From positions 1-64,000 of the forward strand of contig JAFDWX010000006.1 in NCBI GenBank assembly GCA_018268255.1: a stretch of DNA of 64,000 bases, given 5' to 3'. This stretch comes from Armatimonadota bacterium (GTDB lineage Bacteria; Armatimonadota; Fimbriimonadia; Fimbriimonadales; Fimbriimonadaceae). Below the pieces are notes generated by a model, which was not told the origin of the DNA, ran no database searches, and saw only the letters and a program-made list of their open reading frames with translations. Position numbers and translations under genes: made by a program. Below, one piece after another: positions 1 to 64,000 of the stretch (positions within the stretch are counted from its first letter, which is position 1; the number at the start of each line of letters is the position of its first letter).

Positions 1-1
1 C

Positions 2-784
2 GGACGCGAGGTCGAACGCGATCTGGATCACTACAGTCTCGATGCGATCATCGCCGTCGGCTACCGGGTTAACTCCAAGCAGGCGACCCAGTTCCGTATC
101 TGGGCGACCAGCACCCTGAAGGAATTCGTGATCAAGGGCTTTGTCCTCGATGACGAACGCCTCAAGCTCAACAAGAGATTCGGCAAGGACTACTTTGATG
201 AGCTCATTGAGCGCATCCGCGAGATTCGGGCGAGCGAACGACGCTTCTACCTGAAGATCACCGACCTCTACGAGCAGGCGAGCATCGACTACGATCCCAA
301 AGCCGAGATCACCAAGACCTTCTTTGCCACCGTCCAAAACAAGCTGCACTGGGCGGTGAGCGGCAAGACTGCCGCTGAAATCATCGCGGAGCGGGCCGAC
401 GCGAACAAGCCGAGCATGGGCCTGACGACGTGGAAGAACGCTCCGCACGGCAAGGTGCTCAAAGGCGACATCGCGATCGCTAAGAACTATTTGATCGAGA
501 AAGAGATCAAGGACTTGGAGCGCATTGTCACCATGTACCTCGACTATGCCGAACTCCAAGCTTCGCGCCAGGTTCCTATGAAGATGGCCGACTGGGTGGA
601 GCGGCTGAACGCGTTTCTGCAGTTCAACGGCTTCGAACTGCTCGACAACCCAGCCAAGGTCTCGGCTGAAGTCGCGAAGCAGCTAGCCGAGGAGCAATAC
701 GAGAAGTTCCGTGTCAAGCAGGATGAGGCCTTCGAGAGCGATTTCGAGCGTGAGGCTAGGCGGCTCGAAGGAGAGTCGGAATGA
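2..784 (+). CDS. rhuM: RhuM family protein (5'-truncated by window edge)
   Basis: The reading frame is open from the first bases, so the start lies left of the window; the GTG at 128 is internal. The text matches the RhuM (virulence RhuM/Fic-DOC-associated) family: a stretch reading YRVNSKQATQFRIWAT, then IREIRASERRFYLKITDLYE, then SIDYDPKAEIT and FFATVQNKLHWA. About 260 residues are present, close to the family's C-terminal two thirds. RhuM genes are frequent passengers inside type I restriction operons between hsdM and hsdS, and that is its position here. Its biochemical role is not established. It overlaps the next gene by 4 bp (ATGA at 781-784). Confidence 0.85.
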   Translation, partial: GREVERDLDHYSLDAIIAVGYRVNSKQATQFRIWATSTLKEFVIKGFVLDDERLKLNKRFGKDYFDELIERIREIRASERRFYLKITDLYEQASIDYDPKAEITKTFFATVQNKLHWAVSGKTAAEIIAERADANKPSMGLTTWKNAPHGKVLKGDIAIAKNYLIEKEIKDLERIVTMYLDYAELQASRQVPMKMADWVERLNAFLQFNGFELLDNPAKVSAEVAKQLAEEQYEKFRVKQDEAFESDFEREARRLEGESE

Positions 785-1770
785 ACCTTCCTAGTTTCCG
801 ATCTGAGCAGCGGGCGATTACAGCTTTGACCCGCAAAAGCCTTCTTGACTTGTTCCGAGCTGGGATCAGCTACCACGGTGAGCTCTCAGAAATCGACTTT
901 CTAGGCCGACTATACGACCTTGAAGAGATGCCCTCGACAGACCGTCGCTACAGGTCAGCTTCGGGCGACATCTACCAGCACACCGTCAACAATCACGACT
1001 GGGAGCAGAACTGGGTATTCACGGACGCGCGCTTCCAATTAAGCGGTGGCCCAGACGAAGTCCTTCTCGGATTTCTTGCTGAGACGGTTCATCCTCTGGT
1101 CAGGCCGTTTGAAGAGGCCGACGCACTGGTTGAGCAATTCAATAAGCACCTGCGGATGGATGGATGGCAGATCTGCCCCACGAGTGAAATGTCCGGGCGG
1201 GCCATCTATGGCTACCTTCCGTTCTCATCAGAGGGAGCCTTAATCTTTGGTCCTGCCCGAGACATTTCTCATCGCTTGAACTCGGCGTATCTCGGGCAGC
1301 AGGTTACTCGTCTCCAATCCTCAATCGTCTCCGATCCCGAACTCGCCATTGGCACGGCAAAGGAGTTTCTTGAGTCTGTAACGAAGACGCTCCTGAAGGC
1401 GAAAGGGTTGACATGGACATCTTCCGAATCCTTCCCGCAATTGGTCAAAAAACTCATAAAGGCTCTCCCAATTGTTCCAGAGGGACTGGATCGGTCGTCG
1501 GACACCCAAGCCGCGCTTACGGTGATTGTGAACAACATTGGCTCTATCGTCGATAAGCTCGCTGAGGTTCGAAACTGGCACGGCACGGGACACGGAAAGC
1601 CGACTGATTTGGAAACTTCACTGCTACAGCATCAGGCACGATTTTCAGTCGGGATTTCGGTTCAGGTTGCCCACTTTTTGTTCGAATGTTACTCTGCTGA
1701 AAACAAGTTAAGTCCGGTCGTTCTTGAGGCGGACGCCGAAGCCGATTACGACCCATTCGAGGAGCTATGA
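781..1770 (+). CDS. AbiJ-like abortive-infection protein
   Basis: The protein has 329 residues. The N-terminal half resembles the AbiJ N-terminal domain type 3: YHGELSEIDFLGRLYDL, a PSTDRRY segment, HTVNNHDWEQNWVF, then GGPDEVLLGFLAETVHP (about residues 30-105). The C-terminal part (about 195-315) resembles the abortive-infection C-terminal domain, with LLKAKGLTW, IVNNIGSIVDKLAEVRN and HGTGHGK. The RN...HG arrangement recalls HEPN-type ribonucleases (Rx4-6H), which would fit RNA cleavage on phage infection; that part is inference. The start overlaps the rhuM stop and the end overlaps hsdS, both ATGA, so it is translated inside the restriction operon. Confidence 0.75.
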   Translation: MNLPSFRSEQRAITALTRKSLLDLFRAGISYHGELSEIDFLGRLYDLEEMPSTDRRYRSASGDIYQHTVNNHDWEQNWVFTDARFQLSGGPDEVLLGFLAETVHPLVRPFEEADALVEQFNKHLRMDGWQICPTSEMSGRAIYGYLPFSSEGALIFGPARDISHRLNSAYLGQQVTRLQSSIVSDPELAIGTAKEFLESVTKTLLKAKGLTWTSSESFPQLVKKLIKALPIVPEGLDRSSDTQAALTVIVNNIGSIVDKLAEVRNWHGTGHGKPTDLETSLLQHQARFSVGISVQVAHFLFECYSAENKLSPVVLEADAEADYDPFEEL

Positions 1771-3038
1771 TTCGCGTCCAAAGAGTTGAACCAGCAACTG
1801 AGTGGTTGAACATTACGCTTGCTGAGGTCTGCCAAATCAATCCCGGTAAGCCAAAAGCAGACGCGTTGCCTGCTGACGCGTCGGTCTCATTCGTGCCGAT
1901 GGCTGCAGTCGATGAGATAAACGGGACGATCGCCGCTCCGGAAATCCGTGAGTTCGCAAAAGTCCGGAGCTCTTACACTGCATTTCAGGACGGCGACGTT
2001 CTTTTTGCAAAGATCACTCCATGCATGGAGAATGGGAAGGCAGCTATCGCTCGTGATCTTGTGAATGGACTGGGCTTTGGGTCGTCCGAGTTTCATGTTC
2101 TCAGGCCGAGCGACAGAGTATTACCTGAATTCATTTACCAACTCGTTCGACAGAAGTCATTTCGAACCGAGGCCCGTGACAACATGACTGGATCGGTGGG
2201 GCAGGCACGAGTTCCAGCGGAGTGGCTGAGAAACTTTCAGTTCGACCTGCCTCCAATCGAGGTGCAGAAACAGATCGTCTCATTGGTTTCTCAACTGCAG
2301 CAGCAGATGGAGTCCACTAGCGACCGACTCGCCACGATTCCTGCGCTCCTCAAGAAGTTCCGCCAATCCGTCCTCGCCGCCGCTTACGACTGCTCCATTC
2401 TCTTCCGCCTCGGAGAAGCGACTTTTAACGAGTGCTCACTTGGGGACATCATCCGGAAGATTGAGGCAGGCAAGTCTTTCAAAGCTGAGGGACATCCACC
2501 AAGTAACGGCGCCCCTGGGGTCATCAAGGTAAGTGCGATGACCTGGGGCAGGTTCAATCCACTTGAGAGTAAGCAGCTAATACCCGGAACCAAGCCAAAC
2601 CCTACGGCAGAGATCCATAGCGGCGACCTACTGTTTTCACGTGCAAACACGGAGGAGCTCGTTGGAGCAACGGTCCTCGTGGAGGAGACACCGCCGAATC
2701 TATTCTTGAGCGACAAAAGCCTTCGCCTTGTGCCAGTCGAGCGGATATGTAAGCGATGGTTGAATGCCGCGCTCAGCTCTCCTCAGGTGAGGGATCACTT
2801 CGCTGAAATTGCTACTGGAACATCAAACTCTATGCGTAACATTTCTCAATCAAAGCTGTTGCGCACACCAATTCTTTTGCCGGAGTTTGAGGATCAGCAA
2901 AGAATCGCCGACCGCGTCGAATCCCTCTTCGCCCTAGCTGACTCTATCGAATCCCGCCTCGCCGAGGCCACCGCCCAAGTCGAGCGCACCACCCAAGCCA
3001 TCCTTGCCAAGGCCTTCCGAGGTGAATTACTGCATTGA
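1767..3038 (+). CDS. hsdS: Type I restriction-modification specificity subunit HsdS
   Basis: 423 residues with two target-recognition domains, each followed by a coiled-coil conserved region. TRD1 covers about 10-170 (ending FDLPPIEVQKQIVSLV). The central helix ends at KKFRQSVLAAAYDCS. TRD2 covers about 225-375, followed by LLPEFEDQQRIADRVESLFA and the tail AEATAQVERTTQAILAKAFR. In type I systems HsdS directs HsdM methylation and HsdR cleavage to a bipartite site. No hsdM is visible; it would lie left of the window. hsdR survives only as a fragment at 6008-6835. The stop shares bases with a TTG start at 3035. The last ~27 codons recur twice downstream. Confidence 0.93.
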   Translation: MIRVQRVEPATEWLNITLAEVCQINPGKPKADALPADASVSFVPMAAVDEINGTIAAPEIREFAKVRSSYTAFQDGDVLFAKITPCMENGKAAIARDLVNGLGFGSSEFHVLRPSDRVLPEFIYQLVRQKSFRTEARDNMTGSVGQARVPAEWLRNFQFDLPPIEVQKQIVSLVSQLQQQMESTSDRLATIPALLKKFRQSVLAAAYDCSILFRLGEATFNECSLGDIIRKIEAGKSFKAEGHPPSNGAPGVIKVSAMTWGRFNPLESKQLIPGTKPNPTAEIHSGDLLFSRANTEELVGATVLVEETPPNLFLSDKSLRLVPVERICKRWLNAALSSPQVRDHFAEIATGTSNSMRNISQSKLLRTPILLPEFEDQQRIADRVESLFALADSIESRLAEATAQVERTTQAILAKAFRGELLH

Positions 3039-3775
3039 ACGAAGTAGATTCCACCAGCCCAGAAACTGAGACCACTGACAGAACCGCTTGGATGCAAACT
3101 CTGACCAAGTTTGCTCCCGCTGCTGCGCTTATCGGCGCGACTTTGTACGTATTGGGACTTTACACCGCTTATCGTATGGATTCGGCACTCGGCGTGGGAA
3201 CCATTGAAGTGCACCGCGAGCGTGCGGTTTGTCTCGGCATCATTCTGCTCGTTCTTATGCTTCCGACCATTTTGTTCTGGTTCAATATTCGCGAAAACTT
3301 GAACGCAGTATCGTCAAAAAACTTTGGGACCAGGTTCAAGGCTGTGCTCAGCAATCTACTGTTTCCTGCTTTAGTAGCAGCTATGCTGAGCGTTCTCGTT
3401 GCTGCATTGCTTGGCGTTAGGCAATCAGCAACACTCTTCGCTGTCTTCTTTTTACCACTAATCCTATTTGCTATACAATTGCTTCAGAGTCCAAGCAATG
3501 CTAGACGAGTGCTTAATTTCTGGCCCATTTTTTCGTTATTCTTCTTGTCGTTTTTTGCGTCATCACTTCGGGAGGTGCTTCCCATGGAGTTTGGGGGCCA
3601 CAATGGGGGCAGGATTAAAGTCGTAATGAAGAACGGTGTCGTCAATACGGGTGACCTGCGGGCAAGCGATTCGACGGTCATTGTACTATCCCTTTCGGAT
3701 CGGAATGTTGCATTTGCGCGGGGCGAGATCCTATCTATAGAAGCTGTCCCAAATGATCCCTCAATAGATAAGTGA
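3035..3775 (+). CDS. Multipass membrane protein of unknown function, cargo behind hsdS
   Basis: 246 residues. I do not recognise the family. It has about five hydrophobic segments: APAAALIGATLYVLGLYTAY (about 25-48), AVCLGIILLVLMLPTILFWF (about 66-88), LLFPALVAAMLSVLVAALLG (about 107-128), an FAVFFLPLILFAIQLL segment and an FSLFFLSFFAS segment. A soluble C-terminal tail of about 60 residues looks like a small beta domain (KVVMKNGVVNTGDLRASDSTVIVLS). The only start that gives the full protein is TTG 3035, overlapping the hsdS stop as TTGA. Codon choice looks more A/T-rich than hsdS. The context (between hsdS and a copy of the hsdS tail) suggests acquired defence cargo, possibly a membrane effector. 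Confidence 0.7.
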   Translation: MNEVDSTSPETETTDRTAWMQTLTKFAPAAALIGATLYVLGLYTAYRMDSALGVGTIEVHRERAVCLGIILLVLMLPTILFWFNIRENLNAVSSKNFGTRFKAVLSNLLFPALVAAMLSVLVAALLGVRQSATLFAVFFLPLILFAIQLLQSPSNARRVLNFWPIFSLFFLSFFASSLREVLPMEFGGHNGGRIKVVMKNGVVNTGDLRASDSTVIVLSLSDRNVAFARGEILSIEAVPNDPSIDK

Positions 3776-3777
3776 AC

Positions 3778-3891
3778 ATGACACACTTGTTGCCACATTG
3801 CCGCGTCGAATCCCGCCTAGCCGAAGCCACCGTCGAAGTCGAGCGCACAACCCAGGCCATGCTCGCCAAGGCGTTTCGAGGTGAAATATGA
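3778..3891 (+). CDS. 37-residue mini-ORF carrying a copy of the HsdS C-terminal tail
   Basis: ATG 3778 lies 2 nt after the stop of the membrane protein gene. The ORF runs MTHLLPHC and then into 28 codons nearly identical to the HsdS terminus (VESRLAEAT, VERTTQA, LAKAFRGEI). Its stop overlaps the ATG of the next gene at 3888. No Shine-Dalgarno sequence is evident, so translation would depend on coupling to the upstream stop. It may be a decayed recombination scar, or a translated peptide able to form the conserved HsdS helix; an intact frame and near-perfect gene spacing favour at least read-through of ribosomes. No independent function is known. Confidence 0.5.
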   Translation: MTHLLPHCRVESRLAEATVEVERTTQAMLAKAFRGEI

Positions 3892-5156
3892 CACCTTGGG
3901 AGCCGATTGAAGCTGAGTTAAGGAAACGCCATAAAGGAAAGCGAATCCTAATCTATCGGCCAGATCGACATAATTCAGTTCAGATCAAGAAGTATTCGCG
4001 ATGGCCAAAGGCATTTACAGCCGCATGCGACCACCGTCGGCTCCATGGTGCTATCAAGAACACAATATGCATTTTCGAGCTGAGCCTGGAGTCAGGAAAA
4101 GAACTTTACGCAGCCGTCTATCGAATGAGTAGTGCTGTCGCGACAACTAGTTCTAGTTTCAGACTCATATCTTGCCACAGAATTGTGGGACCGACGCTGC
4201 ATCGCTTAAAGTTCAAGTCATCTGAGGGGTCGATGTGGAAAGGATTTCTGAAAGGCGACTCAGATGTCATCGTCCCTGATAAGGTTGATTCACTTGCCAT
4301 TTTGGAGAGCCTTTGGAGCCTAGAGGCAAATCGAAAGGCGTTTGAGTCGCTATTAGAGGCATTGCGGACTACTGTTTACAATGAGATGCGCGACCTCCAA
4401 AAAGCGAGCATTGAAACTTCACTTGCGCTGATTGGTTTGCCCCGAGATTACGGTGCTGAGGTGGTCCACCTATTTGGCGAAGAATCTCCTCTAGAGGATT
4501 TCCGGCTACACGAAGACTCGGTCATCGAGCATGATGCAAGAGTATTTCCAGAAATGGGCATATCCAAAAGCGAGATTTCTGGCGTTGCCACATTCCGAAA
4601 TGGTAAGCAAGTTGTTCAAGTGATTACTGCAAATCGTCGCCCTTTGGAAAAGTGCCTAGGAGCCGATCTCGTTATCTTTAACCAGACCTTTAATAGTGTC
4701 CTGCTAGTTCAGTACAAGATGCTCAACCCCGACGGCGAGAGCTGGGAGTTTCATCTAGATGATCAATTCTGGGGCGAGCACGAACGGCTTTGTCAGATTC
4801 CAAAGGAATCGACCGACGTCGGCTATCGCCTGAACTCGGAGGCATCGTACTTTAAGTTCGTTCGCCGCAATACCTCTACTAACAATCATGGCTTTGTCGT
4901 TCCGCTAACCCAGCTGGGCGGTCTTCAGTACAACGGCCCAAGGGGAGGTAAGTACATTCGCGAACAGGAGCTGAACAGGCAACACATTTCGCATGAAACA
5001 TTCTGCAACCTTGCAAGAATGGGCTACCTTGGTTCAGCTGGAACGGTATCAGATCAGCTGAAGTCAATTTGCCGGGACGTGCTCAAATCGAATCGAGCCC
5101 TCACATTCGCTGAGGTAACTCGTCGACTAGATTCTGCGAGGAGCCACCATGAGTGA
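3888..5156 (+). CDS. Putative PD-(D/E)XK/Mrr-like nuclease, cargo behind hsdS
   Basis: 422 residues, family not recognised with certainty. Around residues 262-285 the text GADLVIFNQTFNSVLLVQYK puts an Asp about 14 residues before a QxK on a predicted beta-hairpin. That is the D...(E/Q)xK arrangement of Mrr-type PD-(D/E)XK nucleases. The N-terminal ~130 residues form a separate domain rich in basic residues. A helical middle part (about 140-185) follows. Start ATG 3888 overlaps the stop of the preceding mini-ORF, and the stop at 5154-5156 follows ATG 5149 of a second mini-ORF. Its place in the operon and the motif suggest a restriction-type effector. The nuclease call is inference. Confidence 0.6.
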   Translation: MTPWEPIEAELRKRHKGKRILIYRPDRHNSVQIKKYSRWPKAFTAACDHRRLHGAIKNTICIFELSLESGKELYAAVYRMSSAVATTSSSFRLISCHRIVGPTLHRLKFKSSEGSMWKGFLKGDSDVIVPDKVDSLAILESLWSLEANRKAFESLLEALRTTVYNEMRDLQKASIETSLALIGLPRDYGAEVVHLFGEESPLEDFRLHEDSVIEHDARVFPEMGISKSEISGVATFRNGKQVVQVITANRRPLEKCLGADLVIFNQTFNSVLLVQYKMLNPDGESWEFHLDDQFWGEHERLCQIPKESTDVGYRLNSEASYFKFVRRNTSTNNHGFVVPLTQLGGLQYNGPRGGKYIREQELNRQHISHETFCNLARMGYLGSAGTVSDQLKSICRDVLKSNRALTFAEVTRRLDSARSHHE

Positions 5157-5259
5157 GAAATCGAGCCGCCTAGACGATGCCACCGCTAAAGTTCAGCGCA
5201 CCCCTCAAGCCACCGTCGCTAAAGCCTTCCGAGGCGAACTCATTTTGGGTGCGGTTTGA
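5149..5259 (+). CDS. 36-residue mini-ORF, third HsdS-tail copy
   Basis: ATG 5149 overlaps the stop of the putative nuclease (ATGAGTGA). The encoded peptide reads MSEKSSRLDDATAKVQRT, then AKAFRGEL, then a short unrelated end. It is more diverged from the HsdS terminus than the copy at 3808, so it is likely the older one. It is the last element of the tightly overlapping gene string; about 500 bp without a clear gene follow. Its status as a real peptide is uncertain, but the frame is intact over the whole homologous part. Confidence 0.45.
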   Translation: MSEKSSRLDDATAKVQRTPQATVAKAFRGELILGAV

Positions 5260-5763
5260 TCTGGGATTATCAGCGCCGTGGCACCTTCAACGCCACTTGG
5301 GACGGTGAACTTTCGACTGAAACTTGGGTCGCAGGTCAAGTTCATTAAGACAATTGAGGAAGCAACTACCATGGGGGCCATTGTGGTCAATGTACGCGAT
5401 GGAACCGTCCGTGAACAGCCAGAACATGACCGCCAGGACACTATGTATCCGCTTGAGGGCAAGGTTGATTCATGTGACACCGGGCGTGACGGACGTTTTT
5501 GAGCGTGTACCTAGCCGGGGACAGTAGCAGAAGGGCGGAGAGACTGCTAAAAATAGTGAGAAGCCCGCATCGAAGCACGAACCTGCCTCGTCATGAAAAT
5601 TGGCGGCATTGGCCGAAGCTCAGACGAGTTGTCGTTCCCTTTGCGAGCTCCGTCACATAACCAAACGTACGGACGGACCGAACTGACCATTCGGTTCAAA
5701 ATTCTCCAGGGACGCCAACCCAACGAGCGCAAAGCCTTGCCGACTTCTCATAAAGGAGGCAAG
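5260..5763. other. 504-bp stretch without a convincing gene
   Basis: Short open frames exist on both strands, for example one at 5278-5502 with GAIVVNVRDGTVREQPE. None has a Shine-Dalgarno sequence, family match or sensible length. The stretch may hold the decayed remains of a further cargo gene after the third HsdS tail copy. Immediately before 5764 lies a strong ribosome-binding site, AAAGGAGG at 5752-5759, belonging to the next gene. Confidence 0.5.
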
Positions 5764-5943
5764 ATGGCAAAGAACACTGGCAACGGGTTCCGACGCGGAT
5801 CGGTGGACAATCGCACACAGTTCCAGACCCCACAGGGAAACTGGGCGAAGCGCGACACCGAGACTGGTCGCATCATGGACCAAAAGCAAGACGGCAAGCC
5901 CTTCAAGGGCGTGGCCAAAGAAGTCGACGACCGGCGAGACTAA
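5764..5943 (+). CDS. Small conserved type I restriction-operon protein (59 aa)
   Basis: 59 residues, hydrophilic, starting MAKNTGNGFRRGSVDNRTQF and continuing with TPQGNWAKRDTETGRIMDQK and PFKGVAKEVDDRRD. Small proteins of this pattern are commonly found between hsdS and hsdR in type I restriction operons; their role is unknown. Start ATG 5764 is preferred over the open frame extending back to 5593 because AAAGGAGG sits 4 nt upstream and conserved family text begins exactly here. It supports the view that an hsdR gene once followed. Confidence 0.8.
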   Translation: MAKNTGNGFRRGSVDNRTQFQTPQGNWAKRDTETGRIMDQKQDGKPFKGVAKEVDDRRD

Positions 5944-6007
5944 TACGCCAACGACTGGCAGAGAGCGAATCGCTCTCTGCCGCACCACTCTTTTCCTCCC
6001 GCGACGT

Positions 6008-6835
6008 ATGCCCAACATCCTTACCTTCCAACAAGCCCTGCAGACGGCCCAATCGTTCGGCAGGAAGCATCTCTTTCTCGGGAACGGCTTCACCATCTCA
6101 TGCCGACCTAACATTTTCAGCTACGGCAAGCTTTTCGAGCAGGCCAAGAAGGATTTCATCGCGCTCTTTGGCCCGATTCTTCGGCTCCAAAACATCCTCA
6201 CTTCGCTTAACGAGCTCGAAGGCAACGAGGTGACGACCGAACGTCAGGGCCAGGACTGCCGAAGCGTCTACCTCGACATCTTCGCCGACTTCTTTAGCGC
6301 GAAGGACACGGACAAAGAGCGAATCCTCGATGACATCGTCTTTGAAATCGAGCTGATCAAGCAGGTTGAGATCAACGTTGACTACATCCTGATGCTCGTG
6401 GCCAAGTTCCGCGAGGCGAAGGGCGACGGCGGAGACGTTGAAATTCGTGCTCAGATCAGCCGTGCAGTGGACTCATCGCCAACCTTGCGCAACAAGAGGG
6501 ACCTCATCGAGAACTTCGTTGATTCCGTTTCAGCTTCGGGCGAAATTGATGCCGAATGGCGCGCCTACGTCGAGACACGCCGCAAGGCCGAGCTTGATCA
6601 GATCATCGAGGACGAGAAGTTGAAGCCAGAGGAGACCGTGGCGTTTGTTGAGGCCGCATTCCGAGACGGCGTAATTCGAACGACCGGAACGGCAATCACC
6701 AAGGTGATGCCTCCGACGACACGGTTCTCCGCCGACGGCGGGCATGGACAGAAGAAGCAGAGGGTGCTCGCGAAGCTCATCGCGTTCTTTGAGAGGTTCT
6801 TGGGACTCGTTTCGGGAGGAGAAACCTCGCGATGA
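6008..6835 (+). pseudogene. In-frame chimera: DUF4917 N-terminus fused to HsdR C-terminal domain
   Basis: 275 residues. Residues 1 to about 50 (FLGNGFTISCRPNIFSYGKL then FEQA) look like the start of a DUF4917 protein, a family often neighbouring restriction genes. From about residue 51 the text switches to the HsdR C-terminal region of EcoR124 type: FIALFGPILRLQNILTSLNE, IVFEIELIKQVEINVDYILM, then KPEETVAFVEAAFRDG and a MPPTTRFSADGG segment. The junction is near base 6158. The HsdR nuclease and helicase domains are absent, so the product cannot restrict DNA. The simplest reading is one deletion joining two neighbouring genes in frame. A retained structural role is possible but unproven. Its stop overlaps the CBASS patatin start (ATGA at 6832). 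Confidence 0.8.
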
Positions 6836-7821
6836 GTGCCCCAATGCGCATCCTTTGCATTGACGGTGGAGGTATGAAAGGCGTCTACGCTTGTGCCTAT
6901 CTCAGCACATTGGAGTCTCATTTCGGAAAGACCCTTTACGAGCATTTCGACATGGTCGCTGGAACATCAACTGGAGGAATCATTGCGCTTGGCATAGCGG
7001 CCAAGTTGTCAGCGGCAGACATTCTGGAGTTCTATCGTAAACACGGTTCTGAGATCTTCCCAAAGTCGAAGGTTCCTGGAACGATGGCTTTAAGGAGGCT
7101 ATACCACGGCCACGGATACGGTAACGGTTCACTTCAAAGGGCATTGGCAAGTGTCTTCCAGAAGCCTGATGGTTCTGGCCCCCTCACGATGGCGGAAGCC
7201 GCAACCAGAGTCCTTGTGCCAGCCGTCAATGCAGCGACTTCCGAACCAAGGGTGTTCAAAGCCCACATGGGAGAGCATCAGGTGGCTCACTTAACCCGTG
7301 ATCTTGACTTACCTATGGCCTCAGTTGCATTGGCCACTGCCGCCGCGCCTTGGTATCTGCCGATTGCCAGAATTTCGGAAAAGGATATTCCGTATACCTA
7401 TATCGACGGCGGCCTTTGGGCCAATAACCCTTCAACCATTGCAGCAACTGAGGCGCTCACATATTACGTTGGAGAAGACCGCGAGTTTGACTCGATAGAG
7501 ATGCTGTCAATCGGGTTGCCCAGTTCCTCAAGTTTCAAGAACGATGCACGCTACCAGCGTGGCATGAAGTACATTGACCAGCTTCTATGCTATGCAATGG
7601 AGTCATCCAAGCTAGGAGCGCACCAGACAACCAAGTTCCTCCTGCACGGCCTTCCGCACTGCTACTTTCGGGTTCAGCCAGCCAACCTGACAGAAGCTCA
7701 GTCAAAGCGACTGAAACTTGACGGTGCTGGTCGAGGCGAAGTCGAGGAGTTGATGATGCTGGGTAGCGCTCGCGCTGAAAATGACAAGAACGCCAGCGAA
7801 ATCAAAACAATCTTTACGTAG
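6832..7821 (+). CDS. capV: CBASS effector: patatin-like phospholipase CapV
   Basis: 329 residues with the patatin fold. The oxyanion glycine motif DGGGMKGVYA lies near residue 10, the nucleophile elbow GTSTGG (Ser of GxSxG) near 45, and the catalytic Asp in DGGLWANNP near 188. CapV enzymes are activated by the cyclic dinucleotide made by the adjacent CD-NTase and degrade the inner membrane, killing the infected cell. No signal peptide, so it is cytoplasmic. It is translated by overlap with the chimeric gene upstream, and the cyclase gene begins 25 nt after its stop. The four-gene order effector-cyclase-Cap2-Cap3 defines type II CBASS. Confidence 0.93.
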   Translation: MSAPMRILCIDGGGMKGVYACAYLSTLESHFGKTLYEHFDMVAGTSTGGIIALGIAAKLSAADILEFYRKHGSEIFPKSKVPGTMALRRLYHGHGYGNGSLQRALASVFQKPDGSGPLTMAEAATRVLVPAVNAATSEPRVFKAHMGEHQVAHLTRDLDLPMASVALATAAAPWYLPIARISEKDIPYTYIDGGLWANNPSTIAATEALTYYVGEDREFDSIEMLSIGLPSSSSFKNDARYQRGMKYIDQLLCYAMESSKLGAHQTTKFLLHGLPHCYFRVQPANLTEAQSKRLKLDGAGRGEVEELMMLGSARAENDKNASEIKTIFT

Positions 7822-7846
7822 ACGCAAGTGCAGGTATAATTCCCCT

Positions 7847-8812
7847 ATGGCCGACAATCAAAAACAATTCAAAGGGTTCTTGGCAAACATCGAGCTGGTC
7901 GGCGACGACTTGGCCGATCTTCGCACGTCACGCGACGCAAATCGCGACAGGATCAAAAAGCACTGGAAGGATGTGCTAAAGAGAACCGTCCCGAGTTTTG
8001 AAGAACAAGGCTCCTTCGAGATGGGAACGGTTGTGCGTCCAATCTCTGGCGATTACGATCTGGATGACGGAATGTATTTGCAGTGCATCGGTGATGATCC
8101 GGATGAATGGCCAGCGACGAGTACCGTTCAGGGTTGGATTGTTGATGCGGTAAAAGGTGCGACGAGTACAGACCCCAAGAAGATGAAGAGGTGTGTGCGC
8201 ATTCCGTACATGGGTGGCTATCACATTGACATCCCTGCCTACGGCACGGACTCATTCGGGACGGTCAGGGTTTTTAAGAAGGACCAGGATCCTATTGAGT
8301 TTGACGAGAGTAATCCAGTGGCGCTAGTTGATTGGTTCAAGGAGCGAAAGAAATCTCATACCAATGTCAGGGACCTAGTCCGCTTCTTCAAGGCATGGAG
8401 AGATCACAAGAAGGGAGCGCTACTGAAGATCAAATCAGTAACCATGACAATCCTTATCTCGGAGCAGATTGTTTCGAGCGAATCTTACGCCCAGAGTGTG
8501 ATCTCAACAGCAAGAGCTTGCGATACATACATTCGCTATGGCAACAAAGTGTGCAAGCCAGTAGCACCTTTTGACGAGCTGACATCGAGCTGGACAAACG
8601 AGGATCGAGCGGCCATAGCCGACTTGTTCAAGGCTCTTGCTGATCGCGGAGACGATGCGGCGTCCGCCGAGACGGAGAGAGAAGGAGCACTTATTTGGGA
8701 GAGGCAATTCGGTAGTCGTTTTCCCGTACCTGATGTCGATGCTTCAAAGTCAGCGGGAGAAGCTTTGCGCACAGCCGTCCCACCAGTCGTTACAAGTGGC
8801 AAATTCGCTTAG
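7847..8812 (+). CDS. CD-NTase (cyclic dinucleotide synthase) of type II CBASS
   Basis: 321 residues. The nucleotidyltransferase signature is GSFEMGTVVRP followed by DYDLDDG (residues about 56-78), with the third metal-binding Asp in YHIDIPAY near 127. This is the DncV-like arrangement, so a 3'3'-cGAMP-type product is a reasonable inference given the CapV effector. The open frame extends back to 7781 inside capV; ATG 7847 is chosen because it starts just after capV and family text begins soon after (QKQFKGFLANIEL). The C-terminal residues are the expected site for Cap2-mediated conjugation. The protein ends TSGKFA. Confidence 0.92.
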   Translation: MADNQKQFKGFLANIELVGDDLADLRTSRDANRDRIKKHWKDVLKRTVPSFEEQGSFEMGTVVRPISGDYDLDDGMYLQCIGDDPDEWPATSTVQGWIVDAVKGATSTDPKKMKRCVRIPYMGGYHIDIPAYGTDSFGTVRVFKKDQDPIEFDESNPVALVDWFKERKKSHTNVRDLVRFFKAWRDHKKGALLKIKSVTMTILISEQIVSSESYAQSVISTARACDTYIRYGNKVCKPVAPFDELTSSWTNEDRAAIADLFKALADRGDDAASAETEREGALIWERQFGSRFPVPDVDASKSAGEALRTAVPPVVTSGKFA

Positions 8813-10478
8813 CGACCAATTTAGCGCATGGGCCACTGAGTCTCGGAATCAAGCTAGGGTGGCTTTGGCAACCCGCTACGACTTCCAAACTGTAAAGTGC
8901 TGTCGCTCTAGCAATGTTGAAGCTTGGCGGATCAAAGTGGATTCGCCACATGCCGAGTTCATTCGACTCGAGGTCTCCGCCCGATTTCCCCTTGAGTTGC
9001 CAGACGTCTTCGTCGAGGACTCAGGCATTTACGGTCAAGTGCCTCACATTGATCACAACCTAAAGCTGTGTTACTGCGATGAGGACACTTCCTCAGTTGA
9101 CCCCACTCGGCCCGGCGACGTCGTCCAGTGGGTTATTGAGCAGACGATGGCCGTGTTAGAAGTAGGTGAAGTGCGACCCGATGACTTTGCTACCGAGTTC
9201 ACCTATTATTGGACAGGTTCTCTGCCCTATCTTTCACTTCTTCGTGATGTCGTGACCCCAAGGATTGTCGAAGTTCTACATCTAGACCAGAAAGTAAGCC
9301 AACCCAATCAGTTCCTCGCACACGAGGATCGAGACGAGGCGCTTCGATGGCTAAAGCAGTCAACAATTGGTAGACCGACCGTGTATTCACGAGCGCTATT
9401 CTTGCCTAACTTGATTGGTCCTGTTCCTCCATATCCCGAGACTAACGAGGATGTCTATGCCCTGATCAAAGCTAACGGCGGCGAGGCACAGAAACTGTGG
9501 GAGCAATTTATGCGGCAGGAGTCGGGCAGAACCCACATACTTTCGACTGTTGGTTCAAGTCGGGGAGATACCCTCATCGGATGGGAACATACTAGAGCCG
9601 CGGCCGGTTCGAGCAGCAAACTTCATGGAGCTGTCAAAGGGTTCCGTCCGGGTAGGGCTCCGTTTTCAATGGAGCTCGCGCACAACTGGGGAAGAAAGAC
9701 ACCCCTTCGGCGCTTCGACGGAGTTTCGATCACCTTAGATCGTCTGGTGAAGAGAACAGAAGGCGCAAGTGAACCACGATTTAGGCATGCCTTGCTGATC
9801 GGCGCTGGTTCCCTAGGCAGTAACTTGATGACTTCACTCTGTGCATCTACCCAACTCGAACGCATTTCAATAATTGATCCAGACACGCTGAAGATAGAAA
9901 ATGTGCTTCGGCATAGTTGTGGATTTGACAAAGTTGGGATGTCTAAGGCGAGAGCCGTAGCGAGTTTGATCGGTACTGACTGTCCGTGGGTTATTTTCGA
10001 CGAGATTAGCTTGAACGTGCTCGACTGCCTTGATAAATTCGATGAGATCAGTTCTACGGCTGACCTGGTTATTCTTACTACTGGAAACGATGCAATTGAG
10101 ACTTTGCTACTGGACAAGTTGTTTGCACGCAGAAGAGAGGGTCAACTAGTTCACCGGGCATGGATTACATCGGGAGCAGATGCAGGATATGTTGTCCGAT
10201 ATCAAGTTGGATCCGCTGGCTGCCACCGGTGCACAGAATTGCCCGAAGCAGAGCACTCCGAAGACATTAGGTATGAACCGGGCTGTAGTGCAGGCTTCGC
10301 AAGGTACGGAGGTTCGCGGCTTCAGAGGTTCATCGCAGTGGCCAGCGATTTGATGCTATCGGCCCCGTCAGGTCCATGCGTCCTCAAGTGGCACGGCAGA
10401 GAAGACAACGAGTCTGAATCGTCTGACAGGGTTGAAGTGAGTTACGTCGGCCAGGAGGTGAGATGCGCAGTTTGCTGA
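8796..10478 (+). CDS. cap2: Cap2: fused E2-E1 ubiquitin-transfer-like protein of CBASS
   Basis: About 560 residues. The N-terminal E2-like domain has HIDHNLKLCYCDED (about 85-98), where the first Cys is the expected E2 active site. The C-terminal E1/ThiF adenylation domain begins with ALLIGAGSLGSNLMTSL (about 330), followed by ISIIDPDTLKIENVLRH; a Cys-rich part near 470 (GCHRCTELPE, EPGCSAG) may bind zinc or hold the E1 cysteine. Cap2 conjugates the CD-NTase C-terminus to targets and primes it. The frame is open from 8637; GTG 8796 (17-bp overlap with the cyclase) or ATG 8739 are possible starts. The start is the weakest part of this call. Confidence 0.85.
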   Translation: MANSLSDQFSAWATESRNQARVALATRYDFQTVKCCRSSNVEAWRIKVDSPHAEFIRLEVSARFPLELPDVFVEDSGIYGQVPHIDHNLKLCYCDEDTSSVDPTRPGDVVQWVIEQTMAVLEVGEVRPDDFATEFTYYWTGSLPYLSLLRDVVTPRIVEVLHLDQKVSQPNQFLAHEDRDEALRWLKQSTIGRPTVYSRALFLPNLIGPVPPYPETNEDVYALIKANGGEAQKLWEQFMRQESGRTHILSTVGSSRGDTLIGWEHTRAAAGSSSKLHGAVKGFRPGRAPFSMELAHNWGRKTPLRRFDGVSITLDRLVKRTEGASEPRFRHALLIGAGSLGSNLMTSLCASTQLERISIIDPDTLKIENVLRHSCGFDKVGMSKARAVASLIGTDCPWVIFDEISLNVLDCLDKFDEISSTADLVILTTGNDAIETLLLDKLFARRREGQLVHRAWITSGADAGYVVRYQVGSAGCHRCTELPEAEHSEDIRYEPGCSAGFARYGGSRLQRFIAVASDLMLSAPSGPCVLKWHGREDNESESSDRVEVSYVGQEVRCAVC

Positions 10479-10948
10479 AGGCAAAGAGCATTAGTGCGCC
10501 GCGAGTCGTGATTTCTCGAAGGGCTTATGCGAACATGTGCGCTTTTCGCCAAAGGGCAAATGAGAGTGAGGCTGGCGGCATTCTAATCGGAGCATTCTTT
10601 CCGACAAAGAACGAGTATCACGTTTGTGTAGCGACGAGACCAAGTAGATTTGATCGCCGGGGTCGATACTTTTTCCATAGGGACGCGAAGAATGCGACGC
10701 GCATTGCACGGCGATTTTGGAGCCTGAGCGATGGTCAGCTGCATTATTTGGGTGAGTGGCACTCACATCCCGAGCCCGTTCCGCGTCCGTCGATAACCGA
10801 TAAGATCACAATGGGAAGGCTTAGAAAGGATTCAACCACCGTCGCAGGATGTCTGATGTTGGTGATCATTGGTCAGGAAACTGACTGGATCGGCTTCTGG
10901 TCCGAGAGCGGCTATAGTCACATTTGCTTCGAGATAGCTGACGAATAG
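10463..10948 (+). CDS. cap3: Cap3: JAMM/JAB deconjugating peptidase of CBASS
   Basis: 161 residues. The JAMM zinc-metalloprotease motif is complete: the Glu in ESEAGGILIG (near residue 35) and HSHPEPVPRPSITD (near 100), giving HxH...D. Cap3 removes Cap2-made conjugates from the CD-NTase and tunes the system. ATG 10463 follows AGGAGGTGAG closely and overlaps cap2 by 16 bp. It is the last gene of the plus-strand string; the integrase gene approaches from the other side with a 67-bp gap. Confidence 0.92.
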   Translation: MRSLLKAKSISAPRVVISRRAYANMCAFRQRANESEAGGILIGAFFPTKNEYHVCVATRPSRFDRRGRYFFHRDAKNATRIARRFWSLSDGQLHYLGEWHSHPEPVPRPSITDKITMGRLRKDSTTVAGCLMLVIIGQETDWIGFWSESGYSHICFEIADE

Positions 10949-11015
10949 GCGCTTCGGGTAGCTCAGAGAATAGCCGAGGTTGACTCGGAGCATGTCCGCT
11001 CTAGCGCCTGAGAAC

Positions 11016-12164
11016 TTAGTCGTTGGAAAGGGATGGATTGGGGCAATACGCATCCTGTAGTCTCTCAGCGGCATCACGCATCGCCCCATCCAGCACGTGC
11101 CCGTACAGGTTTGAAGTCAACGCTATCTGAGAATGCCCGAGATAGCGGCTGACCTGGTGGAGGTTCAGACCCGCCATCAGCATAAAGGTAGCGGCTGAGT
11201 GCCGGAGGGAATGCATTCCAGTGCGGGGAAGTCCTGCCTTCTCCAAGGCGACGTGCAGGTAGTCGTTGACGTATTTTGGGTCGAAGGGACGCCCCCACGG
11301 GTTTAGGAAAACGAGGTCGAGTTCGTTGTCATATCCCTCATCTTCTTGACGGTTGCGCTCCCTCCGGACCACGTCCAGGGAGTGGCCAACGAGGGGCATC
11401 GTCCGCATACTTTTCTCGGTCTTGAGTGGCTTGAGCACGAGCTTCTTACCCATGCGCTGAAGTTGAGAGGAAACAAGGATGGTTTTCTGCTTGAGGTCCA
11501 CGCCGTCCCAGGTGAGGCCAGTTACCTCTCCGATCCTCATGCCCGTGGCAAGAGTGAACTTGACCAGGTTCTCTATGGGTGAGCCCTCCAGTGCAGTCAG
11601 CAACTTCTGAACTTGCTCCGCATCGAAATACACCTTGGCGTTGCGCTTCACCTTGGGAGCGAACGTCTTGGACACGGGGTTGTCATGTGCCTCACCAAAC
11701 TTCATCGCGACGCCGTACGCCGCCCGTAACGTGCGTCGAGCGGCGGCGATGGTGTTTGCAGTCGCTCCGTCGTCTTCGATGGTCTTAAAGAGCCTTGTGA
11801 CATCCATGGGCGTCACTTGCTGAAGTTCCATCCGCCCGAGGTAGGGCTTGATCCTCCGTTCGCACATGAGGCGATAGAACTCGTACGTCTTGAACTCACG
11901 ATTGGGCTTGACGTGCTCTTCAAGCCAAACATTGAGCCACGAGGACACAGTGTGTCCACGCCGGTCCGGAATCGAGCGACCGGCGACGAGCATCGCATTC
12001 AGCTCATTGAGGGCCTTGACCGCGTCACCCTGCGTCCGACAGCTCACCTGGCGATACTTCGGACGGCCCTCAGGGGTGAAACCATCTTGCACCTGAGCGA
12101 CATACTTCTTGCCACGCTTGAAGATGCTTCCGGAGCCTTTCTCTCGTCTTCCTGATCGGGCCAT
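11016..12164 (-). CDS. int: Tyrosine recombinase (island integrase)
   Basis: 382 residues. An N-terminal AP2-like arm-binding segment (GSIFKRGKKYVAQVQDGF) is followed by a core-binding SAM-like domain (about 65-160) and the catalytic domain. The catalytic set is visible: Arg in GMRIGEVTGL, HSLRHSAATF (His-x-x-Arg), His in YLGHSQ, and Tyr in NLYGHV near the C-terminus. It is the only recombinase in the window and sits 150 bp from the tRNA fragment it presumably targets. Transcription runs toward the CBASS genes. Direct repeats in its upstream region may be its own arm-type sites. Confidence 0.93.
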   Translation of the reverse strand: MARSGRREKGSGSIFKRGKKYVAQVQDGFTPEGRPKYRQVSCRTQGDAVKALNELNAMLVAGRSIPDRRGHTVSSWLNVWLEEHVKPNREFKTYEFYRLMCERRIKPYLGRMELQQVTPMDVTRLFKTIEDDGATANTIAAARRTLRAAYGVAMKFGEAHDNPVSKTFAPKVKRNAKVYFDAEQVQKLLTALEGSPIENLVKFTLATGMRIGEVTGLTWDGVDLKQKTILVSSQLQRMGKKLVLKPLKTEKSMRTMPLVGHSLDVVRRERNRQEDEGYDNELDLVFLNPWGRPFDPKYVNDYLHVALEKAGLPRTGMHSLRHSAATFMLMAGLNLHQVSRYLGHSQIALTSNLYGHVLDGAMRDAAERLQDAYCPNPSLSND

Positions 12165-12166
12165 TT

Positions 12167-12210
12167 CTGCAGTTTATTCTACTCTCGTCTGCAGTTTATC
12201 CGCAGTTTAC
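12167..12210. repeat. Three direct 11-bp repeats upstream of the integrase (candidate arm sites)
   Basis: CTGCAGTTTAT occurs at 12167-12177 and 12189-12199. A near copy, CCGCAGTTTAC, lies at 12200-12210. Spacing between starts is 22 and 11 bp, about two turns and one turn of the helix. Their place between the integrase start and the attachment site, and the AP2-like arm-binding N-terminus of the integrase, fit arm-type binding sites. They would also cover the integrase promoter. Confidence 0.5.
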
Positions 12211-12255
12211 CGAGCGGAAATCAGTGGTCAAAAGCGGTCTTCAGTGGACTTTCTA

Positions 12256-12272
12256 GGTTCAAGTGTTGAACC
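12256..12272. other. Perfect inverted repeat between integrase and attachment site
   Basis: GGTTCAA and TTGAACC flank GTG. No T-run follows on either side, so it is not an obvious terminator. It may be an accessory protein or excisionase site. Confidence 0.35.
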
Positions 12273-12315
12273 TGAGCGGACGATTCTGAACGCCGATGGA
12301 TTTGACATTCTGATT

Positions 12316-12360
12316 CTCTTAATCAGCGGGTCGAAGGTTCGAGCCCTTCACGGTCCACCA
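12316..12360 (+). other. tRNA-Lys(CUU) 3' half: island attachment site (attR-type)
   Basis: From the anticodon loop CTCTTAA the text continues as a tRNA 3' half: stem strand TCAGC, a T-arm GAAGG-TTCGAGC-CCTTC with five base pairs, the acceptor strand ACGGTCC, discriminator A and encoded CCA. The matching 5' half (expected GGACCGT with a TAGCTCAG D-arm) is absent from the preceding 100 bp. So this is a displaced half, not a working tRNA. A break at the anticodon loop is typical of tyrosine-recombinase integration. The intact tRNA should be at the other end of the island, left of base 1. Confidence 0.8.
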
Positions 12361-12372
12361 AGATTTGAACTG

Positions 12373-12405
12373 AAAGCCCTTCGGAAACCGAAGGGCTTTC
12401 TTGTT
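12373..12405 (+). terminator. Rho-independent terminator of the former tRNA-Lys gene
   Basis: AAAGCCCTTCGG and CCGAAGGGCTTT form a 12-bp stem around AAA, followed by CTTGTTTTT. It sits 12 bp after the tRNA CCA, so it is the original tRNA terminator kept on the chromosomal side. Confidence 0.85.
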
Positions 12406-13122
12406 TTTGACGGCAGAGTAGATCTGGAAGTCCTAGGGTAGCTCATCACCGATCCAGCACCGCCTAAGATACTTCCTTGTTGATGCCACCCGCCAATCCA
12501 ACTTCAGAACGTTCAAGTAGCTCATATTCTGCTCCGGTGAGATTTCTGACCATCTCAAAAAGGCCAGCGACGATGTCGCGCAGGATGGCGATTGGCAATT
12601 GGGGAAGGTTGCTAAGGTGGTTCCTCTCTCGGTGTCCAGTTGCCGTACGACGTCGCCACCAGAGCCACCATCTGGATGTAGATCTGCTTGAAACACCACG
12701 TACTGATCGTAAGTCGCTGAATATCCCGTGTTTGGGTGCAATAGCGAACAGTGCCGCGCCCCCGGTGGAGTTGTTCGTCAACATGCCTGGCGGACGTCTT
12801 TGGCACCCAGCGGCTCCGTCCTTAGGCCTGGACCCTAACAAGTGAGCCGAGCGGCAATAGCCAGTGCGAAGCCGCTCCGCCGCAGCCCCTTAAGGTTTAG
12901 GTTCAAAATCCCTTCCCATGGCGGGTTTGTTTGTACTGATGAAGGGCTATCCGGCAAGAACCTCGTGGGCCGTTCCTCAACGTTCGAGAAGCAACCGAGC
13001 ACCAGGAAGAAGACATTCCAATCGCTCCGTCCGACTCAACGAGGCCTTCGCTATACTGATTACAGGCGTCGCAAGGGAGCGACGAAGTTATCGGCGCTCG
13101 ACTCGCGACTGGAGGTTAAGTT
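12406..13122. other. About 700 bp without a recognisable gene
   Basis: Open frames occur on both strands, the longest on the minus strand at 12464-12841 (containing LSNLPQLPIAILRDIVAGLF). They overlap each other in several frames and lack a Shine-Dalgarno sequence or a family I recognise. It may be an old gene remnant at the island boundary. The right end is the leader of the pyruvate oxidoreductase gene, with a possible -10 (TATACT, 13052-13057) and a GGAGG at 13111-13115. Confidence 0.45.
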
Positions 13123-16100
13123 GTGGATCGCTGGATAACTATTGCCGGCAACGAAGCGGCAGCCCGTATCGCCTACAAGGTAAGCGAAGTCATCGCAATT
13201 TATCCCATCACCCCGTCGAGTGACATGGGAGAGTTGTGCGACCAGTGGAGTGCTGAGGGACTCCAGAACATCTGGGGGACTATCCCAACTGTCCGGGAGA
13301 TGCAGTCGGAGGGCGGTGCTGCAGGGGCTGTCCACGGCGCAATTCAAGCCGGATCGCTTTGCACCACGTTCACGGCAAGCCAGGGCCTGCTGCTCATGAT
13401 CCCAAACATGTTCAAGATTGCGGGAGAACTCAGTCCTGCGGTCTTTCACATTTCAGCCAGAACGGTCGCCACGCACGCACTTTCCATTTTTGGGGACCAT
13501 AGCGATGTGATGGCCTGCCGGCCGACGGGATGGGCAATGCTCTTCGGAGGTTCCCCTCAAGAAGTTCAGGACTTGGCGCTGATAGCCCACTCGGCCACGC
13601 TCAAAGCTCAAGTGCCGTTCCTCAACATCTTCGATGGGTTTAGGACGTCTCACGAAATCCAGAAAATCGTGCCTCTGGATGATGCTGAGATCAAATCGAT
13701 GATCGATGAGAAGTTGGTCGCTCAGCATCGCTCCCGATCCATGAATCCGGATCATCCGACCATACGGGGAACGGCTCAAAACCCGGACGTCTTCTTCCAG
13801 ACTCGCGAGGCCGTAAATCCGTTCTATGATGCGACGGCTGGCATCGTCGCCGACACGATGGACCAGTTCCACAAGCTCACGGGGAGACAATACAACCTAT
13901 TTGACTACATCGGTTCGCCACAAGCTGAAAGGGTCATCGTGATGATGGGTTCAGGCAGCGAATGCGCGGAAGAAGCCGTGCGAGCGCTCAACGCAGCGGG
14001 AGAAAAAGTCGGACTTGTGAAAGTACGCCTATTCCGCCCATTTGATGGTGAGAAGTTCATGCAAGCGTTGCCGCCAACGGTCCAGTCCATCGCCGTTCTG
14101 GATCGCACCAAGGAACCCGGCGCAGTTGGCGAACCTCTGTTCCAAGAGGTGGTGACTGTTCTCGCCGTCCATGGCCATCCTGCGGCTCCCAAGACGATCG
14201 GCGGACGGTACGGACTATCGTCTAAGGAATTCACGCCTACCATGGTCAAGGCTGTCTTCGATGAACTCAACAAGCCTGAACCGAAGAGGCACTTCACGGT
14301 GGGAATCCACGACGACATCACCCACCTCAGCCTGGACCTGCCAGAGATTTTCGACACGGAAGATCCCCTGGGTTACCGAGCTGTCTTTTGGGGCCTAGGC
14401 GCCGATGGAACGGTTGGTGCCAACAAAAACACGATCAAAATCATCGGCGAGGAAACTCCAAACTATGCGCAGGGGTACTTTGTCTACGATTCCAAAAAGT
14501 CGGGATCGGTCACGGTTTCCCACCTGCGTTTTGGGCCGAACCCCATCCGATCGACCTATCTAATTCGCCAAGCGAATTTCGTCGGAATCCACCAATTTGG
14601 CCTTATTTTCCGATATCCGGTGCTGGATCGCGCAGCTCCCGGTGCGACGGTGCTGCTCAACAGCCCATTTGGTCCCGAGGAAACCTGGGAGAGGCTCCCA
14701 CGGACCTTCCAACAGGAGGCTCTGGCCAAGGAGATCAAACTTTACGTGCTGGACGCCTATCAAGTCGCTCAGGAAACCGGGATGGGCGTTCGGATCAATA
14801 GCATCATGCAGACTGCGTTCTTCGCGCTGTGCGGAATCTTGCCACCCGAGGAGGCTGTGGATAAGATTCGCCACGCGATCGAGAAGACGTATGGCAAGCG
14901 TGGCCCGCAAGTGGTCGCCCAGAACTTCGCCGCAGTGGACCAGGCGCTGGCCCATATGCACGAGGCAAAACTGGGGAAGGCTTCCAGCGATATCGATGCA
15001 GTCGAACCGGTCAGTGCAAGCGCGCCAGCGTTTGTACGCGACGTCTTAGGAGAAATCATCGCCCTGCGCGGTGATGACCTACCCGTAAGCGCTTTTCGTG
15101 ATGTCGGGACCTATCCCACTGGCACAACTCAGTATGAGAAGAGGAGTATCTCTCTCGATATTCCCGTCTGGGATCCTGCCATTTGCTCTCAGTGTGGTAA
15201 GTGCGTTCTCCTCTGTCCTCATGGCGCGATGCGAGCCAAGGTGATCCGGGTCGAGGACCTGAAGAACGCTCCACATTCGTTCCACTATGCAGATGCCGCC
15301 AAGTTCCGAGGCGGGGAAGGGCTCGCCTACGTGATCGAAGCCTCGGCGGAAGATTGCACGGGCTGCGGACTGTGTCTGGAGGTTTGCCCCGAAAGAGGAA
15401 CGACGCCAGAGCACGCCGGTGCCAGTCTAGAGCATGTGGACGTCATCCCCGAATCGAACAAGGAGAACTGGGAATACTTCGTCAACTTGACCGACGAGCC
15501 CGCTCTGCCTGAGACACCGATCTTTGACAACGCCAAGGCGCTGCAATTGATCCGGCCGCTCTTCGAATTCTCCGGAGCGTGCGCAGGATGTGGCGAAACT
15601 CCCTATCTCAAACTCCTTTCGCAACTTGTCGGAGATCGTTTGCTGATCGCAAACGCAACCGGCTGCTCCAGCATCTTCGGAGGCAACTTGCCCACGACGC
15701 CATGGTCCAAGGATTCTCATGGACGAGGGCCGTCGTGGAACAACTCGCTGTTTGAGGATAACGCTGAGTTTGGACTTGGAATGCGGCTCAGCATCGACAG
15801 CCAGCGTGACCGAGCGTTTTCCATAATCAAGAAAGAGCGATCAGCGATCGGCGACGACCTAGTGGATCAACTTTTGGCTCCAGAGAAATATGGTGATCCA
15901 GATGCTCTGAAAGCACGCCGCGAGGTGGTCGACCAGCTTCGAGCCAAGCTGCAGGGCCAATCAAGTGAAGAACTTGCCGCGCTTGCCAGCTTGGCGGATT
16001 CGCTCGTTGATCGATCCGTGTGGATTGTCGGTGGGGACGGCTGGGCTTACGATATCGGGTTCGGCGGTTTGGACCATGTGCTCGCAAGCCAGAACAGAGT

Positions 16101-16662
16101 CCGGATTCTGGTTTTGGACACTGAGGTCTATTCCAACACCGGTGGCCAAGCTTCCAAATCGACACCGCGTGCGGCGGTTGCCAAGTTCGCGACAGCTGGC
16201 AAGCCAACGGGAAAGAAAGACCTCGGTCGCATCGCCATGACCTACGGCCATGTGTATGTCGCCGAAGTCGCTATCGGAGCGGACGACAATCAAACGATCC
16301 GCGCGTTCCGGGAAGCCGAGGCTCACAACGGTCCCGCCATCATCGTAGCCTACTGCCATTGCATCGCACACGACTACGACATGAAGGAAGGCTACGCCCA
16401 GCAGAAGCGTGCGGTGGAAAGCGGGTACTGGCCGTTGTATCGATTCAACCCGGCTCGGGCGGAGCGCGGCAGAAATCCGCTGATGCTCGACAGCGCCGAT
16501 CCGACCATCCCCCTTCGCGATTACGTGGAGAAGGAAGGTCGCTATCGCGTGTTGATGCGTCGCGACCCTGAGCTGGCAGATGTGCTCTTATCAGAGGCAC
16601 AAAAGGACGTGGATCGAAAGTGGCTAGCGCTATCGAGGCTGGCAGCAACGAAGGAGCCTTAA
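13123..16662 (+). CDS. nifJ: Pyruvate:ferredoxin (flavodoxin) oxidoreductase
   Basis: 1179 residues, the usual length of the single-chain homodimeric enzyme. It converts pyruvate plus CoA to acetyl-CoA and CO2, passing electrons to ferredoxin or flavodoxin. The N-terminal domain has YPITPSSDMGELCDQWS. Two [4Fe-4S] ferredoxin motifs lie near residues 688 (CSQCGKCVLLCP) and 746 (CTGCGLCLEVCP). The thiamine-diphosphate domain starts near 820 (CAGCGETPYLKLL, NATGCSSIFGGN) with GGDGWAYDIGFGG near 970. GTG 13123 is chosen for GGAGG 7 nt upstream. A flavodoxin gene follows directly, the pairing typical of NifJ. The enzyme is oxygen-sensitive, pointing to anaerobic or microaerobic pyruvate use. Confidence 0.95.
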   Translation: MDRWITIAGNEAAARIAYKVSEVIAIYPITPSSDMGELCDQWSAEGLQNIWGTIPTVREMQSEGGAAGAVHGAIQAGSLCTTFTASQGLLLMIPNMFKIAGELSPAVFHISARTVATHALSIFGDHSDVMACRPTGWAMLFGGSPQEVQDLALIAHSATLKAQVPFLNIFDGFRTSHEIQKIVPLDDAEIKSMIDEKLVAQHRSRSMNPDHPTIRGTAQNPDVFFQTREAVNPFYDATAGIVADTMDQFHKLTGRQYNLFDYIGSPQAERVIVMMGSGSECAEEAVRALNAAGEKVGLVKVRLFRPFDGEKFMQALPPTVQSIAVLDRTKEPGAVGEPLFQEVVTVLAVHGHPAAPKTIGGRYGLSSKEFTPTMVKAVFDELNKPEPKRHFTVGIHDDITHLSLDLPEIFDTEDPLGYRAVFWGLGADGTVGANKNTIKIIGEETPNYAQGYFVYDSKKSGSVTVSHLRFGPNPIRSTYLIRQANFVGIHQFGLIFRYPVLDRAAPGATVLLNSPFGPEETWERLPRTFQQEALAKEIKLYVLDAYQVAQETGMGVRINSIMQTAFFALCGILPPEEAVDKIRHAIEKTYGKRGPQVVAQNFAAVDQALAHMHEAKLGKASSDIDAVEPVSASAPAFVRDVLGEIIALRGDDLPVSAFRDVGTYPTGTTQYEKRSISLDIPVWDPAICSQCGKCVLLCPHGAMRAKVIRVEDLKNAPHSFHYADAAKFRGGEGLAYVIEASAEDCTGCGLCLEVCPERGTTPEHAGASLEHVDVIPESNKENWEYFVNLTDEPALPETPIFDNAKALQLIRPLFEFSGACAGCGETPYLKLLSQLVGDRLLIANATGCSSIFGGNLPTTPWSKDSHGRGPSWNNSLFEDNAEFGLGMRLSIDSQRDRAFSIIKKERSAIGDDLVDQLLAPEKYGDPDALKARREVVDQLRAKLQGQSSEELAALASLADSLVDRSVWIVGGDGWAYDIGFGGLDHVLASQNRVRILVLDTEVYSNTGGQASKSTPRAAVAKFATAGKPTGKKDLGRIAMTYGHVYVAEVAIGADDNQTIRAFREAEAHNGPAIIVAYCHCIAHDYDMKEGYAQQKRAVESGYWPLYRFNPARAERGRNPLMLDSADPTIPLRDYVEKEGRYRVLMRRDPELADVLLSEAQKDVDRKWLALSRLAATKEP

Positions 16663-16693
16663 GGGCTCAGAACAAGGATTGAAGGAGTAAAGA

Positions 16694-17200
16694 ATGGAAG
16701 TTAAGCTGTTCTTCGGAAGTTCAACGGGAAATACGGAACGATGCGCAAAGATCGTCCACGCCAAGCTTAAGGATCTCATCGCTGAGATCATCGACATGCG
16801 CAAGGCAAGCGTCGAGGATTTCGACTTCTGCGACGGGTTCATCTTGGGTCTGCCCACCGTAGATGAGGGCCTGCTGCAAGAAGACTGGCGAAGGTTCTGG
16901 GATGAGGTCGAAGATGTCGACTGGGATGGAAAGACGGTTGCCATATTCGGCCTGGGTGATCCCGTCAAATACGGAAAGTGGTTCGTAGATGGGATTGGAA
17001 TTGTGGCCGACAAACTCACTTCTTGCGGCGCGAAAGTCGTTGGTGAGTGGCCCAACGAGGGCTATTTGCCATTTGAGAGCAGCAAGGGACTGCGCAATGG
17101 CAAGTTCTTGGGGCTGGTGCTGGACGAAGACAATCAAAAAGAAATGAGCGAGGAGCGGATAGACCGGTGGTGCAACCAAATCCGGCCTTCCTTTACCTAG
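16694..17200 (+). CDS. Flavodoxin
   Basis: 168 residues, the typical length of long-chain flavodoxins. The FMN phosphate loop is FFGSSTGNTERCAK at residues 5-18. GLPTVDEGLLQEDW and FGLGDPVKYGKWF are the further FMN-binding loops. It lies 31 bp after nifJ with AAGGAG upstream of ATG 16694, and is the probable electron acceptor of the pyruvate oxidoreductase. hypA begins 1 nt after its stop, tying this electron carrier to the hydrogenase block. Confidence 0.92.
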   Translation: MEVKLFFGSSTGNTERCAKIVHAKLKDLIAEIIDMRKASVEDFDFCDGFILGLPTVDEGLLQEDWRRFWDEVEDVDWDGKTVAIFGLGDPVKYGKWFVDGIGIVADKLTSCGAKVVGEWPNEGYLPFESSKGLRNGKFLGLVLDEDNQKEMSEERIDRWCNQIRPSFT

Positions 17201-17201
17201 G

Positions 17202-17543
17202 ATGCACGAAGTCGGAATCATCCTGAACGCCATTGAATTGGCGGTGGAGAAAGCCGAGGCTGCTGGTGCCACCAGCATTTCTCGGCTTTGCCTCCGGGTC
17301 GGAGCTCTGTCGGGCGTCGTGCCCGATGCGCTTGAGTTCGGGTTCGACCTAGCTTCTAAAGGCACGATGGCCGACCACGCGAAACTCGAAATCGTGCAGG
17401 TTCCTGCCAGGTGCCGTTGTGCTAACGGGTGTGGCGAGTTTGAGCCAGATAGCCCAGTCTACTCGTGCCCTGCCTGTGGTGCCATTTCGAGCATTGTTTT
17501 GCAAGGTAAGGAGCTTGATCTTGTAGAAATCGATGTCAATTAA
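17202..17543 (+). CDS. hypA: Hydrogenase nickel-insertion protein HypA
   Basis: 113 residues, the standard size. The nickel-binding MHE is at the N-terminus (MHEVGIILNAIELAVEKAE). A zinc-finger region near 70-95 has CRCANGCGEF and CPACG. HypA with HypB delivers Ni to the large subunit. It is the only hyp gene on this side of the hydrogenase operons; the other five lie at 29,517-34,875. Its TAA stop overlaps the stop of the convergent protease gene (TTAA at 17540-17543). Confidence 0.93.
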   Translation: MHEVGIILNAIELAVEKAEAAGATSISRLCLRVGALSGVVPDALEFGFDLASKGTMADHAKLEIVQVPARCRCANGCGEFEPDSPVYSCPACGAISSIVLQGKELDLVEIDVN

Positions 17544-18028
17544 GCTTTTATTAGCGAAGTTGAGACTGCTTTGATGAGAGCTAGGACCTTGTCAGTCGCA
17601 GGTTTGATGGCAGCCTCGATTTCCGGTGATAGGCCCATGCGAAAGCGGGTCGGAATTTCGGTCTCCACCACAATCACTGCGAGGTGCTGAGGCATGGGCA
17701 ACATGAGCCTCTCGGCGAGATCGAATATCTCCGGTAATCCCGAGTAATGGGCTGAAGGTGCGCTTACACGGCGAAATTGGGAACGGTCCAACACACTCAC
17801 GGTTCCCACCGGCACTTGGCCCGATTGAATGGAATCTACGATTACCGCCGCGTCGCGTCCGCTGAGGTGCTCCATCAAGGTGAAACCAGCCTCCGCGCTT
17901 TCGATCACCTCGACGAGCGCAGGGTCAACAAACTCCCCGGCGTGGCGGGCGATGCACAGCCCCACTCCGTCATCGCCCGCCAGATCATTGCCGAGCCCCA
18001 AGATCAGGAACCTCGGCGGGTTTTTCAC
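17540..18028 (-). CDS. Hydrogenase maturation protease for the group 3c hydrogenase
   Basis: About 162 residues. ILGLGNDLAGDDGVGL near the N-terminus carries the nickel-sensing Asp; the second acidic position lies in AVIVDSIQ and a His in APSAHYSGL. The family (HyaD/HycI/HoxW) removes the C-terminal tail of the large subunit after Ni insertion. The open frame extends further upstream, but GTG 18028 overlaps the large-subunit stop (GTGA) and starts right before the conserved text. It is the last gene of the leftward hdr-mvh operon. Confidence 0.85.
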   Translation of the reverse strand: MKNPPRFLILGLGNDLAGDDGVGLCIARHAGEFVDPALVEVIESAEAGFTLMEHLSGRDAAVIVDSIQSGQVPVGTVSVLDRSQFRRVSAPSAHYSGLPEIFDLAERLMLPMPQHLAVIVVETEIPTRFRMGLSPEIEAAIKPATDKVLALIKAVSTSLIKA

Positions 18029-19497
18029 CGGCGAAATTCCTCCAATAGTTCGCCGGCTTGGTTGCGCACGCTCACGATCAACGGCATCTGGCCCGGAGCC
18101 GAATGCGTCGCACAGGCGTGGCACGGGTCATAAGCGCGAAAGGCCATTTCGACCTTGTTAAGCAGTCCTTCCGTGACCGATCCTCGATGGATGAGCGCTT
18201 TAGCAGCGGCCTCAACACTCATCGCCATGCGTGCCGCGTTATTCTGAGTCGCCACGATGAGGTTGACACGGGTCAGGACTCCACGATCGTCGGTCTCAAA
18301 GTCGTGAATCAATGTTCCTCGGGGAGCCTCGACCACACCGATTCCCTGCACAGGTTTGTTTGTGGGTATCGACCGGAGGTTGTCCGAGGCAATTTCAGGA
18401 TCCTGGATGAGTTCCTTGAGTCGCTCGGCTGCGTAAAGAATCTCGATCACTCGGGCCCAGTGGTTGGCGAGGGTGTGGTGGATGGGACCCTTGCCGAGAG
18501 TCGCGAAGTACTCCTCGAAGGCTTCCTGTGCCAAAGGTGTGGCCATTCGCTCCGCGACATTCAACCGCGCCAGCGGTGCCACGGAATAGACGCCATCATC
18601 GACTCCGCCTTTGAAGTTATGCCATCCGAGTTGCTTGAGGTAGCAGAACTTCACGTAACTCCATGGCTCGATGTGTTCCGCAATGTACTCCCTGTATTGG
18701 GCAACATCGAACTTGGCGAATTCCTTGCCGGTCGGGTCCACCACGCGGATCTTGCCGTCGTAGAAATTTGGTTGGTTCTTGTCGTCCACCAAACCCATGT
18801 AGTAGGTCTGGTGCGTATAGGCGGGTGATTGGATGAGGTCCACGTAGGATGGCTCTTTGAGCACGACATCGCGAAAGACCTGAAGGGTGAACTTGGCGAA
18901 CTCGACCGACTCGTCGATCAGTTCGGCAAACCCAGCGAGTTCATCGGGTTTGAGTCCTTTTGCAACTCCTCCTGGCAACCCTAGAACGGGATGAATGACC
19001 TTTCCAGCAATGTGAGAGATCATTTCTCGGATGCGGCGGCGCGTGGAGATCACACGCTGTCCGACCTCGATTCCAACTTTGCCGACGACACCCAAGACGT
19101 TACGGGTTTCTGGCGGTGCCTCGGGGCCGACGATAAAGTCGGGGCCGCCCAAGATATACACGTGGAGGGCATGGTCTTCCAACATGAAGGCGTTGTAAAC
19201 CAGCTCGCGGATCAGTTTGGCAGGACGCGGAGGTTCCACGTCATAGAGGTGGTCGAGCGCTTTGGTCGAAGCCATGTGGTGAGCGGTTGGACACACGCCG
19301 CAGATCCTGCTTGTGATCTGGGGCATGTCTTCCGCCGGCCGTCCGATCGAAAAGACTTCGAACCCACGCAGTTCCGGAATTTGCAGATATGCGCGCTCGA
19401 CATCTCCGGCATCGTCCAAAAAGATGTCAATTTTTCCGTGTCCCTCCAGCCGGGTTATTGGGTCGATGGTGATTCGTTTTGGGTCGTTTTGGTCCAT
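18025..19497 (-). CDS. mvhA: [NiFe] hydrogenase large subunit, group 3c (MvhA-type)
   Basis: 490 residues. The N-terminal nickel ligands are in RICGVCPTAHH (near 62) and the C-terminal pair in DPCHACATH (near 460). About 25 residues follow the last motif, ending VSVRNQAGELLEEFRR; this is the tail expected to be cleaved by the protease encoded next. TRLEGHG near residue 15 and PVLGLPGG near 170 are further family marks. With MvhG, MvhD and HdrABC in the same operon it would oxidise or evolve H2 coupled to electron bifurcation by HdrA. Confidence 0.93.
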   Translation of the reverse strand: MDQNDPKRITIDPITRLEGHGKIDIFLDDAGDVERAYLQIPELRGFEVFSIGRPAEDMPQITSRICGVCPTAHHMASTKALDHLYDVEPPRPAKLIRELVYNAFMLEDHALHVYILGGPDFIVGPEAPPETRNVLGVVGKVGIEVGQRVISTRRRIREMISHIAGKVIHPVLGLPGGVAKGLKPDELAGFAELIDESVEFAKFTLQVFRDVVLKEPSYVDLIQSPAYTHQTYYMGLVDDKNQPNFYDGKIRVVDPTGKEFAKFDVAQYREYIAEHIEPWSYVKFCYLKQLGWHNFKGGVDDGVYSVAPLARLNVAERMATPLAQEAFEEYFATLGKGPIHHTLANHWARVIEILYAAERLKELIQDPEIASDNLRSIPTNKPVQGIGVVEAPRGTLIHDFETDDRGVLTRVNLIVATQNNAARMAMSVEAAAKALIHRGSVTEGLLNKVEMAFRAYDPCHACATHSAPGQMPLIVSVRNQAGELLEEFRR

Positions 19498-19499
19498 GG

Positions 19500-20486
19500 T
19501 TACCTCGCCACCGGAGTTGGCAGATCGATTTTTCGTCGAAGCAGGGATTTCGCCATCCCGTATCGGTAGAATGATCCAACGGGATCCACAATGGCCTCCA
19601 TTGCGTGGTCGATCCCTGCCTCATCGTGCGCTTCTACCAGAGAGGCAAGGGAAGTGAGTATTTTCGCGCCTTGGTCCAGAATGCCATCCACCGGACCGTA
19701 GCAGCCGGTACAGGGCATGTTGCCTCGGATGCACGCCTCGCCACAACCACTTCGGGTCGCGGGTCCCATGCAGAGAAAGCCCTGAGCCAATAGGCACGTA
19801 TCGGGATCAACTTCGTGTAAATGGGGTCTCTTGAAGGCCTTGACAGACAACTCCCGAGGTTTCGTGTCGATTCGAGGACAGTTGGCGCAGAGAGCGACGT
19901 TCGGTGCAAGCACGGCGCCCTTCGGTGGTCGCTCGCCCGAAAGCAACGTCTGGAGTGCAGCCAAAACCAATTTGGGATTTGGAGCACAGCCGGGAATCGA
20001 ATAGTCCACCTCGATGACTTGATCGAGCGACCGGACCATCTCCCGAATCTCGGGCAACGTGGCCATTCTCCCTTGGTCCAAGGTCTCCGTCTGGGGGCGC
20101 GCGTGATCAGGATTGACTACCGTTGGAGCGTCCTCGTACACGTACTTCATCAACGCCTCTTTCGAGACTAGATTGGCAAGTGCGGGAATGCCGCCAGAGT
20201 ATGCGCACGATCCGTAGGCGATGATCACCTGGCTTTTGCGACGGAGGAGATGGCACATTTCCTCTTGCTCGGAGGTCCGAATGGCCCCATTGATCATGGT
20301 GGCGAAGATCTCGCCGTCATCCAACGCCTCCACATCCTGGCGCTTGAAGTCCATGGCCACCGGGAAGATGGCAAATTCGACCAGTTGCGCGAGGTCCAAT
20401 ATGGCTTCCGCCACATCAACGAACGACTCCTCGCAGCCTCCGCAAGAAGCACACCAATAGAATCCGACTTTTGGTTTTGTACTCAT
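19500..20486 (-). CDS. mvhG: [NiFe] hydrogenase small subunit, group 3c (MvhG-type)
   Basis: 328 residues. FYWCASCGGCEESFVD binds the proximal cluster. SQVIIAYGSCAYSGGIPALA and DYSIPGCAPNP are conserved. Several Cys groups in the second half (LCANCP, FLCMGPATRSGCGEAC, PCTGCYGP) provide the remaining [4Fe-4S] ligands. There is no twin-arginine signal peptide, so the enzyme is cytoplasmic. It overlaps mvhD by 4 bp upstream, and the large subunit gene begins 2 bp later. Confidence 0.93.
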   Translation of the reverse strand: MSTKPKVGFYWCASCGGCEESFVDVAEAILDLAQLVEFAIFPVAMDFKRQDVEALDDGEIFATMINGAIRTSEQEEMCHLLRRKSQVIIAYGSCAYSGGIPALANLVSKEALMKYVYEDAPTVVNPDHARPQTETLDQGRMATLPEIREMVRSLDQVIEVDYSIPGCAPNPKLVLAALQTLLSGERPPKGAVLAPNVALCANCPRIDTKPRELSVKAFKRPHLHEVDPDTCLLAQGFLCMGPATRSGCGEACIRGNMPCTGCYGPVDGILDQGAKILTSLASLVEAHDEAGIDHAMEAIVDPVGSFYRYGMAKSLLRRKIDLPTPVAR

Positions 20487-20971
20487 GGGATCGTCACCAA
20501 TTCCTGAACTTCCGCTTCGGTTTCCTCTTTGAGCACTTCAGCGTCGAAGCTTCGCAAGGCATCCGGCAGATTCAAGGGCCCAAGCCTGACCAAATCAGCC
20601 GACATGGCGTTGATCACTTCCTTCAGCTTGCCTCCCTCAGATGCCGAAATCCACTCCAGCCGAATGCGCTCCGGCTCGATACCAAGATCGACCAGCATCC
20701 GCTGGAGAATCCTGAAGCGGCGAAGGCACTTGACGTTGCCTTCCAGATAGTGGCAATCGCCTGGGTGGCATCCACCGATCAGAACACCGTCCGCACCTTT
20801 GGCAAAAGCCGAAAGGATGAATTGCGGGTCGATGCGACCGCTGCACATCACTCGAACAACGCGGGTGGTCGGTGCGTACTTCATGCGCGAAACTCCCGCG
20901 AGATCAGCTGCGGTGTAGGTGCACCAGTTGCAGAAAAACGCGAGGATTCTGGGCTGATAGGTGTCAGGCAT
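20483..20971 (-). CDS. mvhD: MvhD: iron-sulfur link between hydrogenase and HdrA
   Basis: 162 residues. The Cys pattern CNWCTYTAADLAGVSR near the N-terminus, CSGRIDPQFILSAFAKGADG and GCHPGDCHYLEGN identify the FrhD/MvhD family, which carries a [2Fe-2S] cluster and passes electrons from the hydrogenase to HdrA. ATG 20971 is used because it begins the conserved text (MPDTYQPRILAFFCNWC) and overlaps the hdrA end by 8 bp; the longer open frame is antisense noise within hdrA. Confidence 0.9.
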   Translation of the reverse strand: MPDTYQPRILAFFCNWCTYTAADLAGVSRMKYAPTTRVVRVMCSGRIDPQFILSAFAKGADGVLIGGCHPGDCHYLEGNVKCLRRFRILQRMLVDLGIEPERIRLEWISASEGGKLKEVINAMSADLVRLGPLNLPDALRSFDAEVLKEETEAEVQELVTIP

Positions 20972-22970
20972 GAGCGAGAACCTCCTGGATCTCGTCGAAA
21001 AGTTCCTGGTCGTCGAACAGGTTCTGGTGGATGGCTCCCGATGGGCAGGACGCGACGCAAGTGCCGCAACCTTTGCAGAGCATAGGATTGATGACAGCGA
21101 TCTTTCGCTCAGCATCATTCGAAATGGCTCCGTAGGGGCACATCGTCTGGCACGTCTTGCAACCAGAACAGAGTTCATTCTCAACGTAGGCGGTCATCGG
21201 CTCCATTTCAACAAAGCCTGGGTCGAGAAGAGCAAGCGCCTCTGCTGCAGCCGCACCAGCTTGCGCTACCGTATCGGGGATGTCGCGGGGGCCCTGGCAG
21301 CAACCAGCGAGATACACACCTTCTGTCGCGGTGGAAACCGGGGCGAGCTTGGGGTGGCGCTCCAGGAAGAAGCCCTCGTCAGAGCAGGAGATGTTGAAGA
21401 GTCGCCGGACCACCGAGGCATCGGCTTGTGGCTCAATCCCCACGGCCAGAACCACCATATCCACGGGAACGCGCCGGACGTAACCGGAGAGCGTATCTTC
21501 GACCTGGATGATGAGGTGGTTCTCTTCTTCGGGGCGCATCGCGAAGTCTGTTACTTCCGCAACTCGCCCTCGGATGAAGTGGTTGCCTTCTTCGAGCAGG
21601 CGCTCATAGAACTCCTCATATCCCTTCCCAGGGGTGCGCATGTCGATGTAGAAGTTGTAGATTTCTGCACCGGTGTGCTCCTTGAGGAGATAGGCCAACT
21701 TGAGCGAAGCCATGCAGCACACGCGCGAGCACCAGCGATTGGTCTGGTGGTCTCGAGAACCGACGCAGTGAACGATCCCGACTGATTTCGGCACCCTTCC
21801 ATCGCGACAGACCACTTCGCCCTCCGTTGGTCCAGAACTCGTGACCATGCGCTCGATTTCGAGCGATGTGTAGACGTTGGGAAAGTCCCCGTAGCCGTAG
21901 TACGGCTTCCGCTTCGCATCGAAGGTTTTGAACCCGGTGGCCACAATGATCGCGCCGACCTCGATCTCTTCGACCCGCTCAGTCTGAGTGAAGTCGAGCG
22001 CTTGGCGGTCGCATGCTGGGATACAGCTTTCTTCGCACTTGCCACCGCTCAACTTGGCGCAGGTCAAGGGGTCAATGACCACAATCTTGGGAACAGCTTG
22101 CGGGAATGACATGTAAACCGGTTTGCGCTTGACCAAACCGACGTTGAATTCGTCGTCCACCACACCCGTTTTGAAGGAGCAATGCTCGACGCATTCCATG
22201 CAGCCCGTGCACTCGTCCTCGTTGATGTACCGAGCCTTGCGGCGTACCTTAACCTTGTAATTGCCGACATACCCTTCCGAGTGGATGACCTCGGAATAGG
22301 CCCAAAGAGTGATATTCGGGTGGCTGCCGACCTCGGACATCTTCGGAGTGAGGATGCAGGCAGCGCAGTCTAGCGTGGGAAATGTCTTGTCGAATTGGGC
22401 CATGTGGCCGCCGATTGTCGGTTCGCGTTCCACAAGGTACACGTGCTTTCCGGCGTTGGCGAGCGTCAAGGCAGCCTGAATTCCTGCGATGCCTCCACCA
22501 ACAACCAGAACCGACTGGAGAACCGGCTCGCGGCGCTTCTCCAAAGCGACATGCCTTCGAACGCGCCCGACTCCGCCTTGGGCCATGGCTTTGGCTTTTT
22601 CGGTGGCTGTAACGCGATCTTCGGCTACCCATGAACCATGCTCACGGATATTCACCATATGGCACAAGAACGGGTTGATCCCGCCCCTCTGCGTTGCGGT
22701 TCGGAAGGTCTTTTCGTGCAGGAAAGGCGAACACGCCGCCACCACAATGCGATTCAACCGAAAGTTCTTGATGTCTTCGACGATCAAATCCTGTCCAGCA
22801 TCGGAACACATGTACTTGTAGTCCCGTGAGACAACCACACCAGGGAGCGTCTCGGCGAACTTGGCTACTTCGGCGACGTCGATCTTGCTGGCGATGTTGA
22901 CACCGCAATGGCAGATGAAGAATCCGATTCGGACTTCTTCGGCAGGGTTGTGCGAATTGTCGCTAACCAT
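20964..22970 (-). CDS. hdrA: Heterodisulfide-reductase-type HdrA, electron-bifurcating FAD subunit
   Basis: 668 residues, the archaeal-like full length. An N-terminal Cys domain (GFFICHCGVNIASKIDV) precedes the FAD Rossmann fold VLVVGGGIAGIQAALTLAN near 155. CAACILTPKM and further Cys sets follow. A ferredoxin module near 250 (CTGCMECVEHC) and two at the C-terminus (CSGCKTCQTMCPYGAI; CKGCGTCVASCPSGAI) carry [4Fe-4S] clusters. In methanogens HdrA's flavin splits electrons from H2 between heterodisulfide and ferredoxin; the second acceptor in this bacterium is unknown. It overlaps hdrB by 8 bp. Confidence 0.94.
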   Translation of the reverse strand: MVSDNSHNPAEEVRIGFFICHCGVNIASKIDVAEVAKFAETLPGVVVSRDYKYMCSDAGQDLIVEDIKNFRLNRIVVAACSPFLHEKTFRTATQRGGINPFLCHMVNIREHGSWVAEDRVTATEKAKAMAQGGVGRVRRHVALEKRREPVLQSVLVVGGGIAGIQAALTLANAGKHVYLVEREPTIGGHMAQFDKTFPTLDCAACILTPKMSEVGSHPNITLWAYSEVIHSEGYVGNYKVKVRRKARYINEDECTGCMECVEHCSFKTGVVDDEFNVGLVKRKPVYMSFPQAVPKIVVIDPLTCAKLSGGKCEESCIPACDRQALDFTQTERVEEIEVGAIIVATGFKTFDAKRKPYYGYGDFPNVYTSLEIERMVTSSGPTEGEVVCRDGRVPKSVGIVHCVGSRDHQTNRWCSRVCCMASLKLAYLLKEHTGAEIYNFYIDMRTPGKGYEEFYERLLEEGNHFIRGRVAEVTDFAMRPEEENHLIIQVEDTLSGYVRRVPVDMVVLAVGIEPQADASVVRRLFNISCSDEGFFLERHPKLAPVSTATEGVYLAGCCQGPRDIPDTVAQAGAAAAEALALLDPGFVEMEPMTAYVENELCSGCKTCQTMCPYGAISNDAERKIAVINPMLCKGCGTCVASCPSGAIHQNLFDDQELFDEIQEVLAHA

Positions 22971-23892
22971 TTTGGGCTCCTGCTGCGACCGGTACCTTCT
23001 TCTCGTCGGCCTTCTTGTCTCCCAAGATGCCTTTTTCCTGAAGGATCTTGATTCCGGGAACGATCAGTCGTTGAATGCCGAGTTCCTCCGGCTCTGCTCC
23101 CAACGCCAACCCCAGCAACTGGGTGAAGAAGAACACTGGAATCGGCTTGACATCGGGATGACTGGCGATGATCTCATCCTGAAAGGCGTCCAAATTAAAC
23201 TGACAGAGGGGACATCCGGTGACGATGACATCCGCTTCCGCCTTTTGGGCATCCTTGATGAGTCGGTAGGTCAATTCTTGGGCCATCTTGGGGATGGACC
23301 CGGCCAAAGCTCCTCCACAGCATCGGCCTCTGGATGCGTAATCCGCGATTCTCGCTCCGACTGTTTTCATCAGCGAGTCCATCGTTTGCGGGTGGCGCAT
23401 GTCGTCGAACGGAGCCACCGGACGGAGGAAGCGGCACCCATAGTAGCTCGCAACTCGCAGCCCTTTGAGGGGTCGCTTCACCAGGGACCTAATGGCTTTT
23501 AGGCCAGGGTCATGGGTCAGAAGCTCCATTGGATGCCGGATCTGGATTTGGCGTCGGTACTGGAGCCCTTCCGCGGCGAGGCCCTTGTCCACCGAATTCC
23601 GGACCGCCGGATAATCGGCATAGTAGTGGTCGGCTTTCAAGAGCACGCCATAGCATCCACCGCAGGGAGCCACGAGATCCATGTTCTTCTTTTCTGCCAA
23701 TGCGAGGTTCCGTACCGAGCACGTGTATGCCGGGCCTTGCTCGATTGACATGAAGGACGTGGCACCGCAGCAATTCCAGTTATCGAGTTCCTCCATCTCG
23801 AGGCCAAGGATCTTGCATACGGCCAGAAATGACTCTTCATAAGCTCTCCCAGAACTTTTTAGCGAACATCCGGGATAGTAGGCATATTTCAT
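22963..23892 (-). CDS. hdrB: HdrB, heterodisulfide-reductase-type catalytic subunit
   Basis: 309 residues. Two CCG domains are present: NCCGATSF near residue 42 and RCCGGALAG near 195, each completed by a later Cys set (CGGCYG, CPLCQ). These hold the non-cubane [4Fe-4S] clusters that reduce disulfides in HdrB. ATG 23892 is chosen because it starts MKYAYYPGCSLKSSGRAYEE, the canonical N-terminus, and overlaps the hdrC stop as ATGA. The C-terminus carries a short Lys-rich tail not typical of the family. Confidence 0.93.
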   Translation of the reverse strand: MKYAYYPGCSLKSSGRAYEESFLAVCKILGLEMEELDNWNCCGATSFMSIEQGPAYTCSVRNLALAEKKNMDLVAPCGGCYGVLLKADHYYADYPAVRNSVDKGLAAEGLQYRRQIQIRHPMELLTHDPGLKAIRSLVKRPLKGLRVASYYGCRFLRPVAPFDDMRHPQTMDSLMKTVGARIADYASRGRCCGGALAGSIPKMAQELTYRLIKDAQKAEADVIVTGCPLCQFNLDAFQDEIIASHPDVKPIPVFFFTQLLGLALGAEPEELGIQRLIVPGIKILQEKGILGDKKADEKKVPVAAGAQNG

Positions 23893-24482
23893 GAGGACTC
23901 CTTGCCGTTGATCGGTGGGGTCGCTTGGATCGCCGCCTTGAGAACGGACTGCTGCGGCATGCGTTCGATCTTCCATCCAAACCGGCCAGTTCTAAGAAGG
24001 CGCAATCCAAGCATCTTCAAACTCCAGAATCGAGCGGGCTGGGTTTTGATCACGGTGTTGACCATCAGTGCGCCCTCCGAGATGCGGCCGTTTTTGGTGC
24101 CCAGGTTGTAGAACTCCCGATAGAGCGTTTGGGGAGCCGCTTGTTTGGGTTTGATTCCGGCCTCAATGGCTTTGCATTTGAGGGCATACATCACGTCCGT
24201 GATGCCAATTTCCTTGGGGCATTCGACTTGGCACTGATAGCAACTGGCACAGAGCCAAATCGTGTTGCAGTTTAAGACGTCGGCCTTGAAGCCGTCTCTG
24301 GCAAGTTGGATGACTCGACGCGGAGTCATGTCCATGTAGGTGCTCAAAGGGCAAATGCCCGAGCAAGTTGCGCATTGAATGCAGCGATTGAGGTTTTCAC
24401 ATCCGGGCATGCGCCGGATTTGAGCCGCGAATTCAGGATCGCGATCGCTCTCGAAACGAATCTCTCGTTCTAACGTGGCCAT
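23889..24482 (-). CDS. hdrC: HdrC, iron-sulfur subunit
   Basis: 197 residues with two [4Fe-4S] motifs, CIQCATCSGICPLSTYMDMTP near 34 and CASCYQCQVECPKEIGI near 78. HdrC links HdrA and HdrB. The C-terminal ~80 residues lack cysteines and are basic. It is the first gene of the leftward operon; ATG 24482 faces a 178-bp divergent promoter region, and a GGAGTGAG-like ribosome site can be read just upstream on this strand. Confidence 0.92.
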   Translation of the reverse strand: MATLEREIRFESDRDPEFAAQIRRMPGCENLNRCIQCATCSGICPLSTYMDMTPRRVIQLARDGFKADVLNCNTIWLCASCYQCQVECPKEIGITDVMYALKCKAIEAGIKPKQAAPQTLYREFYNLGTKNGRISEGALMVNTVIKTQPARFWSLKMLGLRLLRTGRFGWKIERMPQQSVLKAAIQATPPINGKESS

Positions 24483-24660
24483 TCAGCTCACTCCTTCCGA
24501 GCTAGCTCTAGCCGCAACGGGAAGCCGCTGCGACTTCCGCTTTCAGCCCCATACTACACGAATTTCCAATTTTTAGATCTTGTCGAAAAAAAAGCACAAG
24601 TCCGCAAAATTGCATCACGTGATAAAGTTGAGATAGACCTTGTTCGGAGGATCTGTGAAG
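24483..24660. promoter_or_regulatory. Divergent promoter region between the two hydrogenase operons
   Basis: This is the only non-coding stretch between hdrC (left) and hyhB (right), so it must hold both promoters. It contains an A-run at 24585-24593 and the perfect palindrome ATCACGTGAT at 24614-24623, inside TTGCATCACGTGATAAAG. The palindrome is a candidate operator for a dimeric regulator. CGGAGG at 24645-24650 is the ribosome site for hyhB. Confidence 0.5.
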
Positions 24661-25785
24661 ATGTCGAAACTCGACTTCCATACGCAGGATCCACCGATAT
24701 TGGAGGCTGAGGCGTTTGGAACTCTATGGCGCGTTTTGAACGATTTCGGTTACCAAGTCGTGGGTCCCGCCTTACGCGACGGAGCGATCAGGCTGGTTCC
24801 GCTCGAATCGGCAGATGATCTTCCCCGTGGCATACGTGATTTACAAACCCCCGGGAACTACCGGACTTCGAGCCGTGATGACGGATACCTCTTTGGCTAT
24901 TCCCACGTTGCCGATGGTGCGAAGCGATGGCTCCTAAGACCTCGCACAACGCTGTGGCGTATCTCGCGACGCGATGGTCAGCCCACCATTGAGGAATCGC
25001 GCGATCCCGTCCCGAAGGTTGCGCTCCTTGGGCTCAGGGCATGTGACCTGAAAGCGATTGAGATCCTCGATCGCGTTATGTTGCGTGAATCAAGGGCCGA
25101 TACCGATTACGCAGAGTGCCGCGAGCAAACCCTGCTCATCGCGGTGAATTGCGAATGGCCGTCAAGCCTCTGTTTCTGTGAATCCATGGGTGCGGGTCCA
25201 CAGGCCACGGGTGGTTTCGATTTGTGTCTAACAGAACTTCCGCCCGGAGGAGATAGGTTTTTGGTGGAGGTCGGTTCTCCCAAGGGCCATGAAATTCTTT
25301 CTCGCCTGAATACCCGACCTGCTACCACCAACGAGCTTCACGAGTCCAAAAAGGTCATTGCACGAGCCAAAGGCTCCCTGCGCAAGAGGCTGGAAACGCG
25401 CGGTCTGACGCAGGCTCTTTACTCGGGAGTGGAGGACGACCACTGGGAGCGAGTTGCCGGGCGTTGTTTCGCTTGCGGTAACTGCACGTTTAGCTGCCCC
25501 ACCTGCTTCTGCTGCGATTATCAGGACCTGGGCGAAATTCATCAGCGCGTGTGGGACACGTGCTTCCATTCCGAGTTCTCCGGATTGCACGGCGGTGCTG
25601 TTCGGGGTTCTCGCGCAAGCAAGTATCGGCACTGGATCACGCATAAACTGGCTTCCTGGCAGGAGCAGTTCCAGACTTTAGGCTGTGTCGGATGTGGTCG
25701 ATGCATCGCTTGGTGCCCCGCAGGAATCGACCTTACGGAAGAAGCGCGTGCGCTGGTTGGCGTCGCGCAGGGTGATACGAAATGA
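24661..25785 (+). CDS. hyhB: Group 3b hydrogenase [4Fe-4S] subunit (HyhB/sulfhydrogenase beta type)
   Basis: About 374 residues. GLRACDLKAIEILDRV near 125 and CFCESMG near 175 are family marks. Two ferredoxin motifs are at CFACGNCTFSCPTCFC near 270 and CVGCGRCIAWCPAGID near 350. The subunit carries electrons between the hydrogenase core and the FAD/NAD(P) subunit. ATG 24661 is used, with CGGAGG 10 nt upstream; GTG 24655 is an equally spaced alternative. The stop overlaps the next gene as ATGA. Confidence 0.9.
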   Translation: MSKLDFHTQDPPILEAEAFGTLWRVLNDFGYQVVGPALRDGAIRLVPLESADDLPRGIRDLQTPGNYRTSSRDDGYLFGYSHVADGAKRWLLRPRTTLWRISRRDGQPTIEESRDPVPKVALLGLRACDLKAIEILDRVMLRESRADTDYAECREQTLLIAVNCEWPSSLCFCESMGAGPQATGGFDLCLTELPPGGDRFLVEVGSPKGHEILSRLNTRPATTNELHESKKVIARAKGSLRKRLETRGLTQALYSGVEDDHWERVAGRCFACGNCTFSCPTCFCCDYQDLGEIHQRVWDTCFHSEFSGLHGGAVRGSRASKYRHWITHKLASWQEQFQTLGCVGCGRCIAWCPAGIDLTEEARALVGVAQGDTK

Positions 25786-26243
25786 TCTCGATGGCTGAGC
25801 TGTTGTCACAGCAACCTTGTCTCAAAGAACTCGACCCCGCCTCGATTGAATTCATGGCTGGTTGCGCCGCGAACACGTTCTTCCCACAAGGTACAGCACT
25901 TTTGCGCGAGGGGCAACGGGTCGAAAAAGTGTATCTGCTGCGGCACGGGAGAGTCGGAATCCAGGTCCACGTTCCCGGAAAAGGACCGAAGATCCTCGAC
26001 TCGGTGGGACCTGGCGAACTGATTGGCTGGTCAGCATTCGGACGCCCGGGTATGGCGCGAATGGACCTTGTCTCACTGGAAGATGTTCGAGCAATTTCGC
26101 TCGATGCAGAGTGCCTCGCCCGCAAGTGCGAATCCGATCCCAAGTTTGGATACGCGATGCTGGTCATGGTGGTCGACGTTCTGCAAAATCGCCTTCAATC
26201 GACGATTCTCCAGCTCTTGGATCTCTATGGCGACCGCTCTTAA
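25782..26243 (+). CDS. Stand-alone cyclic-nucleotide-binding-domain protein of the hydrogenase operon
   Basis: 153 residues forming a single CRP-type beta-roll: FFPQGTALLREGQRVEKVYL, LRHGRVGIQV, and GELIGWSAFG. The usual ERTSA-like ligand loop is replaced by RPGMARMDLVS. After the long C-helix the protein stops, with no helix-turn-helix. Proteins of this kind recur between the iron-sulfur and FAD subunit genes of bacterial group 3b hydrogenase operons, where they may be a structural or regulatory subunit rather than a transcription factor. It overlaps both neighbours. Confidence 0.8.
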   Translation: MISMAELLSQQPCLKELDPASIEFMAGCAANTFFPQGTALLREGQRVEKVYLLRHGRVGIQVHVPGKGPKILDSVGPGELIGWSAFGRPGMARMDLVSLEDVRAISLDAECLARKCESDPKFGYAMLVMVVDVLQNRLQSTILQLLDLYGDRS

Positions 26244-27060
26244 GCTCTCTACGCACGATCCCATGACTCCTCGAATCTGCGAGGTGCGCTCGTTCCGTCG
26301 CGAGACCGTCGACGTGTTTACGCTCGAAATCGAATCGGGTGGGATCGACTGGCAACCAGGGCAGTTCAACATGGTGGGCGCTATTGGCTCGCGTGAGATT
26401 CCCATCTCCATTTCGGGCGATCCAGCGCGCACCGACATCTGGACTCACACGATCCGGGAGGTGGGGAACTGCTCGCGCGCATTGGCCCACCTCCGCGCGG
26501 GGGATTCGGTGCTGATGCGTGGACCATTTGGAGTGGGCTGGCCCGAGGTGGAAGCGGAACACTCCGACCTGCTGGTGGTGTCCGGTGGCGTTGGTTTGGT
26601 TCCGTTGATGCCCACGTTGTATCTTGCTTCCCGCCGTCCGGCTCTCAAGACAACTCTGATCTATGGCTCGCGGTCACCTTGCGACGTTCTCTTTAGCCAC
26701 CGACTCGCTGAATGGTCCAGTTACCCCAATATGACCGTCCGCTTGACCGTTGATCACCCGGACACCGACTGGCACCACAACGTGGGGCTCGTCACCCGCC
26801 TCATTCCGACCAGTCCGATCAATCCGTTCACGACGATTGCGCTGATATGCGGTCCGGAGGTGATGATGCGGTTTACGGCGAGAGAGTTGCTTCGGGAGGG
26901 TATTTCGCCTCGGTCGATCTACGTTTCTATGGAGCGAAACATGAAATGCGGCATGGGATTATGCGGCCATTGCCAGCTTCGCGGCGAATTCGTGTGCTTG
27001 AGCGGGCCCGTGTATCCCTATGACCGCATCGCCAGATTGATGGAGATTCCAGAACTATGA
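26227..27060 (+). CDS. hyhG: Group 3b hydrogenase FAD/NAD(P)-binding subunit (HyhG type)
   Basis: 277 residues of the ferredoxin-NADP reductase-like family. The FAD region has WQPGQFNMVGAIGSREIPIS near 40. The NAD(P) region has VVSGGVGLVPLMPTLYLA near 118. A C-terminal [2Fe-2S] motif reads CGMGLCGHCQL...C near 245. It moves electrons between the hydrogenase and NADP(H). The open frame runs back into the CNBD gene; ATG 26227 (MATALKLST) gives a 17-bp overlap and the expected length. The stop overlaps the small-subunit start as ATGA. Confidence 0.9.
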   Translation: MATALKLSTHDPMTPRICEVRSFRRETVDVFTLEIESGGIDWQPGQFNMVGAIGSREIPISISGDPARTDIWTHTIREVGNCSRALAHLRAGDSVLMRGPFGVGWPEVEAEHSDLLVVSGGVGLVPLMPTLYLASRRPALKTTLIYGSRSPCDVLFSHRLAEWSSYPNMTVRLTVDHPDTDWHHNVGLVTRLIPTSPINPFTTIALICGPEVMMRFTARELLREGISPRSIYVSMERNMKCGMGLCGHCQLRGEFVCLSGPVYPYDRIARLMEIPEL

Positions 27061-27812
27061 ACGCCCAGCCTTATCGACCGACGTTGGCTGTGTGGAAACT
27101 TGCCTCATGCGATGGCTGTCAGCTGACACTCCTGGATTGCGAGGACGATCTCCTGGAAATCGCGGGAGCAGTCACGATCGCCCACTTTCCCGAGGCCACC
27201 TCAAACAAACAGCCGGGGCCGTACGACATTTCGCTTGTTGAAGGATCGGTCGCAAATCCAGCCACTGCAGCCCTAGTGCAGCAGATTCGGTCGGAGAGCA
27301 AGGTCGTCGTCGCGATTGGTGCCTGTGCCACTTCGGGTGGCGTGCAGGCCCTCCGCAATTTTGCTGATGTCGAAGCGTATAAGAGCAGTGTTTACCCATA
27401 CCCAGAGTGGATTGAAGCCACGCCTGACTGCTTGCCCGTTTCCTCTTTCGTCAAGGTCGACTACGAATTGAGAGGATGTCCAATAAGCGCGAAGCAGTTG
27501 CTCGAGTTTTTGAGAGCGGTGCTTTCGGGAGAAAAGCCACGCTTTCCAACATACAGCGTTTGCACTGAGTGCAAGTTGAGGGGGGTCACATGTTTGGCAG
27601 TTTCAAGAGGCGAGTCGTGCATGGGGCCCATTACTCAAGCTGGATGCGGAGCACTTTGTCCTGGCTTTAACCGCGGATGTTACGGGTGCTTCGGTCCGTG
27701 CGAGGAAGCAAACGTGGAGGCGTACAAGAAGCTTGCTGGGGCTCACGACGCAGTGCGTCGATTGAAGATGATCGTGACGAACTTCGAGACGCCCAAAGGA
27801 GCAACTCAATGA
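27057..27812 (+). CDS. hyhS: [NiFe] hydrogenase small subunit, group 3b
   Basis: 251 residues. KLASCDGCQLTLLDCEDDL near 15 gives the proximal-cluster Cys. VVAIGACATSGGVQALRN and ELRGCPISAKQ are conserved. The second half has CTECKLRG, CMGPITQAGCGALCP and CYGCFGPC cluster ligands. No signal peptide is present. The context with a CNBD protein, an FAD subunit and the L1-type large subunit defines the NADP-linked bidirectional group 3b (sulfhydrogenase-like) enzyme. Confidence 0.93.
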   Translation: MNAQPYRPTLAVWKLASCDGCQLTLLDCEDDLLEIAGAVTIAHFPEATSNKQPGPYDISLVEGSVANPATAALVQQIRSESKVVVAIGACATSGGVQALRNFADVEAYKSSVYPYPEWIEATPDCLPVSSFVKVDYELRGCPISAKQLLEFLRAVLSGEKPRFPTYSVCTECKLRGVTCLAVSRGESCMGPITQAGCGALCPGFNRGCYGCFGPCEEANVEAYKKLAGAHDAVRRLKMIVTNFETPKGATQ

Positions 27813-29086
27813 AGACCCTGAAGTTTGGCGAGATCAGTCGCGTGGAGGGTGAGGGCAGCGTGACTCTCCACAAAAACGGCGATCAACTGGAGTCGGTGGA
27901 ACTCCGAATATTCGAGCCGCCCAGGTTCTTCGAGGCCTTTCTACAGGGCCGGGATTTCAGCGAAGTCCCCGACATCACGGCGCGAATCTGTGGGATTTGC
28001 CCCATCGCATATCAAGTCTCTTGCAGTCTGGCCATCGAGCGCGCGTTCGGAATGGAGGTCAGTCCGGAAATCGAATCGCTGCGCCGACTGATCTACTGCG
28101 GGGAGTGGATCAAGAGCCACGCTCTGCACATCCATCTGCTCCATCTCCCGGATTTCTTTGGCTTTGCAGATGGGATCGAAATGTCGCGGGTGTATCCAGA
28201 GGAGATCCTTCGGGGCCTGCGCATCAAAAAGGCGGGCAATAGGTTGATGGAGGCCGTGGGTGGACGTGCGGTTCACCCAATCAACTTACGCGTGGGCGGT
28301 TTTGCCTCGGCTCCCGAACCGAGAGTTTTGCAGGAATTGGTGCCGACACTCGATGCCGCGTTGGAGGATGCCATTGCAGCGGTCCATTGGGTCGCCCGCA
28401 TTGAATTCCCCCACTTTGAGCCCGAGACGCCGTATGTGGCGATGGTCCATGAATCTGAATATCCCATCCACCAGGGGAAGTTGGCTTCAAGCGAGGGCAC
28501 AGTTTGGACGGACGAGGAGTTTGAATCCAGCATCGCGGAAATTCAGGTTCCTCACTCCAATTCACTCCATTACCGACTCGATGGAAAGAGTTATCAAGTC
28601 GGACCGCTGGCAAGATTCAATCTCAACCGTGAGCGACTGACTCCAATCGCTCATCAACTCGCATCGAAGGTGTTTGAGCACGGCCCAATCCGGAATCCGT
28701 TCAAGAGCGTGCTGGTTCGAGCCATCGAAACGGTATTTGCGCTCGAAGAATCGCTGAAGCTCATTGCCAATTACGTGCCCCCTGAACTTTCGTTGATCGT
28801 GGCGAATCCCCGTGCTGCAGTGGGCCGAGGGTGTTCCGAAGCGCCCCGAGGGATCTGCTTCCACAGCTATGAACTGGCAGCAGATGGGTCGGTCGTCCGT
28901 GCAAATATCGTTCCACCGACGTCACAGAATCTTGCCTGCATTGAAGATGATCTGAAATCATGGGCTAGCGAGTTCTTGGATTCTGACGAACTCCAGTTTG
29001 AGTGCGAGCGGATGGTCCGGAACTTCGACCCGTGCATCTCATGTGCAACCCACTTTCTCAGGATTCGAGAAGGCAATGAAGTATGA
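27809..29086 (+). CDS. hyhL: [NiFe] hydrogenase large subunit, group 3b
   Basis: 425 residues. ISRVEGEGSV near the start, RICGICPIAYQVSC near 60 and DPCISCATHF near 410 supply the four nickel-ligand cysteines. A short tail (LRIREGNEV) after the final His is the likely cleavage product of the next-encoded protease. A longer open frame exists, but ATG 27809 overlaps the small-subunit stop (ATGA) and starts the canonical text. The group 3b enzyme oxidises or evolves H2 with NADP(H), and some members also reduce polysulfide. Confidence 0.93.
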   Translation: MKTLKFGEISRVEGEGSVTLHKNGDQLESVELRIFEPPRFFEAFLQGRDFSEVPDITARICGICPIAYQVSCSLAIERAFGMEVSPEIESLRRLIYCGEWIKSHALHIHLLHLPDFFGFADGIEMSRVYPEEILRGLRIKKAGNRLMEAVGGRAVHPINLRVGGFASAPEPRVLQELVPTLDAALEDAIAAVHWVARIEFPHFEPETPYVAMVHESEYPIHQGKLASSEGTVWTDEEFESSIAEIQVPHSNSLHYRLDGKSYQVGPLARFNLNRERLTPIAHQLASKVFEHGPIRNPFKSVLVRAIETVFALEESLKLIANYVPPELSLIVANPRAAVGRGCSEAPRGICFHSYELAADGSVVRANIVPPTSQNLACIEDDLKSWASEFLDSDELQFECERMVRNFDPCISCATHFLRIREGNEV

Positions 29087-29532
29087 AAATCGTTGTGGTT
29101 GGGTTGGGTGTCCCATTTCGCGGCGATGACCAAGCTGGAGTGCTGGCCGCTCAGGCAACATTGCCGAACTCCGATCACTTCGAAGTTAAGATCCTCTCTG
29201 ATCCATGCGATCTACTCGACGCTGTTGCGGACGCCGACGGCGCGATAATCGCCGATGCGTTGCAATGTGATCTTGAACCGGGAACCGTCGTGCGCTGGGA
29301 TGTTCTTCGCGACCCTTTTCCAACCATAACGAGCAGCGTCCATCTCATTAGTCTTGAGCAGGTTCTCGATTTGGGTAAGTCCTTGGGACTGCTGCCATGC
29401 AAGTTGGTTCTCTACGGAATCGCCGGTAAGGCATTTGGCTTAGGCGAAGAGGTTACGGAGCAGGTTCAAGATGCCGCCGAGTCGGTTGCCCGCTCCATCA
29501 TCGAGGAAGTGAACGAATGGAGCCTCCATTGA
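29083..29532 (+). CDS. Hydrogenase maturation protease for the group 3b hydrogenase
   Basis: 149 residues. VVGLGVPFRGDDQAGVL at the N-terminus carries the first acidic nickel-sensing residues; IIADALQ and SSVHLISLEQ carry the second Asp and the His. It overlaps hyhL by 4 bp and hypF by 16 bp. Low similarity to the protease at 17540 fits the rule of one endopeptidase per large subunit. Confidence 0.87.
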   Translation: MKIVVVGLGVPFRGDDQAGVLAAQATLPNSDHFEVKILSDPCDLLDAVADADGAIIADALQCDLEPGTVVRWDVLRDPFPTITSSVHLISLEQVLDLGKSLGLLPCKLVLYGIAGKAFGLGEEVTEQVQDAAESVARSIIEEVNEWSLH

Positions 29533-31799
29533 TTCGCTATCGCGCTCAAGTCTCAGGCTCTGTCCAAGGCGTTGGTTTCCGACCTTTTGTCTATGGTCTA
29601 GCCCTTCAACTTGGGATTTCCGGTTGGGTCTCCAATACGCCGCTTGGAGCCGAAGTCCAGGCGCAAGGCGAGCGTGAATGGGTGACCTCATTCTTCGAGA
29701 AAATCAAGTCCGAGATACCGTTTCCCGCACGGATTACTGCGATGGAGTTCACGGAAATGCCCACCGAAGACTCATCGGGCTTTTCGATTCGAGAGAGCAG
29801 AACCTCGGGCTCAATTAGAGCCACGGTCCTGCCCGACATCGCGACGTGCTCCGCCTGCCTGACTGAACTCCGAGACCCTACCGACCGGCGCTACCTCTAT
29901 CCATTTATCAACTGCACCCACTGCGGTCCGCGCTACAGCATCATCAAACAACTGCCGTACGATCGCCCCGGGACCTCCATGGCAGGATTCCCGCTTTGCC
30001 CGGATTGCCTTCGGGAATACCAGGACCCCACAGACCGGCGATTCCATGCTCAGCCGATCGCTTGCCCGCGTTGTGGACCGCATTTGGAGTTGTGGGAACC
30101 TGATGGTCGGGTGATCGCCGAGCGCTACCAGGCTCTTGAACGGGCGGCCATGGCACTCCAATCAGGCGAGATTGTTGCCGTTAAGGGAATCGGCGGCTTC
30201 CACCTGATGGTTGATGCCCGGAACGATGTGGCCGTGCGCCGCCTGCGGGAACGTAAGAAAAGGGAATCCAAACCACTCGCGGTCATGGTGCCCTCTCTAG
30301 AGTGGGTGAGTCACCACTACGAACTCTCGGATGCTGAGTGGAAGCTCCTGGCGTCTCCGGAAGCTCCAATCGTGATCGTCAACGGTTCGGGATCGCTTGC
30401 GGAATCGGTTGCGCCAGACTCTTCCATGGTTGGCCTGCTGGCTCCTTACTCTCCGCTCCACTGGCTCCTGATGGACATTCTGGGCTTCCCCGTGGTGGCA
30501 ACCAGCGGAAATCTGAGCGACGAACCTATCTGCACCGACGAGCGAGAAGCAGTCCAACGCTTTGATGGAATTGCGGACCTTCTCTTGGTCCACAACCGGC
30601 CGATCGTGAGACCCATCGATGATTCGGTCGCTCGGGTGATGGATGGCGAACCGGTTATTTGGCGCCGTGCACGTGGTTATGCGCCGATGCCGGTGCCGTT
30701 AGCTGGAATCGAGGCGGGTGTGTTAGCTGTTGGCGGGCATCTCAAGAACTCAGTTGCACTTTCGCTCGATGGAATGGCTGTAGTGGGCCAGCATGTCGGC
30801 GATTTGGACACCCAACCTGCTCGAATGAGGATGGTAGAAGAATCTCACGACCTTGCAGCGCTCTACCACCTCGAGCCGAAAACCGTAATCCACGACTTGC
30901 ATCCTGATTACGCATCTACCCTCTTCGCTAAGGCCAAACAGTGGCCAACAAAATCCGTCCAGCATCACATCGCCCATGCAGCATCGTGCTTGGCTGAAAA
31001 CGAGGTCGATAGCCGTTCGATGATCGTGGTGTGGGATGGCACAGGCTTGGGAACCGATGGAACCATTTGGGGTGGAGAGTTCTTCGCATTTGAGGATGGC
31101 CAGATCCAGCGGATCGCTCATCTGCGGCCATTTCCGCTCGTAGGTGGAGATGTAGCAGTCCGGGAGCCGCGTCGGTCAGCTCTCGGAGTCCTTTTTGAAG
31201 CGTTCGGTGAGGTGCCGATCGAATTTGCTGATTGGCTGGGAAGCGCGTTTGAATTGAAGGGCTCGAAGGCTTTGCTTTCTCTGCTCAGATCCGGCACAAG
31301 CTCTGTGATGACTTCAAGCGCGGGAAGGCTGTTCGATGCGTTCGCCTCACTCGGAGCGAAATTCCATGTTTCGAGATTTGAAGGAGATGCGCCGATGAGG
31401 TTCGAATCCTTGGCTAAGGGAGAGGTTCAAACTATGGGATACCCATTCCCGATTCGCCAGGAAAACGGCCTCCACATTCTTGACTGGGAACCGGCTTTGC
31501 AGCAATTGCGAACCGCGCTCACAACAGTGACTTCTCCATCCGAGATTTCCGGCATGTTTCACTGCGGACTTGCCAACGCCATCGGCCAACTCGCGGTGGA
31601 TCTTCACTTCGAACGAGTCGGATTGAGTGGTGGCTGCTTCCAAAACAGCCTATTGTTCGAATCGACTTGTCAGGCGCTTCGGTCCCACAAAATCCAGGTA
31701 TTCAGCCACCATGGAATCCCGCCCGGTGATGGCGGCCTTGCCTACGGGCAACTCGCGGCGTCCAAGTTCGGATGGACCATGGGGAGGGAGGTTCGATAG
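29517..31799 (+). CDS. hypF: Carbamoyltransferase HypF
   Basis: 760 residues, full length. Acylphosphatase domain about 1-90 (VSGSVQGVGFRPFVYGLA). Two zinc fingers follow: CSACL...CTHCG near 105-135 and CPDCL...CPRCG near 160-185. The YrdC-like domain spans about 200-380 (VAVKGIGGFHLMVDA, KRESKPLAVMV). A Kae1-like domain has HHIAHAASCLAEN near 482 and LSGGCFQN near 703. HypF activates carbamoyl phosphate and transfers the carbamoyl group to the HypE C-terminal cysteine, the first step to the CN ligands. ATG 29517 lies within the protease gene end. Confidence 0.95.
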   Translation: MEPPLIRYRAQVSGSVQGVGFRPFVYGLALQLGISGWVSNTPLGAEVQAQGEREWVTSFFEKIKSEIPFPARITAMEFTEMPTEDSSGFSIRESRTSGSIRATVLPDIATCSACLTELRDPTDRRYLYPFINCTHCGPRYSIIKQLPYDRPGTSMAGFPLCPDCLREYQDPTDRRFHAQPIACPRCGPHLELWEPDGRVIAERYQALERAAMALQSGEIVAVKGIGGFHLMVDARNDVAVRRLRERKKRESKPLAVMVPSLEWVSHHYELSDAEWKLLASPEAPIVIVNGSGSLAESVAPDSSMVGLLAPYSPLHWLLMDILGFPVVATSGNLSDEPICTDEREAVQRFDGIADLLLVHNRPIVRPIDDSVARVMDGEPVIWRRARGYAPMPVPLAGIEAGVLAVGGHLKNSVALSLDGMAVVGQHVGDLDTQPARMRMVEESHDLAALYHLEPKTVIHDLHPDYASTLFAKAKQWPTKSVQHHIAHAASCLAENEVDSRSMIVVWDGTGLGTDGTIWGGEFFAFEDGQIQRIAHLRPFPLVGGDVAVREPRRSALGVLFEAFGEVPIEFADWLGSAFELKGSKALLSLLRSGTSSVMTSSAGRLFDAFASLGAKFHVSRFEGDAPMRFESLAKGEVQTMGYPFPIRQENGLHILDWEPALQQLRTALTTVTSPSEISGMFHCGLANAIGQLAVDLHFERVGLSGGCFQNSLLFESTCQALRSHKIQVFSHHGIPPGDGGLAYGQLAASKFGWTMGREVR

Positions 31800-31803
31800 T
31801 ACG

Positions 31804-32061
31804 ATGTGTTTAGCGATCCCAGGAAAAGTTTCCTCGATTCAGGAGAAATCTCTCCTGGAACGCACGGGACAAGTGGCGTTTGGCTCAATTTCCAAAGAAG
31901 TCAACTTGGCCTTTGTGCCAGAGGCGAACGTCGGTGACTACGTAATGGTGCACGTAGGGGTGGCCATCTCGGTGATCGACGAAGCCGAGGCCCAGCAAGT
32001 CTTTGAATATTTGGAGCGGATGGAGGAGCTTGCAGAGTTGCAAGATCAGAGTTCACCGTGA
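31804..32061 (+). CDS. hypC: Hydrogenase assembly chaperone HypC
   Basis: 85 residues. [14 protein letters not shown] has the essential Cys2 exposed after Met removal. [20 protein letters not shown] completes the OB-like fold. It shuttles the Fe(CN)2CO unit with HypD. ATG 31804 lies 4 bp after hypF; the longer open frame upstream is antisense noise. The stop overlaps the hypD GTG. Confidence 0.94.
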
Positions 32062-33152
32062 AATACCTCGACGAGTATCGCTCTCCGGAACTCGCCCAAA
32101 AATATGCGAGGGAAATCCGAACGATCACGACGCAACCGTGGACGATTATGGAGGTGTGCGGAGGCCAAACCCACTCGATAGTCCGATATGGCCTTAAGGA
32201 CCTGCTTCCTTCACAAGTTGAACTGGTTCACGGGCCAGGCTGCCCAGTCTGTGTAACTCCTATTTCGCATATCGATCTGGCGGTGGAGATCGCCAAAATT
32301 CCAGGCTGTGCGCTTTGTTCGTTCGGAGACATGCTCCGGGTGCCGGGTTCTTGCGGAGACCTTCTCTCCTCAAAGGCGGCAGGCGCGGACGTTCGCCCCG
32401 TATATTCGCCCCTCGACGCCGTGAAGATGGCGCAGAACGATCCGTCGCGTGAGTACGTTTTCTTTGCAGTCGGATTCGAGACCACGGCACCGGCGAACGC
32501 TTTGGCCATCCGTACGGCTGCTCTTTGGGGGCTGACCAACTTTAGCGTTCTTGTGGCTCATGTTCGGGTTCCCCCTGCTTTGGAGGCGATTCTGACGTCT
32601 CCCGGGAATCGGGTGCAGGGCTTTTTAGCTGCTGGGCACGTGTGTGCCATTATGGGAACTCAGGAATACGTTACCATCGCGGAGACTTATGGAGTTCCGA
32701 TCGTCGTAACCGGATTTGAGCCTGTTGACCTGCTGCTCGGAGTGCTTTGCTGCATCAACCAGCTGGAGCAGGGACGACACGAAGTTGAAAACCCCTACAG
32801 CCGAGTCGTGCGCGAGTGCGGCAATTCCAGTGCTCGAAGTTTAGTCGACGAGGTTTTTGTGGTCGGCGATCGCGAGTGGAGAGGGTTGGGGATTGTTGGC
32901 AACAGCGGATTGCACCTCAGTCCTGCGTATCGGTCTTTTGACGCCACCGGTAAGTTCGGCCTTATCGCGCCGCCGGCTGCTTCTCCGTCCGAGTGCCAAG
33001 CAGCGGAGGTCCTGCGAGGAAGGCTCAAACCCGATCAATGTCCAGCGTTCGGCTGCCGATGCACTCCAGAGGCACCTCTCGGTGCGCCCATGGTTTCGTC
33101 CGAAGGCGCGTGTGCCGCTTACTATCGCTACCGACCTGTGGAGTCGCCATGA
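32058..33152 (+). CDS. hypD: Hydrogenase formation protein HypD
   Basis: 364 residues. Conserved motifs include [11 protein letters not shown] near 31, [11 protein letters not shown] near 59, and [11 protein letters not shown]. The C-terminal Cys set ([11 protein letters not shown]) binds the [4Fe-4S] cluster. HypD is the scaffold on which CN and CO ligands are attached to Fe. The start is GTG 32058 sharing bases with the hypC stop (GTGA). Confidence 0.95.
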
Positions 33153-34201
33153 CCGATGCCAATTTCACCAACGTTCGCTGCCCGATTCCTTCTGTGGATC
33201 AATCGATTGTGCAGCTAGCCCACGGAGGAGCCGGGCGCATCGCCCAAAAGCTGTTGGACCAGGTTTTTCGACCCATTCTCCACAACCCGGCTCTCGACGA
33301 ACTGCACGACTCGGCTCGTGTGACCTCTGAGAGCGGCAAATTGGCATTTTCTACCGACGCATTTGTGGTGCATCCGTGGAGATTTCCTGGAGGGGACATT
33401 GGTTCGCTCGCTGTGCATGGAACCGTGAACGACTTGGCCATGGCTGGTGCTCGCCCGTTGGCCCTGTCGATGGCCTTCATCATTGAGGAAGGTTTCAAGA
33501 TTGCCGATCTGATGACGGTGATTGAGAGCATGCGGAATGCCGCCGACCGAGCTCGTGTTGCCGTCGTCGCAGCAGATACCAAAGTGGTTGAGCGCGGAAA
33601 GGGCGACGGAATATTTCTGGTGTCCTCGGGGATCGGGGAGATGGTCGCTGAAAGGCCCATTTTGCCGACTTCCGTGCGAGAGGGAGATCGAGTGATCGTG
33701 AGTGGGTGCTTGGCTCGACACGGAGTCGCGGTCATGTGCGCTCGCGACGGGCTGGACCTCGATCCAGTGGTCGAAAGTGATTCGACGCTCGTCCACGAAC
33801 CTGCACTGGCCCTTCTCAAAGAGGGCATTGAGGTTCACTGCTTCCGCGATATCACCAGGGGTGGACTCGCAACCGTTCTGAACGAGATCGCAAGTGCTGG
33901 ATCAGTGGGTATCCGAATCGAAGAAGCGAGAACTCCCGTGAGAGAAGACGTTGCCTCGGTCTGCGAACTGCTCGGCCTCAATCCGCTTTACGTTGCCTGT
34001 GAGGGAAGATTTGTCGCCTTTGTTGCCGAAAAGCACGCCTCCAGAGCGATCGAAATACTCCGAGATTACGACTGCAGTAAGGGAGCTACCGATATTGGAG
34101 TGGTCGAAGGACGAGCTGGCCAAGTGGTGATGAAGAGCTTGATCGGAGTTGATCGAGTATTGGACCTTCTATCCGGGGAGCAGCTTCCTCGAATCTGCTA
34201 G
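33149..34201 (+). CDS. hypE: Hydrogenase maturation protein HypE
   Basis: 350 residues of the AIR-synthase fold: [51 protein letters not shown], and [16 protein letters not shown]. It ends PRIC, with the C-terminal cysteine that receives the carbamoyl group and is dehydrated to thiocyanate. ATG 33149 overlaps the hypD stop. Its TAG stop overlaps the hypB stop on the other strand (CTAG). Confidence 0.95.
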
Positions 34202-34875
34202 CCGATTTTCGCCTTTTGAGCCGTAAGGAGGAACTCCGCCCACGCCTCGATCCCAGCTCCGGTTCGCGCGGAAGTTTCCAGGATTTTTGCTTGCGGTGTC
34301 ACGCTGGAAATGTTGGTGATCGCCAGTTCGCGGTCGAACTCCACTGCGGTAGCTAGATCTGTCTTGGTGATCACAACCGCTTGGGAGCTTTTGAATATCG
34401 TTGGATATTTGAGCGGCTTGTCTTCGCCCTCGGTTACAGAAAGCAGCGTAACCCGAATGTCTTCTCCGAGATCGTGCGAGGCAGGACAGACGAGGTTGCC
34501 GACATTTTCGATGATCAGGAGGTCGAGTCCGACGACACCAAGTTGATCGGCTGCGCTCTGGATCATGTTGGCCTCCAGGTGGCAATATCCGTCGGTCTCG
34601 ATTTGGAGGACCTCGGCGCCGTGGCCCGAAAGTCGCTCGGCATCGTGGTTCGTCGCGAGGTCTCCAACAATGACCCCAACTTTGATTTGGCTGGTCAGCA
34701 GACGGAGCGTTTTGGCGAGAAGTTCTGTCTTCCCAGAACCTGGGGAGGAAACCACGTTCAGCACGAAGATCCCTTGTCTCTTGAATTCCTCTCGAAGGCG
34801 ACTCGCCAACCCATCGTTCTTTTCAAGAATCGCCTTACCGACGGCCAGAACCCGCGCGTTTGAACTAGATTCCAT
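34198..34875 (-). CDS. hypB: Hydrogenase nickel-incorporation GTPase HypB
   Basis: 225 residues. The P-loop is SSPGSGKTELL near 43. DGYCHLEA near 94 and PASHDLGED hold metal-site residues. ITKTDLA is the guanine-specificity motif. The N-terminus has no His-rich nickel-storage stretch. HypB hydrolyses GTP during nickel insertion with HypA. It is transcribed toward hypE, separately from the hypFCDE run, and has its own promoter region shared with the esterase gene. Confidence 0.94.
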   Translation of the reverse strand: MESSSNARVLAVGKAILEKNDGLASRLREEFKRQGIFVLNVVSSPGSGKTELLAKTLRLLTSQIKVGVIVGDLATNHDAERLSGHGAEVLQIETDGYCHLEANMIQSAADQLGVVGLDLLIIENVGNLVCPASHDLGEDIRVTLLSVTEGEDKPLKYPTIFKSSQAVVITKTDLATAVEFDRELAITNISSVTPQAKILETSARTGAGIEAWAEFLLTAQKAKIG

Positions 34876-34959
34876 ACCTTAAGTGTAACTCAATGGATAC
34901 AGAGGAGCCGCCGTCTGGGCTGCGGTGGGTAAATTCCTGAGTACCATGTTAGCAAGAGC

Positions 34960-36231
34960 ATGGATGAGCCGGATGTGGTGAGGTCGGTGGATGACGGGCG
35001 GGCGAAAGCCGAATCCAAAGCAGATCATCGTCGGTTGCTCAATGCGCTGGGAATATCAAGTCTGAGGCCAGGCAGACACTGCGGCGACTCGGCGGATCCT
35101 GGCTACTTCAATACCGATGAGTCGGCGGCCAATCCGTATCCTCACATCCCGAAACTCTTGAAGTTTGAGAACGGGGAATCTGTCAGCACGCCAGAGGATT
35201 GGCAACGTCGCCGGAAGGAGATCTTGGCCTTGTTGGATCAAGAGATTTATGGTGAGACGCCAGAAGGAATTCCCCGATTGGAGTGGCGAGTTCGATCCAG
35301 CGGAGAGTATCGGGTTGTTGATCGACCCGTGAGCGTCCAAGAACTCCGAGGCGTGGCAGACAATCACCGTTGTCCTGAGGTTCAAGTCGAGATTGCAGCG
35401 ACCCTCATTCTCCCGATTGATGCCGATCAGCCCATGCCGGTCCTGATGGAATTCGCATTTCCAGCCTTTGAGGACAAGTCTTGGCACTTGCTGGCGCTCG
35501 ATCGAGGGTGGGGTATCTGCATTTTGGATCCGCTGAGCATTCAACCGGACAGCGGTGCCGGTCTACGTGAGGGCATTATCGGGCTCGCGAACGGAGGTAA
35601 CCCGCGGCAGCCGGAACAGTGGGGCGTGCTCAAAGCCTGGGCTTGGGGTGCGGGAAGACTCCGCGATTACCTATCTTCCGTTCCGGAAGTCGATGGAAAC
35701 AAGATCGCTTTGGCGGGCTTATCACGTTTCGGAAAGGCTACGGCAGTGGCCATGGCCTATGAACCCGGATTTGCGGCGGTCCTTATCGGTTCCTCGGGCC
35801 AAGCTGGAGTCAAGATTTGGCGGAGAAACTTTGGTGAGCCCGTGGAGAATATCGCGGACCCCACCGAGTACCACTGGGTAGCCGGAAGATACTTGCGGTA
35901 CGCTGGGCCACTCTCACCTGGTGATATGCCCGTGGATGGGCACCAGCTTTTGGCCTTGGCGGCTCCGAAGCCAATGATGGTCGGGATCGGCTCTCAAACG
36001 GTAGCTGAGCAATGGGCGGATGTGCGGGGGACCTTTATGGCCGTTTCGGAGGCGAGCCCCGCTTGGGCAATCCAGGGAGCGGGCACCATTTGGGACGACC
36101 AAATTCCTTCAGTGGGACAGCCGAAAGTAGATTCGAACCTGGTGTTCTACCTCCACGAATATGGACACACCAACGCTCCAAACTGGCCCGTCTTCATTGA
36201 GTTTCTTGGGCAAAAGTTCTCGGGCGAATAA
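34960..36231 (+). CDS. CE15-like (glucuronoyl-esterase-type) alpha/beta hydrolase
   Basis: 423 residues. The nucleophile elbow reads ALAGLSRFGKATAVA near 252, the GxSRxGK signature of carbohydrate esterase family 15. IGSSGQAGVKIWRRNFGEPVEN follows. An acidic residue and the His of HEYGHTN near 405 can complete the triad. CE15 enzymes cleave esters between lignin and glucuronoxylan. Unlike most, no signal peptide is visible from ATG 34960 (MDEPDVVRSV), so either the start is wrong or the enzyme is intracellular. It ends at a strong terminator. Confidence 0.75.
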   Translation: MDEPDVVRSVDDGRAKAESKADHRRLLNALGISSLRPGRHCGDSADPGYFNTDESAANPYPHIPKLLKFENGESVSTPEDWQRRRKEILALLDQEIYGETPEGIPRLEWRVRSSGEYRVVDRPVSVQELRGVADNHRCPEVQVEIAATLILPIDADQPMPVLMEFAFPAFEDKSWHLLALDRGWGICILDPLSIQPDSGAGLREGIIGLANGGNPRQPEQWGVLKAWAWGAGRLRDYLSSVPEVDGNKIALAGLSRFGKATAVAMAYEPGFAAVLIGSSGQAGVKIWRRNFGEPVENIADPTEYHWVAGRYLRYAGPLSPGDMPVDGHQLLALAAPKPMMVGIGSQTVAEQWADVRGTFMAVSEASPAWAIQGAGTIWDDQIPSVGQPKVDSNLVFYLHEYGHTNAPNWPVFIEFLGQKFSGE

Positions 36232-36233
36232 CA

Positions 36234-36274
36234 AAAAAGCTCTCGCCCCTTGTATTAAGAGGCGAGAGCTTTTT
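36234..36274. terminator. Bidirectional terminator between the esterase and TlpA-like genes
   Basis: AAAAAGCTCTCGCC and GGCGAGAGCTTTTT form a perfect 14-bp stem with a 13-nt loop. The A-run and T-run serve both converging genes. Confidence 0.9.
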
Positions 36275-36290
36275 GTGATTAACAGGGACG

Positions 36291-37418
36291 TTAGTTGGCT
36301 TTCAGTTTGGATTCCAACGCTTTCTCCAAACCTTGTCCGCGGAGAGTATCGCCCGTGGCAAGGATCTTTCCTGTTGTGCCATCCACCAATAGTGCGAACG
36401 GGATTGCCGAAACATCAAACGTATGCCCGAGTTCCGTGTTCCATCCCTTGCCTTCGTAAACGTGGTCCCAAGGCATTTTCATCTTTTGTGCAGTTTCTTT
36501 GATCTTGGACACGGCGTCCTTATCATCGAAACTAATTCCTAGGATCTCAAATCCTCGCGAGTGGAACTTCTCATAAGCTTTGGAGACGTTGGGCATTTCC
36601 TGAAGGCATGGGCCACACCACGTTGCCCAGAAATCTAGGAGCACAACTTTTCCCTTGTAAGTCGTGGGAAAATCGACATCGGCTCCCGACATCGTCTTTG
36701 CCTTGAACTTTATCACTTGCTTGCCTACGGTAAGATCTGGAGGCATTGGAGCTTGCGCCACAGTCTGGTCCGATTTAATGAGTGCCAGTCCATTTTTGGC
36801 GACCTTTAATTCGTAGGTTTTGCCGGTGAAGTTGAAAGGCTTATCGACCTTAATCATTTCGTAGTAGTAACTGCGTTGGCCATCACCATTTCGGTCAACC
36901 CACAACGAAGTGTTCGAATCCACTGAACCGGCAACGAAGGACTTCGAAGTTTTGCCGTCGAGGGTTATGGTGACTTCCAATCCATAGTCACCATAGTAGA
37001 GCATTGTATTCTTCAATTCCGCTCGATTGGGATCGGTTTCGCTAAAGTGGTAGAAATTAATGCCTACTTTTTCGGGTCTGTTTATCTCTACAGTTGCGGT
37101 TCCCATCCAAATCGCGCCGTTTCTTTGGGACTCCCACTTTACAGCAGGATCGTCCGTATAGTCGCCGTTTCGATTGGCATCCACGTACACTTTATCGCCC
37201 GACAAGATATAGCCAACCTTGGTCCCTTCGAAGGTCATCTCGCCAAACCGAGGTTCGGAAAGTCCAGTTGGAACCCGTTTTACAGACGCCGGTTTGGTCG
37301 TGGACATTTCGGACCGAACCGGGCGATACCCACCTGCCTTAGCGACGGCTCCAGAAGGAACGAAACTGCACGTAACGCTATCTGCAGCCAGTGCTGCTGC
37401 GACGATTAAAGACACCAT
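36291..37418 (-). CDS. TlpA/ResA-like thiol-disulfide oxidoreductase with large N-terminal domain
   Basis: 375 residues with a short N-terminal signal-like segment (MVSLIVAAALAADSV). The C-terminal ~140 residues are thioredoxin-like: VVLLDFWATWCGPCLQEMPN with the WCGPC active site near 268, then FEILGISFDD and SAIPFALLVDG (cis-Pro). The N-terminal ~200 residues contain two Asp/Asn-rich loops, VDANRNGDYTDDP and VDRNGDG, that look like calcium-binding loops. It probably acts in the periplasm on cytochrome or secreted-protein cysteines. It is monocistronic between terminators. Confidence 0.85.
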   Translation of the reverse strand: MVSLIVAAALAADSVTCSFVPSGAVAKAGGYRPVRSEMSTTKPASVKRVPTGLSEPRFGEMTFEGTKVGYILSGDKVYVDANRNGDYTDDPAVKWESQRNGAIWMGTATVEINRPEKVGINFYHFSETDPNRAELKNTMLYYGDYGLEVTITLDGKTSKSFVAGSVDSNTSLWVDRNGDGQRSYYYEMIKVDKPFNFTGKTYELKVAKNGLALIKSDQTVAQAPMPPDLTVGKQVIKFKAKTMSGADVDFPTTYKGKVVLLDFWATWCGPCLQEMPNVSKAYEKFHSRGFEILGISFDDKDAVSKIKETAQKMKMPWDHVYEGKGWNTELGHTFDVSAIPFALLVDGTTGKILATGDTLRGQGLEKALESKLKAN

Positions 37419-37542
37419 GATGGACTGAATCTACCTGAGAGTGTTCGCAGTATTGCTCAATATTCCGGTATCGACAATTTTTACGGGCCACAATTGTGGG
37501 TGCCTGGCATATACTCCTACAAAGAGAAAGGAGGAGTTTTTC

Positions 37543-39138
37543 GTGACCAAAACTGTATTCAGTATTCTGGCGCTGGGGTTGGCGGTCCTGTCACACGGTG
37601 AAGTGAGATCCAGATTTGATTCGAATGGTGAGGGGTGGGGCAAGATTGAGTTCACACCCGCTGGAAACGTCTTTTCAGCCCCCGGAGCAGTCACCTACAT
37701 CGCTTCGGGTGGAAATCCAGGCGGGGCGATAAGGCAAACGGATGCTACTGGAACTTGGATGTGTTTTGACGCTCCATCTGGTTATTTCGGTGATCTTAGT
37801 TCGGCCGCGGGAGGTGAAGTTGGTTTTGACGTGTCCATGACCACTACTCTGGGCTTAAATCCCGATTTGCCGTTTTCCGTTGCCATTACAGGTTCCGCGG
37901 GTTCCATTTACTGTTTGCATCCGGTTCGTGCTTTTGCCCCATGGCAGCGAGTGAGGGTTAAGTTGGCCGGTGGCCGGGATTGGCGCTGGAATTCCTACAA
38001 TGGAGCAGCGGCGACGCCAGCCCAAGTGCTTTCCGTCCTGAGTTCCGTGAACCGAGTGGCGATTATGGCCGACTATCAGAGCGGGACGGACACCTGTCAA
38101 ATTGACAATGTCTATCTTGGGCCCGCTGAGGGTTCGAGTAAGACACTCCTTAGTTTCGATTCGGACTCCGAAGGCGTGATTCGACATACTTCGTTGGCGG
38201 GGTCTTATACGAGTTCGGTCCTCACCCAGACTCTGGCTACATGGGGGGCGTCGATTGGGAAAACAGGGGGCGGTCTCACGATCGGAGATCCAGACGCAGA
38301 ACTCAGCTGGTTCCTGCTTCCCGGAACTTTCGGTGGCGATCGAACGGCTTATACCGGTGGCGTTCTGACCTATGACTTGAAGAATATTCCGGGAAGTGGA
38401 ACTCCGATAGGTAACTATCCGCTTCTGACCATCACTTCAGGCGGAAAAACCCTGGTTTACGCTCCTGAAGAACTCAATGGTTACAACAGCCACAGCCAGT
38501 GGGAGAAAGTGGCAATTCCGTTCCTCCCCGGCCCGGGATGGCGGGTGGGATCGCCAACAGGACCCGTAGCCAGTGCCGCAGAGTTTGATGAGATTGCGGG
38601 CTTCGTTGAATACATTCGGCTCAGGGCTGAATATTGGAACGGAGACGAAAACAACTACTTCGACAACGTGCTCTTTAGTCCGCCACAACCGACTCAGGTT
38701 ACGGGCCACGTGGACCTGGGAGCGGACTATTTCGGAAGCTACGATGGTGTTCCGATCGAGATCTACACCTACCGAAACGGGTTCCCTCTGGCCGTCATTC
38801 CTGCGGTGCTCGATGCCAATGGCGACTACTCCGTTACAATCACCACTCCCGGTGATGTCACGGTATTGGTCAAACCCAGTCACTGGCTTCGAGCGATTGC
38901 CGGGACAGCAAGCATCGACGGGGTGGCAAAGGTATTGCCAACAGTGGAACCTCTTAACGGCGATGTCGATGAAGACAACGCCATAACCATCTTTGACTAC
39001 CTGCTCCTTTCTTCTGCATTTGACACGAGCGAGGGACAGGGCAGTTGGGTGCCGAATGCTGATTTAGACGGGGATGGTACGGTCACTGTTTTCGACTACC
39101 TGATCCTCAGTGCAAACTTCGATCAAGTTGGTGATTAA
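37543..39138 (+). CDS. Secreted two-laminin-B-domain protein with C-terminal dockerin-like repeat
   Basis: 531 residues from GTG 37543, chosen because AAAGGAGGAG lies just upstream and it begins a signal peptide (VTKTVFSILALGLAVLSHGE). Two laminin-B-like beta-sandwiches follow: about 22-200 (opening FDSNGEGWG, closing CQIDNVYLGP) and about 205-385 (opening FDSDSEGVI, closing YFDNVLFSPP). A small carboxypeptidase-regulatory-like beta domain comes next. The last ~60 residues hold two calcium-loop repeats, GDVDEDNAITIFDYLLLSSA and ADLDGDGTVTVFDYLILSAN, a dockerin pattern. The ligand and any cohesin partner are unknown. Confidence 0.8.
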   Translation: MTKTVFSILALGLAVLSHGEVRSRFDSNGEGWGKIEFTPAGNVFSAPGAVTYIASGGNPGGAIRQTDATGTWMCFDAPSGYFGDLSSAAGGEVGFDVSMTTTLGLNPDLPFSVAITGSAGSIYCLHPVRAFAPWQRVRVKLAGGRDWRWNSYNGAAATPAQVLSVLSSVNRVAIMADYQSGTDTCQIDNVYLGPAEGSSKTLLSFDSDSEGVIRHTSLAGSYTSSVLTQTLATWGASIGKTGGGLTIGDPDAELSWFLLPGTFGGDRTAYTGGVLTYDLKNIPGSGTPIGNYPLLTITSGGKTLVYAPEELNGYNSHSQWEKVAIPFLPGPGWRVGSPTGPVASAAEFDEIAGFVEYIRLRAEYWNGDENNYFDNVLFSPPQPTQVTGHVDLGADYFGSYDGVPIEIYTYRNGFPLAVIPAVLDANGDYSVTITTPGDVTVLVKPSHWLRAIAGTASIDGVAKVLPTVEPLNGDVDEDNAITIFDYLLLSSAFDTSEGQGSWVPNADLDGDGTVTVFDYLILSANFDQVGD

Positions 39139-39158
39139 TCAACCTTTTTAGCAGGAGG

Positions 39159-39187
39159 GGGGCAACACTGACTGTGTTGCCCCTTTT
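39159..39187 (+). terminator. Terminator after the laminin-B/dockerin-like gene
   Basis: GGGGCAACAC and GTGTTGCCCC form a 10-bp stem around TGACT, followed by TTTT. Confidence 0.88.
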
Positions 39188-39284
39188 GGTTTGCCTCAGA
39201 TGTGGTCGCCAAGTGGTCAAGGAAAGGCGGCCCAAGCGTCGTAAAATCTAGGAGTTCGTTCACGCGCGATCTAGGTCAGGATTC

Positions 39285-40130
39285 ATGCTCACTTCTGTTT
39301 TAGCTGCCGCTGTTCTGGGTCAAAGCCCGATCAAGGATATTGCCTTTACGGCTCGTTTCTATACTGGCGGAGCCGATAAAGCTCGGTCGGAATTGTATCT
39401 TGTTAAGTCCAATGGCACCGGCCTCAAGAAATTTGCGACCTCTTCTGCTCCAATCGACGTGCGTTGGGCCGGGGAAAATCGCCTCGTGTGGCTATCTGGA
39501 GACGAAGCGTCCAAGACGCTTTGGACCAGCAAATTGAAGCCTTGGAAGCCCGTGAAGGTCGGATCGTCCAGCGCGATCCGAGCAGAAGATTCTTCGGAAC
39601 GGAAAGCCGGTCCAGGAGTAGCGGTCTACCTGTTCGGGGACCATGGCCAGGAGATTGTTATCCATCCTGAGACAGGCAAATCTTCTCCTTGGAACACTGG
39701 GAAGAACGAAGCGCAAGATCTGTTCTTGGAAAATGGTGTGCATACCTTCCGGATGCAGGAGTACACCGTCCAAGAGACGATGATTCAAGGACCCGATTGG
39801 CAGATCGATGGGCACGAACTGAGAGTTCGACCGGCCGATACGGTGTTGACCTTTGTGGACTACGTGGAAGACCCAGTCGGTGGGGCCATGCAGTCTCTGT
39901 GGGAGTGGAAAGGCAGAGGGAAGCCGATCAAGGTCTTTACGGATGTGAACACCTTTGACTATTGGCAGGGTCGAGACGTTTTCGCAGCCACTACTCCGCA
40001 AAAAAGCGACCGGCTCGGGGAGACGGAGATCTTCGTCAACCAACTTCTGTTCGGGAGAATCTCAAAACTACCTGCAAAGCCCGTGTTGGATTCGAAAATG
40101 CTCGCTACCAGTGTTTCTATTCGACCTTAA
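39285..40130 (+). CDS. Probable secreted beta-propeller-type (TolB-like) protein
   Basis: 281 residues starting MLTSVLAAAVLGQSPIKD, a short signal peptide. The repeated pattern of short strands with SELYLVKSNGTGLKKF, RLVWLSGDEASKTLWTSK and VAVYLFGDHGQEIVIHPETG looks like TolB/WD40-type blades. I do not recognise a specific family. It is followed after 2 bp by the convergent stop of the next gene. Confidence 0.6.
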   Translation: MLTSVLAAAVLGQSPIKDIAFTARFYTGGADKARSELYLVKSNGTGLKKFATSSAPIDVRWAGENRLVWLSGDEASKTLWTSKLKPWKPVKVGSSSAIRAEDSSERKAGPGVAVYLFGDHGQEIVIHPETGKSSPWNTGKNEAQDLFLENGVHTFRMQEYTVQETMIQGPDWQIDGHELRVRPADTVLTFVDYVEDPVGGAMQSLWEWKGRGKPIKVFTDVNTFDYWQGRDVFAATTPQKSDRLGETEIFVNQLLFGRISKLPAKPVLDSKMLATSVSIRP

Positions 40131-40132
40131 GC

Positions 40133-40801
40133 TTACTGAGGTGCAGCATTTTTGCTGGGTGGGATATCGAGACTGAAGAACTCAAGAATGTCATCGAGCC
40201 TGTCTGACTCTCCCGCGCAGGAGTCCGAGATAATTTTTGACTGAGTTTGCGCGTTTTCAATCCTCTTTTTCCAATTTTCGACCTCAGCTTCGAGTCTCAT
40301 TATTTCCAACTGCGCCTTGGTAACAAATTCTTCGACTTGCTTCTCGAATCCGTCGGAGTAAGAAGCCAATGCGGCAAGTTTTCTGCTTGCGTCGGCAATG
40401 ACGCTCTCCTTGCTGGCTTGGCCCGTGGTTGCCATTGCCTTGAGTGTGATTCCCATGGTTGCCCGTCGTGCCTCTATCGGCAGTTCGGCGGGAAATTCGG
40501 AGATGATCGACAATGCTTCGTTGGCGCCGAACGCCACTGTTGTCAGTTTCGCTAGGGAATAGATCGCCGCAAAATCCACGGTGCCGTCGGGTCTGATGAC
40601 AGGCTTTTGCTCCTCGGGCTTGGCTGCAACTTCGTTCAAGGCGGGTCCTGGTGTGTTCTGAACGATCTGCTCTACGGTCTTGGGGACTGGAGGGGGCTCC
40701 GAACTGGCTGACGTTGGCGAGATTCCAGCCTCAGATTCACTCTCATCAAATTCGACGAATAGCCCTGCGGCTTTGCGAAGTTTGTCTCGGATGCTGCTCA
40801 T
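40133..40801 (-). CDS. Unknown coiled-coil protein, last gene of the ABC/OmpA operon
   Basis: 222 residues, not recognised. A disordered Pro/Glu-rich stretch (about 20-70) is followed by a helical domain: VDFAAIYSLAKLTTVAFGAN, then FPAELPIEARRATMGITLKA, and a coiled coil about 150-195. No membrane segment or signal peptide. The gene follows the 304-aa membrane-associated coiled-coil protein after 25 bp, so both may act with the transporter encoded upstream. Confidence 0.65.
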   Translation of the reverse strand: MSSIRDKLRKAAGLFVEFDESESEAGISPTSASSEPPPVPKTVEQIVQNTPGPALNEVAAKPEEQKPVIRPDGTVDFAAIYSLAKLTTVAFGANEALSIISEFPAELPIEARRATMGITLKAMATTGQASKESVIADASRKLAALASYSDGFEKQVEEFVTKAQLEIMRLEAEVENWKKRIENAQTQSKIISDSCAGESDRLDDILEFFSLDIPPSKNAAPQ

Positions 40802-40826
40802 AGTCTTCTGCTCCTATTGTAAGTCT

Positions 40827-41741
40827 TTAGCTCCCGTAGAGCTCTTCTGCACCGCGTTCCAGCTCGGCTTGGTCAAACGGGGATACTTCCTGCAGTCGTT
40901 CAGTCAGGGAGTCTGTCTGGCTGACCACCATCTCGATATCGGCAATCACCTGTTCTGGGGAAAGCGTTCGAATCTGGTCGTTGATCATCCCAAAGGTGTC
41001 CTCCATCAGGTCTAGTTGGTGCCGAACATTGAGCAAAGTCTCGCCTATTTTCTCCGCGAATTCTTTCCTACGCGTGAGAACTTCCTGTCTTTTTTCCAAA
41101 ACGGCTTGAGTATGTAGATTCGTTTGGGGATCGACCTCACTTGCGATGGACTCTATTTGTTCTTGGTAATGCGCTTGGATCTTCGCGATCGCTTTTCTCA
41201 CGCTTTCGTCCGTTCCCAGAAGTCCCCCTGTCGAGGGCAACTCATAATTTGGCCCAGGTTTCCGCTTTTGGATGACTGGCGGTGCAACGGCATGGGGATC
41301 GGCTTCCGCCAAGATGGAAAGAAGATACTGCTCGAATTGGCCCTGCTTTGCGCCGAAGACAAGGAACTTCTCCATCATGTAGTCCAATTTTCGAAGCAGA
41401 TTTCGAAACCACTTCTTGCCCTCATACATTCGATCTCCAACTTGGTTTCGAATAACCTCGAGCTTTTCGAACCGTCGTTGGGTACCCGGCGTCAGCGATT
41501 GCCAGACTTCATTTCGCAAATTCTGGCGGCGTTGGAGCACCTCCTGATCGTATTTGGATTCCAGCCGAGCTGCATACCAGTTGCTTCCTGGTACGAACGC
41601 CAGATAGGCTGACTCTGCGACGAGCCCGATGAGAAACGGCAAGGGATTAAGGGTTGCGAATGATGCTGCCGCCAAACCAGCCAGGCCAATCATGTTGGCA
41701 GGTTCTGAGAAAGCCTCTTTATAGGGATTGCCGGTCGGCAT
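40827..41741 (-). CDS. Unknown protein with one hydrophobic segment and long coiled coils
   Basis: 304 residues, not recognised. After a short N-terminus, ANMIGLAGLAAASFATLNPL and PFLIGLVAESAYLAFVPG (about 16-50) are hydrophobic and may anchor it to the membrane. The rest is charged and helical, with coiled coils about 55-130 and 185-275. It starts 31 bp after the ABC ATPase stop on the same strand. Co-transcription with a binding protein carrying an OmpA domain suggests an envelope-spanning assembly. Confidence 0.65.
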   Translation of the reverse strand: MPTGNPYKEAFSEPANMIGLAGLAAASFATLNPLPFLIGLVAESAYLAFVPGSNWYAARLESKYDQEVLQRRQNLRNEVWQSLTPGTQRRFEKLEVIRNQVGDRMYEGKKWFRNLLRKLDYMMEKFLVFGAKQGQFEQYLLSILAEADPHAVAPPVIQKRKPGPNYELPSTGGLLGTDESVRKAIAKIQAHYQEQIESIASEVDPQTNLHTQAVLEKRQEVLTRRKEFAEKIGETLLNVRHQLDLMEDTFGMINDQIRTLSPEQVIADIEMVVSQTDSLTERLQEVSPFDQAELERGAEELYGS

Positions 41742-41772
41742 CGGATTTCTGAATTTACCCGCGCAGGACCCT

Positions 41773-42603
41773 CTACAGGGATACGCGCACCTGTCCTCCA
41801 GTGCCGCCTTGCGTCTTGAGGAGAGCGATCAGCGACTGGCTCAACTTTTGGAATAGGTCATCAAATTGTATTTCGGCAGATCGAGGCCTTGGGAATGGGA
41901 CGATCAGGTCCTGAATGATCTTTGCTGGTTTGGTTGAAAGAACCAGGATTCGGTCGGCCAAAAGAAGAGCTTCTGTAATATCGTGGGTGATGAAGAAAAT
42001 CGTGCTCCTTTCTTCTTCCCAAATTTTCAGGAGCATCTGTTGCATATCGGTACGGATGCTCGCATCGAGTGCCCCAAAAGGTTCATCCATCAGAAGCAGG
42101 CGAGGCTTGACGGCCAATGCTCGGGCGATCGCAACACGTTGCTGCATCCCCCCAGATAGTTCGTTGACTCTTGCTTCCGCACGGTCTGCCAAGCCTACTT
42201 TGGCGAGGTATTCCTCGGCTATCTGGTTTGCCTCAGACCGTGATTTGCCCTGGAGGTCTAGGCCAAACCGCACGTTTTCCAATACCGAAAGCCACGGGAA
42301 ACAAGTGTACGATTGCGGCACAGTGACGGCATCCGGATTGTGATCAGTGATGGGTTTACCATAACATTGGACAATTCCTGAATCTGGTTCCAGAAGGCCG
42401 GATAGCATGTTCAAAACGGTGCTCTTTCCTGACCCTGACGGCCCAAGAATAGCAACGAATTCGCCATTAGGATGATCCTCGACGGAAAATGTCAAATGGT
42501 CCAGGACCACAATGGGCTCGCTCCCATCCCTTTTGTCTGAAGGAAACGACTTGCAGACATTTTCGAATTGGATAGCAAGTGGCTTCGGTTGGTCTGTTAC
42601 CAT
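41773..42603 (-). CDS. ABC transporter ATPase, nitrate/taurine (NitT/TauT) family
   Basis: 276 residues. Walker A is ILGPSGSGKSTVLNMLSG near 64, the Q-loop VPQSYTCFPWLSVLENV, the signature LSGGMQQRVAIARALAVKP and Walker B LLLMDEPFGALD. ATG 42603 overlaps the permease end by 7 bp and has AGAGG upstream; an in-frame ATG 12 codons earlier is less likely. It powers import with the permease and binding protein encoded just upstream. The substrate cannot be told from the ATPase. Confidence 0.92.
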   Translation of the reverse strand: MVTDQPKPLAIQFENVCKSFPSDKRDGSEPIVVLDHLTFSVEDHPNGEFVAILGPSGSGKSTVLNMLSGLLEPDSGIVQCYGKPITDHNPDAVTVPQSYTCFPWLSVLENVRFGLDLQGKSRSEANQIAEEYLAKVGLADRAEARVNELSGGMQQRVAIARALAVKPRLLLMDEPFGALDASIRTDMQQMLLKIWEEERSTIFFITHDITEALLLADRILVLSTKPAKIIQDLIVPFPRPRSAEIQFDDLFQKLSQSLIALLKTQGGTGGQVRVSL

Positions 42604-43370
42604 GGGAAGAACCTCTTCTGAATCGACTTTAGCAGCCAATCCGTGGCTGCCGAAATGAGGGCGATGAGTATTAACGTGCCAAACACTTTGCCCGAATCCT
42701 GAGTTCGGCTGCCAACCGACAGCAGATAACCAAGCCCTATTTGTTCTTCATTGCTGTTGATGAACTCAGCGAGAACAATGTAAGTCCACATAATCCCGCT
42801 GCAAACGGCAATCGCTTCCCAAATTTGGGGCAACGCGGCAGGGAAGAGGATTTTCGAGACGACCTGCATAGGAGTGGCTCCTATATCCTCTGCAACGCGG
42901 ACGTAATCTTCCCGCACGGACTGAAACGCAGCTCGAACCAGGAGGATCATGTAGAAAATCGCACCCAAGAACAGGAAAATGATCTTGGCCCGTTCTTCGA
43001 TCGAGAACCACAAAACAATAAGACCCGCAAGTCCCGTAGTTGGAATGCTCTTGCCACCATTGATCAGTTTTCGAAAAACCGCATCAAAATGTGAGAAAGA
43101 CCCCATCAAAGCACCGAAGGGCACCCCTACGGCAACCACCAATAACAGGCTCAGGAGCACCCTCTTGGTGCTGTTAAGGATGGCTGGCACAAGCCAGCCT
43201 GACTTGTTGAATGCAGCCAGACCTTCCAAGATGTAAGTTGGAGTGGGCAGGAAGAGGGGCTTGACGAGCCCTCCATAGGTTGCTCCTGCCCACGCCGCAA
43301 GGAATACTCCTATTCCAGCCAAACCAAGAGCTAGATCAACTCTTGGACTAACCTTTTGCCTAACCTCCAT
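42597..43370 (-). CDS. ABC transporter permease, NitT/TauT (SsuC/TauC) family
   Basis: 257 residues with about six membrane helices. The EAA-type cytoplasmic loop is EDIGATPMQVVSKILFPAAL, near 160. It starts 6 bp after the binding-protein gene. The family imports alkanesulfonates, nitrate, thiamine precursors and similar small anions; the substrate is not determined here. Confidence 0.9.
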   Translation of the reverse strand: MEVRQKVSPRVDLALGLAGIGVFLAAWAGATYGGLVKPLFLPTPTYILEGLAAFNKSGWLVPAILNSTKRVLLSLLLVVAVGVPFGALMGSFSHFDAVFRKLINGGKSIPTTGLAGLIVLWFSIEERAKIIFLFLGAIFYMILLVRAAFQSVREDYVRVAEDIGATPMQVVSKILFPAALPQIWEAIAVCSGIMWTYIVLAEFINSNEEQIGLGYLLSVGSRTQDSGKVFGTLILIALISAATDWLLKSIQKRFFPW

Positions 43371-43376
43371 GATCGT

Positions 43377-44957
43377 TTATCGAGGAACGACCATGACATC
43401 GGTTCGACGGTTCTTGGCTCGTCCTTCAGTCGTAGCGTTTGAGGAAACTGGCTTGTTAGGTCCGTTACCTTTTGGCACAAATCGCTCCGCCTTAAGCCCG
43501 TAGTGATTAACCAAGTAGTTCACTACTGCCTGAGCCCTTTTTTGGCTGAGGGTCGTGTTGGTTGCCGCCGAGCCCACGTTGTCGGTGTTACCTTCGACTC
43601 GAATGTAGGCGTTTGAATAAGTTTGAGCAAGGGTGGCCACGCTATCGAGCAACTGTCTGCCGTTATCATCCAATTCCGAAGATCCGGTGGGGAAGTAAAG
43701 GCTCAGAGGTTTGGTCATGACGGGTTTTTCGCTTTCGACCTCTTTCGGCGGAGTCTTTGGATAGTCGAACTCCTCCTTTTTCGTTGTCGTTCGCTCCTCC
43801 CGCGGAATTGCGGCAAAGAGCTCTCGCAGCGTGGTAAGCGAAGTAGCTTGATCCGGGGTGATCTTTTGGCTCACATAGCCATATGTCACCCACGCATCGC
43901 TTGCATCGGAAAAGATTCGATTGAAGAGCGGCTCGCTCCCGTCCAAACCGAACATCTTGGAGTTATCCGCTAGGTCGGCCCACTTAACGGTGCCAATGTT
44001 GTCCCTGGTAACGTCTGGGCCGAGATCTTTGTAAAGCGGCTCGTTGTCCATGAGAAGGTTCACAACCTTTTCAGTATTTCGGTTTGCTTCTTCTGTGCCT
44101 TCGAACCAGCCAGCCACAAAGGCTTTGACCACATCCGGATGTTGCTGAATGAATTCCTCTCGGGCAATCATCAAGTCGGCAATCAGGTTGGCGGCGGTTT
44201 TGGTGCTTACGAGGATTTTGCTCCCGGGCCGCTTGCTCAGCGACTCGGCTACGTCGGGCTCCCAAACTACGGCCGCATCAACTTTGCCCGCCACGAAGTC
44301 CATCCTGGCGTCCGGTGAGGCATTCTTGCCGACCAGCGCCTTGACAATACGAGATTGTTCGGTCGGATCCAAACTTGAGTTCTTTAGGCTTGAGACTAAC
44401 AGCCAGTGTGAGGGAGTAAACAGAGCAAGGCTGATTTTCTTCCCGCGAAGATCCTCAATGCGATTAATGGACCTGTCGACAACGATAGCGTCCCCTCCGC
44501 GAGACCAGTCGACTTGCATGATGGCCCGTGCAGGGGTTCCGCCCTTCCGGAATCCCGGAGCTTCATTGGCAAAGAAGTCGACCGTTGACCAGACGATATC
44601 GATATCGCCTTTCGCGAAGGCTTTGGCGCGGACGTCCACATCTTCAACGAGTTTGAACTCGACCAGAAGTTTGTGGTTGTTCCAGTAGATACAGGTCTTG
44701 TTAGGCGCAAATCCGTTGTTTGCCGTGACTCCGCCCATATATCCGGGCCAGGTGACGATTCCGACGCGCAAAGGTCGCCCTAAAATTCCTTGCTCGCCCT
44801 CGATGGATACTCCTCCAAAGCCTGCTGTATTGGCTGAACCCGAGGCAGTCGTGCTTCCGCCCTTTTGGGTCTGCTGGTACAGCTTATAAGCCCCCAGAGC
44901 CAGTCCTGCAACGAGGAGAACGACAACCACACCGCCTACCGGTTTAAGTTTTGCCAT
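43377..44957 (-). CDS. ABC solute-binding protein fused to a C-terminal OmpA domain
   Basis: 526 residues. The N-terminus has a membrane anchor, VGGVVVVLLVAGLALGAY. The middle (about 60-390) is a TauA/NMT1-like type II binding fold (LRVGIVTWPGYMGG, DIDIVWSTVDFFANEAPG, RGGDAIVVDRSI). The C-terminal ~110 residues are OmpA-like: LYFPTGSSELDDNGRQLLDS, then VEGNTDNVGS and SQKRAQAVVNYLVNHYGL, ending with NRRTDVMVV. That domain normally binds peptidoglycan, so the receptor would be tied to the cell wall. ATG 44957 is chosen with AGGAGC upstream. Confidence 0.9.
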   Translation of the reverse strand: MAKLKPVGGVVVVLLVAGLALGAYKLYQQTQKGGSTTASGSANTAGFGGVSIEGEQGILGRPLRVGIVTWPGYMGGVTANNGFAPNKTCIYWNNHKLLVEFKLVEDVDVRAKAFAKGDIDIVWSTVDFFANEAPGFRKGGTPARAIMQVDWSRGGDAIVVDRSINRIEDLRGKKISLALFTPSHWLLVSSLKNSSLDPTEQSRIVKALVGKNASPDARMDFVAGKVDAAVVWEPDVAESLSKRPGSKILVSTKTAANLIADLMIAREEFIQQHPDVVKAFVAGWFEGTEEANRNTEKVVNLLMDNEPLYKDLGPDVTRDNIGTVKWADLADNSKMFGLDGSEPLFNRIFSDASDAWVTYGYVSQKITPDQATSLTTLRELFAAIPREERTTTKKEEFDYPKTPPKEVESEKPVMTKPLSLYFPTGSSELDDNGRQLLDSVATLAQTYSNAYIRVEGNTDNVGSAATNTTLSQKRAQAVVNYLVNHYGLKAERFVPKGNGPNKPVSSNATTEGRAKNRRTDVMVVPR

Positions 44958-45135
44958 AGATGCTCCTAAGATTCTCCAAGAGTCAATATACCGATTCGGG
45001 AACAGGGTGGTTGCAGTTCCAAAACTGGACAGCGCGAGTGGTGCTGCCAAACGAACTGGGAGAATCTTGATGTTAAGGTCACAGGAATTCTCGCAGGAAC
45101 CGCCCCCCGCGGGCCGAATAGAAGACTCAGTTCTC

Positions 45136-46233
45136 ATGGAATCCTCTCATCAACCCCGCGGACGGATAGGCATCCTTACCGCGGGGGGAGACTGCGCCGG
45201 TCTCAACGCGGTTATCGCTGGAATCGTCAAATACGGCATCTCGGTCGGATACGAGTGCTTCGGGTTCGAGAAAGGCTTTGAGGGTGTCCTCAGCCCGATC
45301 CTGATGCGCCCACTAACCTTGGACGTTGTCCGAGGGATCAGTCACCTCGGCGGAACCATTCTCCACTCCACCAACCGTGGGAGATTCGGTGCCAAAAAAG
45401 GTGAAGGTGAATCCGCATCTATCCCGTCCGAAGTCTTGGACGAGGCGGAGCATAACCTCAAATCCCTGGGCATCGATGCGCTCATCGTGATCGGCGGAGA
45501 CGGCTCTCTCAGCGGCGCCCTCCAACTTGCGGGGCGCGGAATCAAGATCATCGGAGTTCCCAAGACCATTGACAATGATCTTGCTGCAACGGATCAGACT
45601 TTTGGATTTTCAACCGCGCAGGCCGTGGCCGTCGAGGCGATAGATCGAGTCCACACAACCGCTACGAGTCACGACCGAGTGATTTTTGTTGAAGTCATGG
45701 GGCGGCACACTGGCTGGATTGCGCTTAAAGCGGGCTTGGCTGGCGGTGCCGACGCGATCCTGTGTCCTGAGTTCGCATTCGATATCGAAGAACTCGTGCG
45801 ATTCCTCCGCGAGCGAAAGCGATCGACGACGCGTTCTGCCATCGTCGTCGTTGCCGAAGGAGCAACCATCGCTGGAGAGCATGTGCTCGACGATATTACA
45901 GCTGGGATGGAAGTGCACTTCGGTGGGATCGCCGAGCGAATCCGTCGTGAAATCGAAGTCCGTGCACCGGGCGAATTCGAAATGCGGTCGACGATTCTGG
46001 GGCATATGCAACGAGGCGGCACTCCCAATGCCCGCGACCGAAACTTGGCGAAGGCGTATGGCGTCGGAGCAATCGACGCTCTTTTGGCCGGCGAGGACAA
46101 GGTTATGGTGAGCCTGCGAGATGGAGCCATCCTCCGCGTGCCCATGGAAAAAGCGGTCTCCCGACTCAAGACAGTCGATGAGACGACGCTGGAATACCAA
46201 ACCGCGCGCAAGCTTGAAGTTTTTATTCACTAA
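45136..46233 (+). CDS. pfkA: 6-phosphofructokinase, group III type
   Basis: 365 residues. The N-terminal phosphate loop is ILTAGGDCAGLNAVIAG. The residue pair that marks the phosphoryl donor is mixed: GGDGS has the Gly of ATP enzymes, while PKTIDND has the Lys seen in pyrophosphate and actinobacterial group III enzymes. ATP use is likelier, but PPi activity cannot be excluded. GRHTGWIALKAGLAGGADAI and GHMQRGGTPNARDR form the active site. ATG 45136 is used rather than the earlier frame opening at 45007. A terminator follows. Confidence 0.9.
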   Translation: MESSHQPRGRIGILTAGGDCAGLNAVIAGIVKYGISVGYECFGFEKGFEGVLSPILMRPLTLDVVRGISHLGGTILHSTNRGRFGAKKGEGESASIPSEVLDEAEHNLKSLGIDALIVIGGDGSLSGALQLAGRGIKIIGVPKTIDNDLAATDQTFGFSTAQAVAVEAIDRVHTTATSHDRVIFVEVMGRHTGWIALKAGLAGGADAILCPEFAFDIEELVRFLRERKRSTTRSAIVVVAEGATIAGEHVLDDITAGMEVHFGGIAERIRREIEVRAPGEFEMRSTILGHMQRGGTPNARDRNLAKAYGVGAIDALLAGEDKVMVSLRDGAILRVPMEKAVSRLKTVDETTLEYQTARKLEVFIH

Positions 46234-46253
46234 ACACCTCCAAGAGACAAACC

Positions 46254-46287
46254 GGGACCCGGGCCCAAGCCGGGTCCCTTGCTTTTG
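46254..46287 (+). terminator. Terminator after pfkA
   Basis: GGGACCCGG and CCGGGTCCC pair around GCCCAAG, followed by TTGCTTTTGTTT. Confidence 0.85.
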
Positions 46288-46351
46288 TTTGGTGTAGTTT
46301 CAATGATTTCTGAAATCATCGAAAATTCGCGGAGGTATATTAGGTAGGAGC

Positions 46352-47509
46352 ATGAAGCCAGAGCAGATTGTTGGTCCAGAGTTGATGGACATTTACGCCA
46401 AGGTCCAAGGCGGCCAAAGGCTGACCTTTGAGGACGGAATGCGGCTGTCCACAACCCAAAATCTCACGGGTGTGGGATATATGGCGAACCTTGTCCGAGA
46501 GCGACTGCACGGAGCGAAGACCTATTACGTGCGGAACCAACACATCAACTACACGAATATCTGCAATAAGTTCTGCAAGTTCTGCTCGTTTTACGCCAAA
46601 AAAGGCGGCCCTGCGCCCTACGAGATGTCCATCGATGAAGTCAGACGACGCATCTCTTGGCACTTGGATATTCCGATCACGGAAATTCACATGGTTGCGG
46701 GGATCAACCCGCGCTTAAAATACGACTACTACATCGACCTTGTCCGCGCCGTTAAGGAATCGCGCCCCAACGTCCACGTAAAGGCATTTACTGCGGTTGA
46801 GATCGTCCAAATCGCTCAGATCGGGAAGGTAAGCGTCGAGCAGGCGCTTTCGGATCTAATGGCGGCTGGTTTGGATTCGCTTCCTGGCGGGGGCATCGAA
46901 ATCTTGTCGCCACGAGTTCACAAAGAGCTTTTTGGAAAAAAGCTCGACGGCGAGCAATGGAAAGAAGTGGCTCGAGCGGCAGCAAAGTTGGGACTAAAGC
47001 AATACGCCACGATGCTGTACGGTCATATCGAAACGGTCGAAGAGCGTCTGGATCACCTCATCCAACTCAGAGAGCTACAGGACGAGACGGGCAACTTCCT
47101 GACCATGACTCCTCTCTCCTTCCACCCTGAGAATACTGAGATGGCCGATATCAAGGGACCCACTGCAGATCTGGACCTTAGAATGATTGCCCTGTCGCGC
47201 CTAATGCTTGATAACTTCGATCACATCAAGAGTTTTTGGATCATGAACACGGTGCCGGTGACCCAGGCCGCACTCTGGTATGGAGCGGATGATGCTGACG
47301 GTTTGGTTCAGGAATATGAAATCACGTACCTGGAAGGCGATTTTGGCAACAAGAGCCAATCCCTAACCTATGAAAACATGGTGAGGATGATTACGGAGGC
47401 TGGGCGTACTCCGATCGAGCGAGACAGTCTCTACAATGAGATCGTACGAAGCGAGGACGAACTTAGGCCGAAGAAGCAACTCCAGCAATTGGCCGTTGCC
47501 CAAGTATAA
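46352..47509 (+). CDS. mqnE: Aminodeoxyfutalosine synthase MqnE (radical SAM)
   Basis: 385 residues. The radical-SAM cluster motif is CNKFCKFCSFYAKK, near residue 68. EIHMVAGINPRLKYDYYIDL and GLDSLPGGGIEILSPRVHKE are characteristic of MqnE/MqnC. It adds the chorismate-derived enolpyruvyl benzoate to adenosine in the futalosine pathway to menaquinone, so the organism probably respires with menaquinone. AGGAG lies just before ATG 46352. No other mqn gene is in the window. Confidence 0.92.
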   Translation: MKPEQIVGPELMDIYAKVQGGQRLTFEDGMRLSTTQNLTGVGYMANLVRERLHGAKTYYVRNQHINYTNICNKFCKFCSFYAKKGGPAPYEMSIDEVRRRISWHLDIPITEIHMVAGINPRLKYDYYIDLVRAVKESRPNVHVKAFTAVEIVQIAQIGKVSVEQALSDLMAAGLDSLPGGGIEILSPRVHKELFGKKLDGEQWKEVARAAAKLGLKQYATMLYGHIETVEERLDHLIQLRELQDETGNFLTMTPLSFHPENTEMADIKGPTADLDLRMIALSRLMLDNFDHIKSFWIMNTVPVTQAALWYGADDADGLVQEYEITYLEGDFGNKSQSLTYENMVRMITEAGRTPIERDSLYNEIVRSEDELRPKKQLQQLAVAQV

Positions 47510-47511
47510 GA

Positions 47512-47549
47512 AATCCCCCGATGCGCAGTTGGCAACGGAGGATTTTGTC
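47512..47549 (+). terminator. Probable terminator after mqnE
   Basis: AATCCCCCG and CGGAGGATT pair with one mismatch around a 15-nt loop, followed by TTTG. Confidence 0.5.
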
Positions 47550-47569
47550 GTGCTTAGTTCGGGCGGATC

Positions 47570-47857
47570 TCAACCAATCACGGCGTAGATCTGATCCTCG
47601 TCGAGAACGGTGTAGTCGGTTCCATCGACGTTGACCTCGTTCCCGCCGTACTTGCTGAAAAGCACTCTGTCGCCGACCTTGACTGTGAGAGAGTTGCGGT
47701 CGCCGTTGTCGAGCACCCGTCCATTCCCGGTTGCAATCACTTCGCCTTCCTGAGGCTTTTTCTTTGCGCTGTCGGGGAGAAAAATGCCGCCAGCCGTCAT
47801 TTCGTCGGCGTCCACGAGCTTTACTACGACCTTGTCACCTAGTGGCTTAATCTTCAT
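47570..47857 (-). CDS. groES: Co-chaperonin GroES
   Basis: 95 residues, the usual length: [20 protein letters not shown], then [20 protein letters not shown], the mobile-loop region. [15 protein letters not shown] and [14 protein letters not shown] follow. It caps GroEL for protein folding. ATG 47857 (MKIKPLGDK) is chosen over the longer frame. There is no groEL next to it; mqnE lies downstream on the other strand. A CIRCE operator about 80 nt upstream indicates heat-shock control by HrcA. Confidence 0.95.
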
Positions 47858-47935
47858 CTTGATGTGTCCGTATCTCCGTTTGAGGCTCATTAGGCTCAAC
47901 CGCAGTTGGATTTTGAACCTAAGATTAAGAACATT

Positions 47936-47962
47936 TTGGCACTCTCGTGGTGCGAGTGTCAA
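47936..47962 (-). promoter_or_regulatory. CIRCE (HrcA) operator and promoter of groES
   Basis: TTGGCACTC, nine bases, then GAGTGTCAA: a CIRCE element with the standard 9-9-9 layout and one mismatch between arms. On the groES strand the arm contains TTGACA, a perfect -35, with CAAAAT 18 bp further as a weak -10. HrcA would therefore sit on the promoter. Confidence 0.85.
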
Positions 47963-48039
47963 CGTTGGAGCGGACGTAATGGGAAAATGCCAATCCTGTG
48001 GCGACCAATGCAGGGGACGCTTCGTCAAGAAAGAAGAGA

Positions 48040-48330
48040 ATGGCTTCAACTGACGAAAACACGCCCAAGGGACCGCTTAATACGTTCGAATTCCTGGCGA
48101 TCATGTGTGAGCAGCTTGCATCCGTTGCCTGGTCAAAGATGGGACTTCAACCAGACTTGCTGTCCGGTCAGATTCACAAAGACCCTGTCCAAGCTAAGGC
48201 CGCCGTCGATGCCTATGCGGCGTTGACAGAGATTCTCTCGCCACAACTCGAAGACGAAGACAAGCGCCGTGTACAGAACCTCCTCCGCGACCTGCGAGTT
48301 AATTACGTCGAGCATAGTAAGGAAGGCTAA
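48040..48330 (+). CDS. DUF1844 family protein
   Basis: 96 residues. [20 protein letters not shown] and [20 protein letters not shown] match DUF1844, small helical proteins of unknown role found in Planctomycetes, Acidobacteria, Armatimonadota and relatives. ATG 48040 begins the conserved text; earlier frame text is not family-like. Two further genes follow with 3-bp spacing and a 4-bp overlap. Confidence 0.85.
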
Positions 48331-48333
48331 CTA

Positions 48334-48858
48334 ATGAGTATGATTGCATTGGTTTCGAAAACGGCTGGCAATCATGCCCAGAGAATCGCGGTGCAGATTC
48401 GGTCGGCGACCACCTTTGTGGCTAGCCGCCTTCGGGGAAGTGACGCCTCAAAGTGCGATGGACAGCAGGAGCAGCCTACAGTTGCTGAGCGCCAAGAGGA
48501 GCTCATCGCCTTTTACCAAAAGTATGAAGAACTCGTGGAACTGCTATGCGATGGAGCTCAATATGGTCCGGAAGGCAAGCTCGAGTTGCGGTACCAAGAA
48601 TCGCGCACATGGATGTTGAAGCACTACGGACGGCTGCGAAGCTACCTTCTGGCATTTTTGGGTGATGAGGTGACCGAATTATCTGGTCCTCGAAAGGGAA
48701 CCGGCGATATTGATGCCTTCGAGCAGTTGTTTTTAGCTCCAACCTTGGAGGAGTTCTTACGGAGTGATGATGGGTTTATGGTGGGGCGCATTATGTCCAC
48801 GCGCCAGGCGCTGACCCTCTACGGTGAACATCTGCGTAAACTGTCTGTAGCAGCATGA
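48334..48858 (+). CDS. Unknown soluble helical protein
   Basis: 174 residues, not recognised. The first 50 residues are basic and low in structure. The rest is helical: EELIAFYQKYEELVELLCDG, then YQESRTWMLKHYGRLRSYLL, and FEQLFLAPTLEEFLRSDDG. No signal peptide or membrane segment. Its stop overlaps the GNAT gene start (ATGA), so the two are translated together. Confidence 0.7.
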   Translation: MSMIALVSKTAGNHAQRIAVQIRSATTFVASRLRGSDASKCDGQQEQPTVAERQEELIAFYQKYEELVELLCDGAQYGPEGKLELRYQESRTWMLKHYGRLRSYLLAFLGDEVTELSGPRKGTGDIDAFEQLFLAPTLEEFLRSDDGFMVGRIMSTRQALTLYGEHLRKLSVAA

Positions 48859-49799
48859 CGTTACGACAATTTGGCAACGAGAACTTTGAGGGCCTTGCTC
48901 ATTTATGGGCGCAGACCCTTCCCAACAAGTATCGGGTTTCGGCTGAGTTACTGCGGCAAAACACCGTGGACTCCGGCTTTATGGTCGATCAGGCATCCTT
49001 TTGTGCAGACGACAAGGGCCAAGTGAGCGGATGGGTGGTGGTTAAGAATTCCGGTTGCGGGCTCTATCCAGGTCCGGAGCCAACCTGGTTTCACATTAAC
49101 AGCCTGGTTTTTTCAGACCCGGAAGAAGGGCAGCAGCTTTTGAATGCGGCCTTGAAAGCCATGCGAGAACTGGGTGCGACGAAAGTCTTTTATGGGCAGG
49201 ACTTGCGCCACTTTTGGCCAGGTGTCTGCGACGGGGGTGAAGGTATCGCGACCCTTCTGGAGGCTAATGGATTTTCAATAGGTACCCGAAATATCGACTT
49301 GGAGAATGACCTGGCAACATATACTCCGCCGTCGAACGCGTTTGACAAGGTGGGAGATGCCAGTTTCCGCCCGTGCACACCCGAAGATATTCCCCTGCTC
49401 GATGAGTTTCTGGAGAGGGAGTTTCCACGCCGATGGCGCTACGAGGTGAACTGGAAAATCGAGCAAGAGGGAACACCATCGGATGTTTACGGGTGTTTCA
49501 TCGATGGCAAATGCGAAGGATTCGCATCCACGCAGCGCCAGGGCCACAAACGCCCGATTTGCGGTGCGGTTTGGAATCTCGATCTCGGAGAAAACTGGGG
49601 TGCACTAGGGCCGATCGGTGTGAGCGAGCAGATCCGTGGGCGTGGGCTCGGCGGAGCGATGCTAGCTTCTGGGCTACTTGGGCTTAAGTGCCACGGAGTG
49701 CGAAAGTGCATCATCGATTGGACGACGCTGGAAGAGTTCTACGGCAAGCACGGGTTCAAAGCTAACCGTGTGTACATTCCCTACACTCTAGAACTATAA
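48855..49799 (+). CDS. GNAT family acetyltransferase with two GNAT domains
   Basis: 314 residues. The N-terminal half is a degenerate GNAT domain (WFHINSLVFSDPEEGQQLLN). The C-terminal half has the acetyl-CoA loop IGVSEQIRGRGLGGAMLASG near 258, the R/QxxGxG/A pattern, and ends with a typical FYGKHGFKANR. The substrate is unknown. Architecture resembles mycothiol-synthase-like double GNATs, but that identity is not claimed. Confidence 0.85.
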   Translation: MTLRQFGNENFEGLAHLWAQTLPNKYRVSAELLRQNTVDSGFMVDQASFCADDKGQVSGWVVVKNSGCGLYPGPEPTWFHINSLVFSDPEEGQQLLNAALKAMRELGATKVFYGQDLRHFWPGVCDGGEGIATLLEANGFSIGTRNIDLENDLATYTPPSNAFDKVGDASFRPCTPEDIPLLDEFLEREFPRRWRYEVNWKIEQEGTPSDVYGCFIDGKCEGFASTQRQGHKRPICGAVWNLDLGENWGALGPIGVSEQIRGRGLGGAMLASGLLGLKCHGVRKCIIDWTTLEEFYGKHGFKANRVYIPYTLEL

Positions 49800-49803
49800 A
49801 AGA

Positions 49804-50730
49804 CTACTCGATGCCTCCCCCAGTAGGCGCAAACTTCTTTGCATCCGCCGGGGGAGTGTACGGGTGCTTCGGATTCAAAGTGTTCCAGGCTAGGGAACCC
49901 ATCTTCCGTATGAGTTCTTCGCCTTCGTTGTGGTCTCCCCACGATTGATCCTTCTGTTGGTCGGTGTACACGATGAACAGATAGTGCTGGTCGCCATATA
50001 CGATGGCGTTATCGCTACGGCTTCGGCTAATGGCCCCGGTTTTGGAAAGGACCTTAACCGTTGGCGGCACTCCGCTGGCCAGATAATCATCCCAATATTG
50101 CCTTCCCAAAATACGTATGATTCGATCACATCCACCAGGGCTGGCGACCTTGCGGAGATAGATCAGCTCCCAAAGTTTTGCCATCTCGTCAGGAGTGGTC
50201 ATGCCCATTCCGTAGTGCATATTCCATCGCTTGAGGAAGGGATCTTGCGGGGTGTAAGAAAGGAAAGCTGTTTGCTCCAATCCAAAGGACTGCATCCTCG
50301 TTCGCACTTTTGTTGCGTCGAGCCATAGAGCTAGTACTTTGGTAGCCGTATTATCTGAGACCCCGATCATCAGGTTGCACCATCCGTCTAGGTCGATCTT
50401 GGTTCCATCTTTTAGAAAATAGCTCCACATTGAAGCCATGTTGCTCGTTCTTGAGGCCGTTGGCGGAACTTCGCGCTGGTCAGTCCATTTGATCGTGCCT
50501 TCATCGACCTGATTAATGGCCTCAATGAGAAGGGCCGTCTTGATGGTGGAAGCAGTGGGGAACTTCGTCGCTCCAAGCCTGGAGATTTCAGGGCCATCCG
50601 GCAGTAGCTTGAGGTGGTAACCAATCTTGCCTTGGAATCCACTACAAAGCTTCTCGAACTCGACCTCTAACGACTTTGTGGGGGACACGGACGTGAGCCC
50701 GACGGCAGCCAACACCAGCGACGTGACCAT
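49804..50730 (-). CDS. Class A beta-lactamase-fold serine hydrolase, lacking Glu166
   Basis: About 308 residues from ATG 50730, which starts a signal peptide (MVTSLVLAAVGLTSVSP); a start 13 codons earlier is possible. The three fold motifs are present: PTASTIKTAL (SxxK), IGVSDNTATK (SDN) and VLSKTGAIS (KTG). The omega-loop Glu of true class A enzymes (ExxLN) is not seen; the matching stretch reads TPQDPFLKRW. Without it penicillin hydrolysis should be poor, so a peptidase or penicillin-binding role in the periplasm is more likely. Confidence 0.83.
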   Translation of the reverse strand: MVTSLVLAAVGLTSVSPTKSLEVEFEKLCSGFQGKIGYHLKLLPDGPEISRLGATKFPTASTIKTALLIEAINQVDEGTIKWTDQREVPPTASRTSNMASMWSYFLKDGTKIDLDGWCNLMIGVSDNTATKVLALWLDATKVRTRMQSFGLEQTAFLSYTPQDPFLKRWNMHYGMGMTTPDEMAKLWELIYLRKVASPGGCDRIIRILGRQYWDDYLASGVPPTVKVLSKTGAISRSRSDNAIVYGDQHYLFIVYTDQQKDQSWGDHNEGEELIRKMGSLAWNTLNPKHPYTPPADAKKFAPTGGGIE

Positions 50731-50786
50731 ACTGATGTGAGTATGCCCGGGCACAAGCAAACTGCGCACCGGGCATCGACGTGGGG

Positions 50787-50930
50787 TTACTTAACCCCGT
50801 ATGCACGCCACAAAAGTTCCGCGTAGGCACCCCAGGTTCGATCTACTTCATCCACCCAGGAAACGCTTTGGGACTTCTGCTCTTCGAGCTGACCAGGAAA
50901 TACCCTGGATATGAGCCGTCTTAGATTCAA
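50787..50930 (-). CDS. Probable small 47-residue protein
   Basis: The minus-strand frame TTG 50930 to TAA 50787 reads MNLRRLISRVFPGQLEEQKS, continues QSVSWVDEVDRTWGAY and ends AELLWRAYGVK. GGAGG sits 5 nt before the TTG, a good ribosome site. The text is amphipathic and Trp-rich rather than random. No family recognised. It lies alone between the serine hydrolase and the two-component genes, on their strand, and its stop is inside a GGGGTTA/TAACCCC inverted repeat. Confidence 0.45.
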   Translation of the reverse strand: MNLRRLISRVFPGQLEEQKSQSVSWVDEVDRTWGAYAELLWRAYGVK

Positions 50931-51085
50931 TTGGTCCTCCAATTTGGAGTGGCACTTTGCCTGTACCGACGGCCTAGACCAAATCGTTGTCTAGTTCGCA
51001 ATGCTCAATCAGAACAATGCTGGAAACACGCTCATCCGCGAGTTGACATCATTTGATACGACCAGATGGAGTCCCTTGTTTCAAC

Positions 51086-52252
51086 TCAAGCTGCTTTCAG
51101 AGCTCGAGGCAAGTTCTCGATTGCAAGCTCTGTTGCAGAAGCCGGGGCCAACACGACTGCTCGCTCGATCGCATTGCCAAGTTCGCGTACGTTGCCGGGC
51201 CATGAATACTCCAGTAGCAACTTTTCAACGGGTGCGCCCAACTCCAGTCCTTTCCTTTCATTGTCCGCAGCAACTCGCGCAAGAAAATGCTTGGCGAGAG
51301 GCAGGATGTCACTTGGACGTTCGCGGAGAGCCGGCAAAGCAATCTCAATGACCTGAAGGCGATAGAGAAGGTCCAGTCGAAACGTGCCGAGTTTGACTTC
51401 TTCTTCCAGATTTCGGTTGGTTGCGGTCACCAATCGGACATCGACTTTGGTGGTCTTCGTCGCTCCCAGCCTCTCAAATTCACGCTCCTGAATTACTCGG
51501 AGCAGTTTTGCCTGAATACCGAGCGGAACTTCGCCTATTTCGTCCAGAAAGAGGGTGCCGCCATGAGCCGCTTCGAAGCGGCCAACCTTGCTCCCCTGGG
51601 CTCCAGTGAATGCGCCCTTTTCGTACCCAAAGAGCTCACTTTCAAGAAGGGTTTCCGGCAATGCCGCGCAGGAGCAGGCAATAAACGGACCATTGGCACG
51701 ACTGGATTGCTCGTGCAACAGGTTGGCAACGACTTCCTTTCCTGTGCCACTCTCACCGGTGATCAGCACGGTCGCTTTAGAGTCGGCGACTTGCCTAATC
51801 GTCTCCAGGACTTCTTTCATTTCCGGAGACTCGGCGATAAATGCTGATTTCGGTGATTGTTTTTGGCTGGATTGCCGTATCGTTGGTGATTCAGTCGCCG
51901 ATTTGACGATTTTTCTCAGTTGATCTAGATCGAATGGCTTGGTGATGTACTCGTAAGCGCCACCACGGATCGCCTTGACCGCGTCGGGGATCGTGCCATA
52001 TGCGGTCATCACGATTATGGGAAGGTCTGGGCATTGCTCGGCGATAATGACCTGTAGCTGATGTCCGTCCATGCCGGGCATCGTCACATCCGTCAGAACA
52101 CAGGAAAAATGGTGGTTGGCGAGTTCCTTGAGGGCGGCTTCGGCACTGGGCACGCAGTGCGCGGTGTAGCCGGCCTTCTCAAAGGCGACTTCCAGAATCC
52201 GGCGCATGCCAGGCTCATCTTCCGCAACAAGGATCCGTTTCTTTGAACTCAT
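51086..52252 (-). CDS. NtrC-type sigma-54 response regulator without DNA-binding domain
   Basis: 388 residues. The receiver domain (about 1-120) has EDEPGMRR, phosphoacceptor Asp in VLTDVTMPG and Lys in ITKPFDLDQL. The AAA+ domain (about 145-370) has Walker A ITGESGTGKEVVA, the sigma-54 contact loop YEKGAFTGAQ and Walker B GGTLFLDEIGE. It ends at IENLPRALKAA, just after the AAA+ lid, so the usual Fis-type helix-turn-helix is missing. It could activate sigma-54 from solution. ATG 52252 overlaps the kinase stop (ATGA). Confidence 0.92.
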   Translation of the reverse strand: MSSKKRILVAEDEPGMRRILEVAFEKAGYTAHCVPSAEAALKELANHHFSCVLTDVTMPGMDGHQLQVIIAEQCPDLPIIVMTAYGTIPDAVKAIRGGAYEYITKPFDLDQLRKIVKSATESPTIRQSSQKQSPKSAFIAESPEMKEVLETIRQVADSKATVLITGESGTGKEVVANLLHEQSSRANGPFIACSCAALPETLLESELFGYEKGAFTGAQGSKVGRFEAAHGGTLFLDEIGEVPLGIQAKLLRVIQEREFERLGATKTTKVDVRLVTATNRNLEEEVKLGTFRLDLLYRLQVIEIALPALRERPSDILPLAKHFLARVAADNERKGLELGAPVEKLLLEYSWPGNVRELGNAIERAVVLAPASATELAIENLPRALKAA

Positions 52253-53781
52253 GCTGCGTTCTTGGAATTGAAGTTGAGCTCCACAGTGGTTCCTTGGCCC
52301 GGAGTCGAGGCGACTGAAATCTTGGATTTGTGAGCTTCCATAATCTTTTGACACATGCTGAGCCCCAGACCTGTACCGCTGGGTTTGGTCGTAAAGAACG
52401 GGGTGAACAGGCGGTCCACTACGTGCGGCTCCATCCCAATCCCCTGGTCCTGGATCTTTACCACGCCGTAGCTATCTATCTCGACTGTAACGGTCTGTCC
52501 GCTGGTGCTCGCTTCCAACGCGTTGAGGATCAAATTGCGCATCACTTGCTCGATCCGCAGTGGGTCGGCGAATAAAACGGGCTCATCGCCAGAGGACTTC
52601 ACCTCCAATCGGACGTGCTGTTTCTCAAACTCAGATGCATGGGTTACTCCGAGGTTTCGAGCGATGTCAGATATCTTAATCGGTTCGTATTCCAAACTAA
52701 TAGGCTTGGCAAATTCCAAAAACGTTCCGCAGAGTTGGTTTAGTTTGATCGCTTCCCGATCAATAATCTCAGCAAACTCCGTCGCCAACAGAGGGTCTTC
52801 CAGGATCATGGTTGCCGCAGATCGGATCCCTGCGAGCGGGTTGCGGAGTTCGTGCGCAATGCTTGCCGTCATCTGGCCGATTTCCGCGAGACGTCGGATC
52901 CGATCATAGGCCTCTCGGGCCTTTTCATGATCCGTGATATCGTGGATGGCGACGACGAGGCCACCATTGGCCAAGGGGCTTGTCACGACCGCATAGCTGG
53001 TTCCACGGGTATCGTCTTGAACTCGAAAACGGTAGTTGAGTCCTTTTTGCGCACGTTCAAGACCTAATTTAAGGGGCCGCTGGAACGGAGGACTGATGGT
53101 CGGCAGGTAGGTGTTGACAGTGAGGTGTTCGCGAGGGCGGCTTTGCAAAATGGTGCTGCACTCGCTCGTGAAGTCAATGAACTCGCCTTCTTGCCCGATG
53201 AGCATTAAACCAAAGCCGACCTGATCGATTGCACGCATCACATGCTGGGTCTTGGTCGCCATTTGGCTGAAACTCCTGGCATTACTGACAGCCAAAGCCA
53301 ATTGGCGCCCTAATGCTTCGGCAGCCTCAAGATCTGTTTCCTGAAAGTCTCCAGTCTCCACACTGCGCGCCACATTGAGCACTCCAATGCATCCTGCATT
53401 GCGTGTCGCAAGCGGCACGATCAGCGAACTTCCAATCGCCTCATTTTTCTTGATTCCCTTTTCAATGAGGTCCTGCTCGGTACGCGGATCCTTGAGGAGC
53501 CGAGCAGTTTGCTCGGCAATTGCCAAGCCGGCAATGCCTTCACCTTCGTGTATCGTGGCGTCTTTCGGCACCTTGCTCAAAAGACCGTCAGCTTTGGCCA
53601 AGCGGAAGACGTCGGTGCCCCCATCGCGAACAAAAATTGATATCCCTGAAGCGTCAAACCACTCCAGGCTCTTCGTCACAACTCTCTGCAGATATTCGTC
53701 GAGATCGACTGTTCCATCTGGATGAGCAATATCCATTAGCTCATAGATGTCATGCTCGCGGACAGGGCGAATGCCGTTCAT
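52249..53781 (-). CDS. Histidine kinase, GAF-PAS-HisKA-HATPase
   Basis: About 510 residues. The GAF domain (about 15-175) includes FDASGISIFVRDGGTD and ATRNAGCIGVLNVARSV. A PAS domain (about 185-290) follows. The phosphoacceptor His is in MTASIAHELRNPLAGIRSAA near 312. The ATPase has an N box (LILNALEAS), IQDQGIGMEPH and KPSGTGLGLSMCQKIMEAHK. No membrane segment, so a cytoplasmic sensor. ATG 53781 is used; ATG 53844 is possible. It pairs with the overlapping NtrC-type regulator. Confidence 0.9.
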   Translation of the reverse strand: MNGIRPVREHDIYELMDIAHPDGTVDLDEYLQRVVTKSLEWFDASGISIFVRDGGTDVFRLAKADGLLSKVPKDATIHEGEGIAGLAIAEQTARLLKDPRTEQDLIEKGIKKNEAIGSSLIVPLATRNAGCIGVLNVARSVETGDFQETDLEAAEALGRQLALAVSNARSFSQMATKTQHVMRAIDQVGFGLMLIGQEGEFIDFTSECSTILQSRPREHLTVNTYLPTISPPFQRPLKLGLERAQKGLNYRFRVQDDTRGTSYAVVTSPLANGGLVVAIHDITDHEKAREAYDRIRRLAEIGQMTASIAHELRNPLAGIRSAATMILEDPLLATEFAEIIDREAIKLNQLCGTFLEFAKPISLEYEPIKISDIARNLGVTHASEFEKQHVRLEVKSSGDEPVLFADPLRIEQVMRNLILNALEASTSGQTVTVEIDSYGVVKIQDQGIGMEPHVVDRLFTPFFTTKPSGTGLGLSMCQKIMEAHKSKISVASTPGQGTTVELNFNSKNAA

Positions 53782-53869
53782 ATGCTTGTTTTCGGCATAA
53801 AATTGCCTGAATTTGAGAGTCGCCGGGATCACTATTTTCAACATTTGCGGTGGGTAGCATGGTAACAAA

Positions 53870-54592
53870 ATGCGAAGTTATGATTGGGTGCTGATCGGCG
53901 GCACGGGTATTGGGTCGCGGATGGCGAAAATGGGATCCGAATCAGTTTGGATTCCAACCCCTTTCGGCTCTGTGCGGGGTATCTCACTCAAAAGTGGTAG
54001 TCAATCCGTACTCTGTCTGCAGAGGCACTCTTCAGGCCACAAGGTGCCACCCCACAAGGTCAACTATCGAGCAATGGCTTCAGCGGCGGCTCTCGTCAAG
54101 GCAAAGGGCTGTCTATCCACCGCTGCGGTAGGGTGCTTGAATCCAGCATGGCGTCCAGGAACTTTGGTGATTTGTTCTGACTTCATCGACCTCACATTCC
54201 GTTCTGTTACGATGTTCGATCGAGCGGTTGCGCATGCGGATTTCTCTCATCCGATGGCTCTAAGGGAAATGTTGCAGCGCGGTGGTCAAAAATTGGGAGT
54301 GCCACTCGAGTCGGGTGGCGTGTATGTTGGACTCGATGGACCCAGATACGAAACTCCCGCTGAGATCGAGTGGGTCAGGCGCACAGGTGGGAACTTGGTG
54401 GGCATGACTGCATCCACCGAGGCAGAGTGCTTTGGGGAAGCCAAGATCCCCTATGCTTGTCTCGCCATCGTCACCAACTTGGCCTCAGGGATGTCCGAGG
54501 GCGAATTAAGCCACACCGAAGTGGTGGATGTTATGGAAAGCGTTGGGCCCAAGGTGGTGGAGCTGCTCTTATGCGCCGTGGAAAATCCGTAG
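53870..54592 (+). CDS. Purine nucleoside phosphorylase / MTA phosphorylase family protein
   Basis: 240 residues. IGGTGIGSRM at the start is the phosphate loop. RHSSGHKVPPHKVNYRA near 60 and GVYVGLDGPRYETPAEIEW near 150 are family signatures, followed by VGMTASTEAECFGEAKIPYA. MTA phosphorylases usually have GMT..PE; Ser replaces Pro here. It cleaves a purine nucleoside or 5'-methylthioadenosine with phosphate. It starts about 90 bp from the divergent kinase gene and overlaps the next gene by 22 bp. Confidence 0.85.
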   Translation: MRSYDWVLIGGTGIGSRMAKMGSESVWIPTPFGSVRGISLKSGSQSVLCLQRHSSGHKVPPHKVNYRAMASAAALVKAKGCLSTAAVGCLNPAWRPGTLVICSDFIDLTFRSVTMFDRAVAHADFSHPMALREMLQRGGQKLGVPLESGGVYVGLDGPRYETPAEIEWVRRTGGNLVGMTASTEAECFGEAKIPYACLAIVTNLASGMSEGELSHTEVVDVMESVGPKVVELLLCAVENP

Positions 54593-55464
54593 GTTCAAAC
54601 CGGCAGTTGCTACTGGCTTTGGCCCAAGTTTCCGGCATCGGTGCCAAAACTCTGGCACGCATTGCCACCCGCAACGAACTGTTGGGTCTCTCGGCCAGGG
54701 AGTTTGGTGGGCTTGCTGCGCATGCCTTGGTGGAAGAGTACGGAATCAAACAGGCCTCGGCTCAGGAATGGATTGCTCTTCGTGAAACGCTTCTGGAAAG
54801 GTCAGCACAGTTGGAACGCCGACTGGATCAAGACAATATCCAATTCGCGACTCCAGTTGATGCCCATTACCCAGCACTTTTGGAGGAATTTCCTGGCGAC
54901 CCGCCAGGCTTGCTGTTCTTTCACGGCAATACAAAGCTCTTAACGAGTCGAACGTTTGGAGTTTTGAGTTCGCGTAAAACGTCGTCTCGAGGTCTGGAGA
55001 TTATCGAGCAGTTGGTGGAAGCGGGAGTGCTTAATGGGGAAGTGCTTGTTGCTGGGCACGACACTCCGGAGTATCAGCGTGCCGCGGTTGTCCCGTTGCG
55101 CTGGGGTGCACCCCGCATCCTCGTACTGGATCGAGGGTTCTACAAAGTACTAGGTGAAGAACTCTCTGATGAGCCTTTTAGAGCCGCAAGGTTGTGGAGA
55201 TATCAGTTCGATGCAAGAACTGACCTTGTGGTTTCGGCAGTACATCCATGGGCAGATTTTCACCGATCAGCAAACAAACGAAGGGATCACCTGGTCGCAG
55301 GCTTATGCCGACGGTTAGATTTTATCGAAGTAAACGAGGGTGGCAATATGGAGGTCCTGATGCAAAGTGCAGCAAAAGTGTACAGACCTGTAAGAATATC
55401 GTGCCATAAAGTAGATCAGGAAGAATACTTGGCTTTGGGATTGTTGCCACTGAAACTATCCTGA
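54571..55464 (+). CDS. Degenerate DprA-like (SLOG fold) protein
   Basis: 297 residues. An N-terminal helix-hairpin-helix segment (VSGIGAKTLARIATRN) and the DprA entry YPALLEEFPGDPPGLLFFHG followed by SSRKTSSRGLEIIEQL are recognisable. The next DprA block, normally SGxAxGID.AAH, reads VAGHDTPEYQRAA, and the C-terminal winged helix is absent. So it belongs to the superfamily but probably lacks normal ssDNA-loading function. ATG 54571 lies within the phosphorylase gene end. Confidence 0.75.
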   Translation: MRRGKSVGSNRQLLLALAQVSGIGAKTLARIATRNELLGLSAREFGGLAAHALVEEYGIKQASAQEWIALRETLLERSAQLERRLDQDNIQFATPVDAHYPALLEEFPGDPPGLLFFHGNTKLLTSRTFGVLSSRKTSSRGLEIIEQLVEAGVLNGEVLVAGHDTPEYQRAAVVPLRWGAPRILVLDRGFYKVLGEELSDEPFRAARLWRYQFDARTDLVVSAVHPWADFHRSANKRRDHLVAGLCRRLDFIEVNEGGNMEVLMQSAAKVYRPVRISCHKVDQEEYLALGLLPLKLS

Positions 55465-55758
55465 TTTTGCGGATTGGCACGATCTATGCAACGTGTTCCG
55501 AAATATGAGATATCGGAACGAGCGCAGAATTTCAAAATTCATCGAAATCAGGTTCAATGAGCTGGAGAATTCGGCTTATGGATTCAGTAATCGAAGAGAC
55601 AAAACCTGTGGGTTCCGGCCCACTCAGAAGAACAAATTCACGGTCGGATTGAGAGTTCGCTAACACGTATGTATTTTGGGAAGAATACAAATTCGCGCAC
55701 AAATGTCAGGATGCCCTTCTTGAGCTAGCGGAAGAATCTAATTGGCGAGGTAATGACG

Positions 55759-55968
55759 ATGATCGGACCTATTAACCAGTCCGTTGCGTCAAACCTGATT
55801 TCGATCAGTCGCTCGTCGCGTCAGATAATGACAGAAACGATGACGGCTGCAGGCCGGGACAACACGCAACGACAAAGAGAGTTGGCGGCACAACAACTAG
55901 AGAATGAGCAAGGGATTCGACTGGCCCAATCGGCCATCTTGAGCCTAAGCTTCGACATGTACGCATAA
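55759..55968 (+). CDS. Small hypothetical protein (69 aa)
   Basis: MIGPINQSVASNLISISRSS, then RQIMTETMTAAGRDNTQRQR and ENEQGIRLAQSAILSLSFDM. GGCGAGGT lies 8 nt upstream of ATG 55759; ATG 55753 is too close to it. Helical, Gln/Ser-rich, no cysteines. Followed by a terminator, so it is a monocistronic unit. The 294 bp before it (55465-55758) hold no gene I can support. Confidence 0.55.
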   Translation: MIGPINQSVASNLISISRSSRQIMTETMTAAGRDNTQRQRELAAQQLENEQGIRLAQSAILSLSFDMYA

Positions 55969-55971
55969 AGT

Positions 55972-56012
55972 TGCCCCAACGATTAGGTTCCCCTAACCGC
56001 TGGGGCATTCCT
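55972..56012 (+). terminator. Terminator after the 69-aa gene
   Basis: TGCCCCA at 55972 pairs with TGGGGCA at 56001, with an inner TTAGG/CCTAA stem, then TTCCTTTT. Confidence 0.75.
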
Positions 56013-56049
56013 TTTGTCTCTCCATCGGGGCCCTTCGCTGGGGCACAAG

Positions 56050-56062
56050 TTAGGTATCCTAA
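56050..56062. promoter_or_regulatory. Palindromic operator candidate for the MarR-family gene
   Basis: TTAGGTATCCTAA is a perfect 13-bp palindrome (odd centre) 6 nt before ATG 56069. The same half-sites (TTAGG, CCTAA) occur in the terminator loop 60 bp upstream. It may be the autoregulatory site of the MarR-type protein. Confidence 0.5.
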
Positions 56063-56068
56063 GTGCTT

Positions 56069-56512
56069 ATGGCGGACTTAACGTTCACCCCGCGCATTGC
56101 AAACCTCTACGAACTGCAAGCTGCGCTCGTCGAACCCAAACTCAAAAAGCTGGGAATTGGCTGGACGACTTTCCAACTGCTATCAGCTGTGCATGGAGCA
56201 GGCACCGAGGCTAGCCAGGCCGAAGTTGCTCGACGTTTGGGAGTGACACCGGCGACCCTCAGCGAGTCTGTAACCCAACACGTAGAAAAAGGTCTGCTAG
56301 AACAAACGAAAAATTCGTCAGATAAAAGGCTCAAAGTGCTGGTACTTACCAAAAAGGCAACAAAAGTTCTTTCCCAGGTAATGAATCTGCTGGAAGATGT
56401 CGAAAAGGTAATGGTAAGCGGCGTTGGCGAAAACACGGGTGCATCCGCACTAAAAGCACTCGACAAAATGGCTAAGAATTTGGAAAAAGCTGTTTCTTCT
56501 GAATCTCGTTAG
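56069..56512 (+). CDS. MarR-family transcriptional regulator
   Basis: 147 residues. Winged helix-turn-helix: WTTFQLLSAVHG, then ASQAEVARRLGVTPATLSES, VTQHVEKGLLEQTKN and a wing with SSDKRLKVLVLT. C-terminal helices form the dimer. The ligand and targets are unknown. ATG 56069 is used rather than GTG 56063. Confidence 0.85.
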   Translation: MADLTFTPRIANLYELQAALVEPKLKKLGIGWTTFQLLSAVHGAGTEASQAEVARRLGVTPATLSESVTQHVEKGLLEQTKNSSDKRLKVLVLTKKATKVLSQVMNLLEDVEKVMVSGVGENTGASALKALDKMAKNLEKAVSSESR

Positions 56513-56544
56513 AACTACTTCCCGTCCCTTATTCAAACCTTGAC

Positions 56545-56910
56545 ATGATTCGCATTGTTGGTATTCAACGGAATAGTGATCCCCAAGCTGATTTTGCGTT
56601 GCTGCAGAACCAGGGGAATATGCGGCAAATGCTTCGCGGTCATGTCCTCTTGCCGGAGTCGGCGATTGGCGAACAGAGCAGTGAAGCGATCGTCCTAAAT
56701 GATGCAGTAGCCATTAACTCAAGCCAATACGTCTTGGTCACGAGCGGTCACGGTGAAAACGGATGGACCATGAGCCGGGATGGAGCTCAGGTCTATAAGG
56801 TCTATCTCAACCGGAATAATTCCTTTTGGAGCCAGTTCGAAGGGACCGTCCACGTGCTTTCGATCCACCACAGTTGGAGTGAGCGCAAAGAGGCAGTCCT
56901 CGTAAGTTAG
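56545..56910 (+). CDS. Hypothetical protein (121 aa)
   Basis: Not recognised. MIRIVGIQRNSDPQADFALL, then QNQGNMRQMLRGHVLLPESA, NSSQYVLVTSGHGENGWTMS and FWSQFEGTVHVLSIHHS suggest a small alpha/beta domain. No signal peptide. It lies 32 bp after the MarR gene on the same strand and may be co-transcribed. It ends 5 bp before the stop of pth on the opposite strand. Confidence 0.65.
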   Translation: MIRIVGIQRNSDPQADFALLQNQGNMRQMLRGHVLLPESAIGEQSSEAIVLNDAVAINSSQYVLVTSGHGENGWTMSRDGAQVYKVYLNRNNSFWSQFEGTVHVLSIHHSWSERKEAVLVS

Positions 56911-56915
56911 GGAAG

Positions 56916-57503
56916 TCAAGAATTCACAAAAGTAAGTGCCCGCTCCAGGCCTTGAGACACGAGCACTTCCGTCCCTTTAGCGGCTTTTGAAATGGCTTCA
57001 TCGATTTGGACCCGTTCATCGGGTGTAAATCTTCCCAGAACATGATCGATTCCTGGGCCTTTATCGATTCCAATTTTGATCCGAGGGTAGCGGTCGCCAT
57101 TCAGCGATGCAATGATCGATCGGTGGCCGTTATGACCTCCAGCTCCACCGCGTGGTTTCATGCGAACTCTTCCCACCTCTAAATCCAGATCGTCGGCGAT
57201 GACAACGATTTGCTCCATTGGGATGTTGTAGTGTTTGGCGACCGAGGCGACCGCTTGACCGCTGAGATTCATGAAGGTCATGGGCTTCAGCAGAATCACA
57301 CCAGTCGACCCGATCTCAGCGAGACCATAGACACCCTGAAATCGCCTTTGGTCTAGTTTGCAACGGTGAGTTTCGGCAAGCATATCGATGCAGTCAAATC
57401 CGACATTGTGCCGTGTTCGAGAGTACTGAGGTCCCGGATTACCCAACCCGACAACAAGCCAAGTTGGAAGAACCTGAGGTTCTTTAGCGCGTCGCCGAAA
57501 CAT
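56916..57503 (-). CDS. pth: Peptidyl-tRNA hydrolase
   Basis: 195 residues. VVGLGNPGPQYSRTRHNVGF carries the catalytic His. KPMTFMNLSGQAV and IADDLDLEVGRVRMKPRGGA and GGHNGHRSI complete the site. It recycles peptidyl-tRNA that drops off ribosomes. ATG 57503 overlaps the uppP end by 20 bp. A short basic N-terminal extension (MFRRRAKEPQVLPT) precedes the core. Confidence 0.95.
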   Translation of the reverse strand: MFRRRAKEPQVLPTWLVVGLGNPGPQYSRTRHNVGFDCIDMLAETHRCKLDQRRFQGVYGLAEIGSTGVILLKPMTFMNLSGQAVASVAKHYNIPMEQIVVIADDLDLEVGRVRMKPRGGAGGHNGHRSIIASLNGDRYPRIKIGIDKGPGIDHVLGRFTPDERVQIDEAISKAAKGTEVLVSQGLERALTFVNS

Positions 57504-58347
57504 GGTTGGTGTCAGCCGGCTCCGCACCGGACATTGGACCGATGCGCCCGGATTGAAGGAGGCCCAATAAAACGAGGGCCAAGGCAAATCGGTACGCGAC
57601 AAACACGGTAGTAGATCTCTTTTGGAGATACCCGATCAGGAACGCGATGGAGGCATAACCAACGACAAAGCTCACGGCAGTGGCAATGAGTGTGGGAGTG
57701 AGATTAGGTCCGATCAAATGATCGCGCTCATCCACCAGCTCTTTCACGCCAGCCGCAAACACGCTTGGCACCGAAAGAAGGAAAGAGAATCGCGCCGCAG
57801 TGGCACGGTCAAATCCCGCGAACAGGCCTCCGGAGAGGGTGGAGCCGCTGCGACTTGAACCTGGAATGAGGGCGATCGCCTGGAACAACCCGACCCAGAT
57901 GCCATCTCGCCAAGTGACGTCCTCAAGCTTTCGCCGCTGGGGGCTAAATTTGTCCGCGATCAACATCAGCACGCCAATCACAATCAACATCGCCGCGATG
58001 ACATAAAGGGAGCGAAGGGACCCTTTGATCGCCTTTTGGAAGAGGAGACCGACAACGACGATGGGTATGGTTCCGACAAATACCGCCCATCCCAAGCGGG
58101 AATCCGCAGTTGACGGACCTCCAGTCAGGCTCTTTGCCCACGCAGCTATCGCCTTGCCAAGATCTTTAGCGAAGTATATAAGTACTGCGAGAAGCGTTCC
58201 AAGTTGGATCACTGCCGTGAACCCAGCTCCTGGATCCTGCCATCCCATCAGGGCTGGAACGATGCGCAAATGGGCAGTGCTGCTGATGGGAAGCCACTCG
58301 GTCAAGCCCTGCACGACGCCATAAACTACCGCTTCTAATGTTCCCAC
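57484..58347 (-). CDS. uppP: Undecaprenyl-diphosphatase UppP (BacA)
   Basis: 287 residues, seven to eight membrane helices. VVQGLTEWLPISSTAHL near 11 has the catalytic Glu region and PGSSRSGSTLSGGLFAGFD near 163 the phosphate-binding Arg/Ser. It dephosphorylates undecaprenyl diphosphate to regenerate the lipid carrier. It overlaps wecB by 13 bp within the envelope operon. Confidence 0.95.
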   Translation of the reverse strand: MGTLEAVVYGVVQGLTEWLPISSTAHLRIVPALMGWQDPGAGFTAVIQLGTLLAVLIYFAKDLGKAIAAWAKSLTGGPSTADSRLGWAVFVGTIPIVVVGLLFQKAIKGSLRSLYVIAAMLIVIGVLMLIADKFSPQRRKLEDVTWRDGIWVGLFQAIALIPGSSRSGSTLSGGLFAGFDRATAARFSFLLSVPSVFAAGVKELVDERDHLIGPNLTPTLIATAVSFVVGYASIAFLIGYLQKRSTTVFVAYRFALALVLLGLLQSGRIGPMSGAEPADTNHVSATR

Positions 58348-59471
58348 ATAGCCTCCGCCGGCGATTCCACTCCAAGGTGGCGGAGGATAAGATACCGAAT
58401 CCGCTGGGCGGCTCGCCCATCTCCGTAGGGAGAATGTGATCGAGCCATGGCCTGATAGCGAATCGGATCAGTAAGCAACCCGTGGGCTTCCTCGAAAATG
58501 AGATCGGCGTTGTGCCCGACCAACTTGGCCACGCCCGAGTGGACGCCTTCGGGACGTTCGGTTGTTTCTCGCAATACAAGGATCGGCTTGCCGAAAGAAG
58601 GAGCCTCCTCTTGGACGCCACCCGAATCTGTGAGAATGAGATCCGCTCGCTGGATGAGTTTGATGAAACTTTCGTACTCCGGAGGCTCGATGAGATCGAT
58701 TCGATCGTGATGAGAGAGCTCCGACGAGAGAGTTTCGCGGACTGCCGGGTTTCGATGCATCGGACAGACCAGACGGATGTTGGGAACAGCTTCCACCAGT
58801 CTTCGGCACGCTCGGGCGATCTCTTGCTGAGGATGCCCCCAATTCTCGCGTCGATGAGTTGTGAGAACGACAATTCTAAGGGGGTCTTTGGGATACCACT
58901 CGTGGTCCGAGCGCTCGGCCATGTCCACTACAGCGTCGATGGCCGTGTTTCCCGTAACAAAAATAGTGTCGTCCGGCACACCGCTGAGTATGAGGTTCTG
59001 GGCACTCAACAGGGTCGGCGCGAAGTGGAGAGCCGCGAAGAGACCAACGGCACGTCTGTTGAATTCTTCTGGGAACGGGTTCCAAATGGTATCCGTCCGC
59101 AATCCGGCTTCCACATGAGCGAACGGAACGTGCCGATAGAAGGACGCCAGACCTGCGGTAAAGGTAGTCGTTGTGTCCCCCTGTGCAACGACCATGTTCG
59201 CGGTCGTTTCAGAGAGGATTTTGTCGAGCCCCTCCAGAGTGCGGGTCGTGATCTGTGCAAGGCTTTGGCCCTGCGTCATAACGTCGAGATTGGTATTACA
59301 CTCAATACTAAAACTATCCAGCACCTGCTGGAGCATTTCCCGGTGCTGCCCCGTCGCAACGACGACAGTATCGCATCGATCGGCAAATCGTTGGAGCTCG
59401 AGGATCACGGGTGCGGACTTGATGGCATCGGGGCGTGTGCCCACGACGCAGACAATTTGGGGTTTAGCCAC
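58335..59471 (-). CDS. wecB: UDP-N-acetylglucosamine 2-epimerase (non-hydrolysing)
   Basis: 378 residues, GT-B fold. VVGTRPDAIKSAPVILEL opens the protein; QGDTTTTFTAGLASFY, HVEAGLRTDTIWNPFPEEFN, LTTHRRENWG and LTDSGGVQEEAPSFGKPILV are active-site marks. It makes UDP-ManNAc for cell-surface polymers. It overlaps both wecA (8 bp) and uppP (13 bp). Confidence 0.94.
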   Translation of the reverse strand: MAKPQIVCVVGTRPDAIKSAPVILELQRFADRCDTVVVATGQHREMLQQVLDSFSIECNTNLDVMTQGQSLAQITTRTLEGLDKILSETTANMVVAQGDTTTTFTAGLASFYRHVPFAHVEAGLRTDTIWNPFPEEFNRRAVGLFAALHFAPTLLSAQNLILSGVPDDTIFVTGNTAIDAVVDMAERSDHEWYPKDPLRIVVLTTHRRENWGHPQQEIARACRRLVEAVPNIRLVCPMHRNPAVRETLSSELSHHDRIDLIEPPEYESFIKLIQRADLILTDSGGVQEEAPSFGKPILVLRETTERPEGVHSGVAKLVGHNADLIFEEAHGLLTDPIRYQAMARSHSPYGDGRAAQRIRYLILRHLGVESPAEAMWEH

Positions 59472-60504
59472 GCAACTTCACCACCATCAGAAGTGTTCCG
59501 CACAAAACCATGGCCACGGCGTACAGAATCCAGACCGCTTGCCTTTGATTGAGGCCTTGACTCATGAGCGTATGGTGCACGTGCCGCTTGTCGGCCTGGG
59601 TGATCGGTTGCCCCGAGAGCAGCCTTCTGAGAATCACAAATCCCGCGTCAAAGATAGGTACTCCAAAGACGAATATCGGCACGAGGATCGCGAGAGCAGC
59701 CGCCGTTTTCATGGCGCCTACGATGCTCATACAGGCAAGCATGAAGCCCAGGAACTGGGCTCCACCCGTGCCCATAAAGATCCGAGCCGGGTTGTAGTTG
59801 TGCTTTAGAAATCCGATGGATGCGCCTGCAACCGCAGCAGCCACCAGGGCAACCCTAGGCTGGCCGGACATGGTTCCGATCACCGAAAGGGTGGCTGCCG
59901 AGATCGACGCTATGCCTGCCGTGAGACCGTCTAGTCCGTCGATCGTGTCCATCGTCTTGGTCACGATGAAGATGTAAAAGGCTGTGAGAGGGATGGCAAT
60001 CCAGCCAAATGAGGTCCACTGCGAACCGGCGGGGAATACCATTCCTTGAATCTGAACTCGCCCGACCGGGTCAAAGAAGAACTGCACCGCGATTCCCACC
60101 GCCAGAAGGATCAGAGCTTGGATCTTGGCACTGAATTGGTATAGGTCATCCAGCGCTCCGTTGACCGTGATAAGCGCGCCTAAGATGAGAACGGCGAGAA
60201 GATAGGTGGGGAAGGGCCTTTGCGGATAGGCAAAGGGCAACACTATAGCCAATGAGCCGAGTAGACCCAAGTAGATCGCCATGCCTCCCCATCTTGGAGT
60301 GGGTTCTTTGTGCACCCTTCGATCGTCACGCGCGGGATCATCGATGGCTCCCTGTTTGATCGCGAACTTGCGAATGACAGGAGTAAGACCCCAAGAGATG
60401 GCCATCGCAACGGCGGCGGCTAGGAGCGGGAACCGAAATCCATCCAGCGGACTTCCGGCAGCAGCAGATGCGATCCATGTGGGCCAATCCATGAGATCAG
60501 ACAT
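59464..60504 (-). CDS. wecA: WecA/MraY-family glycosyl-1-phosphate transferase
   Basis: 346 residues, about ten membrane helices. DDRRVHKEPTPRWGGMAIYL, then GALDDLYQFSAKIQALILLA with the DD, MDTIDGLDGLTAGIASISA, and KRHVHHTLMSQGLNQRQ with HxH. It transfers GlcNAc-1-P (or a related sugar) to undecaprenyl phosphate. Position next to wecB and uppP supports the WecA/TagO branch over MraY. Confidence 0.9.
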   Translation of the reverse strand: MSDLMDWPTWIASAAAGSPLDGFRFPLLAAAVAMAISWGLTPVIRKFAIKQGAIDDPARDDRRVHKEPTPRWGGMAIYLGLLGSLAIVLPFAYPQRPFPTYLLAVLILGALITVNGALDDLYQFSAKIQALILLAVGIAVQFFFDPVGRVQIQGMVFPAGSQWTSFGWIAIPLTAFYIFIVTKTMDTIDGLDGLTAGIASISAATLSVIGTMSGQPRVALVAAAVAGASIGFLKHNYNPARIFMGTGGAQFLGFMLACMSIVGAMKTAAALAILVPIFVFGVPIFDAGFVILRRLLSGQPITQADKRHVHHTLMSQGLNQRQAVWILYAVAMVLCGTLLMVVKLRG

Positions 60505-60970
60505 TCACCGCTTCGAGACCTTCCTCGCTGTAGCGGAACACCTCAAGTTTGGCGTCTCGGAAAAGCTGGAGCGAAAAGTCATCGGGATATTCGCCTTCAT
60601 AAACGACTCTCGAAATCCCTGCGTTGATGATCATCTTGGCGCACGTGTTGCACGGTTGGCACGTTACATAGAATGTCGCGCCCTGGCAAGGAATGCCAAT
60701 CATTGCGGCTTGCAGAAGGGCATTTTGCTCGGCGTGGAGGGACCGAATGCAATGTCCGGCGCGCATGCAGCCCTCTGGCCAGTCGTGCTCCGGCCCTGCC
60801 GGTGGACAGTGGTCCAAACCTCTAGGCGCCCCGTTATATCCAGTCGCCAGGATTCGCTTTTCCTTGACGACCACTGCACCCACGTGTCGCCGCTGGCAGG
60901 TAGCTCTTGTTGCCACCAAATGAGCGATCTCCATGAAGTACGTGTCCCAGGAGGGGCGATTGTCGAACAC
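60497..60970 (-). CDS. comEB: dCMP deaminase family protein (ComEB type)
   Basis: 157 residues. Zinc site: SLHAEQNALLQAAMIG near 78 and VTCQPCNTCAKMIINAGI near 102. The family deaminates dCMP to dUMP for thymidylate supply; the ComEB label reflects sequence type, not a shown role in competence. First gene of the leftward envelope operon, overlapping wecA by 8 bp. Confidence 0.92.
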   Translation of the reverse strand: MFDNRPSWDTYFMEIAHLVATRATCQRRHVGAVVVKEKRILATGYNGAPRGLDHCPPAGPEHDWPEGCMRAGHCIRSLHAEQNALLQAAMIGIPCQGATFYVTCQPCNTCAKMIINAGISRVVYEGEYPDDFSLQLFRDAKLEVFRYSEEGLEAVNV

Positions 60971-60993
60971 TCCAACATTATGACGCGGCTAAC

Positions 60994-61368
60994 ATGCAAC
61001 CAATGGCGGATCTCATTCTATGTTTCGTACTTGGTGCTGTCGCGGGAGCCTCGAGCGGGATATTTGGCATCGGTGGCGGGTTGATCATCGTGCCCGCGCT
61101 CATTGCATTCTTCAAATTTAGTCCGCAAAAAGCGACTGGCACCAGCCTCGCCGCACTCTTGGCACCGGTCGGGATCTTCGCGGTCATCAACTACTATCGG
61201 GCCAACAGCGCCGACCTTCGCCTGGCTGTGGCTATCGCGAGTGGCTACCTAGCTTCTGCCTACCTCGGTAGCCGGGTTGCACTTTCGACAAACAGCCACA
61301 CCCTTAAGCTCGCGTTCGGATGTTTGCTGGTTATCATTGGAATATTGATGGTTACTGAGAAAATATAA
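60994..61368 (+). CDS. Half-size TauE/SafE-family membrane protein
   Basis: 124 residues, four membrane helices. GAVAGASSGIFGIGGGLIIV and PALIAFFKFSPQKATGTSLA are the first-repeat signature. Typical TauE/SafE exporters have two such halves (about 250 residues), so this protein would have to work as a dimer. The substrate is unknown. Confidence 0.85.
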   Translation: MQPMADLILCFVLGAVAGASSGIFGIGGGLIIVPALIAFFKFSPQKATGTSLAALLAPVGIFAVINYYRANSADLRLAVAIASGYLASAYLGSRVALSTNSHTLKLAFGCLLVIIGILMVTEKI

Positions 61369-61383
61369 ATAAAACATCATTAG

Positions 61384-61424
61384 TTGACAAAACTGTCAAT
61401 TTTTCCTGGAACCTGGCATATAAT
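61384..61424 (+). promoter_or_regulatory. Promoter region of the GIY-YIG-like gene with inverted repeat
   Basis: A perfect -10 TATAAT lies at 61419-61424 within CCTGGCATATAATAGG. Upstream, TTGACA-AAAC-TGTCAA (61384-61399) is an inverted repeat that ends 19 bp before the -10. The TTGACA itself is too far (29 bp) to be its -35, so the palindrome may be an operator or a second promoter element. A closely similar CCTGGCATATACT occurs at 37503-37515, before the laminin-B/dockerin-like gene. Confidence 0.5.
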
Positions 61425-61490
61425 AGGAAAAAGTTCTGAAGTCCGTCGGCAGGTCTGTCGACGAGGGCAAGACTTCACTGGAGGACACTG

Positions 61491-61934
61491 GTGTCTCAAC
61501 CTACATACGTGTACATCGCCACGGATGCCTTTGGGCATTATCATGTTGGTCTCTCTCGCAACCTCATCGTAACGATGCGCCAATTCAAGGAGCGATCCGT
61601 GATTCCCACCAACTCGCCTTTCGGCGTCGAGAAGCTCTTGTGGTTTACGGAATTCGGAGAGCGAGTGGAGGCCGAGCGATTTGCGTGCACGCTTTCTCAT
61701 CTATCCCGCAAAACCATTGCAAAGGTGATCGAGAACGTGAATCCTGCCCGCGTTGACCTCAGCCGTGAGTGGTACCGGTATGCGGTCGTGGATGACTCCC
61801 TGCGAGTCATGGAAGATCCCACCAAACTCGACACAATTTCAATGGCTGCAATTTTTCCGTCTGGCCCGGAGTACTTTTCAGATTCGATGTCCAAGTCAAC
61901 TCAGCCGCATCTCGACGAACCGAGCATGAACTAG
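61491..61934 (+). CDS. GIY-YIG-like domain protein
   Basis: 147 residues. TYVYIATDAFGHYHVGLSRN matches the GIY-YIG first strands in a modified form (VYI...HVG), followed by LIVTMRQFKERSVIPTNSPF and LLWFTEFGERVEAERFACTL with a Glu in the expected helix. GIY-YIG proteins are usually nucleases. The C-terminal ~60 residues are unlike known families. GTG 61491 is chosen for GGAGG 6 nt upstream. Its stop overlaps that of the MATE gene (CTAG). Confidence 0.65.
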   Translation: MSQPTYVYIATDAFGHYHVGLSRNLIVTMRQFKERSVIPTNSPFGVEKLLWFTEFGERVEAERFACTLSHLSRKTIAKVIENVNPARVDLSREWYRYAVVDDSLRVMEDPTKLDTISMAAIFPSGPEYFSDSMSKSTQPHLDEPSMN

Positions 61935-63415
61935 ACCTTCTGCTGTTTCCAGCGGCCCGCCTTAAAGGCGATCATTGCGAGAATGCCCTGTACCGCTTGG
62001 GTGCCGGACATGGAAATCCACGCTCCTCGAGAGCCGTAGTCGAGTTTGACCGCCAGGAGCCAAGCAACAGGAACTCGGAGGGCCCAGAGGCTGAAAACGG
62101 TGATCCAAAACGGCGTAACGGTTTCCCCGGCACCTTGCATCGCCCCGATCAGGATCATGGCGTAGCTGAACATGATCTCGGTGAGGCACAACATTTTAAG
62201 CAGATTTACCGCCTCATTGATCGTCTCGGTCTTCAATGAGATTTCGCGGTCGATATCGATTTGGGGTGCTCGAACGACACCTTTTTGGCTGACTTCCGGA
62301 GCCTTCGAATCGATCATGGTTCCAATGATCGGGCGGGCGCCAAAGTAGATCGGCATGACGACGATGAGGACCATGAGCGCACCGTAGTGGCTGGCGATCC
62401 ATCCGATTCGTTCTGCCCGCTCTGGCTTCTGCATACCAAGACTTTGCCCAACAAGAGCCGATGCACCCATGGACAACCCGAATGCCGGCATAAACATGAT
62501 GCTCTCGAGCGCGAAAGCGGTCCCCATTGCTGCAATAGAGGCCTCGCTTGTTTGGACATGGGTGAGGATGTTGGTGAAAGCCGTGAGAGAGCCCACCCTC
62601 AGGAGCGCCATGGCGCCTGCCGGAGTTGCGATCCGGAGAATGCGCTGGGTCCAATCCCAACGGGGCAACTTAGGGATCCATTTGAGCTGGAGTTCCGTTT
62701 TGGACGAGTAAGCAAGGTAAATGATCGCGCTGATCCAGGCACTGATCGAGAGCGCGGCTGCAGCTCCAACCAGTCCCCATCCGGCACCTGGCAAGACGAG
62801 CCCGGTAGTCCCAATCGGCCGGGGGCCAGAAATCAGAACGGTGTTCAGAGAGATGTGGATGAGGATTTGCAGCCCCGAGATCCACATCGGGCTCTTGCTG
62901 TCTCCGACACCGCGCAGACAGCCAGCGAGAACCTGAATGAGGTAGATGGCGGGCAATCCGATTGCGTAAACCGCTAGAAAACTCCCCATGAGACGGTTCG
63001 CTTCTGTGGCCGATGGTGGCAAGACAAGCAGCGCGAGCCATGGCGTCGCAGAAAAGCCCAACACAGCCAGAACGACCCCTGACATTCCCGCGAGATGGCA
63101 CGATTGCTTGGCTGCTTCCCGATATTCGACTTTGTCGCCCGCACCGTAAGCTCGGCTAACGATCGCAGTCGCTCCGGTTGCGATGGCAACGGCAAGCGAA
63201 AACAGCAAGAACATAAGGTTCATGGCTGCGCTTTGAGCCGTGAGAGCCGCAGACTGGAGGTGGCCGATAAAGAACCGATCGAGGAGGTTGTTGATGACCT
63301 GCAGGCTGTTCAGTGCTACGACCGGTCCGGCGAAGCGCCATAGAGTTAGCCCTAGGTGCTCTGGAACGGCTGGTTCCAAAGCATGCTTGTCATCCTCCAA
63401 AGTCGTGCCAGACAT
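61931..63415 (-). CDS. MATE-family multidrug/cation exporter
   Basis: 494 residues, 12 membrane helices in two halves. LWRFAGPVVALNSLQVINNL opens, then RFFIGHLQSAALTAQSAAMN, YAIGLPAIYLIQVLAGCLRG and a second half with FALESIMFMPAFGLSMGASA. An unusual hydrophilic insertion of about 40 residues (MIDSKAPEVSQKGVVRAPQI and DIDREISLKTETI) sits in the second half. It probably exports organic cations using Na+ or H+. Confidence 0.9.
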   Translation of the reverse strand: MSGTTLEDDKHALEPAVPEHLGLTLWRFAGPVVALNSLQVINNLLDRFFIGHLQSAALTAQSAAMNLMFLLFSLAVAIATGATAIVSRAYGAGDKVEYREAAKQSCHLAGMSGVVLAVLGFSATPWLALLVLPPSATEANRLMGSFLAVYAIGLPAIYLIQVLAGCLRGVGDSKSPMWISGLQILIHISLNTVLISGPRPIGTTGLVLPGAGWGLVGAAAALSISAWISAIIYLAYSSKTELQLKWIPKLPRWDWTQRILRIATPAGAMALLRVGSLTAFTNILTHVQTSEASIAAMGTAFALESIMFMPAFGLSMGASALVGQSLGMQKPERAERIGWIASHYGALMVLIVVMPIYFGARPIIGTMIDSKAPEVSQKGVVRAPQIDIDREISLKTETINEAVNLLKMLCLTEIMFSYAMILIGAMQGAGETVTPFWITVFSLWALRVPVAWLLAVKLDYGSRGAWISMSGTQAVQGILAMIAFKAGRWKQQKV

Positions 63416-63598
63416 TATTTCTTAGTCTACGTTGCTCTGGGCAGGCAGTACTCGCCCCAGTAGGAATGCGGGTAATCGGAGGTTTTTTGCTTCCGCAAAT
63501 GGGATATCCCCATATATCACTGGGGCAAATTACCTATTTTCAGCAATTCTTAACCTTGCACCAGCACATTTTTCGGCAACAAGTTAAGCATCTGTTTG

Positions 63599-63604
63599 TA
63601 TAAT
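63599..63604 (+). promoter_or_regulatory. -10 element of the terminal secreted-protein gene
   Basis: TATAAT followed by AG, about 30 nt before the coding start; no good -35 is seen 17 bp upstream. The 210 bp from 63416 to 63625 hold no gene. Confidence 0.45.
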
Positions 63605-63634
63605 AGTCTCTATTCTCGCTCGGAGGTGAGACCC

Positions 63635-64000
63635 ATTAAACTTGTCAATCGCGCTTTGGTGATTGTCGCGGCAGGATTTGCTGCGCAGTCGTTTGCTCAA
63701 ACCTGGAATTCTGTTGCAGCTCCTGCTGGTTGCACGCCCTTCTCGATGTTCATGGGGACCGATGGCAGCCTCATCGTTGGCTCTGAATATGCGAACAGCG
63801 CCGCTTGGTGGAAATACACCCCAAGTGCCACCGGCTCTTACACCAGCGGAGGAACTTGGACCCAGCTGGCCAATTCTCCAAACAGTCGACTTTACTTCTC
63901 CTGCGGAGTCTTGCCGGACGGTCGAATCCCAATGTTCGGAGGCGAATACCTGAATTTCAGCGCTGTCTGGACAAATAAGTGCGACATCTATAACCCTGCG
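63635..64000 (+). CDS. Secreted kelch-like protein (3'-truncated by window edge), possible AUU start
   Basis: The frame is open to the window end. A signal peptide is plain: KLVNRALVIVAAGFAAQSFA with cleavage before QTW. The following text, LIVGSEYANSAAWWKYTPSA and VLPDGRIPMFGGEYLN, resembles kelch-type repeats of secreted proteins. GGAGGTGAG (63622-63630) is a strong ribosome site, but the only standard start nearby, GTG 63626, lies inside it. ATT 63635 has ideal 8-nt spacing and would give MKLVNRAL. TTG 63656 would cut the signal peptide short. The start is therefore uncertain. Confidence 0.7.
   Translation, partial: MKLVNRALVIVAAGFAAQSFAQTWNSVAAPAGCTPFSMFMGTDGSLIVGSEYANSAAWWKYTPSATGSYTSGGTWTQLANSPNSRLYFSCGVLPDGRIPMFGGEYLNFSAVWTNKCDIYNPA

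Follow-up and report, generated by a model that had tools for sequence, protein, structure and literature searches.

Operons in which PspA and a membrane-anchored (TM) Snf7 homologue are associated with an ABC ATPase, a permease, and a PBPB-OmpA protein, e.g., OGG56892.1, have been described (Ravi et al. 2024, PMC11237479). Here, we analyzed a 64,000-nucleotide stretch of an Armatimonadota contig (JAFDWX010000006.1, hereafter "the window") that carries, at 40133-44957 on the minus strand, a tight five-gene operon, which is best read, by sequence comparison, as a variant of these PspA/ABC/SBP-OmpA operons. The window shares with them the fusion of a solute-binding and an OmpA domain, the permease, and the ATPase. 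It differs in that PspA and an AAA+ protein, which occur in the versions of two related genomes (G019 and G045), are absent from the window operon, which instead contains two protein families that we name by their lengths, the 304-aa and the 222-aa protein. As to the TM-anchored Snf7 homologue of Ravi et al., the 304-aa protein has a membrane hairpin and helices and displays no profile similarity to PspA-like proteins, although it may be a remote relative. In the PSP literature, the association is mentioned in a single passage (Ravi et al. 2024, PMC11237479), and the locus supplies a concrete sequence for it. We propose, with a confidence that we put at about even, that the operon encodes an ABC module anchored in the envelope and devoted to membrane-wall maintenance, whose ABC complex would be fixed between the inner membrane and the wall.

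All five genes called in a first-pass annotation were recovered at their positions in an ORF check of the window. In the order of transcription (all on the minus strand), they encode a 526-aa SBP-OmpA fusion receptor (43377..44957, with an ATG at 44957 and an open frame that begins upstream, at 45137), a 257-aa ABC permease (42597..43370; PF00528, BPD_transp_1, 83.4 bits at a cut-off of 26.4), a 276-aa ABC ATPase (41773..42603; PF00005, ABC_tran, 115 bits at a cut-off of 25), the 304-aa membrane-hairpin helical protein (40827..41741), and the 222-aa protein, a putative soluble coiled-coil adaptor (40133..40801). The ATPase ATG at 42603 overlaps the permease stop, and an alternative in-frame TTG start lies at 42639. 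From the receptor to the 222-aa gene, the successive junctions measure 6 bp, a 7-bp overlap, 31 bp, and 25 bp. Because the genes recur together across Armatimonadota, we do not attribute this arrangement to chance.

The receptor was found to combine, as had been suggested, a membrane anchor, a solute-binding domain, and an OmpA domain, as judged by Pfam and hydropathy. Its N-terminal anchor (44889..44939; Kyte-Doolittle hydropathy of 2.6 over 17 residues) is preceded by K-L-K-P. The NMT1-like solute-binding domain (Pfam match region 44079..44627) scores above the cut-offs of both PF09084 and PF13379 (NMT1 score of 35.2 bits versus 20.5), while the OmpA domain of the peptidoglycan-binding type (43407..43697; PF00691, 79 bits at a cut-off of 27.2) carries a TD..G..N..LS..RA-type motif and has its nearest solved counterpart at E = 3.5e-17. 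Upon scanning 855 ORFs from the window and the fetched loci, where receptor classes were assigned via locus and frame length, a strict anchor motif matched 28 ORFs, namely 26 SBP-OmpA and 2 SBP2 receptors and no others; for comparison, 235 ORFs have an N-terminal TM-like stretch. The anchor of the window receptor resembles those of the other receptors, yet the final Lys of the strict motif is missing from it, and it falls outside the 28 matches. Against the proposed maintenance module, many further receptors in the surveyed loci also fail the strict anchor motif, the strict OmpA motif pattern is absent in eight correctly read fusions, and the transporter parts look intact.

Such an apparently intact transporter fits a second reading, to which we assign a clearly lower probability, namely that the operon imports a small anion or sulfonate-like nutrient by a Tau/Ssu/Nrt-type mechanism, with a receptor that is incidentally tied to the wall and with the 304-aa and 222-aa proteins acting as cytoplasmic scaffolds or ATPase regulators. 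The window shares its SBP, permease, and ATPase superfamilies with the NMT1-type Tau/Ssu/Nrt importers, its NMT1, BPD_transp_1, and ABC_tran domains all exceed their cut-offs, and the solute-binding part is closest to TauA among solved structures (E = 1.4e-10). Among the matches listed, the ATPase is nearest to the NtrCD, taurine, and SaoA models and the permease to TauC, all below cut-off; more generally, the NCBIfam importer models (taurine, sulfonate, nitrate, urea) stayed below cut-off among the best 25 of 195 for the ATPase, the best 25 of 27 for the permease, and the best 25 of 43 for the receptor. The window nevertheless differs from these importers by its receptor anchor, its OmpA domain, and two extra conserved genes.

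These two extra genes had both been annotated as coiled coils, a description that holds for the 222-aa protein, whereas a membrane hairpin with a helical bundle describes the 304-aa protein better than a simple coiled coil does. The hydrophobic hairpin of the latter (residues 14-49, 41595..41702, minus strand) has a mean hydropathy of 1.28 over this 36-residue stretch in the window protein and contains a Glu43 that is invariant in both alignments, and the AF2 model of the whole protein reaches a pLDDT of 84.3 and a pTM of 0.77. For the 222-aa protein (pLDDT 84.0, pTM 0.56), alignment and AF2 point to a conserved helical domain and long helix (residues 77-210, 40172..40573, minus strand), including a helix predicted to span 80 residues (131-210). 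An amphipathic N-terminal helix of this protein was set aside as a membrane anchor: In the window protein, 23% of shuffles attain its moment, and the share drops below 5% in 5 of 25 family members.

Family searches left both proteins unnamed: Neither window protein has a Pfam match above cut-off or an NCBIfam family. Weak Pfam matches among relatives were discarded, since for the 304-aa family (best E 3.9e-4) each occurred in 1 of 24 members and for the 222-aa family (best E 1.9e-4; best 25 of 52 families) in at most 6 of 25, with no agreed family in either case. PspA_IM30/Snf7 was found by Pfam neither in the window proteins nor in the 24 relatives of the 304-aa protein, nor among the best 25 of 52 Pfam families for the 25 relatives of the 222-aa protein. 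Profile comparison of both families with PspA or TelA by hhalign, mostly single-sequence and of low power, likewise yielded no similarity; either family may still be a divergent member of the PspA/ESCRT-III superfamily. A resemblance of the 222-aa protein to TAL-effector repeats in a PDB profile was set aside as chance, given that no single stretch passes alone and the best one covers about 26 residues. At the structural level, Foldseek matched neither model to a PDB entry at E <= 0.001, and the missing profile and fold matches count against the maintenance module. The VIA-align rows of the 304-aa protein fall within the chance range of helical bundles and were rejected, including the best one (6xss, Z 12.2, rmsd 11.2, 182 residues aligned), the BAR-type rows (Z 7 to 8.4), and 5vo5, a structure of Lgd with the ESCRT-III protein Shrub (Z 7.1, rmsd 2.4 over 66 residues). 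The best structural row of the 222-aa protein was 9hqv_Bq (Z 5.6, rmsd 11.1, 129 aligned). Taken together, these comparisons speak neither for nor against an ESCRT-III fold.

We surveyed 291 genomes of the phylum, counting loci by tblastn, and found the 304-aa family in 46 and the 222-aa family in 43 of them. A fusion search at E <= 1e-40 distinguished the type of the window (type a, at least 53% identity; 10 genomes) from a second type (type b; 30 genomes). The 304-aa family is present in 39 of the 40 genomes that carry a type a or b fusion, and the fusion is linked to it in 36 of 41 cases (type a, 9/10; type b, 27/31), while the 222-aa gene lies within 9 kb of the 304-aa gene in 37 of 50 loci. 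The two partner genes are thus conserved beside the fusion, where their lack of conservation in other genomes had been named beforehand as the outcome that would speak against a joint assembly. The 50 loci with a 304-aa gene comprise 9 with a type a transporter, 27 with type b, 1 with a type-b ATPase alone at a contig end, 6 with an SBP2 receptor and no SBP-OmpA transporter, and 7 with no nearby receptor, of which two lie at contig starts and one has a transporter about 14 kb away. A scan of genome contigs with one short pattern of the 304-aa protein gave 29 loci, from which a restriction of the family to the phylum does not follow; plasmids yielded no match to the 304-aa or 222-aa protein or to two divergent 304-like proteins.

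In a tree of 48 rows, the 304-aa protein of the window is sister to one that accompanies a type-b transporter (support 100/96), and its clade (99/98) of 13 rows holds 9 of type b, 2 of type a, and 2 with none. The label a requires 6 changes on this tree, 4 of them forced by well-supported branches. As read from this tree, receptor/transporter cassettes are exchanged around the 304-222 pair, with receptor and transporter being interchangeable. That the same partners accompany different receptor families argues against a plain importer, as does the occurrence of SBP2-304 and SBP2-222 pairs with no adjacent SBP-OmpA transporter.

A link to envelope stress, which had also been suggested, gained support from the gene content of relatives. 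PspA follows the 222-aa gene in three genomes (G004, G019, and G045), and in the latter two an AAA+ gene follows in turn (Pfam was run on the G019 copies of both); in G019 and G045, the PspA in the operon is the sole match of the whole genome. The presence of PspA and AAA+ in some operons speaks against an importer. Against the maintenance module, however, the single PspA match of the window genome lies on another contig and none is in the operon; likewise, tblastn found no match (E <= 1e-4) to the G019 AAA+ protein within 9 kb of the 304-aa gene of the window. PspA occurs in all 46 genomes with the 304-aa family, but as it is near-universal in the phylum (223/291 genomes), this co-occurrence says little, and we discarded it as evidence.

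In the maintenance module that we favor, the receptor would be fixed in the membrane by its N-terminal helix, which follows a short basic stretch (K-L-K-P-V-G in the window), while its OmpA domain would grip peptidoglycan. Held in both membrane and wall, it would therefore, we propose, keep the solute-binding domain over its own permease with a fixed spacing. The hairpin of the 304-aa protein would insert beside the receptor anchor, and the 304-aa and 222-aa proteins would form a cytoplasmic scaffold beneath the transporter. Ligand binding or an altered membrane-wall distance could then change the ATPase cycle, a change that the scaffold would relay to membrane repair of the PspA/ESCRT-III type, which is encoded within the operon in some lineages and, in the window genome, at another site. 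What the sequences themselves show is the domain make-up, the operon, its co-inheritance, the receptor/transporter exchange, the PspA and AAA+ genes of some relatives, and the phage relatives (see below), two of which encode a membrane PspA-like protein; the topology, peptidoglycan binding, protein contacts, a possible signal, and the connection to repair are inferred. The initial view of an envelope assembly rather than a simple importer is supported in its receptor architecture, conserved partners, and envelope-stress link, although an importer role is compatible with it.

A different kind of envelope function is suggested by an operon on the Vibrio plasmid pSEA2, of similar make-up (SBP-OmpA, VWA, a TM-hairpin coiled coil, and TelA). 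In this operon and in XpaC-TelA pairs, as in the window, a gene for a membrane-hairpin coiled coil precedes one for a soluble helical protein, and SBP-OmpA and ABC genes lie next to them; pSEA2 differs by extra VWA and SBP genes, and its partners have no detectable homology to the 304-aa or 222-aa protein. By this analogy, the window operon might confer Ter/TelA-type protection against toxins, antimicrobial peptides, or superinfecting phages via a sub-membrane scaffold, which we regard as improbable. A transcriptome table from a study of membrane-protein overproduction in L. lactis lists raised ratios for XpaC-like and telA1 genes (10.3 and 3.44; PMC3139573), and a jumbo-phage review proposes a role of Ter/TelA in competition with superinfecting phages (PMC7824862). 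Yet Pfam identifies no TelA, TerD, or VWA among the five window genes. The 222-aa protein lacks a TelA domain (PF05816) by Pfam and its family is unlike one TelA by hhalign, and the 304-aa protein is unlike the Vibrio coiled coil, although these single-sequence tests have low power. Homology of the 304-aa protein was negative throughout, with PspA, with the 257-aa Vibrio protein, with the TM coils of Lak and a 735-kb phage (A6), and with gp247/MT835556 (A10), and the divergent 304-like proteins (A5) showed none with the Vibrio protein or A6.

Outside the phylum, where the fusion was sought in plasmids and phages only, full-length relatives of the receptor were found in megaphages, namely in Lak, phage G, and the 735-kb phage; one IMG/VR scan with the receptor of the latter confirmed nothing. 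In those that were read, the receptor relatives adjoin ABC genes. The profile phrog_25518 (phage G gp249/gp250, no assigned function) matches the window receptor at E = 1.2e-60, from residues 10-522 to positions 16-521 of 526, and differs in being phage-encoded. The receptor-permease-ATPase sets in megaphages count against a nutrient importer: With a wall-tethered ABC transporter and relatives in giant phages, the module resembles a machine for envelope upkeep more than an ordinary importer. More tentatively, Armatimonadota and the largest known phages (>490 kb) may have in common a mobile envelope-guard module of receptor, ABC transporter, and sub-membrane scaffold, which would preserve the host membrane and wall over the course of a long infection or exclude competing phages. 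The locus draws attention to two conserved families without Pfam or NCBIfam names, around which receptor and transporter are interchangeable, and to a module linked to megaphages. With it, one can directly test if PspA-type repair may rely on an ABC transporter as its membrane-wall gauge, and for what reason giant phages encode such a transporter.

In phage G, the scaffold of such a guard module would consist of a 222-family adaptor and a membrane PspA-like protein. Beside gp249/gp250, this phage encodes gp246, a homologue of the 222-aa protein, and the PspA-like gp247, while a search for a 304-aa homologue detected none. Contig MT835556 carries a membrane PspA above the Pfam cut-off, similar to the membrane PspA-like protein of phage G, and both extend the envelope-stress link to the phage side. 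The small proteins of Lak and the 735-kb phage gave no match to the MT835556 member and a match to the 222-aa protein that is suggestive only (prob 65, E 6e-5), and A6 and A10 match each other weakly (prob 39, E 3e-4). The PspA of the Armatimonadota operons matched the two phage-side TM coils at a prob of 73.7 (E 2.9e-5).

The window's operon runs on the minus strand of contig C6 (the window is part of this contig; genome size, 3.19 Mb) from 44957 to 40133 and consists of five genes spaced by 6, −7, 31, and 25 bp, which encode, in order, an SBP-OmpA fusion (a receptor with an N-terminal membrane anchor, a solute-binding domain, and a C-terminal OmpA domain), an ABC permease, an ABC ATPase, and proteins of 304 and 222 amino acids (hereafter 304 and 222, also for their families). 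The end of an opposite-strand gene lies 2 bp past the last gene, and a divergent phosphofructokinase gene lies upstream, across a short stretch (44958 to 45138) that may be a shared promoter region. The operon noticed by the first-pass annotation was described correctly: all five genes are in place. Pfam confirmed the transporter parts; among the matches listed, no NCBIfam importer model reached its cut-off for the window proteins. Neither 304 nor 222 matched a Pfam or NCBIfam family above cut-off, and no common Pfam family emerged among 24 relatives of 304 or 25 of 222. Using alignments of the window and the loci of named contigs (29 rows for 304, 25 for 222), AlphaFold2 predicted for 304 two hydrophobic helices (residues 14 to 49) followed by a helical bundle (pLDDT 84.3, pTM 0.77), and for 222 a small helical domain (77 to 125) and a helix (131 to 210; pLDDT 84.0, pTM 0.56). 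A PDB fold search with both models gave no confident match. Glu43 of the 304 hairpin was invariant in both alignments. Among the 29 contigs encoding 304, 26 carry taxon titles that we take to belong to Armatimonadota, two are titled only "bacterium," and one "Actinomycetota."

Profile searches of 291 genomes of the phylum found 304 in 46 and 222 in 43. Fusions of the window's kind (type a; E ≤ 1e-40, identity to the window's receptor 53% or more) occurred in 10 genomes, and a second kind (type b; E ≤ 1e-40), about 23 to 26% identical to that receptor, in 30. Nearly all genomes with either fusion also carried 304 (39 of 40), the sole exception, G161, having just a piece of a receptor at the end of a contig. 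The 304 gene was physically linked to 9 of 10 type a fusions (the tenth, in G196, being about 14 kb off) and to 27 of 31 type b matches, the other four being about 56 kb away (G004) or on separate or cut contigs (G149, G171, and G161). Conservation of the coiled-coil genes beside the fusion, on which the first-pass annotation had staked its reading, was borne out. Two same-genus genomes listed (G226 and G227) lacked 304, 222, and both fusions, and the locus is therefore accessory; neither fusion was present in 7 of the 46 genomes carrying 304. Six further genomes held fusions at 29 to 37% identity and no 304 match. In four of them (L131, L132, L134, and L136), the gene following the ATPase was readable and encodes a membrane-hairpin protein of 280 to 290 amino acids, whose profile matched that of 304 (probability 98.3, E = 1.9e-14, 245 columns) and, as a control, not that of 222 (probability 0.8).

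Of the 37 fusions read, 35 begin with a basic stretch followed by a hydrophobic helix, the other two being misread frames (G186 and G199). A strict anchor motif, [KR][LIV][KT][PAS]x[GS]K before the hydrophobic helix, which we defined after viewing the receptors, matched 28 of 855 open reading frames (ORFs) in the window and fetched loci, namely 26 fusions and two copies of SBP2, another membrane-anchored receptor (classed by locus and frame length), and no other ORF, though 235 have an N-terminal transmembrane-like stretch; the motif misses the receptor of the window itself (K-L-K-P-V-G-G), along with many others. The OmpA-type pattern TD..G..N..LS..RA was found in 27 of 37 fusions, the window's among them, and was absent from eight correctly read ones.

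A census of 50 loci with 304 showed that the transporter varies: type a in 9, type b in 27, a type b ATPase alone at a contig end in G171, and SBP2 without an SBP-OmpA transporter within 9 kb in 6 (the SBP2 of G019 is SBP_bac_11 by Pfam; the G093 locus has two other ABC ATPases nearby). Seven loci had no nearby receptor, with G149 and G118 close to contig starts and the G196 transporter about 14 kb off. The 222 gene lay within 9 kb of 304 in 37 of 50 loci, and three of the 13 without it are at contig ends (G172, G199, and G006). A tree of 304 covering 48 of the 50 proteins, with two fragments left out, placed the window's copy as sister to one with a type b transporter (100/96), inside a 13-row clade (99/98). 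The type a label required 6 changes, 4 of them forced by well-supported branches; shuffled labels went as low in 31 of 500 cases. This placement and these changes indicate that the receptor/transporter cassette was swapped around the 304-222 pair. SBP2 is also followed by distant relatives of 222 in stretches lacking a 304 match (L083, L084, L085, and L089). In L083 (5989 to 7895), L084, L085, and L089 to L092, SBP2 adjoins just one such gene, either 222-like or 304-like, and neither a permease nor an ATPase was matched within the stretch; these are candidate receptor-plus-scaffold pairs without transport. As side observations made by eye, L063 (1590 to 3296) encodes a 568-aa phosphodiesterase/phosphatase-like protein with a signal-like N terminus between SBP2 and 304, and distant 222-like proteins follow ParB-like proteins in two genomes (L086, 7861 to 9901; L097, 5986 to 7915). 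In L063, too, genes resembling ParA and ParB are found downstream of 304-222.

Membrane maintenance genes lie in some of these operons. By tblastn, a PspA-like gene directly follows 222 in G004, G019, and G045 (PF04012 in G019, 53.1 bits versus a cut-off of 33.9), and the gene after that encodes an AAA+ ATPase in two of them, G019 and G045 (84.8 bits in G019). Each of these two genomes has one PspA match overall, which is therefore the operon copy. In published operons of PspA or TM-Snf7 with AAA+, genes for an ABC ATPase, a permease, and a PBPB-OmpA protein can also occur, and membrane remodeling has been proposed to be linked to solute transport (Ravi et al. 2024, PMC11237479). The window operon is a variant of these PspA/ABC/PBPB-OmpA operons, alike in its transporter but with 304 and 222, and without PspA or AAA+ in the operon. 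The first-pass annotation had proposed a wall-tethered importer, maybe an envelope-spanning or stress-sensing assembly; of these readings, a putative envelope assembly has more support than a simple importer, and peptidoglycan binding by the receptor is a prediction.

The most surprising relatives, beyond what the first-pass annotation had found, are in megaphages. Outside the phylum, we searched plasmid and phage records for the fusion. It matched 885 plasmid records, none at 80% coverage, and 42 of 50,697 phage records, 20 of them with 80% coverage or more (15 Prevotella Lak phages, two records each of Bacillus phage G and a 735-kb phage, and MT835556, a 38-kb contig labeled "UNVERIFIED: Bacteriophage sp."; identity 22 to 31%). 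PHROGs grouped the window's receptor with phage G gp249/gp250 (phrog_25518, unknown function; E = 1.2e-60). We read the neighborhoods in 3 of 15 Lak phages (A1, B4, and C1), one of two records each for the 735-kb phage and phage G, and MT835556. The Lak and 735-kb order is small protein, transmembrane coiled coil, SBP-OmpA, permease, and ATPase, with short ORFs between in Lak; Pfam supports the Lak-A1 receptor and ATPase and the 735-kb receptor, permease, and ATPase. Phage G encodes a permease, gp243 (83.4 bits), an ATPase, gp245 (114 bits), and gp246 to gp250; its GenBank notes label the parts "ABC-like transporter permease," "ABC transporter," and "OmpA/MotB domain." MT835556 shows permease, small protein, transmembrane coil, and SBP-OmpA, with no ATPase within the stretch read; its permease and that of Lak-A1, which lacks a Pfam match, were named by eye. 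In Lak-B4 (L168, 11678 to 14317), as judged by eye, an insert with repeated stretches resembling homing endonucleases seems to interrupt the ABC ATPase frame, which is continuous in Lak-A1 and Lak-C1.

Gp246 and its MT835556 counterpart matched the 222 profile (probability 97.6, E = 2.9e-12, 143 columns) and, in a control, not that of 304. The MT835556 coil is a PspA_IM30 protein above cut-off (42.4 versus 33.9); gp247 is 33% identical to it and alone scores just 10.8 bits, and together they matched the Armatimonadota operon PspA at probability 73.7 (E = 2.9e-5). For the Lak and 735-kb small proteins, kinship to 222 is only suggestive (probability 65, E = 6e-5; 304 control, 0.4; against the MT835556 member, 1.0), and their transmembrane coils gave no 304 match and an unclear one to PspA-like coils (probability 39). 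The megaphage kinship rests on the full-length receptor match and synteny, with 222 as a profile-supported putative common adaptor for phage G and MT835556 only.

Among the best-ranked literature matches listed, judged by title and the opening of the abstract, none describes the module in Armatimonadota or megaphages; a supplementary table may list it. The SBP-OmpA/ABC set goes unmentioned in passages of PMC7162821, PMC8346664, PMC8297831, PMC7824862, and PMC12363816. Passages of the first, citing its supplement, state that huge phages encode proteins with a predicted membrane or surface location, which could influence whether other phages infect, and those of the last that a pspA-like gene adjoins terD in Jug phages. 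With a Vibrio fusion as query, we found the 595-kb uncultured phage LR756511 (L164), where 9168 to 17727 seems, by eye, to encode a receptor, VWA, SBP-OmpA, a transmembrane protein, a coiled coil, an SBP lipoprotein, a permease, and an ATPase; two proteins scanned matched no Pfam family. By eye, this operon resembles that of Vibrio alfacsensis plasmid pSEA2 (L129, 3792 to 13154), which comprises an ABC ATPase, a receptor (OmpA match below cut-off), VWA, SBP-OmpA, a transmembrane-hairpin coiled coil, a further SBP, and a permease, but also has TelA, between the coiled coil and the further SBP. Six Vibrio plasmid records carry relatives of the pSEA2 coiled coil, TelA, and SBP-OmpA.
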